The notes beneath the pieces are model-generated. The model was not told the DNA's origin and ran no database searches. It saw only the letters and a program-made list of their open reading frames with translations. A stretch of 64,000 nt of DNA from Gammaproteobacteria bacterium (GTDB lineage: Bacteria; Pseudomonadota; Gammaproteobacteria; Steroidobacterales; Steroidobacteraceae): contig VGUJ01000005.1 in assembly GCA_016874235.1 (NCBI GenBank), positions 1-64,000 of the forward strand, in the 5' to 3' direction. Each line of letters starts with the position of its first letter. Within the stretch, counting starts at the first letter, position 1. Positions 1 through 64,000 of this stretch are shown here, piece by piece. Made by a program: the position numbers and the translations under genes.

Positions 1-67
1 GCTCGACTTGCATGTGTTAAGCACGCCGCCAGCGTTCAATCTGAGCCAGGATCAAACTCTTCACTTG
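1..67 (-). rRNA. rrs: 16S ribosomal RNA, 5' end only
   Basis: The reverse complement contains the universal bacterial 16S start (AGAGTTTGATCCTGGCTCAG at about 41-60) followed by the usual GAACGCTGGCGGC stretch. The mature 5' end is placed near 67 by alignment from memory with the E. coli start, so it may be off by a few bases. The rest of the gene lies beyond the left edge. It reads leftward, downstream of tyrS on the same strand. Confidence 0.97.
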
Positions 68-238
68 AAGATTTTGAGCTTCAAACAAAAAGAGTAATCA
101 AATTAGGCCCATTGCTGGACAAAAATTTAGTTACTCGGTCTATGCACCCAATGGACACATCGACGCGAGTCCCCACACAAATTACCTGCCAAATTTTTAA
201 AAAGCGCTTGCGCCGCTCGGGCGACAAGAGGGCCGGGA
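68..238 (-). other. rRNA operon transcribed leader
   Basis: This stretch lies between the proximal rRNA promoter and the mature 16S end. It has no credible gene. A T-rich ACTCTTTTTG stretch (about 84-93, minus strand) lies where a boxA antitermination element is expected and resembles its core only loosely. Short open frames on both strands here have no recognisable product. Confidence 0.6.
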
Positions 239-266
239 AGTATAGCCCTGCGGCTACTTCCGTCAA
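239..266 (-). promoter_or_regulatory. rRNA promoter P2
   Basis: On the minus strand a -35 TTGACG (261-266) and a -10 TATACT (239-244) are separated by 16 bases, and a GC-rich discriminator follows. It lies 63 bases downstream of a stronger promoter, the usual tandem P1/P2 layout of gammaproteobacterial rRNA operons. Confidence 0.75.
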
Positions 267-329
267 CCCGATGATCAACCTGTTTGGGCCCGCCGGGGAT
301 CCCGGCACAGCCCGAAGCTGAGGGCGCGC

Positions 330-357
330 ATTATAGGCGGGTAAGGCCCGCTGTCAA
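330..357 (-). promoter_or_regulatory. rRNA promoter P1
   Basis: On the minus strand a perfect TTGACA (352-357) and a perfect TATAAT (330-335) are separated by 16 bases. A GCGCGCC discriminator follows, the kind of GC-rich start region that makes rRNA promoters sensitive to ppGpp and DksA. No clear terminator separates it from the tyrS stop at 400, so readthrough from tyrS is possible. Confidence 0.88.
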
Positions 358-399
358 CGTATTGAAACGAAAAACCCGGAAATAATTTAACTTATTGAA

Positions 400-1611
400 T
401 TAATTGGATTTTTCTATCTTGACGCGGACGAAACGACGCGGTCCCACCTGCAAAATGACTTCGGTCCCCGGCGCCAAACGAAGGGCCCGGTCGGTGGCCT
501 TCTCGCCATCTATCCGGACGGCCCCCTCAGAGAGCTTTCGAACGGCCTCCGAGTTGCTACTCGCAAGCCCTGCCGCCTTGAGCGCACCCACCAGGCTTTC
601 GCCCTCGGGATCGGCCGTCTGGAGCACCTGTACCGGCAAGTCGGTCGGCAAACTCTTTTGCGAAAAGCGGGCAATAAATTCGCCCTGCGCTCGCTCGGCG
701 GCCTCGACCCCGTGGAAACGACCTACGATTTCTTTGGCGAGCTCAAACTTCACGTCTCGGGGGTTGCGCCCCTCCGCGATCGCCTTGCGGAGCGCTGTGA
801 TTTCATTGAGCGGCCGGAAGGACAGCAACTCAAAGTAGCGCCACATGCGATCGTCGCTGACCGACATGAGCTTGCCGAACTGAGCATCGGGCGCCTCGGT
901 GATGCCGACGTAATTTCCGAGGGACTTCGACATCTTGTTGACGCCGTCGAGACCCTCAAGCAACGGCATGGTGAGCACGCACTGGGGTTCTTGGCCGTAA
1001 GCCTCTTGCAGCTGACGCCCGACCAACAAGTTAAATTTTTGATCGGTGCCGCCGAGTTCAACATCCGCCCGCAGCGCCACGGAGTCGTAGCCTTGCGCAA
1101 GCGGATAGAAGAATTCATGCACGGAAATAGGCTGTCCAGCCTTGTATCGCTTGGCGAAATCGTCGCGCTCGAGCATACGTGCCACCGTGTATTGCGCAGC
1201 GACTTCGACGAACTTGGGCAGCGGCATGTTACTCAGCCACTTGGAGTTGAACTCGATTTCGGTACGCGCAGGATCGAGGATCTTGAAGATCTGCTCTTGA
1301 TAAGTACGCGCGTTCGCCTGGACATCCTCTGGGGTGAGCCGAGGCCGGGTAGCGTTACGACCGGTCGGATCACCGATGAGACCGGTGAAGTCGCCGATCA
1401 AGAAAATCACCTCATGCCCAAACTGCTGGAACTGGCGCATCTTGTTGATGAGCACGGTATGCCCGAGATGCAGATCGGGAGCGGTGGGATCGAAGCCTGC
1501 CTTGATGCGAAGCGGCTTGCCACGAGCCAGTTTTTTGACGAGCTCGGCCTCTACGAGCAGCTCGGCACTACCCCGGCGGATTTCTTCGAGTTGTTGCTGA
1601 ATACTCACCAT
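400..1611 (-). CDS. tyrS: Tyrosyl-tRNA synthetase (TyrZ-like subtype)
   Basis: The cytosolic class Ic enzyme charges tRNA-Tyr with tyrosine using ATP. The 403-residue protein has the HIGH-type signature HLGH at residues 48-51, KMSKS at 226-230, and an S4-like RNA-binding region in the last 60 residues. The length and the KMSKS form resemble the TyrZ subtype found in Pseudomonas and other proteobacteria more than E. coli TyrS (about 424 residues); that subtype call is from memory. It is immediately upstream of the rRNA operon and divergent from an M23 peptidase, the same order I recall around tyrZ in Pseudomonas aeruginosa. The start is ATG, with the first residues [10 protein letters not shown] leading directly into the conserved domain. 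Confidence 0.96.
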
Positions 1612-1739
1612 GTTGCAGCGATGCCTCTACCTCTCCGCCCTGCCGAGTCCACTTTGCGAAAAACCGCCCGACCGATGGGTTGACCCTATCTGCAGTCGCG
1701 GGTACCGTTCGCCGCTCTCGTGTCGGCGAAGTGTAGTCC

Positions 1740-3149
1740 ATGACGCTGGAAGTCGGATCAAAAAACCGCGTTCTCGCATTGCTCAAAGGCCGTGGGCTGC
1801 AGCTGACCGTGATCGCGGTACTCGCGCTGACCTGGTGGCGTGGAGAGTCTTGGCTTTCGGACATTGGTCGTTTAGACGAGAACGCCATTAGCGCCATTCA
1901 AGCGGCTGAAGCTGAGACCTCGGCCCAGGCCATCCTCGTGCCGCTGACCGTCGATGTCATCGTGGGCGCCAACGACACCCTCGAGCGGATCTTTCGGAAG
2001 CTCGAACTCTCGGTGACCGATCTCGCGACGCTTCGCGCTTTACCCGATATCCGTCGGAGCCTCGACCGACTCTATCCAGGGGAAACCCTCAAGTTCGGCG
2101 TACGCGACAAACAACTCGTCAGCCTCGAGCGACAACTCAGCCCGAGCGAAACCCTGCAGGTTCGCCGCGATCAAAACGGATTCGACAGCGAGGTCATCGT
2201 CAACCCGCTCGAAAAGAACATTCGGGTCGGCGAAGCGACGATCAAGAATTCGTTGTTCCAAGCTGCGGGCGAAGCGGGACTCAGCGATTCGCTGGCCATG
2301 AAGATCACGAACATCTTCCGATGGGATATCGACTTCGTCCTCGACATCCAGCCGGGAGATCGCTTTCGCGTCATTTATGAAGAGTTGAGCCAAGACGGCA
2401 CGCCTCTCGGCGAAGGGGATGTCCTCGCCGTCGAGTTCATCAATCAGGGCACGGTCTATCGCGCGCTTCGCTTTGCGCCGAGCGGCGAGAGCACTGACGC
2501 CGAAGAAGATGACTTCGGTTACTACACACCCGATGGGCGCAGTCTTCGTAAAGCATTTTTGAGAGCGCCGCTCGAGTTCACCCGCGTTAGTTCGCGATTC
2601 AACTTGTATCGCCGTCATCCTGTGCTCAACCGAATGCGCGCGCATCGCGGGGTCGACTATGCCGCGCCGACGGGCACTCCAGTGAAGGCCGCGGGCGAGG
2701 GTCGCGTACGTTTCGTCGGAACCAAAGGCGGCTACGGCAAGGTCATCGAAGTTCAGCACGCCAACAATGTCCGAACCCTCTACGGACACCTGTCACGATT
2801 TGCGCGTGGGCTCCGTCAAGGCGAGCGCGTGCGTCAGGGTGAAGTGATCGGTTACGTGGGTATGACCGGCCTTGCAACCGGGCCGCACCTTCACTACGAG
2901 TACCTGCAAAACGGCGTCCACAAAGACCCGCAAAAAGTCCCGCTACCGAACGATCGACCGATCCCGGCCTCTCTCATGGCCGAGTTCCGAACACAGGCCG
3001 GTCCACTCCTGGCGAGCCTCGACGCAGGCCGGGTAACTCCCGCGCTGTTGGCCGCCGCCCTGGGATCTGACTCAGCCGCCGGAGAACCGGGGAAAACACC
3101 CGCTGACGCCGCTACCGCAAAATCCAGCGTCCGCAGAGCGTCGTTGTAA
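1740..3149 (+). CDS. M23 family murein DD-endopeptidase, membrane-anchored
   Basis: Predicted periplasmic peptidoglycan endopeptidase of the MepM/YebA type, which opens crosslinks during wall growth. The 469-residue product has a short cytoplasmic start, one membrane segment near residues 20-37, an OapA/LysM-like wall-binding region before residue 130, and a C-terminal M23 domain. The zinc motifs are present: HRGVD near residue 302 and HLHYEY near 383. An Ala/Thr-rich tail of about 40 residues follows the domain. A weak promoter, TTGACC (1680-1685) and TACCGT (1703-1708) with 17-base spacing, lies between it and divergent tyrS. Catalytic residues look complete. Confidence 0.92.
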   Translation: MTLEVGSKNRVLALLKGRGLQLTVIAVLALTWWRGESWLSDIGRLDENAISAIQAAEAETSAQAILVPLTVDVIVGANDTLERIFRKLELSVTDLATLRALPDIRRSLDRLYPGETLKFGVRDKQLVSLERQLSPSETLQVRRDQNGFDSEVIVNPLEKNIRVGEATIKNSLFQAAGEAGLSDSLAMKITNIFRWDIDFVLDIQPGDRFRVIYEELSQDGTPLGEGDVLAVEFINQGTVYRALRFAPSGESTDAEEDDFGYYTPDGRSLRKAFLRAPLEFTRVSSRFNLYRRHPVLNRMRAHRGVDYAAPTGTPVKAAGEGRVRFVGTKGGYGKVIEVQHANNVRTLYGHLSRFARGLRQGERVRQGEVIGYVGMTGLATGPHLHYEYLQNGVHKDPQKVPLPNDRPIPASLMAEFRTQAGPLLASLDAGRVTPALLAAALGSDSAAGEPGKTPADAATAKSSVRRASL

Positions 3150-3184
3150 CAATCTTTCGTGACGTTCATGGTCTACTAAAGACC

Positions 3185-5275
3185 ATGGACACCGCAGCGG
3201 CCATGGCGGCCTCCGCGCCGCCTCCCCTCATCAATCGCGAGCTTTCGTTGTTGGAGTTCAACCAACGCGTGCTCGCGCAGGCACTCGATCCCTCGGTGCC
3301 GCTCCTAGAGCGTCTTCGATTTCTTTGTATCTCATCGAGCAATCTCGATGAATTCTTTGAGATTCGTGTCGCTGGTATCAAACAGCTGCAGGAAAGCTCT
3401 CCTGCAAGTCTCGGCGCCGATGGCCTGACCCCGGCGGCGCAGCTTGCAGCCATCCACCGTCGAGCAACTCTACTGGTCGCCGAGCAGTACGCCTGCCTGC
3501 GCAACGTTTTGTTGCCAGCGCTGCGTGAGGCCGGGATCGCCCTCGTTCCCAAGGGCGAGTGGCCAGAATCCACCCACGAGTGGCTTGCAGCTTACTTCGA
3601 AAATGAGGTCGAGCCGGTACTGTCCCCGCTCGCACTCGATCCGTCGCGTCCGTTTCCTCGCATCCAGAACAAGAGCCTCAACTTCATCGTACGACTTCAA
3701 GGCGAAGACGCCTTCGGCCGCGAGGCAACGTTGGCTGTCGTTCAAGCGCCTCGATCGCTCCCACGCGTGGTTCCTTTGCCTTCAGAAGGTGGCGAGCCTC
3801 AAAGATTCGTGCTGCTGTCGACGATCATCGAGGAGTTTGTGCCGCGACTCTTCGAGGGCATGAAAATCATTGCCTGTCACCAATTCCGACTCACCCGGAA
3901 CAGCGATCTTTTCATCGATGAAGAAGAGGCCGATGATCTGCGTCGAGCACTCGAAGGCGAACTCGCTCAACGGCGATACGGGTCGGCAGTCAGACTCGAG
4001 ACAGCAGACGACTGTCCACGCGACCTCGTCGATTTTCTAGCCAAGCAGTTTGGCATTTCGCCGCTCGATATCTTTGCCGTGCCATCACCGGTCAATCTGC
4101 ACCGACTATCCGCCATTTATGATCTTGCTCAACGAAGCGACCTGAAATATCCGGTGTTCCGTCCGAGCCTACCGCGACGTCTTAACGATGGGCCTGATAT
4201 GTTCGCAGCCATTCGCCAAAGCGATCTGCTGCTGCATCACCCTTTTCAGTCTTTTGCCCCGGTAGTCGATTTTTTGCGTCAGGCGGCAAATGATCCGCAG
4301 GTTCTCGCCATCAAGCAAACGCTCTATCGAACTGGAAACGACTCCGCCATAGTCGACGCACTCGTCGCAGCCGCTCACGCCGGCAAGGACGTCACGGTAG
4401 TCATCGAGTTACGCGCTCGCTTTGATGAGGAGGCAAATATCGAGCTCTCAGACCGTCTGCAGGAAGCCGGCGCCCACGTGATGTATGGCGTCGTCGGCTT
4501 CAAGACCCACGCCAAACTGGCGTTGGTCGCGCGACGAGAGCGCGGCGGGATTCGTCGCTATTGTCATCTCGGCACCGGTAATTATCACTCGCGTACCGCG
4601 AGAGCCTATACCGATTATGGCCTCTTCACCTGCGATCCGGAGATCGGACAAGATGTTCATGAAGTTTTCCTTCAGCTCACCAGCCTGACTCGCACACCGC
4701 GTCTTTCGTGTTTGTTGCAATCCCCGTTCGAACTACACCGCGCCATGCTCGTGCGATTGGAGCGCGAAGCGGCTCATGCCTCAGCAGGGCGACCCGCCAG
4801 AGTAATTTTGAAGATGAACGCGCTCGTCGAGCCCGAATCAATCGCAGCGCTTTGCAAAGCATCACAGGCCGGAGTGCAGATCGATCTCATCGTTCGCGGC
4901 GTATGCGCGCTGCGCCCAGGCGTACCCGGTGTCTCGGATAACATTCGAGTGCGCTCGATCGTCGGAAGGTTCCTCGAGCACTCGCGTGTTTTCTGGTTCG
5001 CCAACAGTGGTGATCCGGAGATTTTCTGCAGCAGTGCAGACTGGATGGATCGAAACTTCTTCCGACGCGTCGAGATTGCTTTCCCGGTTCGTCGCGAGAA
5101 ATACAAGAAGCGTATTCTCGAAGACCTCGAGATGTATTTGCGCGACGACACTCAAGCATGGGAACTCGATCACGACGGGCACTACCGGCGAGCCGCTGGA
5201 CGGTCGACTCCAGGGGTGTGCGCACAGAACGAACTACTCGACGCCTATACGGCGGGCAGACCTCTCGAAGAGTAG
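3185..5275 (+). CDS. ppk: Polyphosphate kinase 1
   Basis: Makes inorganic polyphosphate reversibly from ATP; membrane-associated in relatives. The 696-residue length matches the PPK1 family. The start region NRELSLLEFNQRVL is the typical N-terminal domain, and the phospholipase D-like catalytic core carries the autophosphorylated histidine in RYCHLGTGNY (His near 461). The C-terminal half ends with the usual YKKRILEDLEMYL region. The start at 3185 has no good ribosome site; an internal ATG eight codons later would also fit. Its last 31 bases overlap the end of ppx on the opposite strand. Confidence 0.96.
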   Translation: MDTAAAMAASAPPPLINRELSLLEFNQRVLAQALDPSVPLLERLRFLCISSSNLDEFFEIRVAGIKQLQESSPASLGADGLTPAAQLAAIHRRATLLVAEQYACLRNVLLPALREAGIALVPKGEWPESTHEWLAAYFENEVEPVLSPLALDPSRPFPRIQNKSLNFIVRLQGEDAFGREATLAVVQAPRSLPRVVPLPSEGGEPQRFVLLSTIIEEFVPRLFEGMKIIACHQFRLTRNSDLFIDEEEADDLRRALEGELAQRRYGSAVRLETADDCPRDLVDFLAKQFGISPLDIFAVPSPVNLHRLSAIYDLAQRSDLKYPVFRPSLPRRLNDGPDMFAAIRQSDLLLHHPFQSFAPVVDFLRQAANDPQVLAIKQTLYRTGNDSAIVDALVAAAHAGKDVTVVIELRARFDEEANIELSDRLQEAGAHVMYGVVGFKTHAKLALVARRERGGIRRYCHLGTGNYHSRTARAYTDYGLFTCDPEIGQDVHEVFLQLTSLTRTPRLSCLLQSPFELHRAMLVRLEREAAHASAGRPARVILKMNALVEPESIAALCKASQAGVQIDLIVRGVCALRPGVPGVSDNIRVRSIVGRFLEHSRVFWFANSGDPEIFCSSADWMDRNFFRRVEIAFPVRREKYKKRILEDLEMYLRDDTQAWELDHDGHYRRAAGRSTPGVCAQNELLDAYTAGRPLEE

Positions 5276-6780
5276 ATCCGCAGTCGAAAGTCCACCGCCT
5301 TGAGAAGATCGATCTCTTGGCTGAGATCAGCGACCGTGAGGGGATGGTCCCGCAACCAACGAACGGGAAATCTCGCCTCCAGAACGTTTCGCCCTCGAGC
5401 AATGAGCGTGAGCTCTGGCAACGGCGCTCGTCCGCGTCCCCGGTGTAGCAAGACGGCGAGCCTCAAAAGAACGATGAGGTGAAGGATTCGGCGATCCCAA
5501 GGCGGCAGAAGCTTGTCGAGCCCTTCGAGAGAAAGCTTGCGACGATGTCCGCCGACGAGTCGGGCAAGCAAGCGCTGCTCCTCTCGCGGGAATCCCGGCA
5601 TGTCTGCGTTCTCAAGCAGATAGGCGCCGTGCTGGTGATAGCGCGAGTGAGACACATCGAGGCCGATTTCATGCAACCGCGCCGCCCAAGCGAGAATCTG
5701 GTCTGCAGCAGGATCTTCGAGCTGCCATGAATCGGCGACCTGCTCGAGAAAATTGATAGCGGTGGCCTCGACGCGCTCTGCTTGAGCCGCATCGACGTGA
5801 TATCTAGCCTGCATCGCCCGAACGGTACGATCCCGCGCATCTTCGTGAGTCATGCGTCCTACGAGGTCGTAGAGCAACCCATCGCGCATCGCGCCCTCTG
5901 ACACATCCATTTTTTTGATGCCGAGACTCGCGAACACCTCGAGCAGGATCGCAAGCCCTCCGGCAAACACCGTACGACGGTCTTCGCTCAACGATTCAAA
6001 CGCGACGTCCCAGATATGATCGGCCTTGAGGGTGGCATCCAGAACGGTCTCGAGAGCCTCGGCGGTGACGTGTTGAGCTGCAGGATCGAGTTCGCGTACC
6101 GCATCCGCCACGGATTTCACTGTGCCTGAGCTACCGATGGCGGCTTGCCAGCCCATTTTTCGATAGGCCTGCTCGATGGGCTCAAGTTCACCCCGGGCCA
6201 TTACTCGCGCTCGGGCAAATCGTTTTCCGGAAATTCTTCCTCCAGCGAAAAAACGTTCGCTCATCGTGACGCAACCGAGTTCGGTACTCGCCAATCGCAT
6301 CGGAGTCAGTGACTCGCCGATGATGAGCTCGGTACTTCCTCCGCCGATATCAACGACCAGACGTCTGCCCTCCCCCATGGGTGAGGTGTTGGCAACACCG
6401 GAATAGATGAGACGCGCTTCTTCCAGCCCCGAAACAATTTCGATGGGTGCACCCAGTGCGGTGCGGGCCTTTTCGAGAAACGCTTGCTTACGATGTGCGC
6501 GTCTGAGGGTATTGGTGCCTACGACACGCAATTTATCGGGATGGATTTCCCGCAGTCGCTGACCGAATCGTTCGAGACACGCCAAAGCTCGCGCGGCGAC
6601 GTCACGATCGAGGCGACCTTCTTCATCGAGCCCCGAACCGAGACGTACGCTTTCGCGGAGACGGTCGATGACCGTGAGTTGCCCGTGAATGTAACGGGCG
6701 ACCACCATATGAAAACTGTTCGAACCCAGATCGACTGCCGCCAGCAACTCTGGCGCAGCTCGACCGTTCCCCCGACTCAC
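5245..6780 (-). CDS. ppx: Exopolyphosphatase / guanosine pentaphosphate phosphatase family
   Basis: Hydrolyses terminal phosphates from polyphosphate, the opposing activity to the neighbouring kinase. The protein has the ASKHA phosphate loops DLGSNSFH near its start and DIGGGSTELI further in, followed by the C-terminal HD-like half, giving about 511 residues, close to E. coli Ppx. I chose the GTG at 6780 because an AAGGGG ribosome site precedes it by a few bases and the conserved domain starts about 15 residues later; an upstream extension would run into erpA. Family members also act on pppGpp, and the sequence alone does not separate the two roles. Confidence 0.93.
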   Translation of the reverse strand: MSRGNGRAAPELLAAVDLGSNSFHMVVARYIHGQLTVIDRLRESVRLGSGLDEEGRLDRDVAARALACLERFGQRLREIHPDKLRVVGTNTLRRAHRKQAFLEKARTALGAPIEIVSGLEEARLIYSGVANTSPMGEGRRLVVDIGGGSTELIIGESLTPMRLASTELGCVTMSERFFAGGRISGKRFARARVMARGELEPIEQAYRKMGWQAAIGSSGTVKSVADAVRELDPAAQHVTAEALETVLDATLKADHIWDVAFESLSEDRRTVFAGGLAILLEVFASLGIKKMDVSEGAMRDGLLYDLVGRMTHEDARDRTVRAMQARYHVDAAQAERVEATAINFLEQVADSWQLEDPAADQILAWAARLHEIGLDVSHSRYHQHGAYLLENADMPGFPREEQRLLARLVGGHRRKLSLEGLDKLLPPWDRRILHLIVLLRLAVLLHRGRGRAPLPELTLIARGRNVLEARFPVRWLRDHPLTVADLSQEIDLLKAVDFRLRIYSSRGLPAV

Positions 6781-6808
6781 GTCACCCCTTGAAAAGACGC
6801 GGGCTGGG

Positions 6809-7174
6809 TTACGCCGAGAACGAAGACCCGCAACCGCAGGTCGTCGTGGCGTTGGGATTACGGATAACGAACTGGGCACCCTCGAGACCTTCGCGGTAAT
6901 CGATCTCGGCACCCGAGAGATACTGCAGACTCATCGGATCGACGAGCAACTTGACGCCCAAGTTTTCGACCATGGTGTCCCCATCTTGCGCCTGCTCGTC
7001 GAATTCGAATCCGTATTGCATCCCTGAGCAGCCGCCGCCCTGCACAAAGACGCGCAACATCAGGGCGGGATTCCCCTCACTCTCGATCAGCGATCCCACC
7101 TTGCGTGCCGCCGCTTCGGTAAACACCAGCGCCGGAGGCATGTCGAGCGGTAGATCGTCTATCACAGTCGTCAT
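6809..7174 (-). CDS. erpA: Iron-sulfur cluster insertion protein ErpA
   Basis: A-type carrier that delivers Fe-S clusters to target enzymes such as those of isoprenoid synthesis. The three ligand cysteines are visible: one in [13 protein letters not shown] and the CGC pair in the C-terminal TTCGCGSSF. The length, about 121 residues, and the sequence [15 protein letters not shown] are typical of the ErpA branch rather than IscA. The ATG at 7174 is preferred over a TTG two codons upstream because GAGGA lies 7 bases before it. It precedes ppx on the same strand. Confidence 0.94.
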
Positions 7175-7219
7175 CGTCAAATCCTCAAGAAAATCTCGCT
7201 GCGCTATCGCGCGCGAATG

Positions 7220-7687
7220 CTAGTTCCGACCCTGCCGAAGGTCAAAGGGGCGAACGACATTATCCCCCCAGTTTGACTCAGGCGTCTGTCCTGTCTGCAG
7301 CCCCGTCTCGGACGACCCCGCTGATACCAAGGGAACGAGTTTCCCTTCGATACGGGCACCGAGAGTCATCTCGATGACGCCATAAGAGACATCACCCATG
7401 ACGCGCGCCTTGGCGCCGAGCACCACGCGTTCACTGCCCCGAACATTACCGATTACTTCGCCGTTGATGACTGCGACAGCCACTTCCACATTTCCGTGGA
7501 TCCGTCCGGGCTCACCCACCCAGAGCGTGGCGGAGGTTGGCCCCTCAAGACCTCGTATCGAGCCGTGGTGGGCCCCATCGACGTGAAGTCCGCCCGTGAA
7601 CTCGAGGTCACCCTTGAGCGTGGTCCCTCGACCTAACAACGTATCGATACGGCCCGATAAACGGGGCGTCTTGTGACGTCCAAACAT
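7220..7687 (-). CDS. Bactofilin (polymer-forming cytoskeletal protein)
   Basis: Bactofilins assemble without nucleotide into filaments that organise wall enzymes and cell shape. The 155-residue protein has a short basic start, then a central beta-helix of repeating short strands rich in Gly and Val (for example GGLHVDGAHHGSIRG and GNVRGSERVVLGAKA), then a short unstructured tail. That layout is diagnostic for the family. The start is the ATG at 7687, six bases after a GGGGG ribosome site. It sits between erpA and a coiled-coil membrane protein on the same strand, likely one transcript. Confidence 0.9.
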   Translation of the reverse strand: MFGRHKTPRLSGRIDTLLGRGTTLKGDLEFTGGLHVDGAHHGSIRGLEGPTSATLWVGEPGRIHGNVEVAVAVINGEVIGNVRGSERVVLGAKARVMGDVSYGVIEMTLGARIEGKLVPLVSAGSSETGLQTGQTPESNWGDNVVRPFDLRQGRN

Positions 7688-7705
7688 TGCCAACCCCCAC
7701 GCTCG

Positions 7706-8404
7706 CTAGAGCGGCCAGAGCAGGGATTGAACCACGGGGCGGCCCGGTCTGCCAGACGGCTCGACCTCAATCTGCACCCGCTCCGGTGAGACCCCGTCCG
7801 GCAAGGGAAGTTCGCGGTCGATGTTCTCGAAGTACCTGAAACTATAGGGAATCTCGAGCAGCGAAACCCGAACGGGGCGACCCGCTCGGGCCCCCTCCAA
7901 AATGACCTTGATCTGTCCGGAGACGATCGACTGCGGATTACCGGGCTGAACAAGCGAGAGCCGAAGTTGCGCACGCCCTGCTGACGTCGCTTGTTCGATG
8001 CGGAAATTTCGGATCGCCACATCGGGACCCGGCTCGGTACTGGCGACCACGCCTTTGTAAAACTCCAGCTGCTGCCGCTGTCTTGCGACCTCAGCCTGTA
8101 ATTCACCGATCGCCCGCGCGACTTCCTGCCGCTCCCGATCTTGCGACCCTTTGAGCATCTCGAGCTCGGCTACGGAGCGTCGAAGCGATTCGATTAGCTC
8201 ATCACGCTCGCGGATTGCTTGCCGAAGCGTCGCCGGCGTACTTGCAGGACCTGTATCACCCGCGCCGATCCCAGAACGACCGAGCGTAAACAGTCCCCAG
8301 CCTAAGACCGCCAACACCGATATGAGGATCACGGCCCATACGCGCAGACGCGCGGGACTCATGCCCCGGAGAATCATATGACGATACGGATCTCGCATCG
8401 TCAC
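7706..8404 (-). CDS. Single-pass membrane protein with coiled coil (DUF6776-like)
   Basis: Function unknown. The 232-residue protein has a short cytoplasmic start, a membrane segment near residues 20-42 (VWAVILISVLAVLGWGLFTL), a heptad-rich coiled coil near 60-115, and a beta-rich C-terminal domain that should lie in the periplasm. It resembles the uncharacterised DUF6776 family often found next to bactofilin genes in gammaproteobacteria. The family name is from memory. Pairing with a bactofilin suggests, but does not show, that it tethers the filament to the envelope. GTG at 8404 is used because AGGA precedes it by 7 bases. Confidence 0.75.
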   Translation of the reverse strand: MTMRDPYRHMILRGMSPARLRVWAVILISVLAVLGWGLFTLGRSGIGAGDTGPASTPATLRQAIRERDELIESLRRSVAELEMLKGSQDRERQEVARAIGELQAEVARQRQQLEFYKGVVASTEPGPDVAIRNFRIEQATSAGRAQLRLSLVQPGNPQSIVSGQIKVILEGARAGRPVRVSLLEIPYSFRYFENIDRELPLPDGVSPERVQIEVEPSGRPGRPVVQSLLWPL

Positions 8405-8408
8405 GACA

Positions 8409-8930
8409 TCATCCTTTGACCCACCACTCGGGATAGGGAGGCAAGCCCGCCGGAAATGCCAATCGTCCGAGTTCGTGCAAAGCGCGGCGATAGACGGGGC
8501 GCTTGAAGTGGATCACCTCTCGCACCGGCTCCCACCACTCTGACCATCGCCATCCACAGAACTCAGGCTCGCTCGTCTGATCGAATCGAACAGGCGGGCT
8601 CTCTGAGCGACTCTCGAGCAGATACCAACGCTGCTTTTGTCCGATACACAAAGGCAACTGATCACGGCGCTGATAACGCTGCGGAAGACGATATCGCAGC
8701 CAGCGGCGCGTCACACCGAGGATTCGAACATCGTCGGGTCCAAGACCGATTTCTTCGGTGAGCTCCCGATACATACCCTGCTCTACCGGTTCGCCCGCTC
8801 GTAATCCGCCTTGTGGGAACTGCCAGCCTTTACCGCCCAAGCGCTTACCCAAAAATACCCGACCATCCTGCTGCATGAGCACGATGCCCACGTTGGCGCG
8901 AAAACCGTCCTTATCGATGGAATCAGTCAT
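8409..8930 (-). CDS. rppH: RNA pyrophosphohydrolase
   Basis: Removes pyrophosphate from 5' triphosphorylated mRNA, starting RNase E-dependent decay. The Nudix box is intact: GGLRAGEPVEQGMYRELTEE followed by IGL, and the start FRANVGIVLM is characteristic of RppH. The length of 173 residues matches E. coli (176). It lies directly downstream of tyrA on the same strand. Confidence 0.95.
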   Translation of the reverse strand: MTDSIDKDGFRANVGIVLMQQDGRVFLGKRLGGKGWQFPQGGLRAGEPVEQGMYRELTEEIGLGPDDVRILGVTRRWLRYRLPQRYQRRDQLPLCIGQKQRWYLLESRSESPPVRFDQTSEPEFCGWRWSEWWEPVREVIHFKRPVYRRALHELGRLAFPAGLPPYPEWWVKG

Positions 8931-8945
8931 GTGAACAGCGGGGTA

Positions 8946-10058
8946 CTAAGCGCGACGCTCCGTCATGGATTTTCGATCCTCGAGATATTCACGGCCTTTT
9001 TCCATCAGCGCCGTGAATGCCTCAGCATCGCGTGACAACACCGAACGCCGGAGAGACTCGACGGCCTTCGCCAGAGCCTCGAGCGACTCCGCGCCGTAAT
9101 CATTGAGCGACTGAATTTCATAGTAGAGCTGCGGGCTTTCCTGGGCTACACGGGTTGCGACATCGAGCTGAGCATCGAACGTCGTACTCGAGAGTTTCGC
9201 GAGTCGGGGTGCTGCCTCACCGCTTTCAGCCAGCGCCGTGAAAAATGCAATGTTCAGCGCATGCGATAGTCCGAGCACATAGGCGATGAGTCGATCATGC
9301 TCATCAAGACTCATCACGACCTGCTCGACCATGGTTGGTGCAAACAATTCTTTGGTTTTGGCGAGCGCCTCGTCGTGACCGAGGTCGACGAAGATCACGT
9401 GCCGGCCCGACAATAGTTCGGTGTCGGGACCGAACATAGGGTGTACTGAAGTCACGCGGCAGCCGTGAGATTTGAGCGCCATCAGCCCTCCGCGCAGGGG
9501 CGACTTCAACGAACCGACGTCAAAGATGACACCTCGCGGTCGTCGCATTGCGAGCTCGCGCAGAACGGTGTCGGTGTACCCGAGAGGCGTCGCAACGACG
9601 ATGTAATCCTGCTCGAGTTCCGCCTGACGATAGTCACCGATTTCGCGCGTGCCTTCCGGCGCTCCAGCCGGATCGCTCACGTCGATTTCGAATCCCTGCG
9701 AAGCCAGGAACTCGACGAACCAGCGGCCGAGCTTGCCGGCGCCGCCAATGACGAGTGCGCGCCGTCCCGATCCTTGGCCGATGGCTGCGACGCTTGAGCG
9801 CTCCTGCGTCGTCAGCGAGCTTCGGATCAGCATGCGCATGAGATCCTCGGCGATGCGAGGCGAGACCCCCTGCGCCTGCGCCTCGGCGCGAGCCCCGAGG
9901 ATGACATCACGCTCGCGTCCGTAATCTCGAGTCGCGCGTCCAGTCGAACGCTTGACCCGCGCGATCTCTCCGCTGGTGCGCTGCCGATCGGCGATCAGCT
10001 CGATCAACTGTCGATCAATGTCGTCGAGATGTTTACGAAGCTCATCGAGGGTGGTCAT
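8946..10058 (-). CDS. tyrA: Bifunctional chorismate mutase / prephenate dehydrogenase
   Basis: Converts chorismate to prephenate and then oxidatively to 4-hydroxyphenylpyruvate for tyrosine. Residues 1-90 are an AroQ-type chorismate mutase ([19 protein letters not shown]), and residues from about 100 on are the NAD-binding dehydrogenase with [15 protein letters not shown] as the Rossmann loop and HPMFGP further in. This fused T-protein order matches E. coli TyrA (373 residues; here 370). Start is ATG at 10058. Confidence 0.95.
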
Positions 10059-10177
10059 GCGCTTGGGCTCGTGATGGGAACTGAAGGAGGGCCGATAGAC
10101 AGCCCCGACTTCTCTACTATAACTGCCCCGCGCTGATGGCTCGTACGCGAGGCCCGCAAGGCGGTATCATTCTGGCT

Positions 10178-10882
10178 ATGCCTATCCCCGTCCAGTTCTT
10201 GCCTGACCCCTTGCCTGCCGAACCGCTCTCGGTCGCCGCGTCCTGGCTCGAGACGGCGCGTACCCGGCGCGATCAGCCAAACCCGAATGCCATGGTGGTC
10301 GCAAGCGTCGGCGCAGAGGGTCAACCCTCCGCTCGTGTCGTCCTGTGCAAAGAGATTGTCGTCAACCCGGGATACATCTGCTTCTTCACCAACTACGACT
10401 CACGCAAGGGTCACGAGATTGAAACGCACCCGCGTGTCGCCATCGTGATGCATTGGGACCATCTCTACCGGCAAGTCCGCATTGAAGGTCGAGTCGTACG
10501 CGCTCCGGTCGCTGAGAGTGACGCGTATTTCAAGACGCGTCCGTGGCAGCGTCGCGTGGGCGCTTGGGCCAGCGAGCAAAGCAAACCCGTCGGATCTCGG
10601 GCGGATCTCGAAGCGGCCGTCGTCGCGGCGGCGCAGCGCTTCAACGTACCGGTGCCCGGCCCTGAAGATACGCCTGCGCCTGCGGGTCTCGGCGATCACA
10701 TTCCTCGCCCACCGCATTGGGGTGGGTATCACGTCTATGCCGAGGCGGTCGAACTCTGGGTCGAGGGCGAATCACGCATCCACGATCGTGCACGATGGAC
10801 ACGAAAATTATTGAGCGGCGCCGATGCTCAACAGCCGCCGACGATCGGCAGCGGATGGAGCGTGACGCGCTTACAGCCCTGA
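10178..10882 (+). CDS. pdxH: Pyridoxamine 5'-phosphate oxidase
   Basis: FMN enzyme that oxidises pyridoxine or pyridoxamine phosphate to pyridoxal phosphate. Conserved stretches are visible throughout: NPNAMVVASVG, RVVLCKEI, FFTNYDSRKGHEI, and the C-terminal RWTRKLL and RLQP. The ATG at 10178 gives 234 residues, slightly longer than E. coli (218); a 14-codon extension upstream looks unrelated. The stop lies 10 bases from the convergent phosphatase stop, with no obvious terminator between. Confidence 0.94.
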   Translation: MPIPVQFLPDPLPAEPLSVAASWLETARTRRDQPNPNAMVVASVGAEGQPSARVVLCKEIVVNPGYICFFTNYDSRKGHEIETHPRVAIVMHWDHLYRQVRIEGRVVRAPVAESDAYFKTRPWQRRVGAWASEQSKPVGSRADLEAAVVAAAQRFNVPVPGPEDTPAPAGLGDHIPRPPHWGGYHVYAEAVELWVEGESRIHDRARWTRKLLSGADAQQPPTIGSGWSVTRLQP

Positions 10883-10892
10883 CTGAGCCTGC

Positions 10893-11654
10893 TTAACGAA
10901 GTGCGGCGAGCAACGGCGCGTGCAAAACACCGTTGGTCGCGAGCACTGAGGTTGTCGCGAGACCCACGGGCATCCCATCGAGATCGGTGAATGTGCCACC
11001 CGCTTCCTCGACGAGTACCGTCAGCGCAGCGATATCGAGGATATTCACATCCGACTCGATCACCGCATCGAGCGCGCCTCGCGCGAGTAAGTGGTAGTGC
11101 ACGAAGTCACCATAACCCCGAATACGATTGACGCGGGCGACGAGCTCGCCGTAACGACTCCATCGCGGACCTGAGGCCAAAGTTTTGAGATTGCCGCTCG
11201 AGACGATTGCGGCATCGATCGCCTCGATGCCACTCACCCGAATACGCTGCTGGCCGAGCCACGCGCCCTCACCTCGCTCGGCCCAAGCAAATTCACCATA
11301 AGCCGGCGCAGAGGAGACGCCGAGTACCATGCGCCCGCCGCGCATCAGCGCGATTTGCGTCGAGAAGAACGGACACTCGCGCACGAACGACTTGGTACCG
11401 TCGATCGGATCGACGAGCCAGATACTCTCCGCATCCATATCGTGTTGACCCGTTTCCTCGCCAAAGAACCCATAGGCCGGAAAATGTTTCGACAGCACGC
11501 CATGGATGGCCTCTTCGGAGCGAACATCGGCCTCGGTCACCGGCGACTTGTCGGCCTTGGTCACGACCTGAAGGTTACGCTGGTACAAATCGCGAATGAC
11601 CTTGGCGGCGGCCTCGGCGGCTTCGATGGCGGCCTTCAGTTCTGCGGATGGCAC
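10893..11654 (-). CDS. hisN: Inositol monophosphatase-family phosphatase, probable histidinol-phosphatase
   Basis: Mg-dependent sugar-phosphate type phosphatase. The metal-binding motifs GEETG and WLVDPIDGTKSFV and the C-terminal DIAALTVLVEEAGG are intact in this 253-residue protein. The F-V-R form after the DPIDGT motif and overall similarity favour the HisN histidinol-phosphatase branch over SuhB or CysQ. That assignment rests on remembered family likeness and no histidine gene is adjacent, so the substrate remains uncertain. Confidence 0.8.
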   Translation of the reverse strand: MPSAELKAAIEAAEAAAKVIRDLYQRNLQVVTKADKSPVTEADVRSEEAIHGVLSKHFPAYGFFGEETGQHDMDAESIWLVDPIDGTKSFVRECPFFSTQIALMRGGRMVLGVSSAPAYGEFAWAERGEGAWLGQQRIRVSGIEAIDAAIVSSGNLKTLASGPRWSRYGELVARVNRIRGYGDFVHYHLLARGALDAVIESDVNILDIAALTVLVEEAGGTFTDLDGMPVGLATTSVLATNGVLHAPLLAALR

Positions 11655-11699
11655 GATTTGGTCCCGGGTCGATGAGTCTGGAGTGGTATCTTAAACGCC

Positions 11700-12260
11700 A
11701 TGGGAAACCGCTTGAGCAAGATCTACACCCGAACGGGGGACGATGGCACCACAGGGCTCGGTGACGGCAGCCGGGTCGCCAAGGACGACCCCCGTGTCGA
11801 GGCGTATGGCACCGTCGATGAGGCGAACTGCACCATCGGCATGATTCTGGCCGTCCCGGGGCTGCCGGCGGCCGTGATCGACTGCCTGATTGAGGTGCAG
11901 CACGATCTCTTCGACCTCGGGGGCGAGCTTTGTATTCCCGGGATGACGCTCATTCAGTCAGCGCATGTCGATCGGCTCGAAGCGGCGCTCGACGCCTTCA
12001 ACGACCCACTGCCCCCGCTCAAGGATTTCATCCTTCCCGGCGGAGGCCCCGCCTCTGGAGCCTGCCACCTCGCGAGAACCACCGTTCGCCGAGCGGAGCG
12101 TCGAGTCTGGACGCTGTCGGCCCAAAGCCCGATCAGCCCGGAGCCTGCGCGCTATCTCAACCGCTTGTCCGACCTGCTCTTCGTTCTCGCACGAGTCCTC
12201 GCTCGCCATGAAAATGGTAGCGAAGTCCTTTGGAACCGCGACCGAAAAAAGACGTCCTAA
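11700..12260 (+). CDS. Cob(I)alamin adenosyltransferase, PduO type
   Basis: Transfers the adenosyl group of ATP to cobalamin, making adenosylcobalamin. The N-terminal signature KIYTRTGDDGTTGLGDG and the helical core residues RRAERRVW and LNRLSDLLFVLAR are typical of PduO-type trimers; 186 residues is the usual length. The product is the cofactor of the class II ribonucleotide reductase encoded at 35502-38371, so the two genes are functionally linked though not adjacent. Start is ATG at 11700. Confidence 0.93.
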   Translation: MGNRLSKIYTRTGDDGTTGLGDGSRVAKDDPRVEAYGTVDEANCTIGMILAVPGLPAAVIDCLIEVQHDLFDLGGELCIPGMTLIQSAHVDRLEAALDAFNDPLPPLKDFILPGGGPASGACHLARTTVRRAERRVWTLSAQSPISPEPARYLNRLSDLLFVLARVLARHENGSEVLWNRDRKKTS

Positions 12261-12284
12261 GAAAAACGAGCTGACGTCGGGCCG

Positions 12285-13718
12285 TCAGTGTCGACTTGCG
12301 AGTACGCGCTCGTCGACTTCGCTCTTGATCTGCGTGCCGATTACGATCGAGAGCGCCAGCGCACACGCGAGTCCAGCAAAGGGCACCTGATAGCTGCCGA
12401 ACTCGTCAAACAGCTTTCCCGTGATCCAACTGCCAAGCCCGACTCCAATCGACTCCATGAAGCTGATGGAGCCGTTGATCCGGCCGATTTCGCGTAGTCC
12501 GAAATTGTTGACTGCGAGCATGTTGTAGAGCGTGAACAGACCACCCCATCCAAGCCCGATCACGATCGCCGAGATCGTCACCCACTCGCGTTTCATGCTG
12601 GCAAGACCTACGAGGCCGATAAACATGATCACGAGACAAGCCATGAAAACTTTGTGCCGATCGATTCGATCGGCGATGGCGCCGTTCGCAAGCTTCGCAA
12701 ACATGGCCACTAAGCTGAACAGAAAGAGCTGAAGCCCGGCTTCTTTGAGCGTGAAGCCGAACCCCTTGTTGAGATGCAGTACATAGTGCTGCACGAAAGA
12801 AAAGATCGCGAAGTAAGAAAGAAAGCCCGACAAGCCGATCGCCCAGAACGTACGCGTACGAATGGCTTGTTGAAACGTGAGGCCGTGCTGCTTGAGATCT
12901 CCGAGCGCCTCGTTCTGGCCCACCGCTTTGAAGCCGGCCTGTGCGGGGGTCCCACGAATCACGAAGAAGATCAGTACCAGCAATACGATCGGCATGAGCG
13001 AGTTGTAGAGATAGGCCTGCCGCCAACCGAAAGCCTCAATGAGATAGGGATTGACGAAAGGCAGCACTGCACTGCCGAGACTCGTGCCCATCAGGGCGAT
13101 ACCGATGGCGAGACCACGGTGTTTGACGAACCAGCTCGAGACCAAATAAATCACGGTCATCGAACCTGCGGTCGACAACGCAAGCGAGAACATCAAGTGG
13201 ATGAGATAGACCTGCTTGAGGGCGACCCCCATCCAGTTTTGTACGTAGAGCCACAGACCCAGGGCAGCCAGCACTACGGCGATGGCGATCGCCACGCTCC
13301 GGCTGAGGCCCGGGGCGAGTGAGCCGAGCGCCACCACCACGACACCCCCGAGCCCGATCGCAGTGATGACCGCGATGGCTTCGATGAGCGGGACCGGGCC
13401 ACCGTTCGCAATCAGGCTGTAGCCCACGTAACCGAGCGTCAACAGGCCACAGCCGGTCATCAGTAGGTACCGAGGATTGACCCGATCGATCAGGATGCCG
13501 ATGAAAGGCGCGATGGTGGCGGTCACGGCAAAGTTCAGAAAGTCGCGGAACTTGAAGTCCCCACGCGCCCAACCGAATTCATCGAGCAGCGAGGGATCGA
13601 AGATAGTGATGCCAGTGGCGGTCATGCCGTTCGAGAGGAAGAGCGCGAGCATCCCCATCACGGCGACGACCCAAGGATAATAACGAGGCGCTTCGCGCCC
13701 ACCGGCTGCGTTGTTCAT
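12285..13718 (-). CDS. MFS transporter, oxalate/formate antiporter-like
   Basis: Predicted 12-segment inner membrane carrier of about 477 residues. The sequence alternates hydrophobic helices with the MFS loop GAIADRIDRHKVFMA between helices 8 and 9, and the N-terminal loop GILIDRVNPRYLL resembles motif A. The general pattern resembles the oxalate/formate antiporter or monocarboxylate group. The ATG at 13718 follows GGGGG by 9 bases and starts just before helix 1; an extension of about 97 codons upstream would run through the bioA promoter and is rejected. Substrate unknown. Confidence 0.85.
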   Translation of the reverse strand: MNNAAGGREAPRYYPWVVAVMGMLALFLSNGMTATGITIFDPSLLDEFGWARGDFKFRDFLNFAVTATIAPFIGILIDRVNPRYLLMTGCGLLTLGYVGYSLIANGGPVPLIEAIAVITAIGLGGVVVVALGSLAPGLSRSVAIAIAVVLAALGLWLYVQNWMGVALKQVYLIHLMFSLALSTAGSMTVIYLVSSWFVKHRGLAIGIALMGTSLGSAVLPFVNPYLIEAFGWRQAYLYNSLMPIVLLVLIFFVIRGTPAQAGFKAVGQNEALGDLKQHGLTFQQAIRTRTFWAIGLSGFLSYFAIFSFVQHYVLHLNKGFGFTLKEAGLQLFLFSLVAMFAKLANGAIADRIDRHKVFMACLVIMFIGLVGLASMKREWVTISAIVIGLGWGGLFTLYNMLAVNNFGLREIGRINGSISFMESIGVGLGSWITGKLFDEFGSYQVPFAGLACALALSIVIGTQIKSEVDERVLASRH

Positions 13719-13775
13719 GAACAAGTACCCCCTTCGCCAGATCATACACGCACCGGAACGTGCCAAAATCACCGC

Positions 13776-15152
13776 ATGATCCACCCCTCGAACGCCGAGT
13801 TGCGCGCCCTCGACCTTGCGCACGTCTGGCACCCCTGTACGCAGATGAAGGATCACGAAGCGACCATGCCGCTCGTGCCCCTGCGTCGTGGTCAGGGCGT
13901 CTGGCTCGAGGACTACGACGGTCACCGCTATCTCGATGCAATCAGCTCTTGGTGGGTCAATCTTTGGGGTCATGCCAATCCGCACATCAATGCAGCCGTC
14001 AGCGCACAACTAGAACGCCTGCCACACGCCATGTTCGCGGGATTCACCCACGAACCGGGCGCTCAGCTCGCCGCGGAGCTCGTCGCGGTCGCCCCACCCG
14101 GCCTTAATCGTTGTTTCTTTGCGGACAGTGGATCAGCCTCGATTGAGGTCGCCGTGAAGATGAGTTTTCACTTCTGGCAAAACACCGGACGCCCCGGGAA
14201 AACTCGGTTCGTCACACTCTCGAACAGCTATCACGGCGAAACCTTGGGCGCGCTCGCCGTCGGGAGCGTCGAGCTCTACAAAGCGATTTACAAACCGCTC
14301 CTGATGGACGTCATCACCGTCCCATCACCCGACGCATTCACTGCAGAGCCCGGCGAGAGCTCAACCGACGTGGCGCGTCGACGCGCCGCCGAACTTGAGC
14401 AGGTGCTCGCAACGCAAGCTGATGAAGTTGCCGCCGTACTCCTCGAGCCGCTGGTTCAGTGTGCCGGCAACATGCGTATGCATGATCCGCTTTATCTCAA
14501 GCTTGTACGCGAGGCCTGCGATCGATACGGCGTTCACCTGATCGCCGATGAGATTGCGGTCGGTTTCGGACGAACCGGAACCTTGTTCGCGTGCGAGCAA
14601 GCAGAGATCACCCCTGATTTTCTTTGTCTCTCGAAAGGTCTCACGGCGGGCTATCTGCCGATGTCGGTCGTGCTCACGCGCGAATCGATCTACGCAGCGT
14701 TCTACGATGAATACGTGAAACTCAACGCGTTCCTGCACTCGCACAGCTACTCGGGGAACCCGCTCGCCTGCGCGGCGGCGCTGGCCTCACTACGACTTTT
14801 TCGCGAACGCGACGCGCTGAATGCGAACCGCGCATTGGCTGACTATCTGGGTGCTAAAACACGACGAGCCTTCGATGACCATCCGAACGTTGCCGAGGTA
14901 CGCCAGCGCGGCCTCATCGTCGCCGTCGAGTTCGTGCGAGATCGAAACACGCGTCGCAACTTCGATTGGCGCGAGCGTCGTCATCTTCATGTCTATCGTC
15001 ATGCGCTCAGCCGAGGCGTCTTGCTCAGGCCTCTCGGTAACGTCATCTACTTCATGCCGCCCTATGTCATCTCGCGTGAAGAGATCGACCTGATGGTCGA
15101 GGTGGCCAGAGAGGGGCTCGACCTCGCCGTTCGCGCGGAGGCCGCGGTATGA
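13776..15152 (+). CDS. bioA: Adenosylmethionine-8-amino-7-oxononanoate aminotransferase
   Basis: PLP enzyme of biotin synthesis that makes 7,8-diaminopelargonate with SAM as amino donor. Visible signatures include HVWHPCTQMKDHE near the start, SGSASIEVAVKMSFHFW, and the PLP lysine in FLCLSKGLTAGYLPMS. The length of 458 residues is normal. No other bio gene is in the window. It heads a tightly packed rightward operon and overlaps rsmE by 4 bases (ATGA). Confidence 0.95.
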   Translation: MIHPSNAELRALDLAHVWHPCTQMKDHEATMPLVPLRRGQGVWLEDYDGHRYLDAISSWWVNLWGHANPHINAAVSAQLERLPHAMFAGFTHEPGAQLAAELVAVAPPGLNRCFFADSGSASIEVAVKMSFHFWQNTGRPGKTRFVTLSNSYHGETLGALAVGSVELYKAIYKPLLMDVITVPSPDAFTAEPGESSTDVARRRAAELEQVLATQADEVAAVLLEPLVQCAGNMRMHDPLYLKLVREACDRYGVHLIADEIAVGFGRTGTLFACEQAEITPDFLCLSKGLTAGYLPMSVVLTRESIYAAFYDEYVKLNAFLHSHSYSGNPLACAAALASLRLFRERDALNANRALADYLGAKTRRAFDDHPNVAEVRQRGLIVAVEFVRDRNTRRNFDWRERRHLHVYRHALSRGVLLRPLGNVIYFMPPYVISREEIDLMVEVAREGLDLAVRAEAAV

Positions 15153-15889
15153 GGGAGATTCGGGTTTATGTCGACACCGCGCTCGAATCAGACCGTCGTG
15201 TCACCTTGAGTCCGCAGACCGCTCAGCACGTCAGCAAAGTGTTACGGCTTCGTGACGGCGCGACGCTTACCGCGTTCGACGGCCGCGGCGGCGAGTATCA
15301 CGCCATCCTCCGTCTGACGGGTCGTGAGGCAGTCATTGAGGTAGGCGACCATCGACTCATCGAGCGTGAATCGCCCTTGCGTCTCATCTTGTTACAGGCG
15401 CTCGCTCGCGGCGAGCGCATGGACTTCGTCATCCAAAAGGCAACGGAGCTTGGCGTTCACCGAATCATCCCGGTCGCGGCGGCGCGCAGTGTGGTCCAGC
15501 TGGATGCTGAGCGAGGAGACAAACGCGCTCACCACTGGCAGGCCGTCGCCGCCTCCGCGTGCGAGCAAAGCGGCCGCAATACGCTGCCGATCATCGATTT
15601 ACCGCAATCCTTCGAATCCGCCCTGGATTCGGTATCGAACATCGACTGCCGCCTGCTACTGCTTCCCGAGGCGAGCTCCTCCCTTGCGAGCGTCCTATCG
15701 ATCGCCGGACAACCTCAAGACATTGCGCTTCTCGTCGGTCCGGAGGGCGGCCTCGAGGAAACGGAGGTGGAGCGGGCCCTGGAGGTGGGCTTTCGGGCGG
15801 CCCGACTTGGCCCCCGGGTATTGCGTACAGAAACTGCGGGGCTTGCTGCGCTCTCCGCACTACAATGTCTCGCAGGAGACCTTGCATGA
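15149..15889 (+). CDS. rsmE: 16S rRNA (uracil-1498-N3)-methyltransferase
   Basis: SPOUT-fold enzyme that methylates U1498 of 16S rRNA with SAM. The N-terminal PUA-like part contains QHVSKVLRLRDG; the C-terminal knot has LLVGPEGGLEETEVE and RLGPRVLRTETAGLAAL, both diagnostic. It is 246 residues long and translationally coupled at both ends by 4-base overlaps with bioA and gshB. Confidence 0.95.
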   Translation: MREIRVYVDTALESDRRVTLSPQTAQHVSKVLRLRDGATLTAFDGRGGEYHAILRLTGREAVIEVGDHRLIERESPLRLILLQALARGERMDFVIQKATELGVHRIIPVAAARSVVQLDAERGDKRAHHWQAVAASACEQSGRNTLPIIDLPQSFESALDSVSNIDCRLLLLPEASSSLASVLSIAGQPQDIALLVGPEGGLEETEVERALEVGFRAARLGPRVLRTETAGLAALSALQCLAGDLA

Positions 15890-16851
15890 CCCGACCCACC
15901 CTCGCCGTGGTGATGGACCCCATCGCCGACGTCAAATACGCGAAGGACTCGACACTCGCCATGCTTTGGGCGGCCGCAGCCGATGGCTTCGACCTGCTCT
16001 ACCTTGAGCTCGGTGATCTTTGGCTACGCGACGGTGTTGCCTGCGGCCGCGCTCGACCCCTCAAAGTATTTAAAGACGAAAACCGTTGGTTCGAACTCGG
16101 CGAGCCCGAAACGATGCGTCTGGGTGACATCGACGTCATCCTGATGCGCAAGGATCCTCCCTTCGATACCGAATACATCTACAGCACCTACATTCTCGAG
16201 CGCGCCGAAGATCAAGGCGCCTTGGTCGTCAATCGTCCACGCGGTCTTCGCGACATGAACGAGAAGGTGTACACCGCTTGGTTCCCGCAGTGCTGCGCTC
16301 CGACGCTCATCACCCGCGACATGGGAGACATGCACGCCTTTCTGTCGGAGCACTCAAAGATTGTCTGCAAACCTCTGCATGGCATGGGCGGTCGCTCGAT
16401 CTTTGTCATTGAGCACGGTGATAAGAATGCCAATGTCGTGTTCGAAACCTTGACGAACTACGGCCACCAATTCGCAATCGTGCAGCGCTATCTGCCTGAA
16501 ATCGTCACGACGGGTGACTCACGCGTTCTATTGGTCGATGGTGAACCCATGCCGTTCGCTCTCGCGCGAATTCCGAGCAGCAGTGATAACCGTGGAAATC
16601 TCGCTGCAGGCGCAACGGGCGTCGGTCGGCCTCTCAACGAGCGTGACCGCTTTCTCGCTGCGCAGATCGGGCCGCGCCTTGCCGAGCAGGGCATGCTGTT
16701 CGTCGGTCTTGATGTCATCGGTGATTTCGTCACCGAGATCAACGTGACGAGTCCGACGGGCATCCGCGAGCTCGATAAACAATTTGGGATCGACATCGCC
16801 TCGGCGCTGATCGCCGCCATTCGCCGTCGTCTCGAGGCGCGTCGTCCATGA
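15886..16851 (+). CDS. gshB: Glutathione synthetase
   Basis: Joins gamma-glutamylcysteine and glycine with ATP. The ATP-grasp enzyme shows the typical start VVMDPIADVKYAKDSTLAML, RKDPPFDTEYIYSTYILE, KPLHGMGGRSIF and the C-terminal INVTSPTGIRE. The ATG at 15886 overlaps the rsmE stop by 4 bases and gives 321 residues, close to E. coli (316). A longer frame upstream runs inside rsmE and is not used. Confidence 0.96.
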   Translation: MTRPTLAVVMDPIADVKYAKDSTLAMLWAAAADGFDLLYLELGDLWLRDGVACGRARPLKVFKDENRWFELGEPETMRLGDIDVILMRKDPPFDTEYIYSTYILERAEDQGALVVNRPRGLRDMNEKVYTAWFPQCCAPTLITRDMGDMHAFLSEHSKIVCKPLHGMGGRSIFVIEHGDKNANVVFETLTNYGHQFAIVQRYLPEIVTTGDSRVLLVDGEPMPFALARIPSSSDNRGNLAAGATGVGRPLNERDRFLAAQIGPRLAEQGMLFVGLDVIGDFVTEINVTSPTGIRELDKQFGIDIASALIAAIRRRLEARRP

Positions 16852-17414
16852 GCGGCGAAAACAGCCTGACCAATCATCTTCTGGTAGCCATGCCTTCGCT
16901 GGCGGACCCCGAGTTTTCTCAAACCGTAACGCTCGTCTGCGAGCACAGCCTCGACAAAGGCGCGCTAGGCATCGTCATCAACAAGCCCTTGCCGATGACG
17001 CTCGGTGAAGTGTTCGAGCAAATGAGCCTCGAGTCGGCGAGCGCAGAGCTGTCGGGCCGCGCGGTGTTGCGGGGAGGGCCGGTCCATCGCGATCGGGGGT
17101 TCGTCGTACACCGCCCCGCGGGACGATGGGACTCCTCACATGCCGTTTCCGAGCAGATCCACGTGACAACGTCCAAAGATATTTTGGCGGCGATGGCGCG
17201 AGGAGAAGGACCCGCCGATGCATTCATCGCGTTGGGTTATGCGGGATGGGAAGTCGGGCAGCTCGAACGAGAGATGCACGATAACGCGTGGATCTCGCTT
17301 CCCGTCGATGAGCGTATCGTTTTCGAAATGCCCTTCGAGGACCGGTGGCACGCCGTGTGGCGTCAGCTCGGTATCGACATCGGCCGCATGAGTCATGTCG
17401 CCGGCCACGCCTGA
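16848..17414 (+). CDS. yqgE: YqgE/AlgH family protein (UPF0301)
   Basis: Function not established; in Pseudomonas the homologue AlgH has been linked to alginate regulation. The protein has the family start LTNHLLVAMPSLADPEF, NKPLP, the central RGGPVHRDRGFVVH and GYAGWEVGQLERE, over 188 residues. It overlaps gshB by 4 bases and ruvX by 20 bases. The gshB-yqgE-ruvX-pyrB order is common in gammaproteobacteria. Confidence 0.93.
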   Translation: MSGENSLTNHLLVAMPSLADPEFSQTVTLVCEHSLDKGALGIVINKPLPMTLGEVFEQMSLESASAELSGRAVLRGGPVHRDRGFVVHRPAGRWDSSHAVSEQIHVTTSKDILAAMARGEGPADAFIALGYAGWEVGQLEREMHDNAWISLPVDERIVFEMPFEDRWHAVWRQLGIDIGRMSHVAGHA

Positions 17415-17862
17415 GGGCGAGTTTCGCCTTCCCGAAGTCGTGATCGGCTTCGATTTCGGGCTCCGGCGTATCGGTCTCGCGGTGGGCGATACGCTGACCG
17501 GCACCGCCCGCCCCCTGCCCGCCGTCGAACGCAAAAACCCTGAGCTGACGGACATTGAATGGCGGGCCATCGAAATCGAGGTTGTCAAAGCCGGAGCCCG
17601 GCAGCTCGTGGTCGGCTGCCCTTATAATGTGGACGGCACTGCAAGCCCTATGACGGGACGAGCGAAAGCCTTCGCCAAAGCACTTGGCGAGCGGCTCAAG
17701 TTGGCGGTCCACCTCGTCGACGAACGTTACTCGTCGCTCGAAGCCGAGGCGGCCTTGCGAGATCGACGCAGTACGCGTGATCGAAAACGATATGACCGGG
17801 GCGCTATCGATAGCGCCGCCGCCACCGTGGTGCTGGAACGCTGGCTCGCTGGCGAACGCTGA
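17395..17862 (+). CDS. ruvX: YqgF/RuvX, putative pre-16S rRNA nuclease
   Basis: RNase H-like nuclease linked to 16S rRNA 5' end maturation and formerly called a Holliday junction resolvase. Motifs: IGFDFGLRRIGLAVGD at the start, VGCPYNVDG, and LVDERYSSLEAE with the acidic residues, then the C-terminal RDRKRYDRGAIDSAAATVVLERWL. The first ten residues overlap yqgE, and 155 residues is slightly longer than E. coli (138), mainly at the N terminus, so the true start could be a few codons downstream. Confidence 0.92.
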   Translation: MSPATPEGEFRLPEVVIGFDFGLRRIGLAVGDTLTGTARPLPAVERKNPELTDIEWRAIEIEVVKAGARQLVVGCPYNVDGTASPMTGRAKAFAKALGERLKLAVHLVDERYSSLEAEAALRDRRSTRDRKRYDRGAIDSAAATVVLERWLAGER

Positions 17863-17875
17863 GGAACGACGACGG

Positions 17876-18850
17876 ATGCCTGACTCGAATCGCCCGCCGA
17901 CCACGCAGTTGCGAGCCGATGGCTCATTGCGGCACTTGCTGACGTTGGAGGGTTTGCCACCTCAAGTAATACGTCACCTTCTCGAGCGGTCGGCGTACTA
18001 CGCGCGCCCCCTGTCACAGCCTGCTGCGCGCAGCGACTCGCTCATCGGTCGCACGGTGGCTGTCATGTTCGCCGAGCCTTCGACGCGCACGAGAGTCTCT
18101 TTCGAGCTCGCCGCTCGAAGATTGGGCGCTGACGTCATCAACATTGAGATTCAACTCTCCTCACGCTTAAAGGGAGAGAGCGTTCTCGACACAGTCGCTA
18201 CGCTAGAGTCGATGTATGTCGATGCATTCGTGCTACGCGATGCAGATTCGACCGTGCCGGACATCGTCGCCTCGCATGTGGCTGAACATGTGAGCGTCCT
18301 CTCAGGCGGCGCAGGTAGTCAGACGCATCCGACGCAAGGTCTGCTCGACGCGCTGACCGTTCGCCAGCATAAGGGGCGCATCGAAGGCCTTCGTATCGCT
18401 ATCGTCGGAGATATCCGTCATTCGCGCGTCGCACGCTCGTCATCGCAAGCGTTTACCGCGCTCGGTGCCGAGGAGGTTCGTATCGTCGCACCAAAGGAGA
18501 TGATGCCCGCAGGGGGCGAGTTCAAAGGCTGTACGCGACTCACGTCACTCGAGGCTGGAATCGAACACTGCGATGTCGTGATGATGCTTCGCATTCAAAA
18601 AGAACGCATGGCTGCTCTCTCGATACCCGATGAAGCGACCTATTTCGCAGAGTGGGGTCTCACGACCGAACGCCTACGAGCAGCTAAATCCGATGCGATC
18701 GTCATGCATCCGCAACCCATGAATCGCGGCGTCGAAATCGCTTCGGACGTCGCCGATGGCCCGCAGTCGGTCATTCGTGATCAAGTTCGAAACGGCGTCG
18801 CCGTGCGCATGGCGGTACTCGAAGCCACACTGACCGGAGGGCGTCGATGA
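17876..18850 (+). CDS. pyrB: Aspartate carbamoyltransferase catalytic chain
   Basis: Forms carbamoyl-aspartate in pyrimidine synthesis. Carbamoyl-phosphate and aspartate sites are visible: FAEPSTRTRVSFELAARRLG, HPTQGLLDALT, GDIRHSRVARS and HPQPMNRGVEI. The ATG at 17876, just after the ruvX stop, gives 324 residues. No regulatory chain gene (pyrI) is next to it. The downstream neighbour is a PyrK-like protein rather than the pyrC-like gene that often follows pyrB in pseudomonads. Confidence 0.95.
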   Translation: MPDSNRPPTTQLRADGSLRHLLTLEGLPPQVIRHLLERSAYYARPLSQPAARSDSLIGRTVAVMFAEPSTRTRVSFELAARRLGADVINIEIQLSSRLKGESVLDTVATLESMYVDAFVLRDADSTVPDIVASHVAEHVSVLSGGAGSQTHPTQGLLDALTVRQHKGRIEGLRIAIVGDIRHSRVARSSSQAFTALGAEEVRIVAPKEMMPAGGEFKGCTRLTSLEAGIEHCDVVMMLRIQKERMAALSIPDEATYFAEWGLTTERLRAAKSDAIVMHPQPMNRGVEIASDVADGPQSVIRDQVRNGVAVRMAVLEATLTGGRR

Positions 18851-19737
18851 GCGTTCAACATCCCGCTCATCGCGGCAGTATCTGCCTGGAGGATGGCAAG
18901 GTGCTGGCGCAGCAATCGTTCCCCGGCGATCAGTTCGTGATCCGCATCGAGGCGCCAAAGTGTGCGGCGCGTGCGTTGCCCGGCAGCTTTGCGCATCTCA
19001 CCGTCGATGATGACATCCCCATGCGCCGACCGCTGTCGATCATGCGCGCGGATCCTCGTGAAGGCTGGATCGACATCCTCTATAAAATCGTGGGTCCGGG
19101 TCTCGCGGCGCTCGCGCGCCGTCGCGTCGGCGACCAACTCTCAGTGCTCGGACCCATCGGGCGCGGTTTCCAATTGAACCTCGAGCGTCCTCGACCGCTG
19201 ATGATCGGCGGCGGCGTCGGAATTCCGCCCATGGTGTTCCTCGCCGAAACGCTCGCCTCTGATCGTCGAATCGAATGGAAGCCGCTCGTATTGATGGGGT
19301 CAGAGATTCCGTTTCCATTTCAAACCCGCCCCTCGACCATCCTCGTGCCAGGTATACCGGACGGTGTGATCGCTTCGATGCCGCTACTCGATGGTTGGGG
19401 CATTCCCTCGCGCCTCGCGAGTCGCAGTGGTTTCCCGGGATGCTTCGATGGGTTCGTCACCGAACTCGCAGCGGCTTGGCTGTCCACGCTCGATGAACGC
19501 ACACTGCGCGAAGTGGAAATTTTTTCCTGTGGTCCGACTCCGATGCTCGAGGCGACTACAAAACTTGCTGCACGGTTCGGTCTGGCCTGCCAGGTCTCGC
19601 TCGAGGAGTTCATGGTATGCGCCGTAGGCGGTTGCGCGGGATGCGCCGTTCGGGTCAAGACACCGAACGGCCCGGCCATGAAGCGCGTGTGTGTCGATGG
19701 GCCTGTCTTCGACGGCTACACCGTATTCGATGCTTAA
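18847..19737 (+). CDS. pyrK: PyrK-like dihydroorotate dehydrogenase electron transfer subunit
   Basis: Ferredoxin reductase-type flavoprotein, predicted to carry electrons between dihydroorotate dehydrogenase type 1B and NAD. Over 296 residues it shows an FAD site (PMRRPLSIM), an NAD-binding loop (MIGGGVGIPPMVFLAE) and a C-terminal 2Fe-2S cluster motif, CAVGGCAGC, with a fourth cysteine in KRVCVDGP. It overlaps pyrB by 4 bases, which supports a pyrimidine role. No pyrD is in the window. An alternative is a general NADH:acceptor reductase of the same fold, but the Cys pattern and the neighbour favour PyrK. Confidence 0.82.
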   Translation: MSVQHPAHRGSICLEDGKVLAQQSFPGDQFVIRIEAPKCAARALPGSFAHLTVDDDIPMRRPLSIMRADPREGWIDILYKIVGPGLAALARRRVGDQLSVLGPIGRGFQLNLERPRPLMIGGGVGIPPMVFLAETLASDRRIEWKPLVLMGSEIPFPFQTRPSTILVPGIPDGVIASMPLLDGWGIPSRLASRSGFPGCFDGFVTELAAAWLSTLDERTLREVEIFSCGPTPMLEATTKLAARFGLACQVSLEEFMVCAVGGCAGCAVRVKTPNGPAMKRVCVDGPVFDGYTVFDA

Positions 19738-20425
19738 GCCTTCGGATCGACTGGCTGCGGTGCATCGCCGCATCGACAGCGCTGCACGAGAGGCCGGGCG
19801 ATCCGCCCAGGACATCACCCTCATCGCCGTCAGTAAGCAGCAAACGATAGACGCTGTCGCGGCTCTCGCCGATCTCGGTCAGCGCGACTTCGGCGAAAAC
19901 TACCTTCAGGAAGCCCTCGATAAAATCGGCGCCCTCCGCGATCGACGTTTGATCTGGCACTTCATCGGGCAACTGCAATCCAACAAGACCCGCGCCGTCG
20001 CCGAACATTTTGACTGGGTCCACACCGTCGACCGACTCAAGATTGCGGCGAGGCTTTCGGAGCAGCGCCCGTTCCACGCCCCACCGCTCTCGGTCTGCGT
20101 CCAGGTCAGACTCGGAAACGAAGACACCAAGGGCGGTGCGCTCCCCAGAGATCTGCCTGAGTTACTCGGAGCGATCGCGTCCCTGCCCCGTCTTCAACTG
20201 CGCGGCCTGATGGCGATACCGCCGGCCGAAACCGATCCGGCCCGGCAACGACATTGGTTCGCTGAGCTACGTCGACTCTTCGTTCAGGCTCGCGATCGAC
20301 ACGCCTCCCTGGATACCCTCTCAATGGGAATGAGCGCCGACCTCGAGGCCGCCATCGCCGAGGGAGCCACCCATGTCAGGATCGGCACCGCCGTCTTCGG
20401 CGAGCGTCTACAATCCCTGGCATGA
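19730..20425 (+). CDS. yggS: YggS family PLP homeostasis protein
   Basis: Cytosolic PLP-binding protein without known catalysis that keeps vitamin B6 and amino-acid pools balanced. The PLP lysine is in LIAVSKQQ; other typical stretches are FGENYLQEALDK, WHFIGQLQSNK, LSMGMSADLEAAI and VRIGTAVFG. The ATG at 19730 overlaps the pyrK end by 8 bases and gives 231 residues, the expected length; an upstream in-frame start lies in pyrK. It is followed by proC, the usual yggS-proC-yggT order. Confidence 0.95.
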   Translation: MLKPSDRLAAVHRRIDSAAREAGRSAQDITLIAVSKQQTIDAVAALADLGQRDFGENYLQEALDKIGALRDRRLIWHFIGQLQSNKTRAVAEHFDWVHTVDRLKIAARLSEQRPFHAPPLSVCVQVRLGNEDTKGGALPRDLPELLGAIASLPRLQLRGLMAIPPAETDPARQRHWFAELRRLFVQARDRHASLDTLSMGMSADLEAAIAEGATHVRIGTAVFGERLQSLA

Positions 20426-21261
20426 CGGCACCTGATCTTGGTCGTGGCCTCGGCGTGCTGGGCGGTGGCCACATGGGCCGCGCCCTGGTCGAGGCGCTAC
20501 TCAGGCGCGGCGCCAACCCATCTCAAATCAAAATAGCCGAAGCCTCGGCCACAACGGCCGCCACCCTCGGTCGTGAGCTCGGGGTCGAGGTCGTCTCCGA
20601 CAGTCGATCTCTATTCCCGGATATCGACACGATCATCCTTGCCGTGAAGCCGCAGGATATGGCGCGCGCACTACAGGTGTTGCGTCCAGAACTCGAACGG
20701 CATCGGCCGCTCGTGATCTCGATCGCCGCCGGGCTATCGGTCACCCAATTACGCGGGTGGTGTGGTGCGGAAGTTGCCATGGTTCGCGCGATGCCCAACC
20801 GGCCCGCCCTGGTGGGGGCCGGAGCCACCGGGCTTTACGCATCGCCCGATATTGATGCCACGTTACGAGATCGGGCGACCGCCCTCCTCGGGGCCACCGG
20901 CGTCGTAGTGTGGGTCGAGGACGAAGCGCTGATGGATGTCGTCACCGCGGTGTCGGGAAGCGGTCCGGCCTACTTTTTCCGATTGGCGGAAGCGTTAGCC
21001 GCTGCCGGTCGTCAGCACGGGCTGCCCGACTCCACAGCCCTTGAGCTTGCCCGAGCAACCCTGCATGGCGCAGGCCTGCTCGCGACATCAGAGGCCGATC
21101 TGGGAGCGCTTCGGACATCGGTCACCTCCCCGGGTGGGACCACCGCAGCCGCTATAGACTCGCTCGAACGTCAAGGGCTCGACGCCGTCGTCGCAGCAGC
21201 GGTCTCCGCAGCAGTCGGTCGTGGTCGGGAACTGTCTGCTCACGCTGACAAAGGGGGTTGA
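20422..21261 (+). CDS. proC: Pyrroline-5-carboxylate reductase
   Basis: NAD(P)H-dependent last step of proline synthesis. Signatures: LGVLGGGHMGRALVEAL (Rossmann), AVKPQDMARAL, VRAMPNRPALVGAGATGL and the C-terminal TSPGGTTAAAI. It is 279 residues long and overlaps yggS by 4 bases. Complete and unremarkable. Confidence 0.96.
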   Translation: MTAPDLGRGLGVLGGGHMGRALVEALLRRGANPSQIKIAEASATTAATLGRELGVEVVSDSRSLFPDIDTIILAVKPQDMARALQVLRPELERHRPLVISIAAGLSVTQLRGWCGAEVAMVRAMPNRPALVGAGATGLYASPDIDATLRDRATALLGATGVVVWVEDEALMDVVTAVSGSGPAYFFRLAEALAAAGRQHGLPDSTALELARATLHGAGLLATSEADLGALRTSVTSPGGTTAAAIDSLERQGLDAVVAAAVSAAVGRGRELSAHADKGG

Positions 21262-21263
21262 AC

Positions 21264-21794
21264 GTGCACCAAGTGGTTCTCTTTCTCGCGGAAACCTTTT
21301 TCTCACTACTCCTCTACGTTTTCCTGTTGCGGTTGATGCTGCAGTGGGTCCGGGCCAACTTCCGTAACCCTATTGCCGACGCCATCTTGCGAATGACCAA
21401 TTGGCTGATCATGCCGTTGCGACGGGCGCTGCCTCCCATGGGACGCATCGATACCGCCTCGGTCGTCGCGGCTTTCGCCATCTCCCTCGTCCAAACGGCC
21501 GCGCTCAGCGTCATCCTCGTCGGAGCATTACCCGATGCCTTACCGTGGGTTTGGGCGGCCGCCATCGAACTGCTGAGATCGGGTTTATGGCTCTATTTCT
21601 GGGGTATTTTTATCTATGCCCTCGCCTCAATGATCGCTCCAGGCGTTCAATCACCCCTTCAGGACCTGCTCGAATCGCTCTGCGAGCCCGTGCTGCAGCG
21701 AATCCGAAACGCAGTTCCGGCAATTGGAGGGCTGGATCTGTCCCCCATGTGGGCCGGAATCATCATCCAGGTGTTACTGATCCTCATTCGATGA
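21264..21794 (+). CDS. yggT: YggT family membrane protein
   Basis: Integral membrane protein of unknown function with two YggT units of paired membrane helices, about 176 residues. Typical elements are LLRLMLQWVRANFRNPIADAI and the second unit's APGVQSPLQDLLESLCEPVL. I use the GTG at 21264 because AAGGGGG lies 6 bases upstream; a TTG two codons earlier overlaps the proC stop and has no room for a ribosome site. It ends the bioA-to-yggT operon. Confidence 0.9.
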   Translation: MHQVVLFLAETFFSLLLYVFLLRLMLQWVRANFRNPIADAILRMTNWLIMPLRRALPPMGRIDTASVVAAFAISLVQTAALSVILVGALPDALPWVWAAAIELLRSGLWLYFWGIFIYALASMIAPGVQSPLQDLLESLCEPVLQRIRNAVPAIGGLDLSPMWAGIIIQVLLILIR

Positions 21795-21872
21795 GCGCGC
21801 GCTACCTTACGCGACGGTAGAAAAGGCAAGACGAAAAGGCTAATTTTTCAGCCGAAATATCGCAAAAAGTGT

Positions 21873-21900
21873 TTGCTAGGACGTGGCTCTATGTTATTTT
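21873..21900 (+). promoter_or_regulatory. Probable promoter of the HU-like gene
   Basis: TTGCTA (21873-21878) and TATTTT (21895-21900) with 16-base spacing sit in an A/T-richer stretch 60 bases before the HU-like start. The flanking 21795-21960 region holds no other gene. The -10 match is partial. Confidence 0.5.
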
Positions 21901-21960
21901 TCGCCCCGTTCGCAACGCGCAAAACAACGCGCAAACCTAAAAAACCAGGAGTATTCCAAG

Positions 21961-22272
21961 ATGGCGAAAAAGGGTGGTCCTCCGACCAAGTCGGAAATCC
22001 TCAACCAGATCGCAAAAGAAACCTCGCTGTCCCGCAAGAACGTGGCGGCGGTGTTTGATTCTCTGAACGGTCAGATCAAGAAGAGCCTGCGCGCGCATGG
22101 TCTCTTCACGCTGCCGGGCCTTGCCAAGCTGAAGGTCGTCAAGAAGCCCGCCACCAAGGCGCGTGAGGGCATCAACCCCTTCACGGGCGAGAAGATGATG
22201 TTCAAGGCAAAGCCGGCCTCCAAGAAGGTTCGCGCGATGCCGCTCAAGAACTTGAAGGCGATGGTCAACTGA
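21961..22272 (+). CDS. HU-family DNA-binding protein
   Basis: Small basic nucleoid protein of 103 residues. The N-terminal helices (TKSEILNQIAKETSLSRKNVAAVFDSL) and the beta-arm region (GLFTLPGLAKLKVVKKPATKAREGINPFTGE) match the HU/IHF fold, though the arm and the Lys-rich tail differ from canonical HU. Start is the ATG at 21961 after AGGAG; a longer frame upstream covers the promoter and is rejected. A strong hairpin terminator follows. It may be the main HU or a divergent paralogue; the window cannot decide. Confidence 0.9.
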   Translation: MAKKGGPPTKSEILNQIAKETSLSRKNVAAVFDSLNGQIKKSLRAHGLFTLPGLAKLKVVKKPATKAREGINPFTGEKMMFKAKPASKKVRAMPLKNLKAMVN

Positions 22273-22301
22273 TCAGCCTCTCGTAAAAGAGCAATAAAAA
22301 A

Positions 22302-22338
22302 GGCCCGGAGCGTCATGCGTTCCGGGCCTTTTGTTTTT
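22302..22338. terminator. Bidirectional intrinsic terminator
   Basis: An 11-pair stem with one G-T pair (22302-22312 with 22318-22328) and a 5-base loop is followed on the plus strand by TTTTGTTTTT, and on the minus strand by a T-rich run (from 22294-22301). It lies between the convergent HU-like and Spy-like genes and can end transcription from both. Confidence 0.92.
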
Positions 22339-22345
22339 CGGGAGA

Positions 22346-22972
22346 TCAACCGATCTCGTCGATCTCTTCCAGCACTAACGCGCGCGGCTTTCCGCGATGG
22401 ATCTCGATTCGATCCTTCATGCGTTCACGCACTCGCTCACGCATGGTCTCAGCGCGCTTACGCTGCTCGGGCGTCAACACCTGCCACATCTTGCCGCGAA
22501 GATCGGCGCCTTGCTGGACGAGGCTCGTGGTGAGCTCACCCATCTTCCGTGCGATTGCCGCACTCTCACTCGCATACTTCGTGTCACCCGCATCGAGATT
22601 TCTGAGACGCTGCGACTCCGCTCGAATGTCTCGGGCAAGCTTGTTCATTCCCGGACGTACGGTCTCCACGAGCTCAGTCATTTTGCCGCGCTGCTGGGGA
22701 GTAAGCTCCAGCGCATCAGCCATCCGTAGGATCATCCGCGGATCGAGACCATAGGCACCGATGAAATCGGCACCGGATCGCTCCATTCGAATCATGGGGC
22801 GCGGTCCGTCTTGATCACCCCGCACGATGATTCGCCGCATCTCGCGACGCTCGACACCCGGACCCTCCATGCGAGCATCCGGCGCCCCGGGTGGAGGCGG
22901 AGGCATTTGAGCCTGTACGCCCATCGACACAAGCGCGGCACCTAAAGCCGCGATAGACAACGCCATTTTCAT
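22346..22972 (-). CDS. Spy/CpxP-like periplasmic protein with LTxxQ motifs
   Basis: Predicted exported stress chaperone or metal-responsive sensor protein. The 208-residue product has a signal peptide (MKMALSIAALGAALVSMGVQAQ), a Pro-rich linker, and a helical domain with two LTxxQ motifs, LTPQQ and LTPEQ, the hallmark of CpxP, Spy and ZraP-type proteins. It is Met- and Arg-rich. The ATG at 22972 follows GGAG by 8 bases; upstream in-frame codons lack a signal peptide context. It is divergent from a response regulator, the arrangement of E. coli cpxP and cpxRA. Confidence 0.85.
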   Translation of the reverse strand: MKMALSIAALGAALVSMGVQAQMPPPPPGAPDARMEGPGVERREMRRIIVRGDQDGPRPMIRMERSGADFIGAYGLDPRMILRMADALELTPQQRGKMTELVETVRPGMNKLARDIRAESQRLRNLDAGDTKYASESAAIARKMGELTTSLVQQGADLRGKMWQVLTPEQRKRAETMRERVRERMKDRIEIHRGKPRALVLEEIDEIG

Positions 22973-23057
22973 CACATGTTCTCCGATTAATCGCCCGCAG
23001 TGAACGTATGTTCGCCTAGTTCGACCGCCGATGAACGAAAAGATGCGAAAACAGTCT

Positions 23058-23072
23058 GTAAAGTTCTGTGAA
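23058..23072 (+). promoter_or_regulatory. Candidate CpxR-type box
   Basis: The sequence GTAAAGTTCTGTGAA matches the CpxR consensus GTAAA-N5-GTAAA at 9 of 10 defined positions. It lies between the Spy-like gene and the divergent regulator, 23 bases before the regulator start, so it could serve either promoter. The consensus is from memory of the enterobacterial system. Confidence 0.55.
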
Positions 23073-23094
23073 GCCATCCGCTACAGGCTGACAA

Positions 23095-23829
23095 ATGAAC
23101 AGTATCGTCGCAGCATTACCCGTGATGATCTCGCACGTCCTGCTTGTTGATGACGATCATGATCTCTCCTCGATGCTCAAGGAGTTCATGGTTCATGAGG
23201 GTTTTGAAGTCATCCTGGCCAATAACGACTCAACCGCCCTCGCCGGTCTAACTCAAAATCCTGTAGACCTCGTCATTCTCGACGTCATGCTTCCAGGGCG
23301 AAGTGGATTTGAAATCCTCAAGGACATTCGTCAAATCAAGCCCCGTCTGCCTGTCATGATGCTCACCGCACGCGGCGAGGCGATCGACCGAATACTGGGT
23401 CTCGAACTCGGTGCAGACGATTATCTGGCCAAACCGTTTGATCCCAGAGAGCTCACCGCTCGCATTCGAGCCATCTTACGTCGTTCCTCAGTAGGCCCCG
23501 AACCGTCGAACTCCGAGGCGACTCGAACGATCGGTCACGTCAGTCTGGACTTAAAACGTCGACGTGCATCGGTCGGTGGGCATCCGCTCGATCTGACGGC
23601 AGCCGAATTCCGAATTCTTGACTTGCTTGCGGAAGAGGTCGCTCAACCCGTCGAACGCCAAGTACTCACCGAGCGAGCACTTGGTCGGAAACTCACCCTA
23701 TATGATCGTAGCATCGACACCCACGTCAGCAATCTCCGCCGAAAACTCGAACGATCGGGTCAGAGTGGAATAGAGATTCGCTCGGTACGCGGTGCAGGTT
23801 ATGAGCTCATCGAGTTGGATCCCCGCTGA
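23095..23829 (+). CDS. OmpR-family response regulator, CpxR-like
   Basis: DNA-binding response regulator of 244 residues. The receiver domain has the acidic pocket VDDD near residues 18-21 and the phosphorylated Asp in LVILDVMLPG (Asp63), Thr in MLTARG and Lys in DYLAKPFDPREL. The winged-helix output is in the C-terminal 100 residues (LTAAEFRILDLL to VRGAGYELI). It lies next to its kinase (21 bases) and divergent from a CpxP/Spy-like gene, which makes a Cpx-like envelope stress role likely. The ATG at 23095 has AGG 8 bases upstream; an ATG at 23125 is the alternative. Confidence 0.88.
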   Translation: MNSIVAALPVMISHVLLVDDDHDLSSMLKEFMVHEGFEVILANNDSTALAGLTQNPVDLVILDVMLPGRSGFEILKDIRQIKPRLPVMMLTARGEAIDRILGLELGADDYLAKPFDPRELTARIRAILRRSSVGPEPSNSEATRTIGHVSLDLKRRRASVGGHPLDLTAAEFRILDLLAEEVAQPVERQVLTERALGRKLTLYDRSIDTHVSNLRRKLERSGQSGIEIRSVRGAGYELIELDPR

Positions 23830-23850
23830 GCGCCCGCTACGCCGATCAAC

Positions 23851-25254
23851 ATGAGCAAACTCGCGCTCCGAATCTTCGTCTCATTTTTCGTAGCCTTGAT
23901 GGTCACGGGGGTCGGCACGATCACCGTCACCTCATGGTTGATTGCCGAACGAAAAGAAGCCGCTGCGGCTGACCTATTGGTGGCTGCGCAAGAGGCTGCA
24001 AATGCCTTGGCCGACGGTGGCGTCTCTTCCCTCAGAGCCTGGGCAGAGCGCAGATCCGTCGAATCCTCCGTCAGTCTCGATGTACTCATCATCGACGAGA
24101 ACGGAAAAGACTTACTCGGACGTACGCGTCCGAATTCGTCACCAGAGTTCCCCGCTGATACCGACGATGTCTTTGCCTATGACTTTCCCGCCGTATTTCT
24201 CAATCTTCCGACAGAGTCGCCCGAGCTGATCAGCGACGAGGGCGAGGTTTTTCGACTGATCGCCGTCAATCCGCGTACGGGTTTCGGTGTGTTGCGGGAT
24301 ATTCCTGTTCCCTTATTGACGCTCTCATTTTTTGTTACGGCATTAGTCAGTTTTTTACTTGCAAGATCGATCACTCGTCCAATCATTGAACTTCAGAAAA
24401 CCACCGAAGATCTGGCAATCGGAAAACTGGACTCGCGAGTATCCAAGACTGCGCAATCAAGACGCGACGAAATCGGACAACTCGCTCGCTCTCTTAATTC
24501 GATGGCGAACCAAATCAGTTCTCTCATCAAGGGGCAACAGCAGTTGCTACGCGATATCTCGCACGAGGTACGCTCGCCGCTGACTCGGATACGACTGGCG
24601 TCGGGGCTTTTGGCTCAACGCGACGCCGCCGCTGCCACGACAGCAGCGCGTATCGACGGAGAGATCGCGCGGCTCGATGAGCTCATCGATAAAATTTTGG
24701 ATGTTTCCCGTCTCGAGTCGGGCGCGGTGTCTTGGAGGCCAGAACCTCTCGAACTTTGCTCTATTTTGGAGCGCGTGCTTGCTGATGCCGGGTTCGAGGC
24801 AGAGCAACTCGGAAAGGTTCTTTCAAGTCGGCTACCTGACTCGCCCCTTGATATTGTCGGTGATCGGCACTGGATACAGTCGGCGGTGGAAAATGTCATA
24901 CGAAACGCACTTAAGCACACTCCGCATGGTGCGTCGGTGGAGATACTCGTCGACGAACATGAGCGCTTCGCAAGGGTGCGTGTTCGCGACTCCGGAGCTG
25001 GGCTCCCGGTGGAGGATCTGGCGAAAATCTTCGAGCCTTTTTATAGAAGCGCTGCAAATGGTAGCGAACGAACGGACACGAGTACTGGACTCGGACTCGC
25101 GATTGCCGCTCAGGTGATTCGCGGGCACCGCGGTCGTATCGAAGCCCGTAACCTGAGCCACGAAGGGTTCCGTTCGTCCGGATTTGAGGTCTGCATGCAG
25201 TGGCCCCTCAAAGAAAAAACCATTACTGACAGCCGAACTGCAATCGCACCCTGA
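23851..25254 (+). CDS. Sensor histidine kinase, CpxA-like
   Basis: Inner membrane kinase of 467 residues. It has two membrane segments (about residues 7-29 and 152-172) flanking a periplasmic sensor of about 120 residues, then HAMP, a HisKA dimerisation helix with the phosphorylated His in ISHEVRSPLTR (His238), and a HATPase domain (ENVIRNALKHTP, RDSGAGLP, TGLGLAI). Paired with the upstream regulator. The 3' end overlaps a second kinase gene on the other strand by 32 bases. Confidence 0.9.
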   Translation: MSKLALRIFVSFFVALMVTGVGTITVTSWLIAERKEAAAADLLVAAQEAANALADGGVSSLRAWAERRSVESSVSLDVLIIDENGKDLLGRTRPNSSPEFPADTDDVFAYDFPAVFLNLPTESPELISDEGEVFRLIAVNPRTGFGVLRDIPVPLLTLSFFVTALVSFLLARSITRPIIELQKTTEDLAIGKLDSRVSKTAQSRRDEIGQLARSLNSMANQISSLIKGQQQLLRDISHEVRSPLTRIRLASGLLAQRDAAAATTAARIDGEIARLDELIDKILDVSRLESGAVSWRPEPLELCSILERVLADAGFEAEQLGKVLSSRLPDSPLDIVGDRHWIQSAVENVIRNALKHTPHGASVEILVDEHERFARVRVRDSGAGLPVEDLAKIFEPFYRSAANGSERTDTSTGLGLAIAAQVIRGHRGRIEARNLSHEGFRSSGFEVCMQWPLKEKTITDSRTAIAP

Positions 25255-26578
25255 GCCCTGGGTTCGCATTTTCCAGAATGAGCTTCCCTTGGTGTAAGCG
25301 AGCGACGGCCGCGGCAATAGCGAGGCCGAGTCCTGCCCCGGGCTGACGAGCTGAGCTCTCCAGTCTCACAAAGGGACGGACGGCTTGTTCGCGCGCATGC
25401 TCTGGAATTCCGGGGCCGCTGTCCTCAACGATGAGTTCTGCACCCGCTCGCTCTCCAGATGGCTTGACCGTTAGTCTCAGCGTCGAGCCCGGCGGAGAGA
25501 ATTTGATCGCGTTTTCGAGCAGATTACCGAGTGCTTGTTTGACGATTTGCGAGTGACCGAACACCTTGACCGAGTCAATGGCGCGCTCCAAACGCTGCCC
25601 TCGCTCATCGGCCAAGGGTTCAAACAACTCAGCAACGTCCGTGACGATCGATGCGAGGTCAAGCTTCTCCATGGAGTCGCGGGAAAGTCCAGCTTCTGCC
25701 CGCGCCAAATCGACCAAGGCGTTGAAGGTTTGCAGGGCACGCGTGGAGGCGTTCTCCGCATCCGTCAGTAATTGCACACGAACCGCGTCGTCGTCTGCTT
25801 CTCGAGCCGCCGCGATGGATCGACCGACCCGCATCAGAGGTGAACGCAAATCATGCGCGAGACTTTCCGTCACGGTACGCATGCCGGTCACGAGAGACTC
25901 ATTTTGATCGAGCATTTCGTTAAAGGTAGCGGTGAGCGCGCCCATCGCATCGAGTCGTTGTCGTGCCGGTGCCCGCGCGGTCATCTGACCTCGCATGATC
26001 TGGCGAGCGGTCATTGCGAGACTACGTATATGGTCGAGCATGTATCGATTTAAGAAGCTTGCCGTGATCACGCCGATCAGAATGACGATTAAGGTGGTCG
26101 CCGCTGCCGCTCGGCCTAATGATTGGGCGATCTCCCGTTGATCTTGGTCGGTTTGAACCAACACGAAAATTGAGCCATCGTCGTTCTGGATACGAGAGAC
26201 ATGAGCCTGAGTTCCATCCGGCAACTCGACCGAGTAAGGCTTAAACGGCGACTCAAAAACTCGCGATCCGCCTGGGATTTTTGAAAGGCTGCCGACCACG
26301 GGCTGCTGAGCCGACGTAAAGAGCGCGAAGTAGCGTCCGTCCGTGCCCACTCGGTTCCGGATCTCGATGCCGTTAGCCGTAGCCTCTCGCCCTGCGGCCT
26401 TCTCGTACTCTTGGCGCAACACCAACTCTTGCTGCATGGACTGCAGAATCTGGCGCTGATGAACATCCATCATGCGGTACTGCAGCCACGTGAAGGCGCC
26501 CACGAAAGTCAGCACCATGATGCTGAGCGCGGTCAGCGTGGCGGCCACACCTCGGCGATCGACTATGGTTATCCGCAT
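25223..26578 (-). CDS. Sensor histidine kinase of a second two-component pair
   Basis: Inner membrane kinase, 451 residues: membrane segment near residues 10-32, periplasmic region of about 130 residues, second membrane segment near 153-173, HAMP, HisKA with the phosphorylated His in SLAHDLRSPLMR (His242), and a HATPase domain (NLLENAIKFSP, VEDSGPGIP, GAGLGLAI). The partner is the divergent regulator 32 bases away. The general type is similar to kinases of QseC/PmrB-like systems. Signal unknown. Confidence 0.9.
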   Translation of the reverse strand: MRITIVDRRGVAATLTALSIMVLTFVGAFTWLQYRMMDVHQRQILQSMQQELVLRQEYEKAAGREATANGIEIRNRVGTDGRYFALFTSAQQPVVGSLSKIPGGSRVFESPFKPYSVELPDGTQAHVSRIQNDDGSIFVLVQTDQDQREIAQSLGRAAAATTLIVILIGVITASFLNRYMLDHIRSLAMTARQIMRGQMTARAPARQRLDAMGALTATFNEMLDQNESLVTGMRTVTESLAHDLRSPLMRVGRSIAAAREADDDAVRVQLLTDAENASTRALQTFNALVDLARAEAGLSRDSMEKLDLASIVTDVAELFEPLADERGQRLERAIDSVKVFGHSQIVKQALGNLLENAIKFSPPGSTLRLTVKPSGERAGAELIVEDSGPGIPEHAREQAVRPFVRLESSARQPGAGLGLAIAAAVARLHQGKLILENANPGLRVRLQFGCQ

Positions 26579-26610
26579 GGCCCTAGCATGCCACGACCGG
26601 AGGCCATAAA

Positions 26611-27300
26611 GTGTCGATCGGTATGACTCGGATGCTCCTCATCGAAGACGACGCCACGATGGCCGCGGAAATCATCGGTACCCTGCGTGCCCGAGGATAT
26701 GACACGGCGCATTGTGCGGATGGACGGATCGGTCTAGAAAATGCGCTGTCCGATCACTTCGACGTCATCGTTACGGACCGGATGCTCCCCGGAATCGACG
26801 GCCTCAATCTCGTGCGCGCCCTGCGCTATGCCGGACGGTCCACGCCCGTTCTCGTGTTGTCTGCCCTCGACTCGGTCGACGAGCGGGTCGCCGGACTGCG
26901 GGCGGGTGGCGACGATTATCTCGGCAAGCCCTTTGCGGTCGAGGAGTTGGCGGCGCGAGTGGAATCCCTGACGAGGCGCAAGACGCAGACCGCTCTCACC
27001 TCCCTCAAGGTTGACGATCTTCAACTTGATCTTCTCGCGCGGCGGGCCACGCGCGGAGTCCGTGCGCTCAACCTCACCAGCCGGGAGTTCCGCCTACTGG
27101 AGTTTCTTGCCCGACATGCCGGACAAGTGGTGACGCGGACAATGCTGCTGCAAGGCGTCTGGGATATTCACTATGACCCTCAGACGAACGTGGTCGACGT
27201 ACACGTCAGTCGTCTAAGGCAGGAAGTTGATCGGAGCGAGGAACACCCGCTCATCCACACAGTACGCGGAGTAGGTTATTCGCTCCGTGCTTCAACGTGA
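26611..27300 (+). CDS. OmpR-family response regulator
   Basis: DNA-binding response regulator, 229 residues, with receiver motifs IEDD, Asp56 in VIVTDRMLPG, Ser/Thr switch in VLSALDS and Lys in DDYLGKPF, then a winged-helix output (LTSREFRLLEFLA to [11 protein letters not shown]). GTG at 26611 is used because GGAGG lies 7 bases upstream. It is divergent from the neighbouring kinase, so expression of the pair may be coordinated from the 32-base gap or from inside the genes. The last 25 bases overlap the hydrolase gene on the other strand. Confidence 0.9.
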   Translation: MSIGMTRMLLIEDDATMAAEIIGTLRARGYDTAHCADGRIGLENALSDHFDVIVTDRMLPGIDGLNLVRALRYAGRSTPVLVLSALDSVDERVAGLRAGGDDYLGKPFAVEELAARVESLTRRKTQTALTSLKVDDLQLDLLARRATRGVRALNLTSREFRLLEFLARHAGQVVTRTMLLQGVWDIHYDPQTNVVDVHVSRLRQEVDRSEEHPLIHTVRGVGYSLRAST

Positions 27301-27935
27301 CCTGACACAAACCGCGATACGGCCTCGCGTATCTCATGCAGTCGGGCATGAAAGAAATGATCCGCGTCAGGAAACACCAACAATTGAGACGTGGTTATAG
27401 AACGATCTTTTAAAGAAACGAACCAGGCCTCGACTGCCATCGCATCCACAAGCTCGTCTCGCGAACCTTGAATAATCAGCCAAGGGCAGCTGGGCGAGTC
27501 AATTTTTGAAAAATCCCAGCGACCGATCGGTGGTGCGACCGTCACGAGTAATGAAGGTTGTATTGTCGTCTGTGATCTAAGGGCGACCCACGCTCCAAAC
27601 GAAAATCCTGAAAGCCAGAGTGGTAAATCGGGCCATCGCTCGCGAGCCCATCGCGCGAGCGCGATGACGTCGTGGGTCTCGCCCTCCCCCTCGTCATGCA
27701 CTCCTGCCGAGAGTCCCACACCCCGAAAGTTGAAGCGGACCGCGATCGCGCCTGACGCGACGAACGACCGTGCCACGGTATGAATGACTTTGTTGGTCAT
27801 CGTGCCGCCGAACAACGGGTGGGGATGACAGCACAACGCGACGGCGCGAGGGGCTCCCTGCGGCGATTCAACGAGCGTCTCGACATCTCCTGCTGCCCCA
27901 GGCAACAGGAGACGCTCAGGGCTGGCGGTAGACAA
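27276..27935 (-). CDS. Alpha/beta hydrolase
   Basis: Cytosolic hydrolase-fold protein of 219 residues with no signal peptide. It has the motif [16 protein letters not shown] near the start, a nucleophile elbow GFSFGAW, and a late Asp and His ([16 protein letters not shown]) that complete the triad. It resembles the uncharacterised dienelactone-hydrolase-like family typified by HPHPLFGG proteins. The first 20 bases overlap the amidohydrolase upstream, so they are probably cotranscribed. Substrate unknown. Confidence 0.85.
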
Positions 27936-29214
27936 CGCCTTCCTTCATGACGAAATGCACACGCTGCATCGCAGTGATATCGACCAGGGGGTCACCCGGA
28001 ACCGCAATGAGATCCGCGATCTTGCCGACCGATACGCTGCCGAGTCGATCATCGATATCGAGAAACTTCGCCGTGACAGACGTCGCTGACTGGATGGCTT
28101 CCATCGCAGGCATACCCGCCTCGACCATCCGCGCAAACTCTCGCGCGTTATCGCCGTGTGCGGACACACCCGTATCCGTACCGAAGAGAATTTTGACGCC
28201 CGCTTTATAGGCCCTGGCAAAGGTTCCCTGGATCTGCGGACCGACCATCGCTGCTTTAGGGCGAACCACCGAGGGAAAAAAGCCCTCCTCTTTTGATCGC
28301 TCGTATACCCAACGCCCGGCCGTGATGGTTGGGACATACCAGGTTCCCCGCTCTCGCATGAGCGCCATCGTCTCATCGTCCATGAACGTACCGTGCTCGA
28401 TCGTGTCGACGCCTGCACGCACCGCGCGCTTCATTCCTTCTGCGCCATGGGCATGAGCTGCTACCTTGAACCCATAGTCCCGCGCCGTGATGACGACTGC
28501 GCGAATCTCTTCTTCAGTAAACTGCGGGTTAAGCCCGTTCTTGGCGATTGAAAGTACTCCGCCGGTCGCAGTGATCTTGATGAGATCGGACCCATCCTTG
28601 TAACGCTGACGTACGGCCTGCGCGGCCTCTTCAGGGCCGTTAACGACGCCCTGTAAGGGTCCTACGTCGTTTCCATTGAGATAGGCAGCCCAACCATTGG
28701 TGGGATCCGCATGCCCGCCCGTCGTGGCGATCGACTTGCCGGCGGCAAAAACACGAGGGCCCGGAACTTTTCCAGCATTGATTGCATTACGTAGCGCGAT
28801 ACTCGCGCGAAAACTATCACCGAGATCTCGTACCGTCGTGAAGCCAGCCATGAGCGTACGCTCCGCAAACATCACACTGTCGATCGCGACGTCCGGCGCA
28901 TCTTTCTTGAATCGATCGAGTTCGCTACTTCGGCTCTGCTGGCTGGTGAGATGCACGTGCATATCCATGAGGCCAGGCATCACCGTGGACTTACGCAAAT
29001 CGATGAGCGTGTCGCTCGGCGACGGCTTACGAAAACCTGACTCGATCGAGGTGATTCGACCCTGGTCGATGACGATCGTACGCTCGCGTAACGACTCGCG
29101 ACTTACACCGTCGATCACGCGACCGGCGTGAATGAGCGTTGCCGCCTCACTCGTTGGCGCATACACGATCATCGTCATCGCAGCGGCCAACACTGCGGTC
29201 ATGAATTTCGACAT
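27916..29214 (-). CDS. Exported metal-dependent amidohydrolase
   Basis: Amidohydrolase-superfamily enzyme (imidazolonepropionase/prolidase-like branch) with a cleavable signal peptide ([20 protein letters not shown]...), so probably periplasmic. Metal ligands are visible in [15 protein letters not shown] and EHGTFMDDE, with the late Asp in [11 protein letters not shown]. The ATG at 29214 has AGGAG 7 bases upstream; the frame is open a further six codons. Such exported members often act on acylated amino acids or dipeptides, but no substrate can be assigned here. Confidence 0.88.
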
Positions 29215-29238
29215 GGATACTCTCCTTTGCACGATCGA

Positions 29239-29703
29239 TCAGCGAATAGCCATCAACTCGACGTCGAACACTAGTGTCGCGCCGCCGGGGATGACTCCGC
29301 CCGCCCCGCGAGCGCCGTAGCCGAGCTCAGCCGGAATAATCAGTCGACGTTTTCCACCCACCTTCATGCCCGCGACGCCCAAATCCCAACCACGGATGAC
29401 CTGACCACCGCCGACCGTGAAGGCAAAGGTATCGCCATGATCACGCGAACTATCAAACTTCTTCCCCTTGCCCTCGGGCTTAGAAGGATCGTGTAGCCAA
29501 CCCGTGTAGTGCACGACCGCCGTTTGACCCGACGTCACCTCTTCGCCGGTACCCATTTCGAGATCTTCTTTGACGAGCTCTGACATCGAGGCCTCCTGAG
29601 CCATGGTGTCGCCGCGATTCGACGCAAGCAACATGGGAAAAAACGAGGTCGCCAACATAATGCCGGCGATCGATACGATCAAAGTCCAGACGATTACTCT
29701 CAT
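29239..29703 (-). CDS. FKBP-type peptidyl-prolyl isomerase, membrane-anchored
   Basis: Peptidyl-prolyl cis-trans isomerase of 154 residues. An N-terminal hydrophobic segment ([20 protein letters not shown]) should anchor or export it, and one complete FKBP domain follows ([44 protein letters not shown]). It starts 4 bases inside the msrB end. A role in folding periplasmic proteins is inferred from topology. Confidence 0.92.
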
Positions 29704-30116
29704 GTCGAATCACCACTCGAGGAAGTCTCTGGCGCGAACGCCAGCGAGACGGAGTTGATGCAATAGCGTAATCCGGTGGGCTTCGGTCCATCGGGAAATA
29801 CGTGTCCGAGGTGCGCATCGCAGTTGGCACAAACGACTTCGATCCGAACCATCCCGTGGGTCGTATCGCGATGCTCCCGGATTCGCCCCTCGGCGAGCGG
29901 AGTCCAAAAACTCGGCCAGCCCGAGCCCGAATCGTACTTGGTATCGGAGTGGAACAACTCCGCACCGCAACACGCACAGGCGTAGACACCCCGATCTTTG
30001 TGGTACGTGTAGGCCCCGGTAAATGCCCGCTCCGTCCCTTTGTTACGAGTTACTTCATACGCCAAAGGGGATAGCCGAGAGCGAAGCTCGTCATCCGTCG
30101 GAACGGGCTTTTTCAT
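29700..30116 (-). CDS. msrB: Peptide-methionine (R)-S-oxide reductase
   Basis: Repairs methionine-R-sulfoxide in proteins. The zinc site is complete, with two CxxC pairs in [11 protein letters not shown] and [13 protein letters not shown], and the catalytic Cys is in RYCINSVSL. The ATG at 30116 gives 138 residues; no clear ribosome site is present, and the start might be a little upstream. Translationally coupled to the FKBP gene by a 4-base overlap. Confidence 0.94.
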
Positions 30117-30157
30117 GCCGAGATTATGACATGCCATGCCGGCTCCGAGGCCCGGAA

Positions 30158-32041
30158 TCAAGTCGGTGTCATCAACTGCCCGAGTAATTTGTTGAGCCGA
30201 CGAACAAATTCACCTGGGTTGCCCACCGACCCTGACTCCGCCAATTTGGCTTGGTCGAAGACAAGCAGGGCAAGCTCTACAAACTCATCCTCCGCACGCG
30301 TCCCATCCAGTCGACGGATTAACGGGTGCCCCACGTTGATTTCAATCGACGGTTTCGCCTCGGGCACAGCCTGCCCGGTCGCGGCGAGAATACGGCGCAT
30401 CTGAGATCCCACATCGCCCTCCGACAGAACGAGACAGGCCGGCGTATCGGCGAGGCGCGAACTGACCTTCACCTCCGATACCCGATCACCCAGCGCGTCT
30501 TTGATACGCTTAAGCAACTTTTTATTCTCTTTGACAGCCTCATCGATTGCCGCCTTCGATGCCTCGTCTTCGAGCCCGCCGAGCTCGAGATCACCACGTG
30601 AAACATCTTTAAAGCGCTTGCCCTCAAATTCACGCAAATAGCCCATCATCCACTCGTCGACTCGATCGGCAAGCAGCAACACCTCGACACCTTTCGCGCG
30701 CAGTTTTTCGAGGTATGGACTACCTCGAGCAGCCGTAATTGAGTCGGCGATGATGAAATAGATTTTCTCCTGCCCGCTTTTCATGCGCCCGACATAGTCC
30801 GATAGCGTGGTCTTCGGATCGTCGCTCTCGTCGTGCGTACTCGCGAACCGTAACAACGGCAGAAGCTTCTCGCGATTCGTGGGATCCTCGCCGGTGCCTT
30901 CTTTCAGGACGGGTCCGAACTCCTTCCAGAACGCAGAATATTTATCGGGCTCTTCCTTAGCCAGACGCGCGAGCAAATCGAGGGCACGCTTCGTGAGGGC
31001 AGCTCGCATGGCCTCGACTTCGCTGTCCTGCTGAAGCAACTCGCGCGAGACGTTCAACGGAAGATCATTCGAGTCGAGGACGCCACGGAAGAACCGCAGG
31101 TACATCGGCAGGAACTGCTCGGCGTCGTCCATGATGAAGACCCGACGTACGTAGAGCTTCAACCCACGCGATGCATCTCGCTGGTAGAGATCGAACGGTG
31201 CTCGGCTAGGCAAGTAAAGAAGCGAGGTGTACTCACGCTTGCCCTCGACTTTGTTATGACTCCAAGCAAGGGGCCCAGAGAAGTCATGCGCGATATGTTG
31301 GTAGAACTCCTTGTACTCGTCGTCAGTGATCTCGCTTCGAGCACGAGTCCATAGCGCCCGCGCCTGGTTAGCCGGCTCCCAGTCGAGAGTCGCCTCGCCT
31401 TCCTTGCGCATCAGCACCGGGAAGGCGATGTGGTCGGAGTATCGACGAACGAGGGAGCGCAGTCGCCAGCCGTCGGCAAAGTCTTTCGCGTCCTCTTTGA
31501 GATGCAACACGACCATAGTACCGCGCTCTTCTCGAGTGGTCGTTTCAATGGTGAATTCACCATCAGCCTTGGAGGCCCAACGAATCGCAGACGTTTCGAG
31601 ATCACCCGCTTTTCGGGAAAACACTTCGACTTCTTCAGCAACGATGAAGGCTGAATAAAATCCGACACCAAACTGTCCGATCAGCTGCGAGTCTTTTTGT
31701 TGATCGCCCGTCAGGCGCTTGAAGAAGTCAGCCGTTCCCGACTTGGCGATGGTTCCAAGATGAGCAATTGCTTCATCCCGATTCATCCCGATGCCGTTAT
31801 CGCGTATCGATAGCGTTCGCTTTGTCGCGTCGTAATCGACCCAAATTTTGAGCTCTGCATCGCCCGACATCAGCTCAGGCTGTGCAAGCGACAGGAAGCG
31901 TAGCTTGTCATTTGCATCAGAGGCGTTCGAAATCAGCTCGCGCAGAAAAATTTCGCGGTGGCTGTATAACGAATGAATCATCAGGCGAAGAAGCTCCTTC
32001 ACCTCGGCCTGAAAACCATGCTTCTCGGCATTCTCGGACAT
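30158..32041 (-). CDS. htpG: Chaperone HtpG (Hsp90)
   Basis: ATP-dependent chaperone of 627 residues, the normal bacterial length. The N-terminal GHKL ATPase motifs are clear: [28 protein letters not shown] and [10 protein letters not shown]. The middle domain follows and the C-terminal dimerisation region is complete. A sigma-32-type promoter lies just upstream. It starts with ATG at 32041 and is followed by msrB, another stress-repair gene, on the same strand. Confidence 0.97.
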
Positions 32042-32085
32042 TAGATCCTCTCCCTGAAATCCAGCAGGAAATGGTTGGAAGGGGG

Positions 32086-32113
32086 ATTTGGGGCGCCCCG
32101 GCCCGATTTCAAG
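32086..32113 (-). promoter_or_regulatory. Sigma-32 (RpoH) type promoter for htpG
   Basis: On the minus strand CTTGAAA (32107-32113) and CCCCAAAT (32086-32093) are separated by 13 bases. This fits the heat-shock consensus CTTGAAA-N11-16-CCCCATNT with one mismatch. The -35 element overlaps the stop codon of ppnN. The match to the expected regulator of htpG makes a chance hit unlikely. Confidence 0.8.
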
Positions 32114-33497
32114 GCCGAACGATTCGATAGCAGGGGACGTACGCTGTCCCTGGCAGCTTCATTCTCTGGTGAGCGACGAAGCTCGCCAGTAAGTCATCGA
32201 GCATTCCCATGAGCGCCGGGTCGCCCGTGAGCTCGAACGGTCCATGCCGTTCGATCGCCCGGATACCCTGCTCCTTGACATTACCGCTCACGATGCCGGA
32301 GAACGCGCGTCGAAGATTTGCCGCGAGTTCGTGCGGAGCTTGGTCGCGGTGCAGCGTCAATGTACGCATCGAGGCGTGCGTGACTTCGAACGGCTTTTGG
32401 AACTCCGGGTCGATACGCAGTAGCCAATTGAAGTTGAATGAGTCGCCATTTTTCTTACGGAAGTCACGTACCTCATCGGAGCCACGATCCATAATGCGTG
32501 CCACCTCAGCCTGATCGTCGATGACGATTCTGATTCGGGAAAGCGCTGCGTGGCCGATGGTGCCCGCGAGAAAATCCCGGATTCGCTCAAAGTAGGCCGC
32601 ACTACTCCGCGGACCCGTCAGTACGACCGGAAAGGGCTGCTGGGCGTTCGCAGGATCGAGCAATATGCCGATCAAATAAAAGATTTCCTCCGCAGTACCT
32701 GCGCCGCCCGGAAAGACTACGAGACCGTGCGCCACTCGGACGAATGCCTCGAGTCGCTTTTCGATATCGGGCATGATCACGAGGTTGTTGACGATCGGAT
32801 TCGGCGGCTCGGCGGCGATGATGCCAGGCTCGGTCAAACCGACATACCGCCCTGAACTAATGCGTTGCTTCGAGTGGCCGATGGTCGCGCCCTTCATCGG
32901 ACCCTTCATGGCTCCCGGACCGCAACCGGTGCAGACGTCGAGTCCGCGCAGCCCGAGCTCGTACCCAACTCGCTTGGTGTACTCATACTCTTCGCGGCTG
33001 ATCGAATGACCACCCCAACACACCACCAGATTCGGTCTGATCTTGTGGTCGAGGAGCCGAGCATTACGCAGGATATGGAACACCGCGTTCGTGATCGACT
33101 GAGGTCTGCTCAAATCGAAACGGCCACTATCGACGATCTCATTGGCGGTATAGACGATATCGCGCAGTACCGCGAACAACAGTTCTTTGGTTCCGCGGAT
33201 CATCTGTCCGTCGACGAAAGCCCGGGCGGGGGCATTTTTGATCTCAAGCTTCACCCCCCAGGCATGTCGCAAGATACGGATGTCGAAGTCTCGATAGCGC
33301 TCAAAAATTTCTCGCGCATCGTCGGTATCGCTGCCAGCGTTGAGAACAGCCAAGGCGCACTGACGAAACAAAGGATAAAGACCGCCCTGCCCCGTGGAGA
33401 GCAACTGCTCGATTTCTTCTTGGGACAGACTCTCGAGCGCACCGCGTGGTGCGACGCGGGCATCAACGACCTCAGGGATGACAATACTGGTTTCCAA
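32109..33497 (-). CDS. ppnN: Nucleotide 5'-monophosphate nucleosidase PpnN (LOG family)
   Basis: Cleaves nucleoside monophosphates to base and ribose phosphate; the E. coli enzyme is stimulated by (p)ppGpp. The 462-residue size and three-part layout match PpnN (YgdH), not the short LOG proteins. The central Rossmann part carries the LOG motif pair [12 protein letters not shown] and [13 protein letters not shown]. The N-terminal and C-terminal PpnN-specific domains are present. A small alarmone hydrolase gene lies at 52586 in this same window. Confidence 0.93.
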
Positions 33498-33510
33498 GAC
33501 AATCTCCGAA

Positions 33511-34014
33511 TCAGGGGCGAATATCGATTGGCGTCCCGTCCGCCACCAGCATCCAGACTTCGATCATGTCTGCGTTATTAAGTGCGATGCATCCATCTGT
33601 CCAGTCCTCACGAGCATAATGCTCGGGCGGCCAACGCGGCTCGTTCGGCAAACCATGAATCATGATCAGCCCGCCCGGCGGCACGCCGGCTTGACGAGCT
33701 CGAGCTCGATCGCGCTCGTTGGGGTACGACACACGGATCGAGAGGAAAAAATCGCTCCGAGGATTACGCGAGTCAAGCAGGTAACGCCCCTCAGGCGTTC
33801 GAAAATCCCCCTCGCGCTGTTTGTGCCCGTCCGGTCGCAGGCCGAGCGATACGCGATAGGCTCGAAGGAGCGTGGGACCACGCCATAGCTCTAAACGACG
33901 CGCAGATTTATGAACGACGACTTCCGTCGCCATCGGCAGCTGCTGAATGCTGCTCGTGGCCGCAGGCGCGAAGAGCACGCCCGATAGCGTAAGGAGGATG
34001 GCAAGACGCCCCAT
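33511..34014 (-). CDS. L,D-transpeptidase family protein (YkuD/YafK-like)
   Basis: Exported peptidoglycan enzyme of 167 residues with a signal peptide (MGRLAILLTLSGVLFAPAATS). The catalytic domain has HGLPNEPRW and the active-site DWTDGCIALNNADM with its cysteine, the form seen in YafK/DpaA-type proteins that form or cut links to diaminopimelate. Which of these reactions it performs cannot be read from the sequence. It lies between ppnN and a lytic transglycosylase gene on the same strand. Confidence 0.88.
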   Translation of the reverse strand: MGRLAILLTLSGVLFAPAATSSIQQLPMATEVVVHKSARRLELWRGPTLLRAYRVSLGLRPDGHKQREGDFRTPEGRYLLDSRNPRSDFFLSIRVSYPNERDRARARQAGVPPGGLIMIHGLPNEPRWPPEHYAREDWTDGCIALNNADMIEVWMLVADGTPIDIRP

Positions 34015-34051
34015 GCCTCACATTATAGAAGGTCGGCTGAGCGGCTGCGCC

Positions 34052-35497
34052 CTAGAGGCTGGAATCTGCCGCGGGAGTCGGAGTCTGGACGGCCAGCTCG
34101 GCAAGCGTCGATGGACGGTCATCGGGTAACTGAAGCACTCTGCCGCGCTTGAGCTTGGCCGACGGATCGAGTCCGTTGAGCTCTGCGACACGACGAACAT
34201 TCAGCCCATATTTTCGCGCAATCTGATGCAGGGTTTCACCACGGCCCACTTTGTGCGCTTGAGGGCCGATCTGGGCGACGTAAATCTGATCGGCACCAAC
34301 CCGAGCGACGAATTCATCCGAGGAAATTGCCCGATCGGGCGGCAGTCTCAATCGATATCCACGGGGGACGAGTCGCTCTCCCGACCACACAGCCGGCCGT
34401 AATGCAGGATTGAGGTCTCTTAACTGCCCCATCGGCACGTCGAGTGCTTTCTCGAGTCGCTTGATATCGGCATAGCCCGGCATGGGAATCTCGTGGAACT
34501 GCATCTCCGGCGCACGAGTGACACCCGGAAAAAAGCGTTGTGGATCCTGGTCGATGGTGAGTGCAGCCAAAAACGAGGGGTAAAAGTTTCGCGAGGCAAA
34601 ACCAAAAGTTCGACTCCGATAGTTGCGAGCGATCACACCGAAATCGTCCGTGCCCATCATCTGACGAGCTCGCCGCATTCCTCCGGGGCCATGGTTGTAG
34701 GCCGTGATCGCCAGCGGCCAACTTCCAAGCAAACGGTAATTGCTGAGTAAGAGTTTTGCAGCCGCTTCAGTGGATCGGAATGGATCGAGGCGCTCATCGA
34801 CAATATCGTCGACCCGCATGTAGAGACGCCCCGTCGAACGCATGAATTGCCAAAGACCTGAGGCGCCCACTTTCGAGTAAGCGCTCGGCGTGAAGGAGGA
34901 CTCGACGTGCGGCAATGCAGCGAGCTCAGGCGGCAACCCCAAAGAATCGAAGGTGCGTGCAATATGGGATTCCCAGGTGCCGGAACGCACAATCCCAGCC
35001 CGGAATCGATCAGCCTGTCCGAGCTGGAATCGAACCTCGGCACGCGCCTCGCGTAAACGCGCGGGCGTCGCATCGTTACCCCAAAGTTGCAGCACCCTTC
35101 GCGCATCGCCGGTGACCGATTCTGCCGTGCCGGCTTCGAGCGCATGAACGGCTGCATCGAGTCCTGCGGTCCAACGATCCCTGGCTCGTTTGATCAACTC
35201 GCGCCGTTGAGATGACCCGGGCGGCCCCGCAAGCGCGAGATCGAGTGTTTCGTACACCACACCGAGATGACGCTCGTCGTGCAAGAAACCTTGGAGCGTG
35301 GTGATGTCACTGTAGACCCGAATCCAAAAATCGACGTCTCTTTGGAGTTCAGCCGGGCGCGGAATCTCGCGCGATATCGATTCGGCCGATTGCGATTGAT
35401 CGGGCGGAACGATCGAGGGTTGGCCCGCTCCGAGCGCGGGCGACACCAAGACTGTGAAAGCGAGGGAGGTGGCTAAAGAGAGTGCCAGGCGCCGCAA
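34052..35497 (-). CDS. mltD: Membrane-bound lytic murein transglycosylase, MltD-like
   Basis: Cleaves glycan strands between MurNAc and GlcNAc in the periplasm. The 481-residue protein has a signal peptide (MRRLALSLATSLAFTVLVSPALG), a helical region, an SLT domain with the catalytic Glu in LPHVESSFTPSAYSKVGASG and AYNHGPGG, and one C-terminal LysM domain (HKVGRGETLHQIARKYGLN). E. coli MltD has two LysM units, so this is shorter. No lipobox cysteine is seen, despite the family name. The start is a TTG four bases after the nrdJb stop. Confidence 0.88.
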   Translation of the reverse strand: MRRLALSLATSLAFTVLVSPALGAGQPSIVPPDQSQSAESISREIPRPAELQRDVDFWIRVYSDITTLQGFLHDERHLGVVYETLDLALAGPPGSSQRRELIKRARDRWTAGLDAAVHALEAGTAESVTGDARRVLQLWGNDATPARLREARAEVRFQLGQADRFRAGIVRSGTWESHIARTFDSLGLPPELAALPHVESSFTPSAYSKVGASGLWQFMRSTGRLYMRVDDIVDERLDPFRSTEAAAKLLLSNYRLLGSWPLAITAYNHGPGGMRRARQMMGTDDFGVIARNYRSRTFGFASRNFYPSFLAALTIDQDPQRFFPGVTRAPEMQFHEIPMPGYADIKRLEKALDVPMGQLRDLNPALRPAVWSGERLVPRGYRLRLPPDRAISSDEFVARVGADQIYVAQIGPQAHKVGRGETLHQIARKYGLNVRRVAELNGLDPSAKLKRGRVLQLPDDRPSTLAELAVQTPTPAADSSL

Positions 35498-35501
35498 GGC
35501 G

Positions 35502-36215
35502 TCACCCGCACTTCGAGTCGCCGCAATTGAGGCAAGTCATGCAGCCGTCCATCATGACGACCGCCGCCGTGCTGCACTTGGAGCAGAGCTGCGCACCCTC
35601 AGGAAAATGAGACTTGGCGAACGCATCGGTTTGCTTCGCGCGAGCCTCAAACTCCGCACGCTTTTCATCGACGAGCTTTTTTTGATGCTCATCAAGTTCC
35701 GTACGACCCAGTAACCCGATGGTCTGAAGGTGCTTCTCGATGACGTGGCCGAGCTCGGCAATGATCGAGGGCATGAACTTTCCGCCCGGCTGCCAATAGC
35801 CGCCGCGCGGATCGAATACGGCCTTGAGTTCCTCGACGAGGAATGTGACATCGCCACCCTTACGGAACACCGCGGAGATGATGCGCGTCAACGCGACGAT
35901 CCATTGATAGTGGTCGAGATTCTTCGAGTTGATGAAGACTTCGAACGGACGTCGCTGCTCGTGCTCAGTGCCTTCGTTGAGGATGATGTCGTTGATCGTG
36001 ACGTACATCGCGTGATCGGACACCGGAGTCTTGATCTTGTACGTCGAGCCGATCAGCACCTCCGGACGCTGAACTTCCTCGGTCAGACGAACGACTTTTC
36101 CGCCATGAGAGGTCGTCCGCTCGGTGACAGCAGGCATCGGCGCAGGTTCTGCTCCCGGCTTTTGAACGCGATACTTGGAGATCTTTCGATCGATCTTGAT
36201 AGCAGCCATAGACAA
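35502..36215 (-). CDS. nrdJb: Class II ribonucleotide reductase, NrdJb subunit (TSCPD domain)
   Basis: Second half of a split adenosylcobalamin-dependent ribonucleotide reductase, as in Pseudomonas aeruginosa NrdJa/NrdJb. The 237 residues include the TSCPD-like region and a Cys-rich C-terminal tail (CSKCSTAAVVMMDGCMTC then CGDSKCG) that is expected to supply reducing equivalents to the active site and may bind zinc. It begins 8 bases after nrdJa stops, so the two are cotranscribed. In many species the two parts are one polypeptide. Confidence 0.88.
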   Translation of the reverse strand: MSMAAIKIDRKISKYRVQKPGAEPAPMPAVTERTTSHGGKVVRLTEEVQRPEVLIGSTYKIKTPVSDHAMYVTINDIILNEGTEHEQRRPFEVFINSKNLDHYQWIVALTRIISAVFRKGGDVTFLVEELKAVFDPRGGYWQPGGKFMPSIIAELGHVIEKHLQTIGLLGRTELDEHQKKLVDEKRAEFEARAKQTDAFAKSHFPEGAQLCSKCSTAAVVMMDGCMTCLNCGDSKCG

Positions 36216-36223
36216 ACTGATCC

Positions 36224-38371
36224 TCAGAACTTGCCGTAGTAGCCTTCTTTCAAGGCGTCGTACAGGTTGGCGGCGCTGTGCTTCTCGCCGTCGTATTCGA
36301 TTTCTTCGTCACCCTTCACGGAGATCTCAGAGCCGTCTTCGAGCGTAAACACATAGGTGGTGTTCTTGAGATCTTCTTCCTTGACGAGCACACCTTGGAA
36401 CGCCTCAGGATTGAAGCGGAAGGTGGTGCAGCCTTTGAGGCCTTTCTCGTGCGCGTAAAGGTAAATATCTTTGAACGATTCGTACTTGAAATCTGTCGGG
36501 ACGTTGGCGGTCTTCGAGATGGAGGAGTCCACCCACTTCTGAGCCGCAGCCTGGATATCGACGTGCTCGATCGGCGTGATGTCGTCGGCCGTTGTGAAAT
36601 ATTCCGGCAGCTTCTCAGTCGGGTTGGTGGAGTTCGGCATCGCCTTCGTATTGATGATCTCGCGATAAGCGAGTAACTCGAAAGAAAAGACGTCGACCTT
36701 TTCTTTGGACTTCTTGCCTTCGCGGATCACGTTACGGAAGTAGTGATGTGCGAACGAGGGCTCGATGCCGTTGCTCGCATTATTCGCGAGCGACAAAGAG
36801 ATCGTTCCGGTCGGGGCAATCGAGGTGTGGTGCGTAAACCGCGCGCCGACCAAAGCAAGCTGGTCGACCAACGCCGGCGCGACGGATGCCACGCGCTGCA
36901 TATACCGACTGTAGCGCGCATGCAGAACTCGTCCCGGAATCTTTGATCCGACTTTCCAGCCATCACGTGCCATTTCGGGGCGCTTACGCAGCATCTCGCC
37001 GGTGACCGTGAACTCTTCGTTCATGATCGGCGCAGGGCCCTTCTCGCGAGACAGATCGAGTGCGGCTTCCCAGCCTGCGATCGCCATCTCGCGCGACACA
37101 TCTTCGGTGAACTGCACCGACTCGGGTGAGCCGTATTTCATGCGCAGCAACGTCATCGTGCTGCCAAGGCCTAGGAAACCCATGCCATGACGGCGCTTGC
37201 GAAGAATCTCGTTGCGTTGTCCCTCAAGCGGCAGACCATTCACCTCGACGACATTGTCGAGCATGCGGGTAAATACTTTGACGACCTCGCGGTACTCTTG
37301 CCAATCGAACTCGGCCTGTTCGGTGAACGCATTGCGCACGAATCGGGTGAGATTGACGGAGCCCAGAAGGCACGAGCCGTACGGCGGCAGCGGCTGTTCG
37401 CCGCAGGGGTTGGTCGCACGAATGTTTTCGCACCACCAGTTGTTGTTCATCTCATTGACGCGATCGATCAGGATGAACCCGGGCTCGGCGAAATCGTAGG
37501 TCGACGACATGATGACGTCCCACATACGTCGGGCCGGCACCGTCTTGTAGATCTTGCAGGCGACGAGACCGCTCTCGCCCACCACGAAGTTCTCGGAGTA
37601 CGGCCACTCGCGCCAGACGTATTTGGTTTCGTCCGAGAGATCGGGCTTCTCGGCGTCGAACTCTTTGCGCAACAACGGGAACGCGAGTTTCCATTCGCGA
37701 TCCTCACGGACCGCCGCCATGAATTCGTCAGTGATCAGCAGCGAAAGATTGAACTGTCGGAGACGGCCGTTCTCACGCTTGGCGCGAATGAACTCCATGG
37801 CATCGGGATGTCCGACGTCGAACGTACCCATCTGCGCACCGCGACGACCGCCGGCGGACGATACGGTGAAGCACATCTTGTCGTAGATATCCATGAACGA
37901 GAGCGGGCCAGAGGTGTACGCGCCCGCACCCGACACGTACGCGCCGCGAGGACGGAGCGTGGAAAACTCGTAGCCGATGCCACAACCCGCTTTCAGCGTC
38001 AGGCCAGCTTCGTGAACTTTATTGAGGATGTCGTCCATCGAATCGCGGATGGTTCCCGACACCGTGCAATTGATCGTGGACGTCGCGGGTTTATGTTCGA
38101 TCGCACCGGCGTTGGAGGTGATGCGTCCGGCGGGGATCGCGCCGCGGCGCAACGCCCAAAGAAATCGCTCATGCCAATGCTCGCGCTCTGCAGGGGCCTC
38201 AACATCGGCCAGCGCACGGGCGACACGCTGATAGGTGTCGTCCATAGATTTGTCGACCGGCTCACCACTTTTTGAAACGAGGCGATATTTTTTGTCCCAG
38301 ATGTCGATCGACGCTTCCTGAAAAGGAATGCTGTCGACGTCCTTGGTTTCGAGCTTCACAACGCTGTTCAT
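36224..38371 (-). CDS. nrdJa: Class II ribonucleotide reductase, catalytic NrdJa subunit
   Basis: Oxygen-tolerant AdoCbl enzyme that reduces ribonucleotides for DNA synthesis. The 715-residue product has active-site stretches TINCTVSGTIRDSMDD, ATNPCGEQPLPPYGSCLLGS and SIAPTGTISL, typical of the class II barrel. No N-terminal ATP-cone is evident, so activity regulation is likely limited to the specificity site. The ATG at 38371 starts just before the conserved DIWDKKYRL; a longer frame upstream runs through the leader and is rejected. The long upstream gap holds a promoter and an NrdR-like box. The cobalamin adenosyltransferase at 11700 could supply the cofactor. Confidence 0.94.
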   Translation of the reverse strand: MNSVVKLETKDVDSIPFQEASIDIWDKKYRLVSKSGEPVDKSMDDTYQRVARALADVEAPAEREHWHERFLWALRRGAIPAGRITSNAGAIEHKPATSTINCTVSGTIRDSMDDILNKVHEAGLTLKAGCGIGYEFSTLRPRGAYVSGAGAYTSGPLSFMDIYDKMCFTVSSAGGRRGAQMGTFDVGHPDAMEFIRAKRENGRLRQFNLSLLITDEFMAAVREDREWKLAFPLLRKEFDAEKPDLSDETKYVWREWPYSENFVVGESGLVACKIYKTVPARRMWDVIMSSTYDFAEPGFILIDRVNEMNNNWWCENIRATNPCGEQPLPPYGSCLLGSVNLTRFVRNAFTEQAEFDWQEYREVVKVFTRMLDNVVEVNGLPLEGQRNEILRKRRHGMGFLGLGSTMTLLRMKYGSPESVQFTEDVSREMAIAGWEAALDLSREKGPAPIMNEEFTVTGEMLRKRPEMARDGWKVGSKIPGRVLHARYSRYMQRVASVAPALVDQLALVGARFTHHTSIAPTGTISLSLANNASNGIEPSFAHHYFRNVIREGKKSKEKVDVFSFELLAYREIINTKAMPNSTNPTEKLPEYFTTADDITPIEHVDIQAAAQKWVDSSISKTANVPTDFKYESFKDIYLYAHEKGLKGCTTFRFNPEAFQGVLVKEEDLKNTTYVFTLEDGSEISVKGDEEIEYDGEKHSAANLYDALKEGYYGKF

Positions 38372-38422
38372 GCCTGAGCCGGCCCTCAAATTCCAAATAA
38401 GTTGCCCACAAAACGACGGGAA

Positions 38423-38485
38423 AACCAATGAAAGCCGACAAGACCGCCCATGGGACCTGCGCAAACCTTGTTTTCTTTATTGGTT
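38423..38485 (-). other. Structured nrdJ leader RNA, nested inverted repeats
   Basis: Within the nrdJ leader, CTTTATTGGTT (38475-38485) can pair with AACCAATGAAAG (38423-38434) with one bulged base. Inside it ACAAG (38438-38442) can pair with CTTGT (38467-38471). Together they would form a nested helix in the minus-strand transcript. No cobalamin riboswitch signature is visible. Whether it regulates nrdJ is unknown. Confidence 0.35.
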
Positions 38486-38544
38486 AGCCGCGCAAATACG
38501 GCCAATCCCCCTTCCCCGACTCCACCCTCCGACTCTTGCGAGAC

Positions 38545-38560
38545 GCACAAGATGTAGTGT
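38545..38560 (-). promoter_or_regulatory. NrdR-box-like operator upstream of nrdJ
   Basis: The minus strand reads ACACTACATCTTGTGC, which matches 13 of 16 positions of the NrdR consensus as I recall it and keeps all its invariant bases. It lies about 10 bases downstream of the nrdJ -10 element, over the likely transcription start, where a repressor would be effective. NrdR boxes usually occur in close pairs; a second close copy was not found. Confidence 0.65.
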
Positions 38561-38570
38561 CGAGGGGCAG

Positions 38571-38599
38571 AGAGTAAGCATGACCCCATGGAGCGTCAA
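38571..38599 (-). promoter_or_regulatory. Probable nrdJ promoter
   Basis: On the minus strand TTGACG (38594-38599) and TACTCT (38571-38576) are spaced 17 bases apart. The implied start near 38564 gives an untranslated leader of about 190 bases. The rest of the 38372-38838 gap holds this promoter, the NrdR-like box, the leader helices and the upstream region of the Do-family protease. No further gene was seen there. Confidence 0.6.
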
Positions 38600-38720
38600 G
38601 ACTTTGATTCCCATTCGGATATACTGAAATAAATCATATTTATCAATAATTTATGGTGATTTAGGCTGGAAAATTTGTTACGCAATGGGAGAAGAGACGA
38701 ACAACTCTGTCCAGCCGGGA

Positions 38721-38736
38721 TTACAACATCTTGTGT
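38721..38736 (+). promoter_or_regulatory. Second NrdR-box-like sequence near the protease gene
   Basis: TTACAACATCTTGTGT shares the core ACATCTTGTG with the box at 38545-38560 (opposite strand) and fits 12 of 16 NrdR consensus positions. It is 102 bases before the Do-family protease start and about 160 bases from the first box, too far for the usual paired arrangement. May be coincidental. Confidence 0.3.
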
Positions 38737-38838
38737 TTTTGCGTCTTTTCACACAGTACCCACAAGTTATCCTCTTGAAAGAACCCTGAAGATCCGCATA
38801 TCCCCGTTTCCCCTTCTCATCCGGGACGGAGATCCGTC

Positions 38839-40266
38839 ATGAAACCTCTGCTGCGCCGAATCGCCCTTCTCGGACACTTAGCCGTGGCCGCGCTCGCCGC
38901 GGCTGCGCCCTCCTCGTACGCCGCAGCGCAAACAGCGGAGGGGCAGGCTCCGAACAATCGAACCGTCGCGCCAATGCCCTCACTCGCGCCGATGATCAAA
39001 CGGGTATCGCCCGCGGTGGTGAGCATTGGTATCCAGGGTTCCGTGCGCGAGCAGGGACGCAATCCTTTGTTCGACGATCCCTTCTTCAGGCGTTTTTTCA
39101 ATGTACCGCCCGATGCGGGCACGCGAGAGCGCCCCTTCCAATCTGCGGGCTCCGGCGTCATCGTCGATGCGAAGCACGGTCACATCATCACCAACGCCCA
39201 CGTCGTCGAGAATGCGCGTGAAATCACCGTGACGCTCTCCGACCAGCGTCAGTTCCCCGCCAAGGTCATCGGCAGCGATCCGCGCACGGACATCGCCGTC
39301 ATTCAGATCAAAGCGCCTGATCTCGCGCAGATCGTCCTCGGCGACTCTGATCAACTCGAACCTGGAGACTATGTTGCGGCGATTGGTAATCCGTTTGGTC
39401 TGCAGCAATCGGTCTCGTACGGCATCGTCAGCGCGCTTGGTCGATCAGGCATGAATCCGGACGGCTATGAAAGCCTCATTCAAACCGACGCCTCCATCAA
39501 TCCCGGCAACTCAGGGGGCGCTCTCGTCAATCTGCGCGGGGAACTCGTCGGTATCAACAACATGATTCTCTCGGGTAGCGGCGGCAATATCGGGATCGGA
39601 TTCGCGATCCCGGTCAACATGGCGCGGAGCATCACTGATCAACTCATCAAGTTCGGATCAGTGAAACGAGGTCAGTTAGGCGTCACCATCGCACCGGTCA
39701 CGCCTGACGTCGCCGATGCGCTTGCGCTCAAAAATACGGGGGGCGCGCTGATCACTCAGGTCGCAAAAGACTCGGCAGCATCGCGAGCAGGACTTCGAGC
39801 GGGCGATATCGTCACGGCTCTCGATGGGCGCAACGTTAAATCTGCCGCCGAGTTTCGTAACGTAATCGGACTGCTACGCGTTGGGGAAAAAGTGGAGATC
39901 GCACTGCTGCGCGACGGGCAGTCGCGTAAGGTCATTGCGGAAGTCGCAGACCCTGCGGCACAAACCACCAGCGAGACAAGTGACTCCCGTAACGTACCCG
40001 AGGGTAGTCAGCACCGCGCGCTCGAGGGCGCGCAGCTCGAGGATGCCCCGTCGGGCGGTGTGATCGTCCGATCCGTCACACCGGGTAGCCCAGCGGCGAA
40101 CACCGGGTTGCGCACGAACGACATCATCGTTGCTGCGAATGGCGTGCGCATCGCCAGTAGCGCGGATCTCAGCGCAGCGTGGCGCGCGTCGGCGAGTCGC
40201 GGCGGCTCGACGATCGTTTTGCAAATCAGGCGTGGTGGCGAAACGGCCATCATCTTGCTCCGCTGA
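38839..40266 (+). CDS. Do-family periplasmic serine protease/chaperone (DegP/DegQ/MucD-like)
   Basis: Envelope quality-control protease, 475 residues. A signal peptide of about 30 residues (MKPLLRRIALLGHLAVAALA...) precedes a trypsin-like domain with His121 in TNAHVVENA, Asp151 in TDIAVIQI and Ser225 in NPGNSGGALVN. Two PDZ domains follow (about 280-365 and 385-470), the standard Do arrangement. GGAG lies 7 bases before the ATG. I could not identify a clear sigma-E promoter in the gap upstream. Confidence 0.93.
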   Translation: MKPLLRRIALLGHLAVAALAAAAPSSYAAAQTAEGQAPNNRTVAPMPSLAPMIKRVSPAVVSIGIQGSVREQGRNPLFDDPFFRRFFNVPPDAGTRERPFQSAGSGVIVDAKHGHIITNAHVVENAREITVTLSDQRQFPAKVIGSDPRTDIAVIQIKAPDLAQIVLGDSDQLEPGDYVAAIGNPFGLQQSVSYGIVSALGRSGMNPDGYESLIQTDASINPGNSGGALVNLRGELVGINNMILSGSGGNIGIGFAIPVNMARSITDQLIKFGSVKRGQLGVTIAPVTPDVADALALKNTGGALITQVAKDSAASRAGLRAGDIVTALDGRNVKSAAEFRNVIGLLRVGEKVEIALLRDGQSRKVIAEVADPAAQTTSETSDSRNVPEGSQHRALEGAQLEDAPSGGVIVRSVTPGSPAANTGLRTNDIIVAANGVRIASSADLSAAWRASASRGGSTIVLQIRRGGETAIILLR

Positions 40267-40268
40267 TC

Positions 40269-41183
40269 ATGCGTACGCTCGACATCACGGTGCTTGGTGG
40301 CACCGGCTTCGTCGGTAGTGCGCTCGTCGCGCGTCTTGCCACAGCAGGCCACCGACTCAGATTACCCTCGCGTAATCCTCACGCTGCGCGGCATCTCGCG
40401 GTACTCCCCAATGTCGAGCGAATCCGCGCTGACGTCCACGACCCCGAAGCCCTGAGGAAAGTTGTTGCCGGTAGCGAGGTCGTGATCAATCTCGTCGGCA
40501 TCCTCAATGAAAAAGGCCGATCGGGTCGTGGGTTCAACCTTGCACACGCCGAACTCACTCGGAAAACGATCGCAGCTTGCATCGAGACGGGCGTCTCGCG
40601 CTATCTGCACATGAGCGCCCTCGGCGCGAACGACGGCGGACCCAGTCACTACCTGCGCTCCAAAGGTATCGCCGAAAGACATGTCCGCGCAGCGCCTGCC
40701 TCGCTTGATTGGACGATCTTCCGCCCTTCGGTGATCTTTGGTCGCGGTGACTCTCTCCTCAATCGATTCGCCGGGCTCTTGCACTTAAGTGGCGGTTTCA
40801 TACCCCTTGCGCGCGCTGAGGCCAAGTTTTCCCCCGTCTGGATCGATGACGTGGTCTCTAGCTTCGAATCCGCCCTGTTAGGCGGTGCTACGAGCCGACA
40901 GTCCTACGATCTGTGCGGGCCTGAGGTCATCACACTCGCAGATCTGGTGCGCTACACCGGATCGCTCGCGGGTACCGGAGCGCATGTCATCGCACTTCCC
41001 GACGTCATCGGACGGCTTCAGGCGCGTCTGATGGACTTTGTACCCGGCAAGCCTTTTTCGACCGACAACTTCTTATCCCTGACGGTCGATAATGTTTGCC
41101 AGGACAACGGGTTTGCTCGTTTGGGCATCACGCCCACCCCGCTACGTAGCATCGCGCCCACGTACATCCGTCCATCGCGTTAA
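40269..41183 (+). CDS. NAD(P)-binding SDR protein, complex I NDUFA9-like
   Basis: Atypical short-chain dehydrogenase of about 304 residues, close to the NDUFA9 accessory subunit family. The NAD(P) loop VLGGTGFVGSAL is at the start, followed by INLVGIL and HMSALGAN. The canonical YxxxK pair is replaced by YLRSKG, still Tyr-x3-Lys. The ATG at 40269 is 2 bases after the protease stop. Bacterial members are variously annotated as NADH dehydrogenase subunits or ubiquinone-related reductases; the role here is not resolved. Confidence 0.82.
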   Translation: MRTLDITVLGGTGFVGSALVARLATAGHRLRLPSRNPHAARHLAVLPNVERIRADVHDPEALRKVVAGSEVVINLVGILNEKGRSGRGFNLAHAELTRKTIAACIETGVSRYLHMSALGANDGGPSHYLRSKGIAERHVRAAPASLDWTIFRPSVIFGRGDSLLNRFAGLLHLSGGFIPLARAEAKFSPVWIDDVVSSFESALLGGATSRQSYDLCGPEVITLADLVRYTGSLAGTGAHVIALPDVIGRLQARLMDFVPGKPFSTDNFLSLTVDNVCQDNGFARLGITPTPLRSIAPTYIRPSR

Positions 41184-41192
41184 CATCGGTGC

Positions 41193-42425
41193 GTGGACAT
41201 CTACCTCGTAGGCGGCGCCGTCCGCGATGAGCTGCTCGGTCGCCCCGTGGGCGAGCGAGACTGGGTCGTGGTCGGCGCAACACCGATCGAGCTCGAATCG
41301 CGCGGCTATCAACCGGTGGGCAAGGACTTCCCGGTCTTTCTGCACCCGCAGACGCGCGAGGAATATGCCCTGGCAAGACTCGAACGCAAAGTTGCACCGG
41401 GCTACCGCGGATTCACTACCGAGTTCTCCCCATCGGTCACCCTAGAGCAAGATCTCGCGCGACGTGATCTCACCATCAACGCGATGGCGCGAGACCCATC
41501 GGGGAACATCATCGACCCGTTCTGCGGTCGTGAAGATCTTGAGAAGCGCGTACTGCGTCACGTATCGCCCGCGTTCGTTGAGGATCCCGTTCGCATTCTG
41601 CGCGTTGCACGATTCATCGCACGATTTGCATCACTTGGCTTCACCGTCGCGCCAGAAACCATAAACCTCATGAGGCGTATGGTCGAATCAGGCGAGGTAG
41701 ACGCTTTGGTGCCCGAACGCGTCTGGCGCGAACTTGCCCGCGCGCTTGATGAATCAACCCCTCGCGCCGCCATTGAGTTGCTACGCGAGACGGGCGGGCT
41801 GCGCGTGATCCTGCCAGAGATCGATGCGCTCTTTGGCGTCCCCCAACGGCCCGAGTGGCATCCTGAGGTCGATACCGGAGAACACACGCTGCTTGCGCTT
41901 CAAGTCGCCGCCTCTCGTGGAGCTTCGCAAGCCGTACGTTTTGCTGTGCTCGTTCATGATCTCGGCAAAGCGCTGACACCAAGATCCGAATGGCCTAAAC
42001 ACCACGCGCATGAAACGCTCGGCTTACCGGCTATCGAGGCGCTGTGCGCACGTCTGCGAGTGCCGCAAGAGCACCGCGAGCTCGGTGTGCTTGCGAGCCG
42101 ATTTCACACTCACGTACATCGCGGGCTCGAGCTGCGCACGAGCACACTTCTAGAGTTGCTCGAACATTGTGATGCTTTCCGTCGGCCAGCGCGCTTCAAC
42201 GAATTTCTCGAAGCGTGCGAGTGTGATGCTCGTGGTCGTCTGGGGTTTGAAGATAAGCCCTATCCACAACGCGCCCGGGTAGAACAGGCTTTCGAAATCG
42301 CACGCGCCGTCTCTCTTTCTGAAGCCGAACGCGAAGGGCTCGACGGCGCCGCGATCGGTGAGCGTTTGCGCACCAAGCGCCTTGCGGCGTTAAAGCGAAT
42401 CGCGCAGGTCTCTCAAGGAGAATGA
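41193..42425 (+). CDS. cca: Multifunctional CCA tRNA nucleotidyltransferase
   Basis: Adds and repairs the CCA end of tRNAs. The N-terminal nucleotidyltransferase part has [14 protein letters not shown] and [13 protein letters not shown]; the C-terminal HD domain has [10 protein letters not shown], as in gammaproteobacterial enzymes that also have phosphohydrolase activity. At 410 residues it matches E. coli (412). Start is GTG at 41193, nine bases after the upstream stop. The last 36 bases overlap the MidA-like gene on the other strand. Confidence 0.96.
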
Positions 42426-43631
42426 GGGCTCATCGGCGATCTCGCCCTCGTCGAGATTTCGCGTGAGCATCATGAACTTCACCGACTCGCCCATCTCGCC
42501 GGGCAGCAAGAGCGTTCGAGCGCCATGGGCGAGCGAAAGGTAATCGGGGCTCGCCGGATCGAGGCCTGTCGCCATTATCTGAAGTTCCTGCTCGATACCC
42601 GCGCCCATCAAAAATGCAGCCTGGGTGGTAAAGCCCGTTACTTTGAACCCCGCTCGAGAGGCCGACTCGGCGACCGCCGAGAAATCCACCCACGCCGTGA
42701 TGTCGCCGAGTCCCGGCAAAAGAAAAGGATCGCCGTGCGCGTAGTGCCGGTAATGGCAGCGAAGGCTGCCCTGTATCCGATCCGGATGCATCAAGTGGAG
42801 TCGCGGCAATCCGTAATCGGCAAGCAGGACGACTCCTCGATCCATCGCGGCAGACAGGGCACTCATCCAACCATCAAGCCAAGGATGCCATTCACCGCAA
42901 TATCCCTCTGGCAAAATCTCGTCGTGCAGAAGTAAATCTTTGATGCGCTGCTCGGCTGCTTCGATGAACTCAGCGTCGCCCGGAGCAGCCCCGTCGGGCG
43001 GCCTGACACGCCACTCGAATCCTGAGGCACCGAGCCCCACGCCAAGTCGCCACCACGTCTCACCGCGAACTACGAACCGCTCACAGGGCAATGCGTCGAG
43101 CACCTCGTTTGCAAACACCACGCCTCGAAATCCGCGTGGTAATTCATTGATCCACTCGACGCCTGTCATCGAATGTAATGTCTCAACTTGCCTTGCACGT
43201 AAATCACCGCTGACTTCCAGCAAGGCGTAGCGTCGCAGCGCCGATCCGGGCTCGGTTAGCACCTCGAGCGCATCGGCCGCAAATCGACCCGTCCCGGGGC
43301 CGAACTCGAGAACGGCATCGGTACCGGTGCCGCCCAACCAACTCGAGATCCGGCGCGCGCAAGTTCTCGAGAAAAGCGGCGAAATGAGCGGTGCCGTGAC
43401 GAAATCGCCTTCGCCGCCGAACTTGGCGGCACCCGCGCTGTAGTAACCGAGCGCAGGCGCATAAAGCGCTAACTGCATGTACTCGGCAAACGAGATCCAC
43501 CCGCCTGCCGCGCTAATTCTCTCGACGATCAGGCTGCGAACTCGCTCCGAGTGCGCCAAGGCATCCGGGGACGGCGTCGGAAGCCCCTTTTCTCCCGCAT
43601 TCGAGATTGAGACTGGGCCGCGCCGCGTCAT
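42390..43631 (-). CDS. SAM-dependent methyltransferase, MidA/NDUFAF7 family
   Basis: Class I methyltransferase of 413 residues in the family of NDUFAF7, which methylates an arginine of mitochondrial complex I. Family stretches are [22 protein letters not shown] near the start, [15 protein letters not shown], the SAM-binding [16 protein letters not shown], and the [14 protein letters not shown] motif. An NDUFA9-like gene lies two genes away on the other strand, a suggestive complex I pairing. The bacterial substrate is unknown. Confidence 0.88.
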
Positions 43632-43642
43632 AATCGGGACCT

Positions 43643-44425
43643 ATGAGCGATCCGCATTCTTCGAGCCCCGTGAGACCCGACCAACCCCTCTCGGGCAAGG
43701 TTGCACTGATCACGGGAGGAGCCCGTCGGGTCGGCGCCGAAGTAGCCCGGGTCTTCCACGGTGCCGGCGCAACGGTCATCGTGCACTTCCAGCACTCGGC
43801 CAAAGAAGCCGAGTCGCTCATCGCCGAACTCAACTCCAGCCGCGCGAACAGCGCTGCATGTATCGGCGGAGATCTGCTCGACACGATGTATCTCGGCAAG
43901 CTTCCGCAGTTTGCTCAAGAGCGATTCGGAAGACTCGACATTCTGGTCAACAATGCTTCCACGTTTTATCCAACCCCAGTCGGCGAAATCACCGAAACGC
44001 ATTGGGATGACCTGCTCGGAACAAACTTGAAGGCTCCGTTGTTTCTGTCTCAGGCTGCTGCACCGGCGTTGCGACTCTCGCATGGCCTCATACTCAACAT
44101 CGTTGACATACATGGCATGCGTCCGCTGCGGCGCTACCCGGTCTACGGCATCGCCAAAGCGGGGCTCATCATGCTGACACGCTCGCTCGCTCGCGAACTC
44201 GGTCCGCAGATCCGCGTCAACGCGATCGCGCCGGGCCCCGTGATGTGGCCTGCCGATGGCGTCGCCGACGCGGAGCTTCAACAAAAAATCGTTGGAAGAA
44301 CTCTGCTCAAACGAAGCGGCTCGGCGCTCGATATCGCACGCACTGCTCTTTTCTTTGCAGCAGATGCCCCTTTCATCACCGGACAAGTGATGCCGGTCGA
44401 TGGAGGTCGCAGCGTCGCTTGGTGA
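43643..44425 (+). CDS. Pteridine reductase (SDR family)
   Basis: NADPH-dependent reductase of pterins and dihydrofolate, like trypanosomatid PTR1 and bacterial FolM. It shows the cofactor loop ITGGARRVGAEVARVFHGAG, with the family's Arg after the glycine motif, NNAS, and the catalytic Tyr-Lys in YPVYGIAKAG. 260 residues. Its stop lies 2 bases from the folK stop, convergent, so it abuts the folate genes. The start at 43643 has GGGA nearby. Could supply tetrahydrofolate or tetrahydromonapterin. Confidence 0.86.
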   Translation: MSDPHSSSPVRPDQPLSGKVALITGGARRVGAEVARVFHGAGATVIVHFQHSAKEAESLIAELNSSRANSAACIGGDLLDTMYLGKLPQFAQERFGRLDILVNNASTFYPTPVGEITETHWDDLLGTNLKAPLFLSQAAAPALRLSHGLILNIVDIHGMRPLRRYPVYGIAKAGLIMLTRSLARELGPQIRVNAIAPGPVMWPADGVADAELQQKIVGRTLLKRSGSALDIARTALFFAADAPFITGQVMPVDGGRSVAW

Positions 44426-44427
44426 AT

Positions 44428-44925
44428 TCATTGAGCGCTGAGTGACAACTCGATCCGCGTCAACGGGTGTGCGTCACGATCAAATCGTTCCCACAACTCC
44501 GAAATCTTTCGACCTTCGAGCGGATGGACGACTTCACCGCCCACGTCCGCCATCGGCCCGAGCATATAGGCACGGCGCAGTAGGTCGGGCCTCGGCAATA
44601 CAAGCCCGGGCTCGGCACACACCATGTCTCCAAAAAGCAAAATATCGAGATCCATACTTCTCGGCGCCCACTTCGGCGCATCACGCTCTCGGCCGCACAG
44701 CCCCTCGATACGCTGTAGCTCGGCAACGACCCCTCGCACCGGTAAGTCAGTATCGAACGCCGCTACGAAGTTGATGAAATCGTCGCCCTCAAAGCCTGCC
44801 GCGACGTTTTGGTAGGCCGGCGAAAACTCGACCTTTCCGAAAGCCCTAACGACCTCACTCGACGCTAAACGAAGATTTCGCTCGGCGTCGACATTACTGC
44901 CCGCAGCTACAAATACTCGAGTCAT
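44428..44925 (-). CDS. folK: 2-amino-4-hydroxy-6-hydroxymethyldihydropteridine pyrophosphokinase
   Basis: Transfers pyrophosphate from ATP to hydroxymethyl-dihydropterin in folate synthesis. The family motifs VAAGSNVDAERNLRLA, RDAPKWAPRSMDLDILLFGD and LPRPDLLRRAYMLGPMADV are intact in 165 residues. It starts 9 bases after the folB stop. The C-terminal tail ends within 2 bases of the pteridine reductase stop. Confidence 0.95.
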   Translation of the reverse strand: MTRVFVAAGSNVDAERNLRLASSEVVRAFGKVEFSPAYQNVAAGFEGDDFINFVAAFDTDLPVRGVVAELQRIEGLCGRERDAPKWAPRSMDLDILLFGDMVCAEPGLVLPRPDLLRRAYMLGPMADVGGEVVHPLEGRKISELWERFDRDAHPLTRIELSLSAQ

Positions 44926-44934
44926 CAGCGCTAG

Positions 44935-45330
44935 TTACTTGGATGCAGCAAGATCCGCACGATTACGTTCGATGGCGACACCGACATCGCGCGAACCGCG
45001 GATCGCGCCGGGCTTGTTGATCCAGATACGAACCCACTCAATGCCGAACTCTTCGAGAATCACCATCGCCATACGATGCGCCATCGTCTCGACGAGCATG
45101 AACTCCGACGCCTCGACGAACGCAATCACCCGCTTGGCAACGCTCTTGTAATCAAGCGTATCGACCACATCGTCGGAACGCGCCGCGCGCGTGCAGTCCA
45201 CCGGCAACTCAAGATCGATCTGGATACGCTGCTTCACGCGGCGCTCCCAATCGATGAAGCCGATAATGCATTCGACTTCGAGACCTCTTAAGAAAATTTT
45301 GTCGGCAGCACGAGTCGTCACGATTTCCAC
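44935..45330 (-). CDS. folB: Dihydroneopterin aldolase
   Basis: Converts dihydroneopterin to hydroxymethyl-dihydropterin. The motif IFLRGLEVECIIGFIDWERRVKQ at its start, DYKSVAKRVI and the C-terminal KPGAIRGSRDVGV are typical. The GTG at 45330 has its AGGAG only 2 bases upstream, too close; a GTG three codons later would have 11-base spacing. The true start may be either. It is 6 bases after the tsaD stop. Confidence 0.93.
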   Translation of the reverse strand: MEIVTTRAADKIFLRGLEVECIIGFIDWERRVKQRIQIDLELPVDCTRAARSDDVVDTLDYKSVAKRVIAFVEASEFMLVETMAHRMAMVILEEFGIEWVRIWINKPGAIRGSRDVGVAIERNRADLAASK

Positions 45331-45336
45331 TACTCC

Positions 45337-46362
45337 TCAAAAATTTCCAGGCGGACGTAAACTGTCGAGCGGCCATTGGGCCCGCGCACGTACTCCAGCA
45401 GCGTCTTGCTCACCCGCCGCGAGCCGCGCATGCCCCGCAACCGCAATCATTGCCGCGTTATCGGTACAGAACTCGAGGCGCGGATAGTACACGCGAACAC
45501 CGTGTTTCGCGGCGGCGGCCTCTAAACGCGAGCGCAAACATCGGTTCGCGCTCACACCCCCTGAAACAACGAGGGTGTCGAGCCCGGTGTGCGCCACGGC
45601 CCGCAGACTTTTGGCGACTAACGTATCGACGACGGCATCTTGCAGTGCGAGTGCGATGTCCGCGCGATCCTGAACATCGGCATTGGGCAGTGAACGCACG
45701 GCGTGAAGGACCGCTGTCTTCAATCCTGAAAAACTGAACTCGAGTCCCGGTCGATCGAGCATGGGCCGCGGAAACACATATCGCGACGGGCGACCCGACT
45801 CGGCAAGACGCGCTAAGTGCGGACCGCCGGGATACGGTAGCCCGAGAAGCTTCGCGCTCTTATCAAAGGCTTCGCCTGCAGCGTCATCCCGCGTCTCGCC
45901 GAGCAGCGTGTAACGCCCCACGCCCGCGCATTCGATCAACATCGTGTGGCCGCCCGACACGAGTAACGCCACGTGGGGATACGACGGCGGATCAGGCTCG
46001 AGCAGCGGCGCGAGCAAATGGCCTTCTAGGTGATGAACACCCAGCGATGGGATGGACCACGCGTGCGCCAAAGAGCGCGCCAACGCGGCTCCCGTCAGCA
46101 AAGCACCGATCAAACCGGGTCCGGCCGTGTACGCGACGCCCTCGAGCGGCTTGCCATCGTCACCTGCCCGAGCGAGAACTCGATCAATCATTGGCAGCAG
46201 GCGCTGAACGTGGTCTCGGGAGGCAAGTTCCGGCACCACGCCCCCATAAACCTGATGTAAATCGATCTGCGAAAACACCTCGTGCGCAAGCAATCCGCGC
46301 TCTCCGTCAAAAACGGCCGCAGCGGATTCGTCACAGGAAGATTCGATGGCGAGGATGCGCAT
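45337..46362 (-). CDS. tsaD: tRNA N6-threonylcarbamoyladenosine synthase subunit TsaD
   Basis: Transfers the threonylcarbamoyl group to A37 of ANN-decoding tRNAs with TsaB and TsaE. The ASKHA-fold protein begins [17 protein letters not shown], has metal ligands in [14 protein letters not shown], and [12 protein letters not shown]. Length 341 is standard. It is divergent from rpsU, the order seen in many gammaproteobacteria. Confidence 0.96.
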
Positions 46363-46377
46363 GGACTACCGACGATT

Positions 46378-46406
46378 TTGCCTTTTGCTCCGGGGATCAT
46401 TAGAAT
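46378..46406 (+). promoter_or_regulatory. rpsU promoter with overlapping palindrome
   Basis: TTGCCT (46378-46383) and TAGAAT (46401-46406) are separated by 17 bases. An inverted repeat, GGGGAT (46392-46397) and ATCCCC (46405-46410), straddles the -10 box and could be an operator. It does not match the LexA consensus known to control this operon in E. coli. Confidence 0.6.
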
Positions 46407-46469
46407 CCCCGCCCCTGTTTCCGCAGGGCGCTTTAGGAATTCCTTATTAATCAAGGGGTTGAGGTCGAG

Positions 46470-46682
46470 ATGCCGAGCGTTCGTGTACGAGAAAATGAGT
46501 ATTTCGACGCTGCCCTGCGTCGCTTCAAGCGCGCCTGCGAGAAGGCCGGTGTCCTCACCGAGCTTCGCCGACGCGAATTTTACGAGAAGCCGACCCAGGA
46601 GCGTAAGCGCAAGAAAGCTGCCGCCGTGAAGCGCCATCAGAAGCGCTCTTCGCCGCGAACCAGCATTTCTCGCGTGCGATAA
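46470..46682 (+). CDS. rpsU: 30S ribosomal protein S21
   Basis: Small basic protein of the small subunit. The start [26 protein letters not shown] and the Arg/Lys-rich tail [20 protein letters not shown] are diagnostic; 70 residues is normal. AAGGGG lies 9 bases before the ATG. It heads the rpsU-yqeY-dnaG-rpoD locus. Confidence 0.98.
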
Positions 46683-46688
46683 CTGCCG

Positions 46689-47138
46689 ATGTCGCTCAAG
46701 GAGCGCATCACCCAAGACATGAAAGACGCCATGCGCTCCGCAGAAAAGGAGCGTCTTGGGGTCATTCGGATGCTTCAGGCTGCCATCAAGCAGCGTGAGG
46801 TGGACGAGCGAATTACGCTCGATGACGCCCAAGTGCTGTCGGTCATCGAAAAAATGATCAAGCAGCGCAAAGAAGCCATCGCCCAGTTCGAAGCCGGCGG
46901 TCGCACCGATCTCGCCGAAAAAGAAGCCGCGGAAGCCAAGCAACTTTCGGCGTATTTGCCAGCCCAGCTGTCCCAGTCCGAAATCGAAGCGCTCGTCGCG
47001 GCGGCCATCGCCGAGACCGGCGCCGCGACGGTCAAGGACATGGGCAAGGTGATGGCGCTCGTCAAAACCCGCGCCGCGGGCCAGGCGGATATGGGTGCCG
47101 TCAGCGCCCTCATTAAGGCAAAGCTCAGCGCCGGCTGA
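46689..47138 (+). CDS. yqeY: GatB/YqeY domain protein
   Basis: Small helical protein related to the tail domain of the GatB amidotransferase subunit; its role is unclear. Typical stretches are LKERITQDMKDAMRSAEKER, DDAQVLSVIEKMIKQRKEAI and the C-terminal AAGQADMGAVSALIKAKL. 149 residues. It lies 6 bases after rpsU, in the position it takes between rpsU and dnaG in many gammaproteobacteria. Confidence 0.94.
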   Translation: MSLKERITQDMKDAMRSAEKERLGVIRMLQAAIKQREVDERITLDDAQVLSVIEKMIKQRKEAIAQFEAGGRTDLAEKEAAEAKQLSAYLPAQLSQSEIEALVAAAIAETGAATVKDMGKVMALVKTRAAGQADMGAVSALIKAKLSAG

Positions 47139-47160
47139 ACCGACCGCTTACTATTTGCCC

Positions 47161-48987
47161 ATGAGCGGGCGCAGCGGCGGGCTAATTCCCCAGAGTTTCA
47201 TTGACGACATTGTCGGTCGTACCGACATCGTCGAGCTCATCGGCGCACGCGTGCCGCTCAAGAAAGCCGGTAAAGAATTTCGCGCCTGCTGTCCCTTCCA
47301 CGATGAGAAAACCCCCTCGTTTTGGGTGAGCCCGGACAAGCAGTTCTATCACTGCTTCGGCTGTGGTGCGCACGGCACCGTATTGGGTTTTCTAATGAAT
47401 TACGACCGGCTCGGTTTCGTTGAGGCTGTCGAGGAATTGGCCTCGCGACTCGGCGCCGAGATCCCCCGCGAAGCGCGCCCCAACGACGATCGAAGTCGGG
47501 ATCAGGCAGACCTCGCAGGCCTCATGGCCGAGGTCGCCAAACATTGGGCTACCAAACTCCAATCCGATTCACGCGCCTCCAAGTATCTTTCGAATCGCGG
47601 ACTCAGCGCTGAGATCATTCAACGATTTAGTATCGGATATTCAGCCAATTCGTGGAATGAAGTCCTTGATCGTTTCTCTAAAGATACAAAAGGACGAGAG
47701 GCCTTACTTGCCTGCGGTCTCATCATCGAGCGTGACGGCGGCTCTGGCCGAGAAGGTGAGCGTTACTACGATCGATTCCGCGACCGCATCATGTTCCCCA
47801 TCCGAGATGCTCGCGGGCGCGTCATTGCCTTCGGTGGGCGAATCATCGATCAAGCCGAACCCAAGTATTTGAACTCGCCCGAGACGGTGCTTTTCCATAA
47901 GGGCCGCGAGCTCTACGGACTCTACGAGGTTCGTCAAACGCGAGCGCCTCTTCATCGCCTGATGGTGGTCGAGGGATACATGGATGTGGTCCGACTTCAT
48001 CAGGCCGGCATCCATTACGCCGTCGCCACCCTCGGCACGGCCACGACACCCGAGCACCTCAAGCGACTGTTCCGACTCGTTAGCGAGGTGGTGTTCGCGT
48101 TCGATGGCGATCGAGCGGGACGCGCCGCCGCCTGGCGTGCGCTCAATAACGCGCTGCCTGAGGTCCGCGAGGGACGGCAGCTAAAGTTCTTGTTCCTGCC
48201 AGACGGGCATGACCCCGACACCTTGGTGGGTGAGGAAGGTCGTGAGGCCTTTGAGTCGCGTCTCGACCAGGCCCTGCCTTTGTCCGAGTATCTCGTTCAG
48301 GAGCTCTCGTCTCAGGTCGATCTCGCCCATGCCGACGGTCGCGCGCGTTTCGCTGAATTGGCTCGTCCACTCGTTGCCAAGGTCCCGGAAGGCGTTTATC
48401 GAGAACTATTGGTGGAACGCCTCGCCGAGGCCATCCGATTACCCTCGGCTCGACTTCGTGAGTTGTGGGCGAGTGGCGGCGCGGGCAGCAGTGACACCGG
48501 CTTCACCGGTAACCGCCGCACGACCGACCGAGAAGCCTCAGGCTCGCGATCCTCGTCACGCAGCGCAGGCCGCGGAGGCCTGATGCGACAGACCGTTCTC
48601 ACGCTTGTCCATCACCCGAAGGTCGCCACGCGACTGACCGACTCTGATCTCGACATCCTCTCGAGCCTCGATGAGCCGGGCTCTGACATCCTTCGCGAGC
48701 TCGTGTCCGATCTTCGAGAAAACCCCTGCGCCAATACCGGCCAGCTTCTGGAAAGATGGCGCGATCGCCCCGAATCGGAACGCCTCTCTCGACTCGCGGT
48801 GGCTGAATCGCTGATGCCTACCGACGAGGCGGCATTACAGGAGATACGCAACGCACTAGCTCGGATGCGGGATGAGCAACGGCGGCGTCGATTGGATACC
48901 CTCCTGGAGCGCGAAAAATCGACCGGTTTGTCGCCCACCGAACGCTCGGAACTGCAGCACCTGATGACAGGTCGAAACGGCAGGTAA
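47161..48987 (+). CDS. dnaG: DNA primase
   Basis: Makes RNA primers at the replication fork. The 608-residue protein has the N-terminal zinc finger (CCPFHDEKTPSF then YHCFGCGAHG), the RNA polymerase core with its Toprim motifs (VVEGYMDVVRLHQAG, FAFDGDRAGRAA), and a C-terminal DnaB-binding region. A Ser/Arg-rich linker (about residues 440-480) separates the last two. The ATG at 47161 is used; an earlier frame runs through the yqeY end. Confidence 0.96.
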   Translation: MSGRSGGLIPQSFIDDIVGRTDIVELIGARVPLKKAGKEFRACCPFHDEKTPSFWVSPDKQFYHCFGCGAHGTVLGFLMNYDRLGFVEAVEELASRLGAEIPREARPNDDRSRDQADLAGLMAEVAKHWATKLQSDSRASKYLSNRGLSAEIIQRFSIGYSANSWNEVLDRFSKDTKGREALLACGLIIERDGGSGREGERYYDRFRDRIMFPIRDARGRVIAFGGRIIDQAEPKYLNSPETVLFHKGRELYGLYEVRQTRAPLHRLMVVEGYMDVVRLHQAGIHYAVATLGTATTPEHLKRLFRLVSEVVFAFDGDRAGRAAAWRALNNALPEVREGRQLKFLFLPDGHDPDTLVGEEGREAFESRLDQALPLSEYLVQELSSQVDLAHADGRARFAELARPLVAKVPEGVYRELLVERLAEAIRLPSARLRELWASGGAGSSDTGFTGNRRTTDREASGSRSSSRSAGRGGLMRQTVLTLVHHPKVATRLTDSDLDILSSLDEPGSDILRELVSDLRENPCANTGQLLERWRDRPESERLSRLAVAESLMPTDEAALQEIRNALARMRDEQRRRRLDTLLEREKSTGLSPTERSELQHLMTGRNGR

Positions 48988-49048
48988 GTCACCCCCGAAT
49001 TACCGCCTTTTCGAGCCCTGCAATCTGGCTAAAACCCCTTGTTTCCCG

Positions 49049-49054
49049 TATAGT
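49049..49054 (+). promoter_or_regulatory. Possible -10 element for rpoD
   Basis: TATAGT lies 47 bases before rpoD with no good -35 at the right distance. It is listed because rpoD in this operon often has an internal promoter. Weak. Confidence 0.3.
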
Positions 49055-49101
49055 TTCTGGTTCGCTTCCAAGGCCCGGGCCCCGACCCGGCAGGCATCCA
49101 A

Positions 49102-51432
49102 ATGAGCAAGAAACCCAAGGCTTTCCCTGGTAAGAAATCCGTGCGCCCGGCGGCTGCCAAACCGGCAGTGAAATCCGCGGCCAAAGCCGCTAAGCCGGCA
49201 CCGAAGGCGGCGAAGCCCGCTACGAAAGCGGCTTCGGCAGCGAAGGCCGCTCCCAAGTCTTCTACGAAAGTCACCGCCACGGCTTCGTCCCCAAAGCCTG
49301 CCGCGAAAGGCGCGCCGGCCGCAAATCCTGTCTCTTCGCCGAAGGGTGCTGCGCCTGCCAAAACGACTGCGCCCACAAAGGGCGTTGCGCTGGCCAAAGC
49401 CGCCGCTCCGGCCAAGGCTCCCGTCGGCAGCAAACCGACGCCCAATACGAAGAGCGCCGCGAAGCCGGCTGCTCCGACACCGGAGCTGAAAGTCGCAGAG
49501 GGCAAACCGAAGGGCTCTTCAAAAGCGTCCAAAGCTGCCTCAAACGAAGGTAGCAAGATTCTCGCGCTGCCCGAGCGTCGCCCGCTCGCGTTGCCCGAAG
49601 AGCGCCAGTCGCAGCTCAAACAACTTATCGCGCTCGGTAAGGAGCAGAGCTATCTCACCTACGCCCAGGTGAACGACTACCTCCCCTCCGAAATCGTTGA
49701 TCCCGAGCAGATCGAGGAGATCGTCAACACGATCAACGACATGGGCATCCCGGTCTATGAAAAGGCGCCCGAGAGTGAATCTTTGCTCGCGCCAGAGACC
49801 ACCGCGCCCTCAGACGAAGAGGCCATCGAAGAAGCGGCGGCCGCGCTTGCGGCGCTCGATGCGGAGCTCGGCCGCACCACCGACCCAGTTCGCATGTACA
49901 TGCGCGAGATGGGTACCGTCGAACTGCTAACCCGAGAAGGCGAAATCAGCATCGCCAAGCGCATCGAAGAAGGTCTGAACTCCGTACGCGGACAGCTCGC
50001 AACGTATCCGCCCACCTTCGACTTCCTCTTCAAGGTTTACGAAAACGTGAAGGGCGGCACGGGCCGTCTTGCAGACATCCTCGTGGGCTTCATCGATCCC
50101 AATGCGCCTGATGTCATCGCGCAACCGCAAAATCCGACCAAGGTCGATGCCTCGGCACCCGCCGAAGAAGAAACGGAAGCCGAGGATGGGGACGACAGCG
50201 AAGAAGCTGTCGATACCGGGCCCGATCCGGTTGAGACCGCAAATCGCTTCGCTTCGATGATCAAGCTGCATACGCAGATGCTCAATTCGATGGCCAAGGT
50301 TGGCGTCGAAGACCCGAAGACGCAAAAAATCCGCAAGAAGCTTGCGGGCGAGTTCATGGAACTCAAGCTGTCGCCGCGTATGTTTGAAGCGCTCATCGAC
50401 AATTTGCGCTCCCACATCAACGAAATCCGGCAGCTCGAAAAAGAAATCATGGTTATCGCCGTCCGCGATGCCGGGATGCCGCGTAAGGAATTCATTGCGA
50501 CTTTCCCTCGAAACGAGACTAACGATCGTTGGGCGGCTAAGCACGTCAAAGCCGGCAAGAAGTGGTCGGTGCCACTCGGACGCTTTGCCGACGACATCCG
50601 TGCCAAGCAAGCTGTGCTGCGCGAAATCGAAAAGATTCGCCACCTTTCGATTATCGAAATCAAGGAAATCAACCGCGAAGTCTCGATCGGCGAAGCCAAG
50701 GCTCGTCGGGCCAAGAAAGAGATGATCGAGGCCAATCTCCGACTCGTGATCTCCATCGCAAAGAAATATACGAATCGCGGACTTCAGTTCCTCGATCTCA
50801 TTCAGGAAGGCAATATCGGCCTCATGAAGGCGGTAGACAAATTCGAATACCGTCGTGGGTACAAGTTCTCAACTTATGCGACTTGGTGGATACGTCAGGC
50901 CATCACGCGCTCGATCGCCGACCAGGCACGAACCATCCGCATTCCGGTTCACATGATCGAGACCATCAACAAGCTCAACCGGATTTCGCGGCAAATGCTC
51001 CAAGAGATGGGTCGCGAGCCCACGCCCGAGGAACTCGCCGTGCGCATGGAGATGCCTGAGGATAAGGTTCGCAAGGTGCTCAAGATCGCCAAAGAGCCGA
51101 TCTCCATGGAGACGCCGATTGGCGACGATGAAGATTCACATCTTGGCGACTTTATTGAAGATACCTCGGTTGCTTCACCCATCGATCAGGCGACGGCCGA
51201 GTCCTTGCGCGAGACCACTCATGCCGTGCTCTCGCAACTCACTCCTCGCGAGGCCAAGGTGCTGCGCATGCGCTTCGGAATTGACCTCAATACCGACCAT
51301 ACACTTGAAGAGGTCGGCAAGCAGTTCGATGTCACACGTGAGCGCATTCGCCAGATCGAGGCTAAGGCGCTTCGCAAGCTACGACACCCCAGTCGGTCAG
51401 AGCAGCTGCGGAGCTTCTTGATCGAGGACTGA
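49102..51432 (+). CDS. rpoD: Primary sigma factor RpoD with Ala/Lys/Pro-rich N-terminal extension
   Basis: Housekeeping sigma-70. From about residue 168 the protein is standard: region 1.1 ([25 protein letters not shown]), region 1.2 ([18 protein letters not shown]), the non-conserved region with an acidic stretch, region 2 ([26 protein letters not shown]), region 3 and region 4.2 ([19 protein letters not shown]). The 776-residue length exceeds E. coli (613) almost exactly by the N-terminal extension, residues 1 to about 165, a low-complexity series of PAKA/AKPA-like units resembling histone H1-like or AlgP tails. AGG precedes the ATG by 8 bases. Confidence 0.96.
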
Positions 51433-51507
51433 GCTCCCGCGTACTTTGGTCAACGACGCTTTTCGATAGAATACAAACATCAATAAATTCGTGAAGAGGA
51501 TCGCCAC

Positions 51508-52548
51508 ATGGCTCTGATCTCGATGCGACAGTTGCTCGACCACGCCGCCGAACACGGTTATGGCGTCCCGGCTTTCAACGTCAACAACCTCGAGCAGGTT
51601 CAGGCCATCATGCAGGCTGCCGACAAAACCGACAGTCCGGTGATCATGCAAGCATCGGCCGGGGCCCGGAAGTACGCGGGTGAGCCGTTTCTCCGGCATC
51701 TCATCGAAGCGGCCGTTGAGAGCTATCCCCACATTCCGATCGTGATGCACCAGGACCACGGGGCCAGCCCTTCCGTCTGTGTGCAATCCATTCGCTCGGG
51801 CTTTTCGAGCGTCATGATGGACGGTTCGCTCAAGGAAGATGGCAAAACCCCGGCCCCGTACGACTACAACATCGATGTCACGCGTCATGTCGTGCGTATT
51901 GCGCACGCCGTAGGGGTCTCAGTCGAAGGTGAGCTCGGCTGCCTCGGCTCTCTCGAGTCTGGGCAGGCCGGCGAGGAAGACGGGCATGGCGCAGAGGGGC
52001 AACTCTCCCATGACCAACTCCTGACCGACCCCGATCAGGCTGCAGACTTTGTCGCAAAAACCGGCGTTGACGCGTTGGCCATTGCCATTGGTACCTCGCA
52101 CGGCGCCTACAAGTTTTCACGTAAACCGACGGGCGACATTCTGGCTATTCAGCGCATCCGCGAAATCAACGCCAAAATCCCGAACACTCATCTCGTGATG
52201 CATGGGTCATCATCCGTGCCGCAAGAGTGGCTACAAATCATCCGAGAGAACGGCGGAAAACTCCGAGAGACTTACGGCGTGCCCGTCGAGGAAATTCTCG
52301 AAGGCATCAAACACGGCGTTCGAAAAATCAATATCGATACAGATATCCGCTTGGCAATGACCGGCGCGATTCGACGCGCGATGAATAAAGACCCTGCCGA
52401 GTTCGATCCGCGCAAGTACATGAAAGAAGCCATGCTCGCCGCCCGAGAAATCTGTGTTGCGCGATACGAGGCTTTCGGATGCGCTGGAAAAGCTTCAAAA
52501 ATCAAGATTGTGCCGCTCGAGGATATGGCCAAGCGTTACGCAGCCTAG
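51508..52548 (+). CDS. fba: Class II fructose-bisphosphate aldolase
   Basis: Zinc enzyme of glycolysis and gluconeogenesis. Metal and substrate residues are visible in [21 protein letters not shown] and [10 protein letters not shown]. The 346-residue length and these motifs fit the CbbA-like (Calvin cycle subtype) branch common in proteobacteria; no Calvin cycle gene is nearby. A possible -10 TAGAAT (51467-51472) lies in the gap after rpoD. GAAGAGGA precedes the ATG. Confidence 0.95.
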
Positions 52549-52574
52549 CCAACTCAAGAGTTTTCTCTCCCGAC

Positions 52575-52600
52575 AAACGCCGGCCTTAGGGCCGGCGTTT
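52575..52600. terminator. Bidirectional terminator between fba and the alarmone hydrolase gene
   Basis: A perfect 11-pair stem AAACGCCGGCC/GGCCGGCGTTT with loop TTAG. The A/T-rich ends of the stem give a short T tract on each strand. The stop codon of the convergent HD-domain gene lies in the loop. Confidence 0.8.
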
Positions 52601-53143
52601 CCATATCTGGTCGAAGCGTTGCTCGAGCTCGGGATTAACGCCTCGGATCTGATTCACCACTTCTTTCGACCAATCAAAGTACGCTCGCTGACGCTCAACA
52701 GGCCAGCCATTGGGCGGGCTCGACACCATACTTAGCAGATTACAAATTTTATCTGCGAGCTTCACTTGTTTTGCTTCAGCCGAAGCGAGGCGTGCTCTTG
52801 AGATTTGAAGTTTTTTTCGTGCGCGCCAGTTGAGGGTGGGTTCATCAGTGACCTCCATGACAATCGAAGCCACCTGCTCTCCAAACTCCCCTTGAAGCTC
52901 CTGTAACGTCGTTTGAGTATCTTCTAGTGTGTCGTGTAGTAGCGCAGCTGCCAGAATGACCGGATCAGCAACCCCACCCTCGAACCAAAGCACATGTGCG
53001 AGATCGAGAGGATAGTTGATGTAAGGCACTGCGCCACGTCCCTTGCGCCGTTGATCACGGTGCTTCCATGCAGCAAATCGCGCGGCACGAAGCACGAGTC
53101 CCATATCGGCGTCATGATTGTCGGCACTACCAGTCGATGACAT
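52586..53143 (-). CDS. Single-domain HD hydrolase, small alarmone hydrolase (MESH1-like)
   Basis: HD-superfamily protein resembling the hydrolase half of RelA/SpoT alone. The motif HDTLEDT in ALLHDTLEDTQTTLQEL and the preceding RRKGRGAVPYINYPLDLAHVL are the HD and substrate-loop signatures of alarmone hydrolases; no synthetase or TGS/ACT domain follows. The start is uncertain: ATG at 53143 (185 residues) has AGGAA 10 bases upstream, while ATGs at 53167 and 53182 would extend it into the rraA promoter. Predicted to degrade (p)ppGpp; NADPH phosphatase activity, known for metazoan MESH1, is an alternative. Confidence 0.8.
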   Translation of the reverse strand: MSSTGSADNHDADMGLVLRAARFAAWKHRDQRRKGRGAVPYINYPLDLAHVLWFEGGVADPVILAAALLHDTLEDTQTTLQELQGEFGEQVASIVMEVTDEPTLNWRARKKLQISRARLASAEAKQVKLADKICNLLSMVSSPPNGWPVERQRAYFDWSKEVVNQIRGVNPELEQRFDQIWKRRP

Positions 53144-53207
53144 CTGAAGATGGTTCCTATCGGGCATAATGCCAGGAGTCAATGCTCATAAACTCACGGT
53201 AACAAGT

Positions 53208-53687
53208 ATGCCCCGAAGCATTTGTGATCTCGCGGACGACCACGCCAGCCAGATCCGAGTCTTGCAGCCTCTATTCCGAGACTTTGGAACGATCACCAAG
53301 TTTCATGGGCAGGTCACCACAATCCGCTGTCGAGAGGACAACGCTCTCCTAAAAGCCACCCTGAGTACTCCGGGCGGTGGTCGAGTCATGATCGTGGATG
53401 GCGGCGGTTCACTTGAGCGCGCGCTTTTTGGAGACGTCCTCGGTTCCATCCTCATCAAAAATGGCTGGGCTGGAGTTCTGATCAACGGGGCCGTCAGAGA
53501 CGTCGAGTTCCTCAAGACCATGCCCTTGGCAGTTCGCGCGCTCGCAGTATGTCCTATGGCTCCTCGCAAAGAGGGTACGGGCGAACGAGATGTCATGGTG
53601 TCATTCGCCGGCGTCACGATCTCCCCCGGTGACTGGCTCTACGCGGATGAAAACGGCGTGATTTTAAGTGTGGCGCCTATCGATTAA
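53208..53687 (+). CDS. rraA: RraA family protein, regulator of RNase E activity
   Basis: Trimeric ring protein that in E. coli binds RNase E; related proteins are oxaloacetate or HMG aldolases. Typical stretches: ICDLADDHA, GGGRVMIVDGGGSLERALFGDVLG and GWAGVLINGAVRDVEFL. The Arg-Asp pair after NGAV is present. The ATG at 53208 gives 159 residues, close to E. coli RraA (161). Its stop is 8 bases from the convergent nitroreductase stop. Confidence 0.9.
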   Translation: MPRSICDLADDHASQIRVLQPLFRDFGTITKFHGQVTTIRCREDNALLKATLSTPGGGRVMIVDGGGSLERALFGDVLGSILIKNGWAGVLINGAVRDVEFLKTMPLAVRALAVCPMAPRKEGTGERDVMVSFAGVTISPGDWLYADENGVILSVAPID

Positions 53688-53695
53688 CTGATGCG

Positions 53696-54277
53696 CTAGA
53701 GCCATCGGGTTCGACTCTCAATGTCCGCCGTGCGCAAAGGCCCTTTCGTTACAGGCGTTCCCAAGTGGATGAACCCAATGATGCATTCGTTCGGGGCGAG
53801 CCCAAGAGTTTTTTTAACAGACGAGTTATAAGCATGGGAGCCCGTTTTCCAAGCTACCCCTAAACCTAGAGACTCCGCCGCAATCCACAGATTTTGGATA
53901 GCCGCACCCACCGCAACCCACTGCTCAATCTCCGGAACTTTAGGGTGTGCCTGGGACACCGCAGACACCACCACCAAAGTGGGCGACCTCATGGCCTTTG
54001 AGGCCTCTCGGTCAAGTAGCTCACGGTCCGCATCTGGTGATTTCTCGCGTAGCGCCGCAGCCATGGCGTCCCCCAGAAGCGTGCGGCTGTCTCCTTCCAG
54101 CACCGTAAACCGCCAAGGAGCGAGAAGCCCGTGATCCGGCGCACGAACCGCCGCGGTGAGCAGGAGCTCCAACTGAGCTCGAGTGACCGGCGTATCAGCA
54201 AACTTCTTGGTCGAGCTACGGCTGAGAATTTTCTCAATCGCCGGATGCAATCCACTTTGCGACGACCCTGAACTCAT
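53696..54277 (-). CDS. Nitroreductase family protein, YdjA-like
   Basis: Small FMN-dependent NAD(P)H oxidoreductase, about 193 residues. Family stretches are RSSTKKFADTPVTRAQLELLLTAAVRAPDHGLLAPWRF near its start and AVGAAIQNLWIAAESLGLG. The SSTKKF-like start and DHGLLAPWRF favour YdjA. Physiological substrate unknown. I chose the ATG at 54277 because GGAGG lies 8 bases upstream; two other starts lie upstream within or beside a hairpin that covers this ribosome site. Confidence 0.88.
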   Translation of the reverse strand: MSSGSSQSGLHPAIEKILSRSSTKKFADTPVTRAQLELLLTAAVRAPDHGLLAPWRFTVLEGDSRTLLGDAMAAALREKSPDADRELLDREASKAMRSPTLVVVSAVSQAHPKVPEIEQWVAVGAAIQNLWIAAESLGLGVAWKTGSHAYNSSVKKTLGLAPNECIIGFIHLGTPVTKGPLRTADIESRTRWL

Positions 54278-54282
54278 CAACA

Positions 54283-54316
54283 TATCCTCCACCCGCCGTT
54301 AAACGGGTGGAGGATA
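54283..54316 (-). promoter_or_regulatory. Hairpin covering the nitroreductase ribosome site
   Basis: TATCCTCCACCCG (54283-54295) pairs perfectly with CGGGTGGAGGATA (54304-54316): 13 pairs with an 8-base loop. In the minus-strand transcript the 3' arm carries the GGAGG of the nitroreductase gene, so the helix would block translation initiation. No T-run follows on either strand, so it is not a terminator. The remaining 158 bases up to the phosphatase stop (54317-54474) hold a smaller 7-pair repeat, TTACCGA and TCGGTAA, but no gene. Confidence 0.6.
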
Positions 54317-54474
54317 GCCTACTAGACATTACTTCGGCCTGATCGGCGGAAGAATCGGCGGGATCGCTGGGGGATGTCACGGGAGAATTAGTAACCGTCT
54401 TCGCGAATTACCGAAAGAGTTACATCGGTAATCCGCCCCGTCACCCCTAAGAAAATGTTCTATTTTGGGAGTTT

Positions 54475-54915
54475 CTAGCCTTGATCCTTCGAGAGAAGCG
54501 CTCGAACGCCCTCCTCTATCTGGGTCATCATCAAAGAAAATCCATCGCTCTCCCCATAGTACGGATCGGGTACTTCCCGGTCACCCAAGAAAAGGCGAAC
54601 GGGTGTCTTGTTACCGGCTGGCCTCCTGGTTTCAAGCTGCGCCGCGTTATCGCGATCCATAGCAAGGATGATGTCGTGTGAAAGGTAATCGTCGTCAGTG
54701 ATTTCGCGACATCGAAACGCCGTTAGGTCGTATCCACGGGCCGTGCAGGCCTCAATAGATCTCGGATCTGCGGAATCCCCCACATGCTTGTCCTTGAGTC
54801 CCGCAGAACTGAACTGCCAGCCCGACGCCCCGCGACGAGCAGATATCGTTCGCGCAACGATCTCAGCAGCGGGCGAACGGCAATAGTTTCCTGCATCGAC
54901 GAACAACACTTTCAC
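54475..54915 (-). CDS. Low-molecular-weight tyrosine phosphatase homologue lacking the catalytic Cys
   Basis: A 146-residue LMW-PTP-fold protein. The phosphate loop is normally CxxxxCRS; here it reads VDAGNYCRSPAAE, so the nucleophile position (residue 7) is Asp, while Cys12, Arg13, Ser14 and the general-acid loop VPDPYYG (Asp117) are kept. The DNA reads GTC GAT GCA at this point, a clear Asp codon. The protein may be a pseudoenzyme, a phosphate-binding regulator, or an Asp-based hydrolase. GTG at 54915 follows AGGAG by 7 bases. It is 14 bases after dctP and likely ends that operon. Confidence 0.85.
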   Translation of the reverse strand: MKVLFVDAGNYCRSPAAEIVARTISARRGASGWQFSSAGLKDKHVGDSADPRSIEACTARGYDLTAFRCREITDDDYLSHDIILAMDRDNAAQLETRRPAGNKTPVRLFLGDREVPDPYYGESDGFSLMMTQIEEGVRALLSKDQG

Positions 54916-54929
54916 GTACAGACTCCTAC

Positions 54930-55976
54930 TCAGGAGGTCGACTTCAGCAATCCTGACTCACATTGGCGGACAGCGGCATCGACTCGCTCAAGCCAGTCGC
55001 CAGGATATTTGTTTCGATACCAATCACGTAACGGCGCTGTCGCCGCCTTGAACTCGGCGCGCTGCGCGTCGGTAACATAATCGATAGTACCTCCGCCGGC
55101 GATAAACTTTTCGATCGCGGGGCGCTCGCGATCCTTAGCTGCTTTTCGAGTTGCTGCCGCGAGCTCACCATATGCGATCGTTACGGCCGCCTGAATATCG
55201 GGCGGTAGTCGCTCCCAAGCTTTTTCCGAGTACCACCAAATCGCCGACATGTAACTATGACGATCGACGAAAACATGCTTGATGTGATCGTCAAACTTCA
55301 TGCCCATCACATCTTGAATGCTGTTTTTGGTGCCGGCGAGCATCCCCGCACCGAGCGCTGAATAAATTTCGGAGAACGGCAAGGCCATGGGACTGCCGCC
55401 GAGCTCTCTGACCATTTCCTGCTCAAGCGCGGACGGTAAGGTTCGAATGCGCAGCCCGTCGAGATCGGTAACCGACTTAATGCGACTTTCGGTCATCGCA
55501 AAGCTCCGCCAGCCACCGGTGTTTCCTACCGCCATCAGACGTAAACCCAGGCCATCTTTCAGCATGGCCTCGCCCATCGCCTTGGGTACGGGGCCATCCA
55601 TGACGCATTCCGCGATGTCGTCATTGGCAAAGAGATAAGGAAGATCGAGGACTTGCGCAGGACCGTAAAGCCCTGCGAGACCTCCGATCGTCGTCTGGTG
55701 AACCTCGAGGATTCCGCTTTGAAGTGCCTCCATGCACTCACGCTCGTTTCCACAAAACTGACCCGACGGATAAATCTGCACTTCGACTCGATCGCCAAGT
55801 TGTCGCTTGAGTGACTCGCGAAATGCGACTGCACCAATGTAGTCCTCGTCATCTTGGGATGCGAGGAACGCCACACGAATGGTGAACTCCGCTTGCTCGG
55901 CTCTAGAACTGAGGATGCCGATCACACATCCGATCGTGATTAGCACCAGCAACATATTTCGCAGTCTCGAAGTCAT
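54930..55976 (-). CDS. TRAP transporter substrate-binding protein (DctP family)
   Basis: Periplasmic solute receptor of 348 residues with an N-terminal signal segment (MLLVLITIGCVIGILSS). The body has the two-lobe DctP pattern, including YPSGQFCGNERECMEALQSGILEV, LDLPYLFAND and the substrate-binding Arg in DLDGLRIRTLPSA. This Arg usually binds a carboxylate or sulfonate, so the ligand is probably acidic. It follows dctM by 7 bases. The four cysteines are unusual for a small DctP. Ligand not assignable. Confidence 0.92.
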   Translation of the reverse strand: MTSRLRNMLLVLITIGCVIGILSSRAEQAEFTIRVAFLASQDDEDYIGAVAFRESLKRQLGDRVEVQIYPSGQFCGNERECMEALQSGILEVHQTTIGGLAGLYGPAQVLDLPYLFANDDIAECVMDGPVPKAMGEAMLKDGLGLRLMAVGNTGGWRSFAMTESRIKSVTDLDGLRIRTLPSALEQEMVRELGGSPMALPFSEIYSALGAGMLAGTKNSIQDVMGMKFDDHIKHVFVDRHSYMSAIWWYSEKAWERLPPDIQAAVTIAYGELAAATRKAAKDRERPAIEKFIAGGGTIDYVTDAQRAEFKAATAPLRDWYRNKYPGDWLERVDAAVRQCESGLLKSTS

Positions 55977-55983
55977 GACGGGC

Positions 55984-57270
55984 TCACATGAGATCGAGCA
56001 TGCGTGGGAGGGTCAGGACGAGAGAGGGAAAGAAAGTAATCAGGAAAATCACGAGGACTTCGACCGCCAAAAACGGTATGAGAGCTCGCACGATATTTTC
56101 GACTTTCTCTTTGGCTACAGATGCTGTCACGAACAGCAAAAGACCCATCGGCGGTGTGGCAAGTCCAATCGTCAGATTCACGCACATGATGAGCGCGAAA
56201 TGCACGGGATCAACACCCAAACCGATGAATACCGGAGAGAGAACGGGGCCCAAAATCAGAATGGCCGGTCCCGCATCGAGAAACATACCGACGACAAACA
56301 GCAGAAGGTTGAACAGAAACATCAGCAGATACACATCATCGGTGATCAGTAGCATGGCGTCGGCGATGCCCTTCGCAAGCCCGGAGACCGTGACAAGCCA
56401 ACCCAGCGTCACCGCCGCACCGACGAGCAGCAAAATCACTCCCGATTGCAAGGCGGTCGCTTTGAATATTGAGGCGAGCTCCGCCTTTCCGACGTTCCGC
56501 GTGACGACAATGGTGACGAACAGCGCGTAAGCCACGGCGACACTCGCGGCCTCCGTAGCCGTAAACACGCCGCTCAACATCCCGCTGAGCAAAATAACGG
56601 GCAATAACATCGCGAGCCACGCGCCCTTGAAGGCCGTACCCCGCTCGCTCCAACTGGCTCTCGGACGCGCGAGCGGAAGGTTGTACCGCTTGGCGAGCAA
56701 TCGAATAGTGCCCATCAACGCGAGCCCGATGATTATTCCAGGGACGACTCCCGCTGCAAAGAGCGCGCCGACAGACACGTTCATCACGAACCCGTACAAA
56801 ACCATGATGCCTGAGGGCGGAATAATGGGGCCAACCACAGCCGCCGCCGCGGTGACCGCTGCAGCGAAGGGGCGCGGATATCCTTCGCGCTCCATCGCCG
56901 GGATCATCATCTTGCCGATCGCCGACGCGTCCGCCACGGCGGAACCGGAGATCCCTGCGAAAATCATTGAAGACAGGACGTTCACCTGGGCCAGGCCGCC
57001 TCGCACATGGCCGACGAGGGACTGCGCAAAACGCACGATCGACGCGGTGATTCCACCCGCGTTCATGATCTCGCCAGCAAGAATGAAAAACGGTACGGCG
57101 AGCAGCGGAAAACTATCGATTCCGTTATAGAATCGGGCGAGTAATGCCGGAAAATACTGGGTCTCGCCGTCAAGCAGAAGACTCAAGCCCGGGCCAAGCA
57201 GCAACGCAAAGACCACCGGCGTACCAAAGGCCATCAGCAGGACGAGGAACCAGAAGAAGGCAGCGGACAT
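55984..57270 (-). CDS. TRAP transporter large permease (DctM family)
   Basis: Twelve-segment membrane component that moves the substrate with sodium. 428 residues with the standard features FPLLAVPFFILAGEIMNAGG, SGSAVADASAIGKMMIPAMEREGYPRPFAAAVTAAA and PPSGIMVLYGFVMNVSVG. It starts 3 bases after the dctQ stop. Confidence 0.94.
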   Translation of the reverse strand: MSAAFFWFLVLLMAFGTPVVFALLLGPGLSLLLDGETQYFPALLARFYNGIDSFPLLAVPFFILAGEIMNAGGITASIVRFAQSLVGHVRGGLAQVNVLSSMIFAGISGSAVADASAIGKMMIPAMEREGYPRPFAAAVTAAAAVVGPIIPPSGIMVLYGFVMNVSVGALFAAGVVPGIIIGLALMGTIRLLAKRYNLPLARPRASWSERGTAFKGAWLAMLLPVILLSGMLSGVFTATEAASVAVAYALFVTIVVTRNVGKAELASIFKATALQSGVILLLVGAAVTLGWLVTVSGLAKGIADAMLLITDDVYLLMFLFNLLLFVVGMFLDAGPAILILGPVLSPVFIGLGVDPVHFALIMCVNLTIGLATPPMGLLLFVTASVAKEKVENIVRALIPFLAVEVLVIFLITFFPSLVLTLPRMLDLM

Positions 57271-57273
57271 CGC

Positions 57274-57837
57274 TCAGCTCTCCCCGTCTTTCTGCATCAG
57301 GGGCAGAACACCCACCAACACATCTTCTGTTTGTTCGGTCATCCAGGCTCGCGCCAAACGTAATGTCGCCTCCATCGCAACAAGCAATAAGGCACTTAGC
57401 GCGATTGGGACAATCACGTACACATCGGACATCGGGATTCCGAGTCCGGTCGACATGATCGTTGATCCTCGCGAGACGAAGTCGACGCTCTCAAGCAGGA
57501 ACATCAGACAAATCCAGCCAACGAGAAGATTCACGATAACGCCGGTGAGTTGCAGCACCTTCGGAGGCAGCCCTTCGATGAAGGCCGTGATGGCGACATG
57601 CCCGGCAGCGCGGTAGCCCATCGGCGCAGCGAGCAAGGCCGACCACACAAGCGCCATGCGTGCCGCCTCCTCCGCCCAATCAAGCGTATGGTTGAAAATG
57701 GCTCGCGAGAGAATTTGAGCAAGCGCAACAAGCAACATGAGCGCAAGCAGGATCGCGGAAAAAGAAAGCCCCCATCTTGCGATGGGGGCGTTCAGTTTTG
57801 CGAGACCTCGCAGCGCGAGGTCGATGATCTTCAACAC
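57274..57837 (-). CDS. TRAP transporter small permease (DctQ family)
   Basis: Four-segment membrane subunit that pairs with DctM, 187 residues. Helices are visible at about 20-40, 55-75, 90-115 and 135-160, with the conserved LDWAEEAARMALVWSALLAAPMGYR stretch. The start is GTG at 57837, with TGAGG only a few bases upstream; a TTG one codon later is possible. It follows the TonB-dependent receptor by 12 bases, which couples outer and inner membrane uptake in one transcript. Confidence 0.9.
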   Translation of the reverse strand: MLKIIDLALRGLAKLNAPIARWGLSFSAILLALMLLVALAQILSRAIFNHTLDWAEEAARMALVWSALLAAPMGYRAAGHVAITAFIEGLPPKVLQLTGVIVNLLVGWICLMFLLESVDFVSRGSTIMSTGLGIPMSDVYVIVPIALSALLLVAMEATLRLARAWMTEQTEDVLVGVLPLMQKDGES

Positions 57838-57849
57838 GACCTCAGGATC

Positions 57850-60150
57850 TTATTTGGTCCCGAAGTTGTAGCGCGCCTGAAGACCAAAGTAACGATCGGC
57901 ATCGCGCGGAATCTGCAAACGCACCGCGCCACCCGGGCCGCCACTCGTCTTGAGCACGGTGTAAGCCTCATCCGTCATGTTGCGACCGATCAGAGCGATC
58001 CGGAAGCGATCGTCAGCATCGGTGAGTGCGATCGAGACGTCGACGGTACTGTACGACGGAATCTTCAGCGCAGTGGGCTCGTTGAGATCCGAGAAGCTAT
58101 CGTCTTGATACGCCCAAACCACATTCGGGGTGAGCGTGAACGTGCCCATCGGGATGTTGAGCTCACCCACGAGCGAGGCCTTCCACTCCGGAGCAAGCGG
58201 CAGCTTGGTTCCCGAACGAACCGAAGGGGTCGAACCGGGCGGCGTGAAGAAATTGTCGACCTTCGCGTCGTTGTAAGCGATGCCGGCGCCGAGCGTCAGC
58301 ATGCTGTTCGGACGCGCTTGGATGTCCACTTCCCAACCGCTCGAGGAGACTTCACCGGCATTCGTCAGCGTCGTGATGAGCGTGCCGTTCAAGAACGTGA
58401 AGTTGTTGGCTTGGAAGTCATCGTACTTCGCGTCGTAGATCGCGGCGTTGACGAGTACGCGTCCATCGAACAGCGTGCTCTTGATGCCTGCTTCATAGGA
58501 GTTGGCGGTTTCGGCTTCGATGAGCGGCGTGTTGTTCACCGTCATGTTGAAGAACACGTTGTATGCCGGGCCCTTGTATCCACGCGCGTAAGACGCGTAC
58601 ACCATGACATCGTCGGAGACGTCGTATTGCAATCCCGCGCGACCCGACGCGTTATCCGAGGAGTTTCTGCCTGTGAAATCCGAACGGTCTGTACGGATAC
58701 CAGGCTGCCCGGAGAACGTCGTAGGCGTGCGATTGTGGAAATAGCTGAGTGCGTCCGAGGTCCATCGGACACCACCAATCAGACGCAGGCGATCGGAGGC
58801 GTTGAATGTCCCGTCAGCGAAAACAGCCAGATTTTTGAAATCCGCTCCGAATTTTGCGTTGGAGAACGTGCTCACGTAAGTCGAGGAGCCCGAGCGGCAG
58901 GGACGCTGGCCGGTGGAATCGACAGCGAGCGTACTCGCGGTGCAATTGAAGATATTGCGCTGGAAGAAACGCTCGGAGTCCGTCTTCGAGAAATACATGC
59001 CGAGGACATAGTCGACGGTCTCGCCGCCCTTCGAGGCGTAACGCATTTCTTGAGAGAAGGTTTTGGTCGTCTGCGGACCGTAGTCGTGCAGCTGCGCGAA
59101 GCCGTTGCCGACATAAGGTGCTGGTGTGTCGATCCAGTCGCCTTCGCGGAACTCGGTGGCATCCCAGGTTCGATAGGCCGTGATCGTCGTGATCGTGCCC
59201 GACCCGACATCGATGTCGCCGGAGAGCGACATGCCCCAAGCCTCTTCGGTCGAACGCATTTGCAGATCTTGCTTGACCTGGCGAGTCTCGTCGCCGGCAA
59301 ACGTCACACCGCTATACAAGGTGCCATACGCGAGCGCGGTACCGCCGGTCGGAGCGGTGCCAATGACCTCGACGCAGCAGTTGTCATCGGAGCTGCGGAA
59401 GTCACCCGAGAAAACCCAGTTGCTGTTATCGCCATCGAACTCCCAAACGGTGCGAACGCCTTGGCGCTTGTAACCGTTGAGGTCGCCGCGAGCGGCTGTC
59501 GAGGTGACGTTGTCGATGTAGCCATCGAACTCGCTACGCATGATCACAGTACGCGAACGAATGGAGTCGCTGATGGGCGAGTCGTACGCGGCTTTGATCC
59601 GCATTTCATTGCCCTCGAACCAACTGACGTCGAGGTACCCGCCCATCGTTTTTCCGGGACGCTTGGTGACGATGTTCACGACACCGGCCGAAGCATTCTT
59701 ACCGAACAGCGTGCCCTGAGGGCCACGCAGCACTTCGATGCGCTCGAGGTCGTAGAGATCACCGAAGGCCTCGCCGGCCGATGAGAGCACGACGCCATCG
59801 AGGACAGTTGCGACGCTGGGCTGCGCGGCGATCGCGAAGTTGATGGTGCCGACACCACGCAGGAACAACGACTGGTTCAGCGAGGTGTTGGTCTTTCGGA
59901 TATTCAAGGAAGGGACAAGTGTGCGCAGGGCTTCGATGTTGAAGCTGCCCGATGCCTCGGCGAGATCGCCGGTCACGACCGAGACGGCGATGGGTACGTC
60001 TTGAAGTCGCTGTTCGCGCTTCTGCGCGGTGACGACGATTTCATCGAGACGGCCTTCGTCTTGAGCCAGTGACGCCAACGGAAAAACAGCGGCACACGTG
60101 GCGACCGCCACGGCTCTCGCGACGATCTTCTTGCTATTCAGCTTCGGCAT
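57850..60150 (-). CDS. TonB-dependent outer membrane receptor
   Basis: Outer membrane uptake channel of 766 residues. After a signal peptide ending near residue 29 comes the TonB box and plug start DEIVVTAQKREQRLQDVPIAV, the plug motif LERIEVLRGPQGTLFGKNASAG, and a beta barrel ending in Phe/Tyr-rich ...RYFGLQARYNFGTK. No N-terminal STN signalling domain is present. GAAGGGG precedes the ATG. A palindrome lies upstream at 60230-60256. Substrate class is inferred only from neighbours: a GH31 glycosidase and an isomerase. Confidence 0.94.
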   Translation of the reverse strand: MPKLNSKKIVARAVAVATCAAVFPLASLAQDEGRLDEIVVTAQKREQRLQDVPIAVSVVTGDLAEASGSFNIEALRTLVPSLNIRKTNTSLNQSLFLRGVGTINFAIAAQPSVATVLDGVVLSSAGEAFGDLYDLERIEVLRGPQGTLFGKNASAGVVNIVTKRPGKTMGGYLDVSWFEGNEMRIKAAYDSPISDSIRSRTVIMRSEFDGYIDNVTSTAARGDLNGYKRQGVRTVWEFDGDNSNWVFSGDFRSSDDNCCVEVIGTAPTGGTALAYGTLYSGVTFAGDETRQVKQDLQMRSTEEAWGMSLSGDIDVGSGTITTITAYRTWDATEFREGDWIDTPAPYVGNGFAQLHDYGPQTTKTFSQEMRYASKGGETVDYVLGMYFSKTDSERFFQRNIFNCTASTLAVDSTGQRPCRSGSSTYVSTFSNAKFGADFKNLAVFADGTFNASDRLRLIGGVRWTSDALSYFHNRTPTTFSGQPGIRTDRSDFTGRNSSDNASGRAGLQYDVSDDVMVYASYARGYKGPAYNVFFNMTVNNTPLIEAETANSYEAGIKSTLFDGRVLVNAAIYDAKYDDFQANNFTFLNGTLITTLTNAGEVSSSGWEVDIQARPNSMLTLGAGIAYNDAKVDNFFTPPGSTPSVRSGTKLPLAPEWKASLVGELNIPMGTFTLTPNVVWAYQDDSFSDLNEPTALKIPSYSTVDVSIALTDADDRFRIALIGRNMTDEAYTVLKTSGGPGGAVRLQIPRDADRYFGLQARYNFGTK

Positions 60151-60229
60151 GAGTTGTCCCCTTCAATGTTGCTTTCGCGCCACAGCTGTCCCGGCGCGTG
60201 ATGTCTTTCTGACGCTAACAAAGATTTTT

Positions 60230-60256
60230 ATGTCATACAACCCTTATATAAGACAT
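60230..60256. promoter_or_regulatory. 27-base inverted repeat, possible operator for the receptor gene
   Basis: The end half-sites ATGTC and GACAT are perfectly symmetrical, and inner TA steps match at several positions (ATGTCATACA and TATATAAGACAT arms). It lies 80-106 bases upstream of the receptor start and just after the GH31 stop. Its TGTCATACA half resembles operators of FadR-type GntR regulators as I recall them. No regulator gene is in view. Confidence 0.45.
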
Positions 60257-60260
60257 CGGA

Positions 60261-62270
60261 CTAGACCCGCCGGAACGCAGCGATGCGCGCGAGCGGCAGT
60301 CGGAGTTCAAGAACCTGGCCGCCGGAGATGGGCTCGCCGGAGTCGAGCCAAGCCCAACGCCCTTGTGGCAAGTAAACCGTGACCCGCCCTTCCGGGTTGA
60401 GGCAGGGCGCGACCAAGATCTCGTCACCAACAAAGAATTGATCCTCAAAGGCCCAGGACGCTTTGTCTTGCGGACAGGCCAGTACCATCGGCCGCTGAAC
60501 GGGCAAACCCGTTGCTGAAGCCTGAGCCACAACGGTTTGGAGATACGGTCGCAACCGCTCGCGCAGATCGAGTGCCTCTCTCGCGAGTGTCTCGGCCTCA
60601 GGCCCGTAACTCCAGGGCTCGCGCGGACCGATGCCATGCAGTCGCAGATGAGCGGAAAACACCGCCGCCTGCAGCCAACGTACGTATAGAACCGGATCGC
60701 GTTGGTCGCCGTAGAAACCGCCCACATCGGTCGCATAAAACGGCGCGCCGGTCAGCCCCCACGACAAACCACTGCGTAAATTTCCGGCGAGTCCGCCCCA
60801 GTCGGCTTGCGGATCTCCGCCCCACTGCGAGGGATAGCGCTGCGAACCCGACCAACCTGCACGGCTGAATAAAAACGCTCCGTTTCGGGAGTACTTCGCA
60901 GCGGCCTCGTACACACAGCGGTTGTAAAGCAGCGCGTAAATGTTGTGGAGCGCGTCGCCGCTCGATCCGTCGCTCGCGATCATGTGTTCTTCGATTTGCT
61001 CACCGAAGTCGGCCTTGATCATGTCGATGCCAAGGTCAAAGAGCGCCTTGTGCTGATCGCGCCACCACGCGTACGCCTCGGGGTGCGTGAAGTCGAGCAG
61101 CCCCGAATCTGGGAGTTGAGTGAGCACAGCTCCGAAAGGCTCGGGATCCCAGGCATATCGATATGCCTCTCCGGTGCGCGTATCGCGAATCAACCAGCCT
61201 TTGTCTGCAAGCGTTTTGAACAGTGGATGACGAACCGAGATCAGCGGGTACTCCCATACGCAGATACGGAAACCCATCTCTCGCAATGCATCGACGGTCG
61301 GTCGTGGGTCGGGATAACGCTTAGGGCACCACTCGAAAGCAAAACGCGTGTCGGTATCCTGCCAAGCGCGACCATCGAAAGTGATGACCTCGCATGGCAT
61401 GCCACGACGACGCACTTCGCGCGCGACCGACAAGATTTCTTCGGAATCTTTGTAGTACGCCTTGGAGAGGATGACCCCGAGACTCCAATCCGGTGGCACG
61501 GGAGCTCGGCCGGTAAGTGAGGTGTATTGCGCAAGCTGATCGGCACCCGTGCTCCCCGAAAAGAGGAATACATCGAGCGCAGAGTCTTCGATATCGAGCA
61601 CGTACGCACGTTGCGACCATGGTCCGAAGCCGACTCCGTGGGTCACCGGCGCCGGCGTATGCACGAACGCGCCCCAACCCTCAGGGCTCCAAGCGAAGGG
61701 CGCGTTTTTATAGCTCCACTCCGCATTAAGCCCGAGCGCATCTCGGTTATAGGAGCGAATCAATTGCCCTCGCTTATCGAGCCGCCCGGACTTTTCGCCA
61801 AGACCGTAGACAGGCGTCGAAGGTCCGAGCTCCAACGACAGCAACCACCGATCGTCGTGGCGCGCGAGCGGCGGCAACCTGAAACGTCGAATGAAGTGAC
61901 CGTCGCTCGGAGAACCTTGAACAAACCGCCCGTCACGGAGAAAAACGAAACTGAACGGCGCATGACCAATCGTGACGACGAGTTGAGACTCATCCGTAGC
62001 GACAGCTTCGAGGCGGCTGTTGGCCGTATCGCCCTCTCCGTGATGACTCAGCACTGCCGAGAGCGGGCGGACGTCGCCACAAAGAATGCCGTACTCGCGA
62101 ACGTCTCCCTGACTGCGCAATCGCATCCCGTGCTCATGAAGCGTGATGCGCAACACGCCCACAGAGGTCGGAACCATCAGCACATTGTCTGAGAGTGTCG
62201 GTATTCCCTCGATGCGGGCAGACGCCATTCGGCCCCAGTGAGGCGCGACGGGATCAAAAACCGTTTGCAT
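60261..62270 (-). CDS. Glycoside hydrolase family 31, YicI-like alpha-glycosidase
   Basis: Retaining alpha-glycosidase, 669 residues, no signal peptide. The catalytic nucleophile is Asp421 in MIKADFGEQ and the acid/base is Asp486 in SQWGGDPQADW, a spacing like that of E. coli alpha-xylosidase YicI (Asp416/Asp482). Other family matches are ICVWEYPLISVRHPLFK and the C-terminal LPQGRWAWLDSG. The Gln-Gln-Arg-Trp-Tyr set of sulfoquinovosidases is not apparent by eye, and the KxDFGE form favours an alpha-xylosidase or alpha-glucosidase. The ATG at 62270 follows AGAGG by about 6 bases. Probably acts in the cytoplasm after transport. Confidence 0.88.
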   Translation of the reverse strand: MQTVFDPVAPHWGRMASARIEGIPTLSDNVLMVPTSVGVLRITLHEHGMRLRSQGDVREYGILCGDVRPLSAVLSHHGEGDTANSRLEAVATDESQLVVTIGHAPFSFVFLRDGRFVQGSPSDGHFIRRFRLPPLARHDDRWLLSLELGPSTPVYGLGEKSGRLDKRGQLIRSYNRDALGLNAEWSYKNAPFAWSPEGWGAFVHTPAPVTHGVGFGPWSQRAYVLDIEDSALDVFLFSGSTGADQLAQYTSLTGRAPVPPDWSLGVILSKAYYKDSEEILSVAREVRRRGMPCEVITFDGRAWQDTDTRFAFEWCPKRYPDPRPTVDALREMGFRICVWEYPLISVRHPLFKTLADKGWLIRDTRTGEAYRYAWDPEPFGAVLTQLPDSGLLDFTHPEAYAWWRDQHKALFDLGIDMIKADFGEQIEEHMIASDGSSGDALHNIYALLYNRCVYEAAAKYSRNGAFLFSRAGWSGSQRYPSQWGGDPQADWGGLAGNLRSGLSWGLTGAPFYATDVGGFYGDQRDPVLYVRWLQAAVFSAHLRLHGIGPREPWSYGPEAETLAREALDLRERLRPYLQTVVAQASATGLPVQRPMVLACPQDKASWAFEDQFFVGDEILVAPCLNPEGRVTVYLPQGRWAWLDSGEPISGGQVLELRLPLARIAAFRRV

Positions 62271-62294
62271 GGACACCTCTCGAAAACGAAGCGC

Positions 62295-63707
62295 TTAGGC
62301 CAGCTCCAGCACAGGGATACCCCAGCGGAGCGCCAAAGCGCGCAAGGCGTCTCGATGATCACCGTACGCCAAGGCAAAGTGATGCTCGAGCGCTTCGTCG
62401 AGAATCCGCGTACTGACCTCTTCCGCAGGCTTGTCGAAACGTACCGTGCCCGAACAGCCGGTAAAAGCCATCGGAGCCCGGATGACTTCAGCTCCCGCCA
62501 GTACGAGCTTCAATGAATTACGCGAGCGCGAGAGGCGTGCAAGGGTGATTCGGCCTGGCTTGATCGGAAACTGATGCAACAATGGCATGCGCCGATTGGT
62601 GTGGATCGTCGCTTCGGGTTTGACTTCTGGATCGCACATTGAGATCGGCGCAAGCCCGCAGTGCCACAATACGGCCGTATTGTCCGCTGCAGTGATATCG
62701 ACGAGGTCGGCCATCCACGCCGGCTCGCCGGCGAGCTCCTGCAAAATGAGTTGCGTCACCGATCCATTGACGTCGGCCTCACAGGCCGAGGGAACCTTCT
62801 TTTGGTTCATCATGGCCATCGGTCCACACGCGGCACAACCATACTCGGTGAACATCTCGGGCCAACACCGCACCGCAAGACCGCGCGCGCCCGTATCTCG
62901 CTGCACATCTTCGAGCGCACAGAAGACACGGAATGATCGGTCGAGTTGCTCGGCGTCGACTTCCCCCAGCCCCGCGACCTGCGCCTCGGCTCGATCTTTA
63001 GCCGCTGCCACACGATTGGCATCGGTCGATCGAGCGCGATCGAAGAGGTTGCCGAGCGTGACATGATCGACCTTGATGTTGGCGAGACGAGCCAGAAGAT
63101 CGGGATCGAACTCGCAGGTGTCGAACCCGTCGGGATGCTTCCCGACTACCGTAATGCGCGAATCAGCGAGCGCACCCAATACTCGATCCGCGGCACGCTC
63201 GGCGTCTGCTCGAACGCGAGTCGCAAGATTTGCCGCGCTAGCTGTGGTCTTGGGTAATGCATGCGATCGCGACAAGGCACGCAGACTCTCTGCGAGGCCG
63301 GGCGCCGACGGATCGGCATACAACGACGCGTGAGCTACGCCGGCACGACCTAATGCATGCGCTGCGAGATTGAGCCCGCAGTAAGCATTGAGACGCAAAC
63401 GTCCTCCGATGCGGGGCTCAGGCAGCGCCCAAATGGCAAGCGGTGTCTTGGCTTCTTTGGCAAGCTTGACCGTCATCGTGGCGTCGGTGAACGTCACCTG
63501 CAAAATTAGAAGCAGATCAATCGGCCCCGACGCTGTGATATTGGCGATCGCACGCTCGGCAGCATCACGATCAAACAACAATTCACGAGTTCCGACCGTG
63601 CGGATGCCGGCAGCCTCAAGCGCGGTAAAGGCGCGATTCTTTGTTTCTTCCGCAAAGGGCACATCGAACGTCGGCCGCGCGAGCGCCGCGACACCAAAAG
63701 TCAGCAT
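62295..63707 (-). CDS. L-fucose/L-arabinose isomerase-fold protein
   Basis: About 470 residues of the fucose isomerase-like superfamily, predicted to interconvert an aldose and ketose with a metal. The N-terminal part (LTFGVAALARPTFDVPFAEE) and the central CGPMAMMNQKKVPSACEADVNGSVTQLIL are typical. It is more distant from true AraA or FucI, so the sugar cannot be named. The ATG at 63707 has GGAG about 9 bases upstream, inside the end of the aldolase gene, and follows its stop by 4 bases. It lies 24 bases before the GH31 start. Confidence 0.8.
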   Translation of the reverse strand: MLTFGVAALARPTFDVPFAEETKNRAFTALEAAGIRTVGTRELLFDRDAAERAIANITASGPIDLLLILQVTFTDATMTVKLAKEAKTPLAIWALPEPRIGGRLRLNAYCGLNLAAHALGRAGVAHASLYADPSAPGLAESLRALSRSHALPKTTASAANLATRVRADAERAADRVLGALADSRITVVGKHPDGFDTCEFDPDLLARLANIKVDHVTLGNLFDRARSTDANRVAAAKDRAEAQVAGLGEVDAEQLDRSFRVFCALEDVQRDTGARGLAVRCWPEMFTEYGCAACGPMAMMNQKKVPSACEADVNGSVTQLILQELAGEPAWMADLVDITAADNTAVLWHCGLAPISMCDPEVKPEATIHTNRRMPLLHQFPIKPGRITLARLSRSRNSLKLVLAGAEVIRAPMAFTGCSGTVRFDKPAEEVSTRILDEALEHHFALAYGDHRDALRALALRWGIPVLELA

Positions 63708-63711
63708 GGCT

Positions 63712-64000
63712 TCAATCTCCGAATCCTGGATAGACGTGTCTGAAACTGGCATCGGCCGGCACGATTCGAGCACCACCCTCGCCGTACACCGAGTGGTGGT
63801 TCCACGGTGTGGCCTCTTTATCGGTGAGAACATTGAGCGAGCGCATGTACTCGACGGCCTCGCCCCTCAAGCCGCTTCGAATAGCCTCCCAATCTGGGAA
63901 GTGGGTGAACGCTTTCGACCAAATCGCTCGACCTGCGAGATATCCCGACGCGCCCGCTCGGTAGGCATGCGACAAAATTCGGCGGAATTCGTCCATGCCG
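63712..64000 (-). CDS. Class I aldolase of the LacD/YihT type, 5' end beyond the window
   Basis: Only the last 95 or so residues are present. YRAGASGYLAGRAIWSKAF is the C-terminal barrel motif of tagatose-bisphosphate and sulfofructose-phosphate aldolases; an extension of about 35 residues (PWNHHSVYGEGGARI...) follows. The open frame continues through the window edge, so the ATG at 63996 is internal. It is the most upstream gene visible in the leftward catabolic operon. Confidence 0.75.
   Translation of the reverse strand, partial: GMDEFRRILSHAYRAGASGYLAGRAIWSKAFTHFPDWEAIRSGLRGEAVEYMRSLNVLTDKEATPWNHHSVYGEGGARIVPADASFRHVYPGFGD

Follow-up and report, generated by a model that had tools for sequence, protein, structure and literature searches.

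Aspartate in place of the catalytic cysteine in a low-molecular-weight tyrosine phosphatase homologue encoded in a probable sulfoquinovose operon

What does a tyrosine phosphatase homologue do in a bacterial operon when its catalytic cysteine is replaced by aspartate? The question is raised by a gene on the minus strand at positions 54475..54915 of the window, the 64,000-nucleotide stretch of Steroidobacteraceae contig VGUJ01000005.1 that was analysed here. The gene, the last of its operon in the window, has a GTG start and runs uninterrupted for 146 amino acids to its stop codon. Its product, here called AspPTP (Asp-substituted LMW-PTP homologue), matches the Pfam family LMWPc with 103.7 bits against a cut-off of 23.2, over profile positions 1–144 of 144, and this is its sole Pfam match at E ≤ 0.001. 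The phosphate-binding loop (P-loop) reads VDAGNYCRSP and has, near its start in the translation, Asp-Ala-Gly at codons 7–9 (54889..54897, minus strand), where GAT occupies the position of the nucleophilic Cys. Cys12 and Arg13 are present, and the general-acid loop VPDPYYG comprises residues 115–121. The first-pass annotation had called the protein an LMW-PTP homologue with Asp for the catalytic Cys at residue 7, an assignment borne out by the open reading frame, its translation, the Pfam match and the group and tree described below.

The full-length match and the predicted fold place AspPTP in the LMW-PTP family (PF01451). Two features of an active enzyme are absent: the nucleophilic Cys of the C-x5-R-S/T signature is Asp in 16 of 16 group members, and the aromatic Trp/Tyr49 pocket residue is Lys in all 16 (Lys43, aligned with Trp49 of human LMW-PTP, PDB entry 1xww). 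Two others, the P-loop Arg and the general-acid Asp, are invariant as Arg13 and Asp117. By profile, fold and alignment, AspPTP is therefore an LMW-PTP by descent that lacks the phosphatase nucleophile and fails the defining test of a phosphatase. The genome of origin (1.8 Mb in 27 contigs, 95% complete) encodes one other LMW-PTP, on contig C17, with the canonical Cys in the loop VCMGNICRSP.

When 200 genomes from this bacterial family were searched with the window protein, 150 had matches; of these, 12 genomes, the genome of origin included, are set apart: the other 11 encode proteins with 64–85% identity to the window protein, and the next matches reach at most 51%. The loop VDAGNYCRSP is found in all 12. 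Fifteen loci were obtained from a collection of species genomes scanned for VDAGNYCR and SAGLKDKH, 11 of them already among the genomes of the family search and four new, from Lysobacteraceae (L054), Rhodospirillales (L055), Alphaproteobacteria (L057) and Parvularcula (L058). The scan is biased towards loci with either peptide, a requirement that the family search did not impose. The whole group of 16 genomes spans 53–85% identity to the window protein.

The nucleophile position is Asp in 16/16 members of this group (codon GAT in 11, GAC in 5) and Cys in 43/43 other LMW-PTPs with the motif read. The latter comprise 18 family loci (L015–L032), the paralogue on C17, 20 further stretches and four sequences of genomes from other groups, and the count covers the part of the non-Asp family-search matches in which the motif was read. 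In a tree of 59 rows, calculated from an alignment that retained the P-loop columns, the 16 Asp rows form one side of a branch with support 100/99 and the 43 Cys rows the other; of the 44 Cys-side loci supplied, the partial match L115 is absent from the tree. Asp is thus common to close and distant homologues, and the pattern named beforehand as refuting a new role, a common Cys with a lone Asp, was not seen. SAGLKDKH, Asp7, Arg13, Asp117, Cys57 and Cys69 are invariant in all 16 proteins, and the general-acid loop reads DPY(Y/F)G, with DPFFG in L058. The claim that the Arg remains accordingly holds for the group, and the general-acid Asp is likewise kept throughout; the claim that the second Cys is kept holds for Cys12 in the window and fails in two of the 16 (L055 and L058), where the residue is Ser, so that Asp7 is better kept than the second Cys.

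All 16 reading frames are intact. Nei–Gojobori omega (dN/dS) is 0.04–0.23 for the six closest pairs within the group, and synonymous sites are saturated or nearly so in most pairs that include the window gene. These codon comparisons indicate that the group is under purifying selection, in line with the earlier statement that the gene is not simply decaying. A sequencing error or gene decay at codon 7 has a negligible chance of being the explanation, given the same Asp in 16 genomes, the use of both Asp codons, the near-saturated synonymous change and the intact frames; a lone mutation is ruled out on the same grounds.

An AlphaFold2 model of AspPTP, calculated from the 16-row alignment, has a mean pLDDT of 94.2 and a pTM of 0.90. 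Its best fold match in the PDB is the LMW-PTP 4lrq (Z-score of 24.9 and r.m.s.d. of 1.5 over 143 residues), and the matches listed are LMW-PTPs and ArsC relatives only; no sugar-enzyme fold is among them, which excludes nothing. The titles of several matched LMW-PTP entries name the sulfonates HEPES or MES as bound, one of them in the active site. In the alignment to 1xww, Asp7 corresponds to Cys12, Arg13 to Arg18, Asp117 to Asp129, Lys43 to Trp49 and His44 to Asn50; Cys69 corresponds to Ala74, and Cys57 to Leu63, which adjoins human Cys62. Residue 49 of LMW-PTPs presumably lines the pocket and stacks on the phosphotyrosine ring. As aligned, this aromatic wall is replaced in AspPTP by the invariant LKDKH loop with Lys43. 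The nucleophile and the aromatic wall are therefore lost; the Arg and the general acid are constant, as is a new, charged loop.

The genes that precede AspPTP lie on the same strand and, in the window, end 14 bases before its start with that of the TRAP solute-binding protein DctP (54930..55976, minus strand; Pfam DctP, E-value 5.4e-53). They continue, all on the minus strand, with the TRAP large permease DctM (55984..57270) and small permease DctQ (57274..57837), a TonB-dependent receptor (57850..60150), all three assigned from profile matches, a GH31 glycosidase (60261..62276; Pfam GH31, 5.9e-81), a fucose-isomerase-like sugar isomerase (62295..63833; NF048012, sulfoquinovose isomerase SftI, 8.3e-77) and the 3′ part of a DeoC/LacD-type, YihT-like aldolase gene (63712..64000; whole gene 63712–64758 of contig C5). 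The listed ATG of the isomerase overlaps the aldolase gene; several homologues match from about residue 43, and the start may lie nearer 63707. Past the window edge, the contig continues through the aldolase gene to genes for a PfkB kinase and a GntR-family regulator; SuyA-, SuyB-, ComC- and SlcC-like genes, GlpD and GlpK lie there in divergent orientation.

This layout recurs across the group. In 13 genomes of the 16, AspPTP is the gene immediately 3′ of dctP, in the same orientation, with a four-base overlap of the dctP stop and the AspPTP start in L034, L035, L037 and L040. The run isomerase–GH31–TonB receptor–DctQ–DctM–DctP–AspPTP is found on one contig in 10 of 16 (the window, L044, L045, L046, L048, L049, L050, L052, L054 and L056). 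In L047 the run is present from GH31 onward, to the contig edge. L051 and L053 have the locus over two contigs, and the L053 genome lacks a TonB receptor between GH31 and DctQ. The TRAP genes of L058 are on the opposite strand. In L055, AspPTP is accompanied by the isomerase, kinase, aldolase and GH31 genes and by ABC transporter genes, and TRAP/TonB matches are absent; in L057, no gene of the locus was found less than 10 kb from AspPTP. Examined for sulfonate genes, the L057 neighbours (4897–15473) match an SSADH-like aldehyde dehydrogenase, a Cds1-like L-cysteine desulfhydrase and TauE. Among the 200 family genomes, those with a DctP orthologue (E ≤ 1e-60) number 12 and are the very ones that have AspPTP, taking both searches as covering the same 200; the proposed co-occurrence with the TRAP operon was thus recovered. 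The isomerase has strong matches in 13 of these 200 genomes and weak ones in two; in the thirteenth, G177, the contig that carries it is 5.3 kb long and breaks off within GH31. Some isomerase matches carry one in-frame TGA (G100 C2 25862–27385, G020 C17 11107–12678 and G073 C25 40050–40805).

A further open reading frame follows AspPTP on the same strand with a four-base overlap in L034 (8288–9175), L035 (8161–9066) and L040 (10274–11089), and matches DUF1838 in the first two. The end-of-operon position given by the first-pass annotation is therefore right for the window and does not hold in every genome. Next to AspPTP in L033 (5964–8747) and L036 (10886–13684) lies a Ser/Thr protein kinase gene of about 930 codons, which is absent from the window.

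The description of the surroundings as a TRAP/TonB locus was accurate as to the genes present and too narrow, as the whole is very probably a sulfoquinovose (SQ)-type catabolic locus. Relatives of SF kinase and SFP aldolase, one mark of such a locus, are both present: over 305 amino acids the kinase has 40% identity to E. coli YihV, and over 300 the aldolase has 28% identity to YihT. The putative functional residues N109 and R138 of YihV are kept in the kinase of the genome of origin, and K193 and R253 of YihT, likewise putative, in 9/9 aligned rows. SftI (NF048012) is the only NCBIfam match of the isomerase, with 258.8 bits, below the cut-off of 700, and a PDB sequence search with the isomerase gave no match at E ≤ 0.001. 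On the same contig, the SuyA-like protein is a SAF-domain protein, the SuyB-like protein belongs to the altronate dehydratase family and the SlcC-like protein resembles PGDH; the ComC-like protein has L-sulfolactate dehydrogenase (NF040650; E-value 2.5e-57, below cut-off) as its best curated match. For the locus genes, the names SuyAB, ComC and SlcC are presumed ones, from family and context. SuyAB, ComC and SlcC are named together in the accessible text of PMC12421959. The upstream side, examined in six of the 11 other family genomes, has homologues of the aldolase, kinase, GntR regulator, SuyA, SuyB, ComC and SlcC in 6/6, and GlpD and GlpK in five; the last two were not found in L078.

All other genes of the locus, from AspPTP to GlpK, can plausibly be placed on a route from sulfoquinovosyl glycerol to pyruvate, DHAP and sulfite. 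The steps with no gene in the locus are SQ mutarotation, sulfolactaldehyde oxidation and sulfite disposal. Sulfolactaldehyde oxidation could be served by aldehyde dehydrogenases encoded outside the locus, for which the genome has seven matches, including a weak, interrupted one. The GH31 enzyme of the window matches the NCBIfam models alpha-xylosidase PRK10658, MalA and PRK10426, the last of which corresponds to YihQ, in that order and all below cut-off; it is 28% identical to YihQ and closer to the alpha-xylosidase YicI. Phe occupies the positions of the sulfonate-binding residues Trp304 and Tyr508 of YihQ in 12/12 GH31 rows. A YihQ-type signature was thus not found at these positions, and the enzyme may act on a different substrate.

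Whether AspPTP belongs with the transporter or with the sugar pathway can be judged from loci that have one without the other. An isomerase match (E ≤ 1e-30) was obtained for two of the 369 genomes sampled from the class and four of the 398 sampled from the phylum, the genome of origin being counted in each. The four other isomerase genomes, G365 (L095 and L096), G809 (L102), G843 (L100 and L101) and G621 (L103 and L104), have no AspPTP at these loci; all have the kinase and three the aldolase, which was not found in the G365 DNA examined. One gene of G621 is close to SqgA (E-value 4.5e-118 to PDB entry 8qc3); relatives of this gene are 67% identical in G809, 59% in G843 and only 35% in G365. 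In the accessible text of PMC10755693, 8qc3 is ArSqgA, and SqgA is an NAD-dependent sulfoquinovosidase of family GH188. In the DNA examined, these four loci have the GH188-like gene and lack a match to GH31, and AspPTP loci show the reverse. TRAP genes are present in G365, G809 and G621, whose own LMW-PTPs have Cys. A link of AspPTP to TRAP alone was therefore rejected: with L055 lacking TRAP and TonB genes, and with three TRAP loci lacking AspPTP, the protein is tied more closely to the sugar pathway than to TRAP. Probably, then, AspPTP is kept as a dedicated part of an SQ catabolic operon, with a new job in that pathway.

The pathway has one gap of note next to the isomerase. As described in the parts of PMC9594981 available, the fucose-isomerase-type enzyme SqvD needs open-chain SQ, uncatalysed mutarotation is slow, and SqvB, present in most SqvD clusters and replaced by YihR in some, is proposed as the supplier; an SQ mutarotase is shown in PMC5902678, likewise available in part. 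No match to PF01263, the YihR family, was found in the 95%-complete genome of origin. Among the 11 other family genomes with AspPTP, three have PF01263 matches, on contigs other than those of AspPTP, the isomerase and GH31. SqvB (PF16161) was not found in the genome of origin by a search whose control also gave no match. Epimerase relatives were absent from the AspPTP loci examined apart from one region, matched in L042 and L051 at E-value 1.8e-5 and judged spurious, the query being the strand opposite the PF01263 match of L092. In the related loci without AspPTP, PF01263 lies within the locus in G621 and G843 and on another contig in G809, and has no match anywhere in the G365 genome. This distribution, compared between the two sets of loci, fits a replacement of the mutarotase by AspPTP, itself a member of neither PF01263 nor PF16161 by Pfam profile search (E ≤ 0.001).

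With Lys43 of the invariant LKDKH loop in place of the aromatic wall residue, AspPTP is inferred to handle a sulfosugar and not a phosphoprotein. As the leading though tentative reading, AspPTP may open the SQ ring or interconvert SQ anomers, and the open-chain SQ would feed the fucose-isomerase-type enzyme. Lys41 and Lys43 at the rim would hold the sulfonate, and the acid and base at the anomeric carbon would be Asp7 and Asp117, the former general acid, together with His44. That the LMW-PTP fold has been converted in this way to a sugar enzyme with an Asp/Asp acid–base site, replacing YihR or SqvB, is a somewhat more doubtful proposition. Several observations count against mutarotation: a carboxylate in the anion hole may merely pair with Arg13 and close the pocket; SQ mutarotation also occurs spontaneously, and the role of SqvB is itself only a proposal; and with no PF01263 in G365 and a match on another contig in G809, AspPTP and mutarotase do not replace each other strictly. 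The replacement pattern is confounded by GH31 versus GH188 and by kinship, and the loci are few, which keeps both ring opening and the regulatory role discussed next well short of an even chance. The SQ-pathway role as such is called into question by the window GH31, which lacks the two sulfonate-binding residues of YihQ, and by the AspPTP of L057, which has no locus genes nearby.

The main alternative, suggested by the first-pass annotation as a phospho-binding regulator and possible in that form, is a pseudophosphatase: a non-catalytic AspPTP that binds a phosphosugar, a sulfosugar or a protein partner such as the kinase, aldolase, transporter or regulator, and modulates flux in the SQ operon. 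Loss of the catalytic Cys with retention of the family fold and Arg13 suits this role, as does the position of AspPTP as a conserved small operon protein with no assigned step, and tensin 1, with its natural Cys-to-Asp change (PMC9464862, in the accessible text), provides a precedent for a PTP relative with Asp. The Ser/Thr protein kinase gene next to AspPTP would offer a partner, but this neighbour was noted in two of 12 family loci and is absent from the window. Moreover, pure scaffolding does not obviously demand an Asp117 and an LKDKH that are invariant in 16/16, and the locus already has a GntR-family regulator. We consider such a regulator slightly less likely than ring opening or mutarotation, and a sulfosugar-handling role, with that step as its tentative form, is favoured over it.

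Catalysis by other means appears far less probable. HAD phosphatases form an acyl-phosphate on Asp, and AspPTP was earlier suggested as an Asp-nucleophile enzyme; by analogy, Asp7 would attack a phosphate or related group of SF-1-phosphate or another pathway ester. The invariance of Asp7, Arg13 and Asp117 and the sugar kinase in the locus are compatible with this. HAD enzymes, however, depend on Mg and have another kind of site, the side chain of Asp exceeds that of Cys in length and should repel phosphate, the aromatic wall is lost, and dephosphorylation of SF-1-phosphate would undo the kinase step of the locus itself, all of which makes the proposal very unlikely. At least as improbable is that another Cys has taken over as nucleophile or redox centre: Cys57 and Cys69, at the positions of Leu63 (next to human Cys62) and Ala74, are invariant in 16/16, but Cys12 is Ser in L055 and L058 and is therefore not essential.

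Should AspPTP act on SQ, a signalling-phosphatase fold would have moved into sulfosugar metabolism, a compact case that bears on how open-chain sulfoquinovose reaches fucose-isomerase-type enzymes. A gene encoding VDAGNY-(C/S)-RSP with SAGLKDKH can mark one such class of proteobacterial locus of the sulfoquinovose type, and annotation of proteins like this as tyrosine phosphatases is to be avoided. Neither an Asp-type LMW-PTP nor a sulfoquinovose operon with a tyrosine phosphatase relative was found among the titles and abstract openings listed in searches of open-licence PMC literature; the word phosphatase has no mention in the text available for PMC9594981, PMC12890257 and PMC13372026, and appears in that of PMC12421959 only for the alkaline phosphatase of an assay.

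Among known systems, the sulfoglycolytic EMP and EMP2 loci (the E. coli yih operon and the SqvD clusters, as far as covered by the accessible text of PMC9594981) share with the AspPTP locus a YihV-like kinase, a YihT-like aldolase, an SftI/SqvD-like isomerase and GH31; the AspPTP locus differs in adding a TonB receptor, TRAP uptake, sulfolactate-type genes and AspPTP, and no mutarotase gene was found in it. The SQ mutarotases YihR and HsSQM (PF01263; accessible text of PMC5902678) and SqvB (PF16161) have only the proposed role in common with AspPTP and belong to different families. Tensin 1, one of the pseudophosphatases of the PTP superfamily, shares the Cys-to-Asp change (PMC9464862, in the part available), whereas these proteins are eukaryotic, of another PTP class and set in a cytoskeletal or signalling context. 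Closest to AspPTP are the LMW-PTPs themselves (4lrq and human 1xww), with which it has in common a full-length sequence match, the predicted fold, the P-loop Arg and Ser and the general-acid Asp. Unlike them, AspPTP has Asp for Cys in 16/16, Lys at wall residue 49 and an invariant LKDKH of its own, and 15 of the 16 genomes have it in association with a locus for sugar catabolism.
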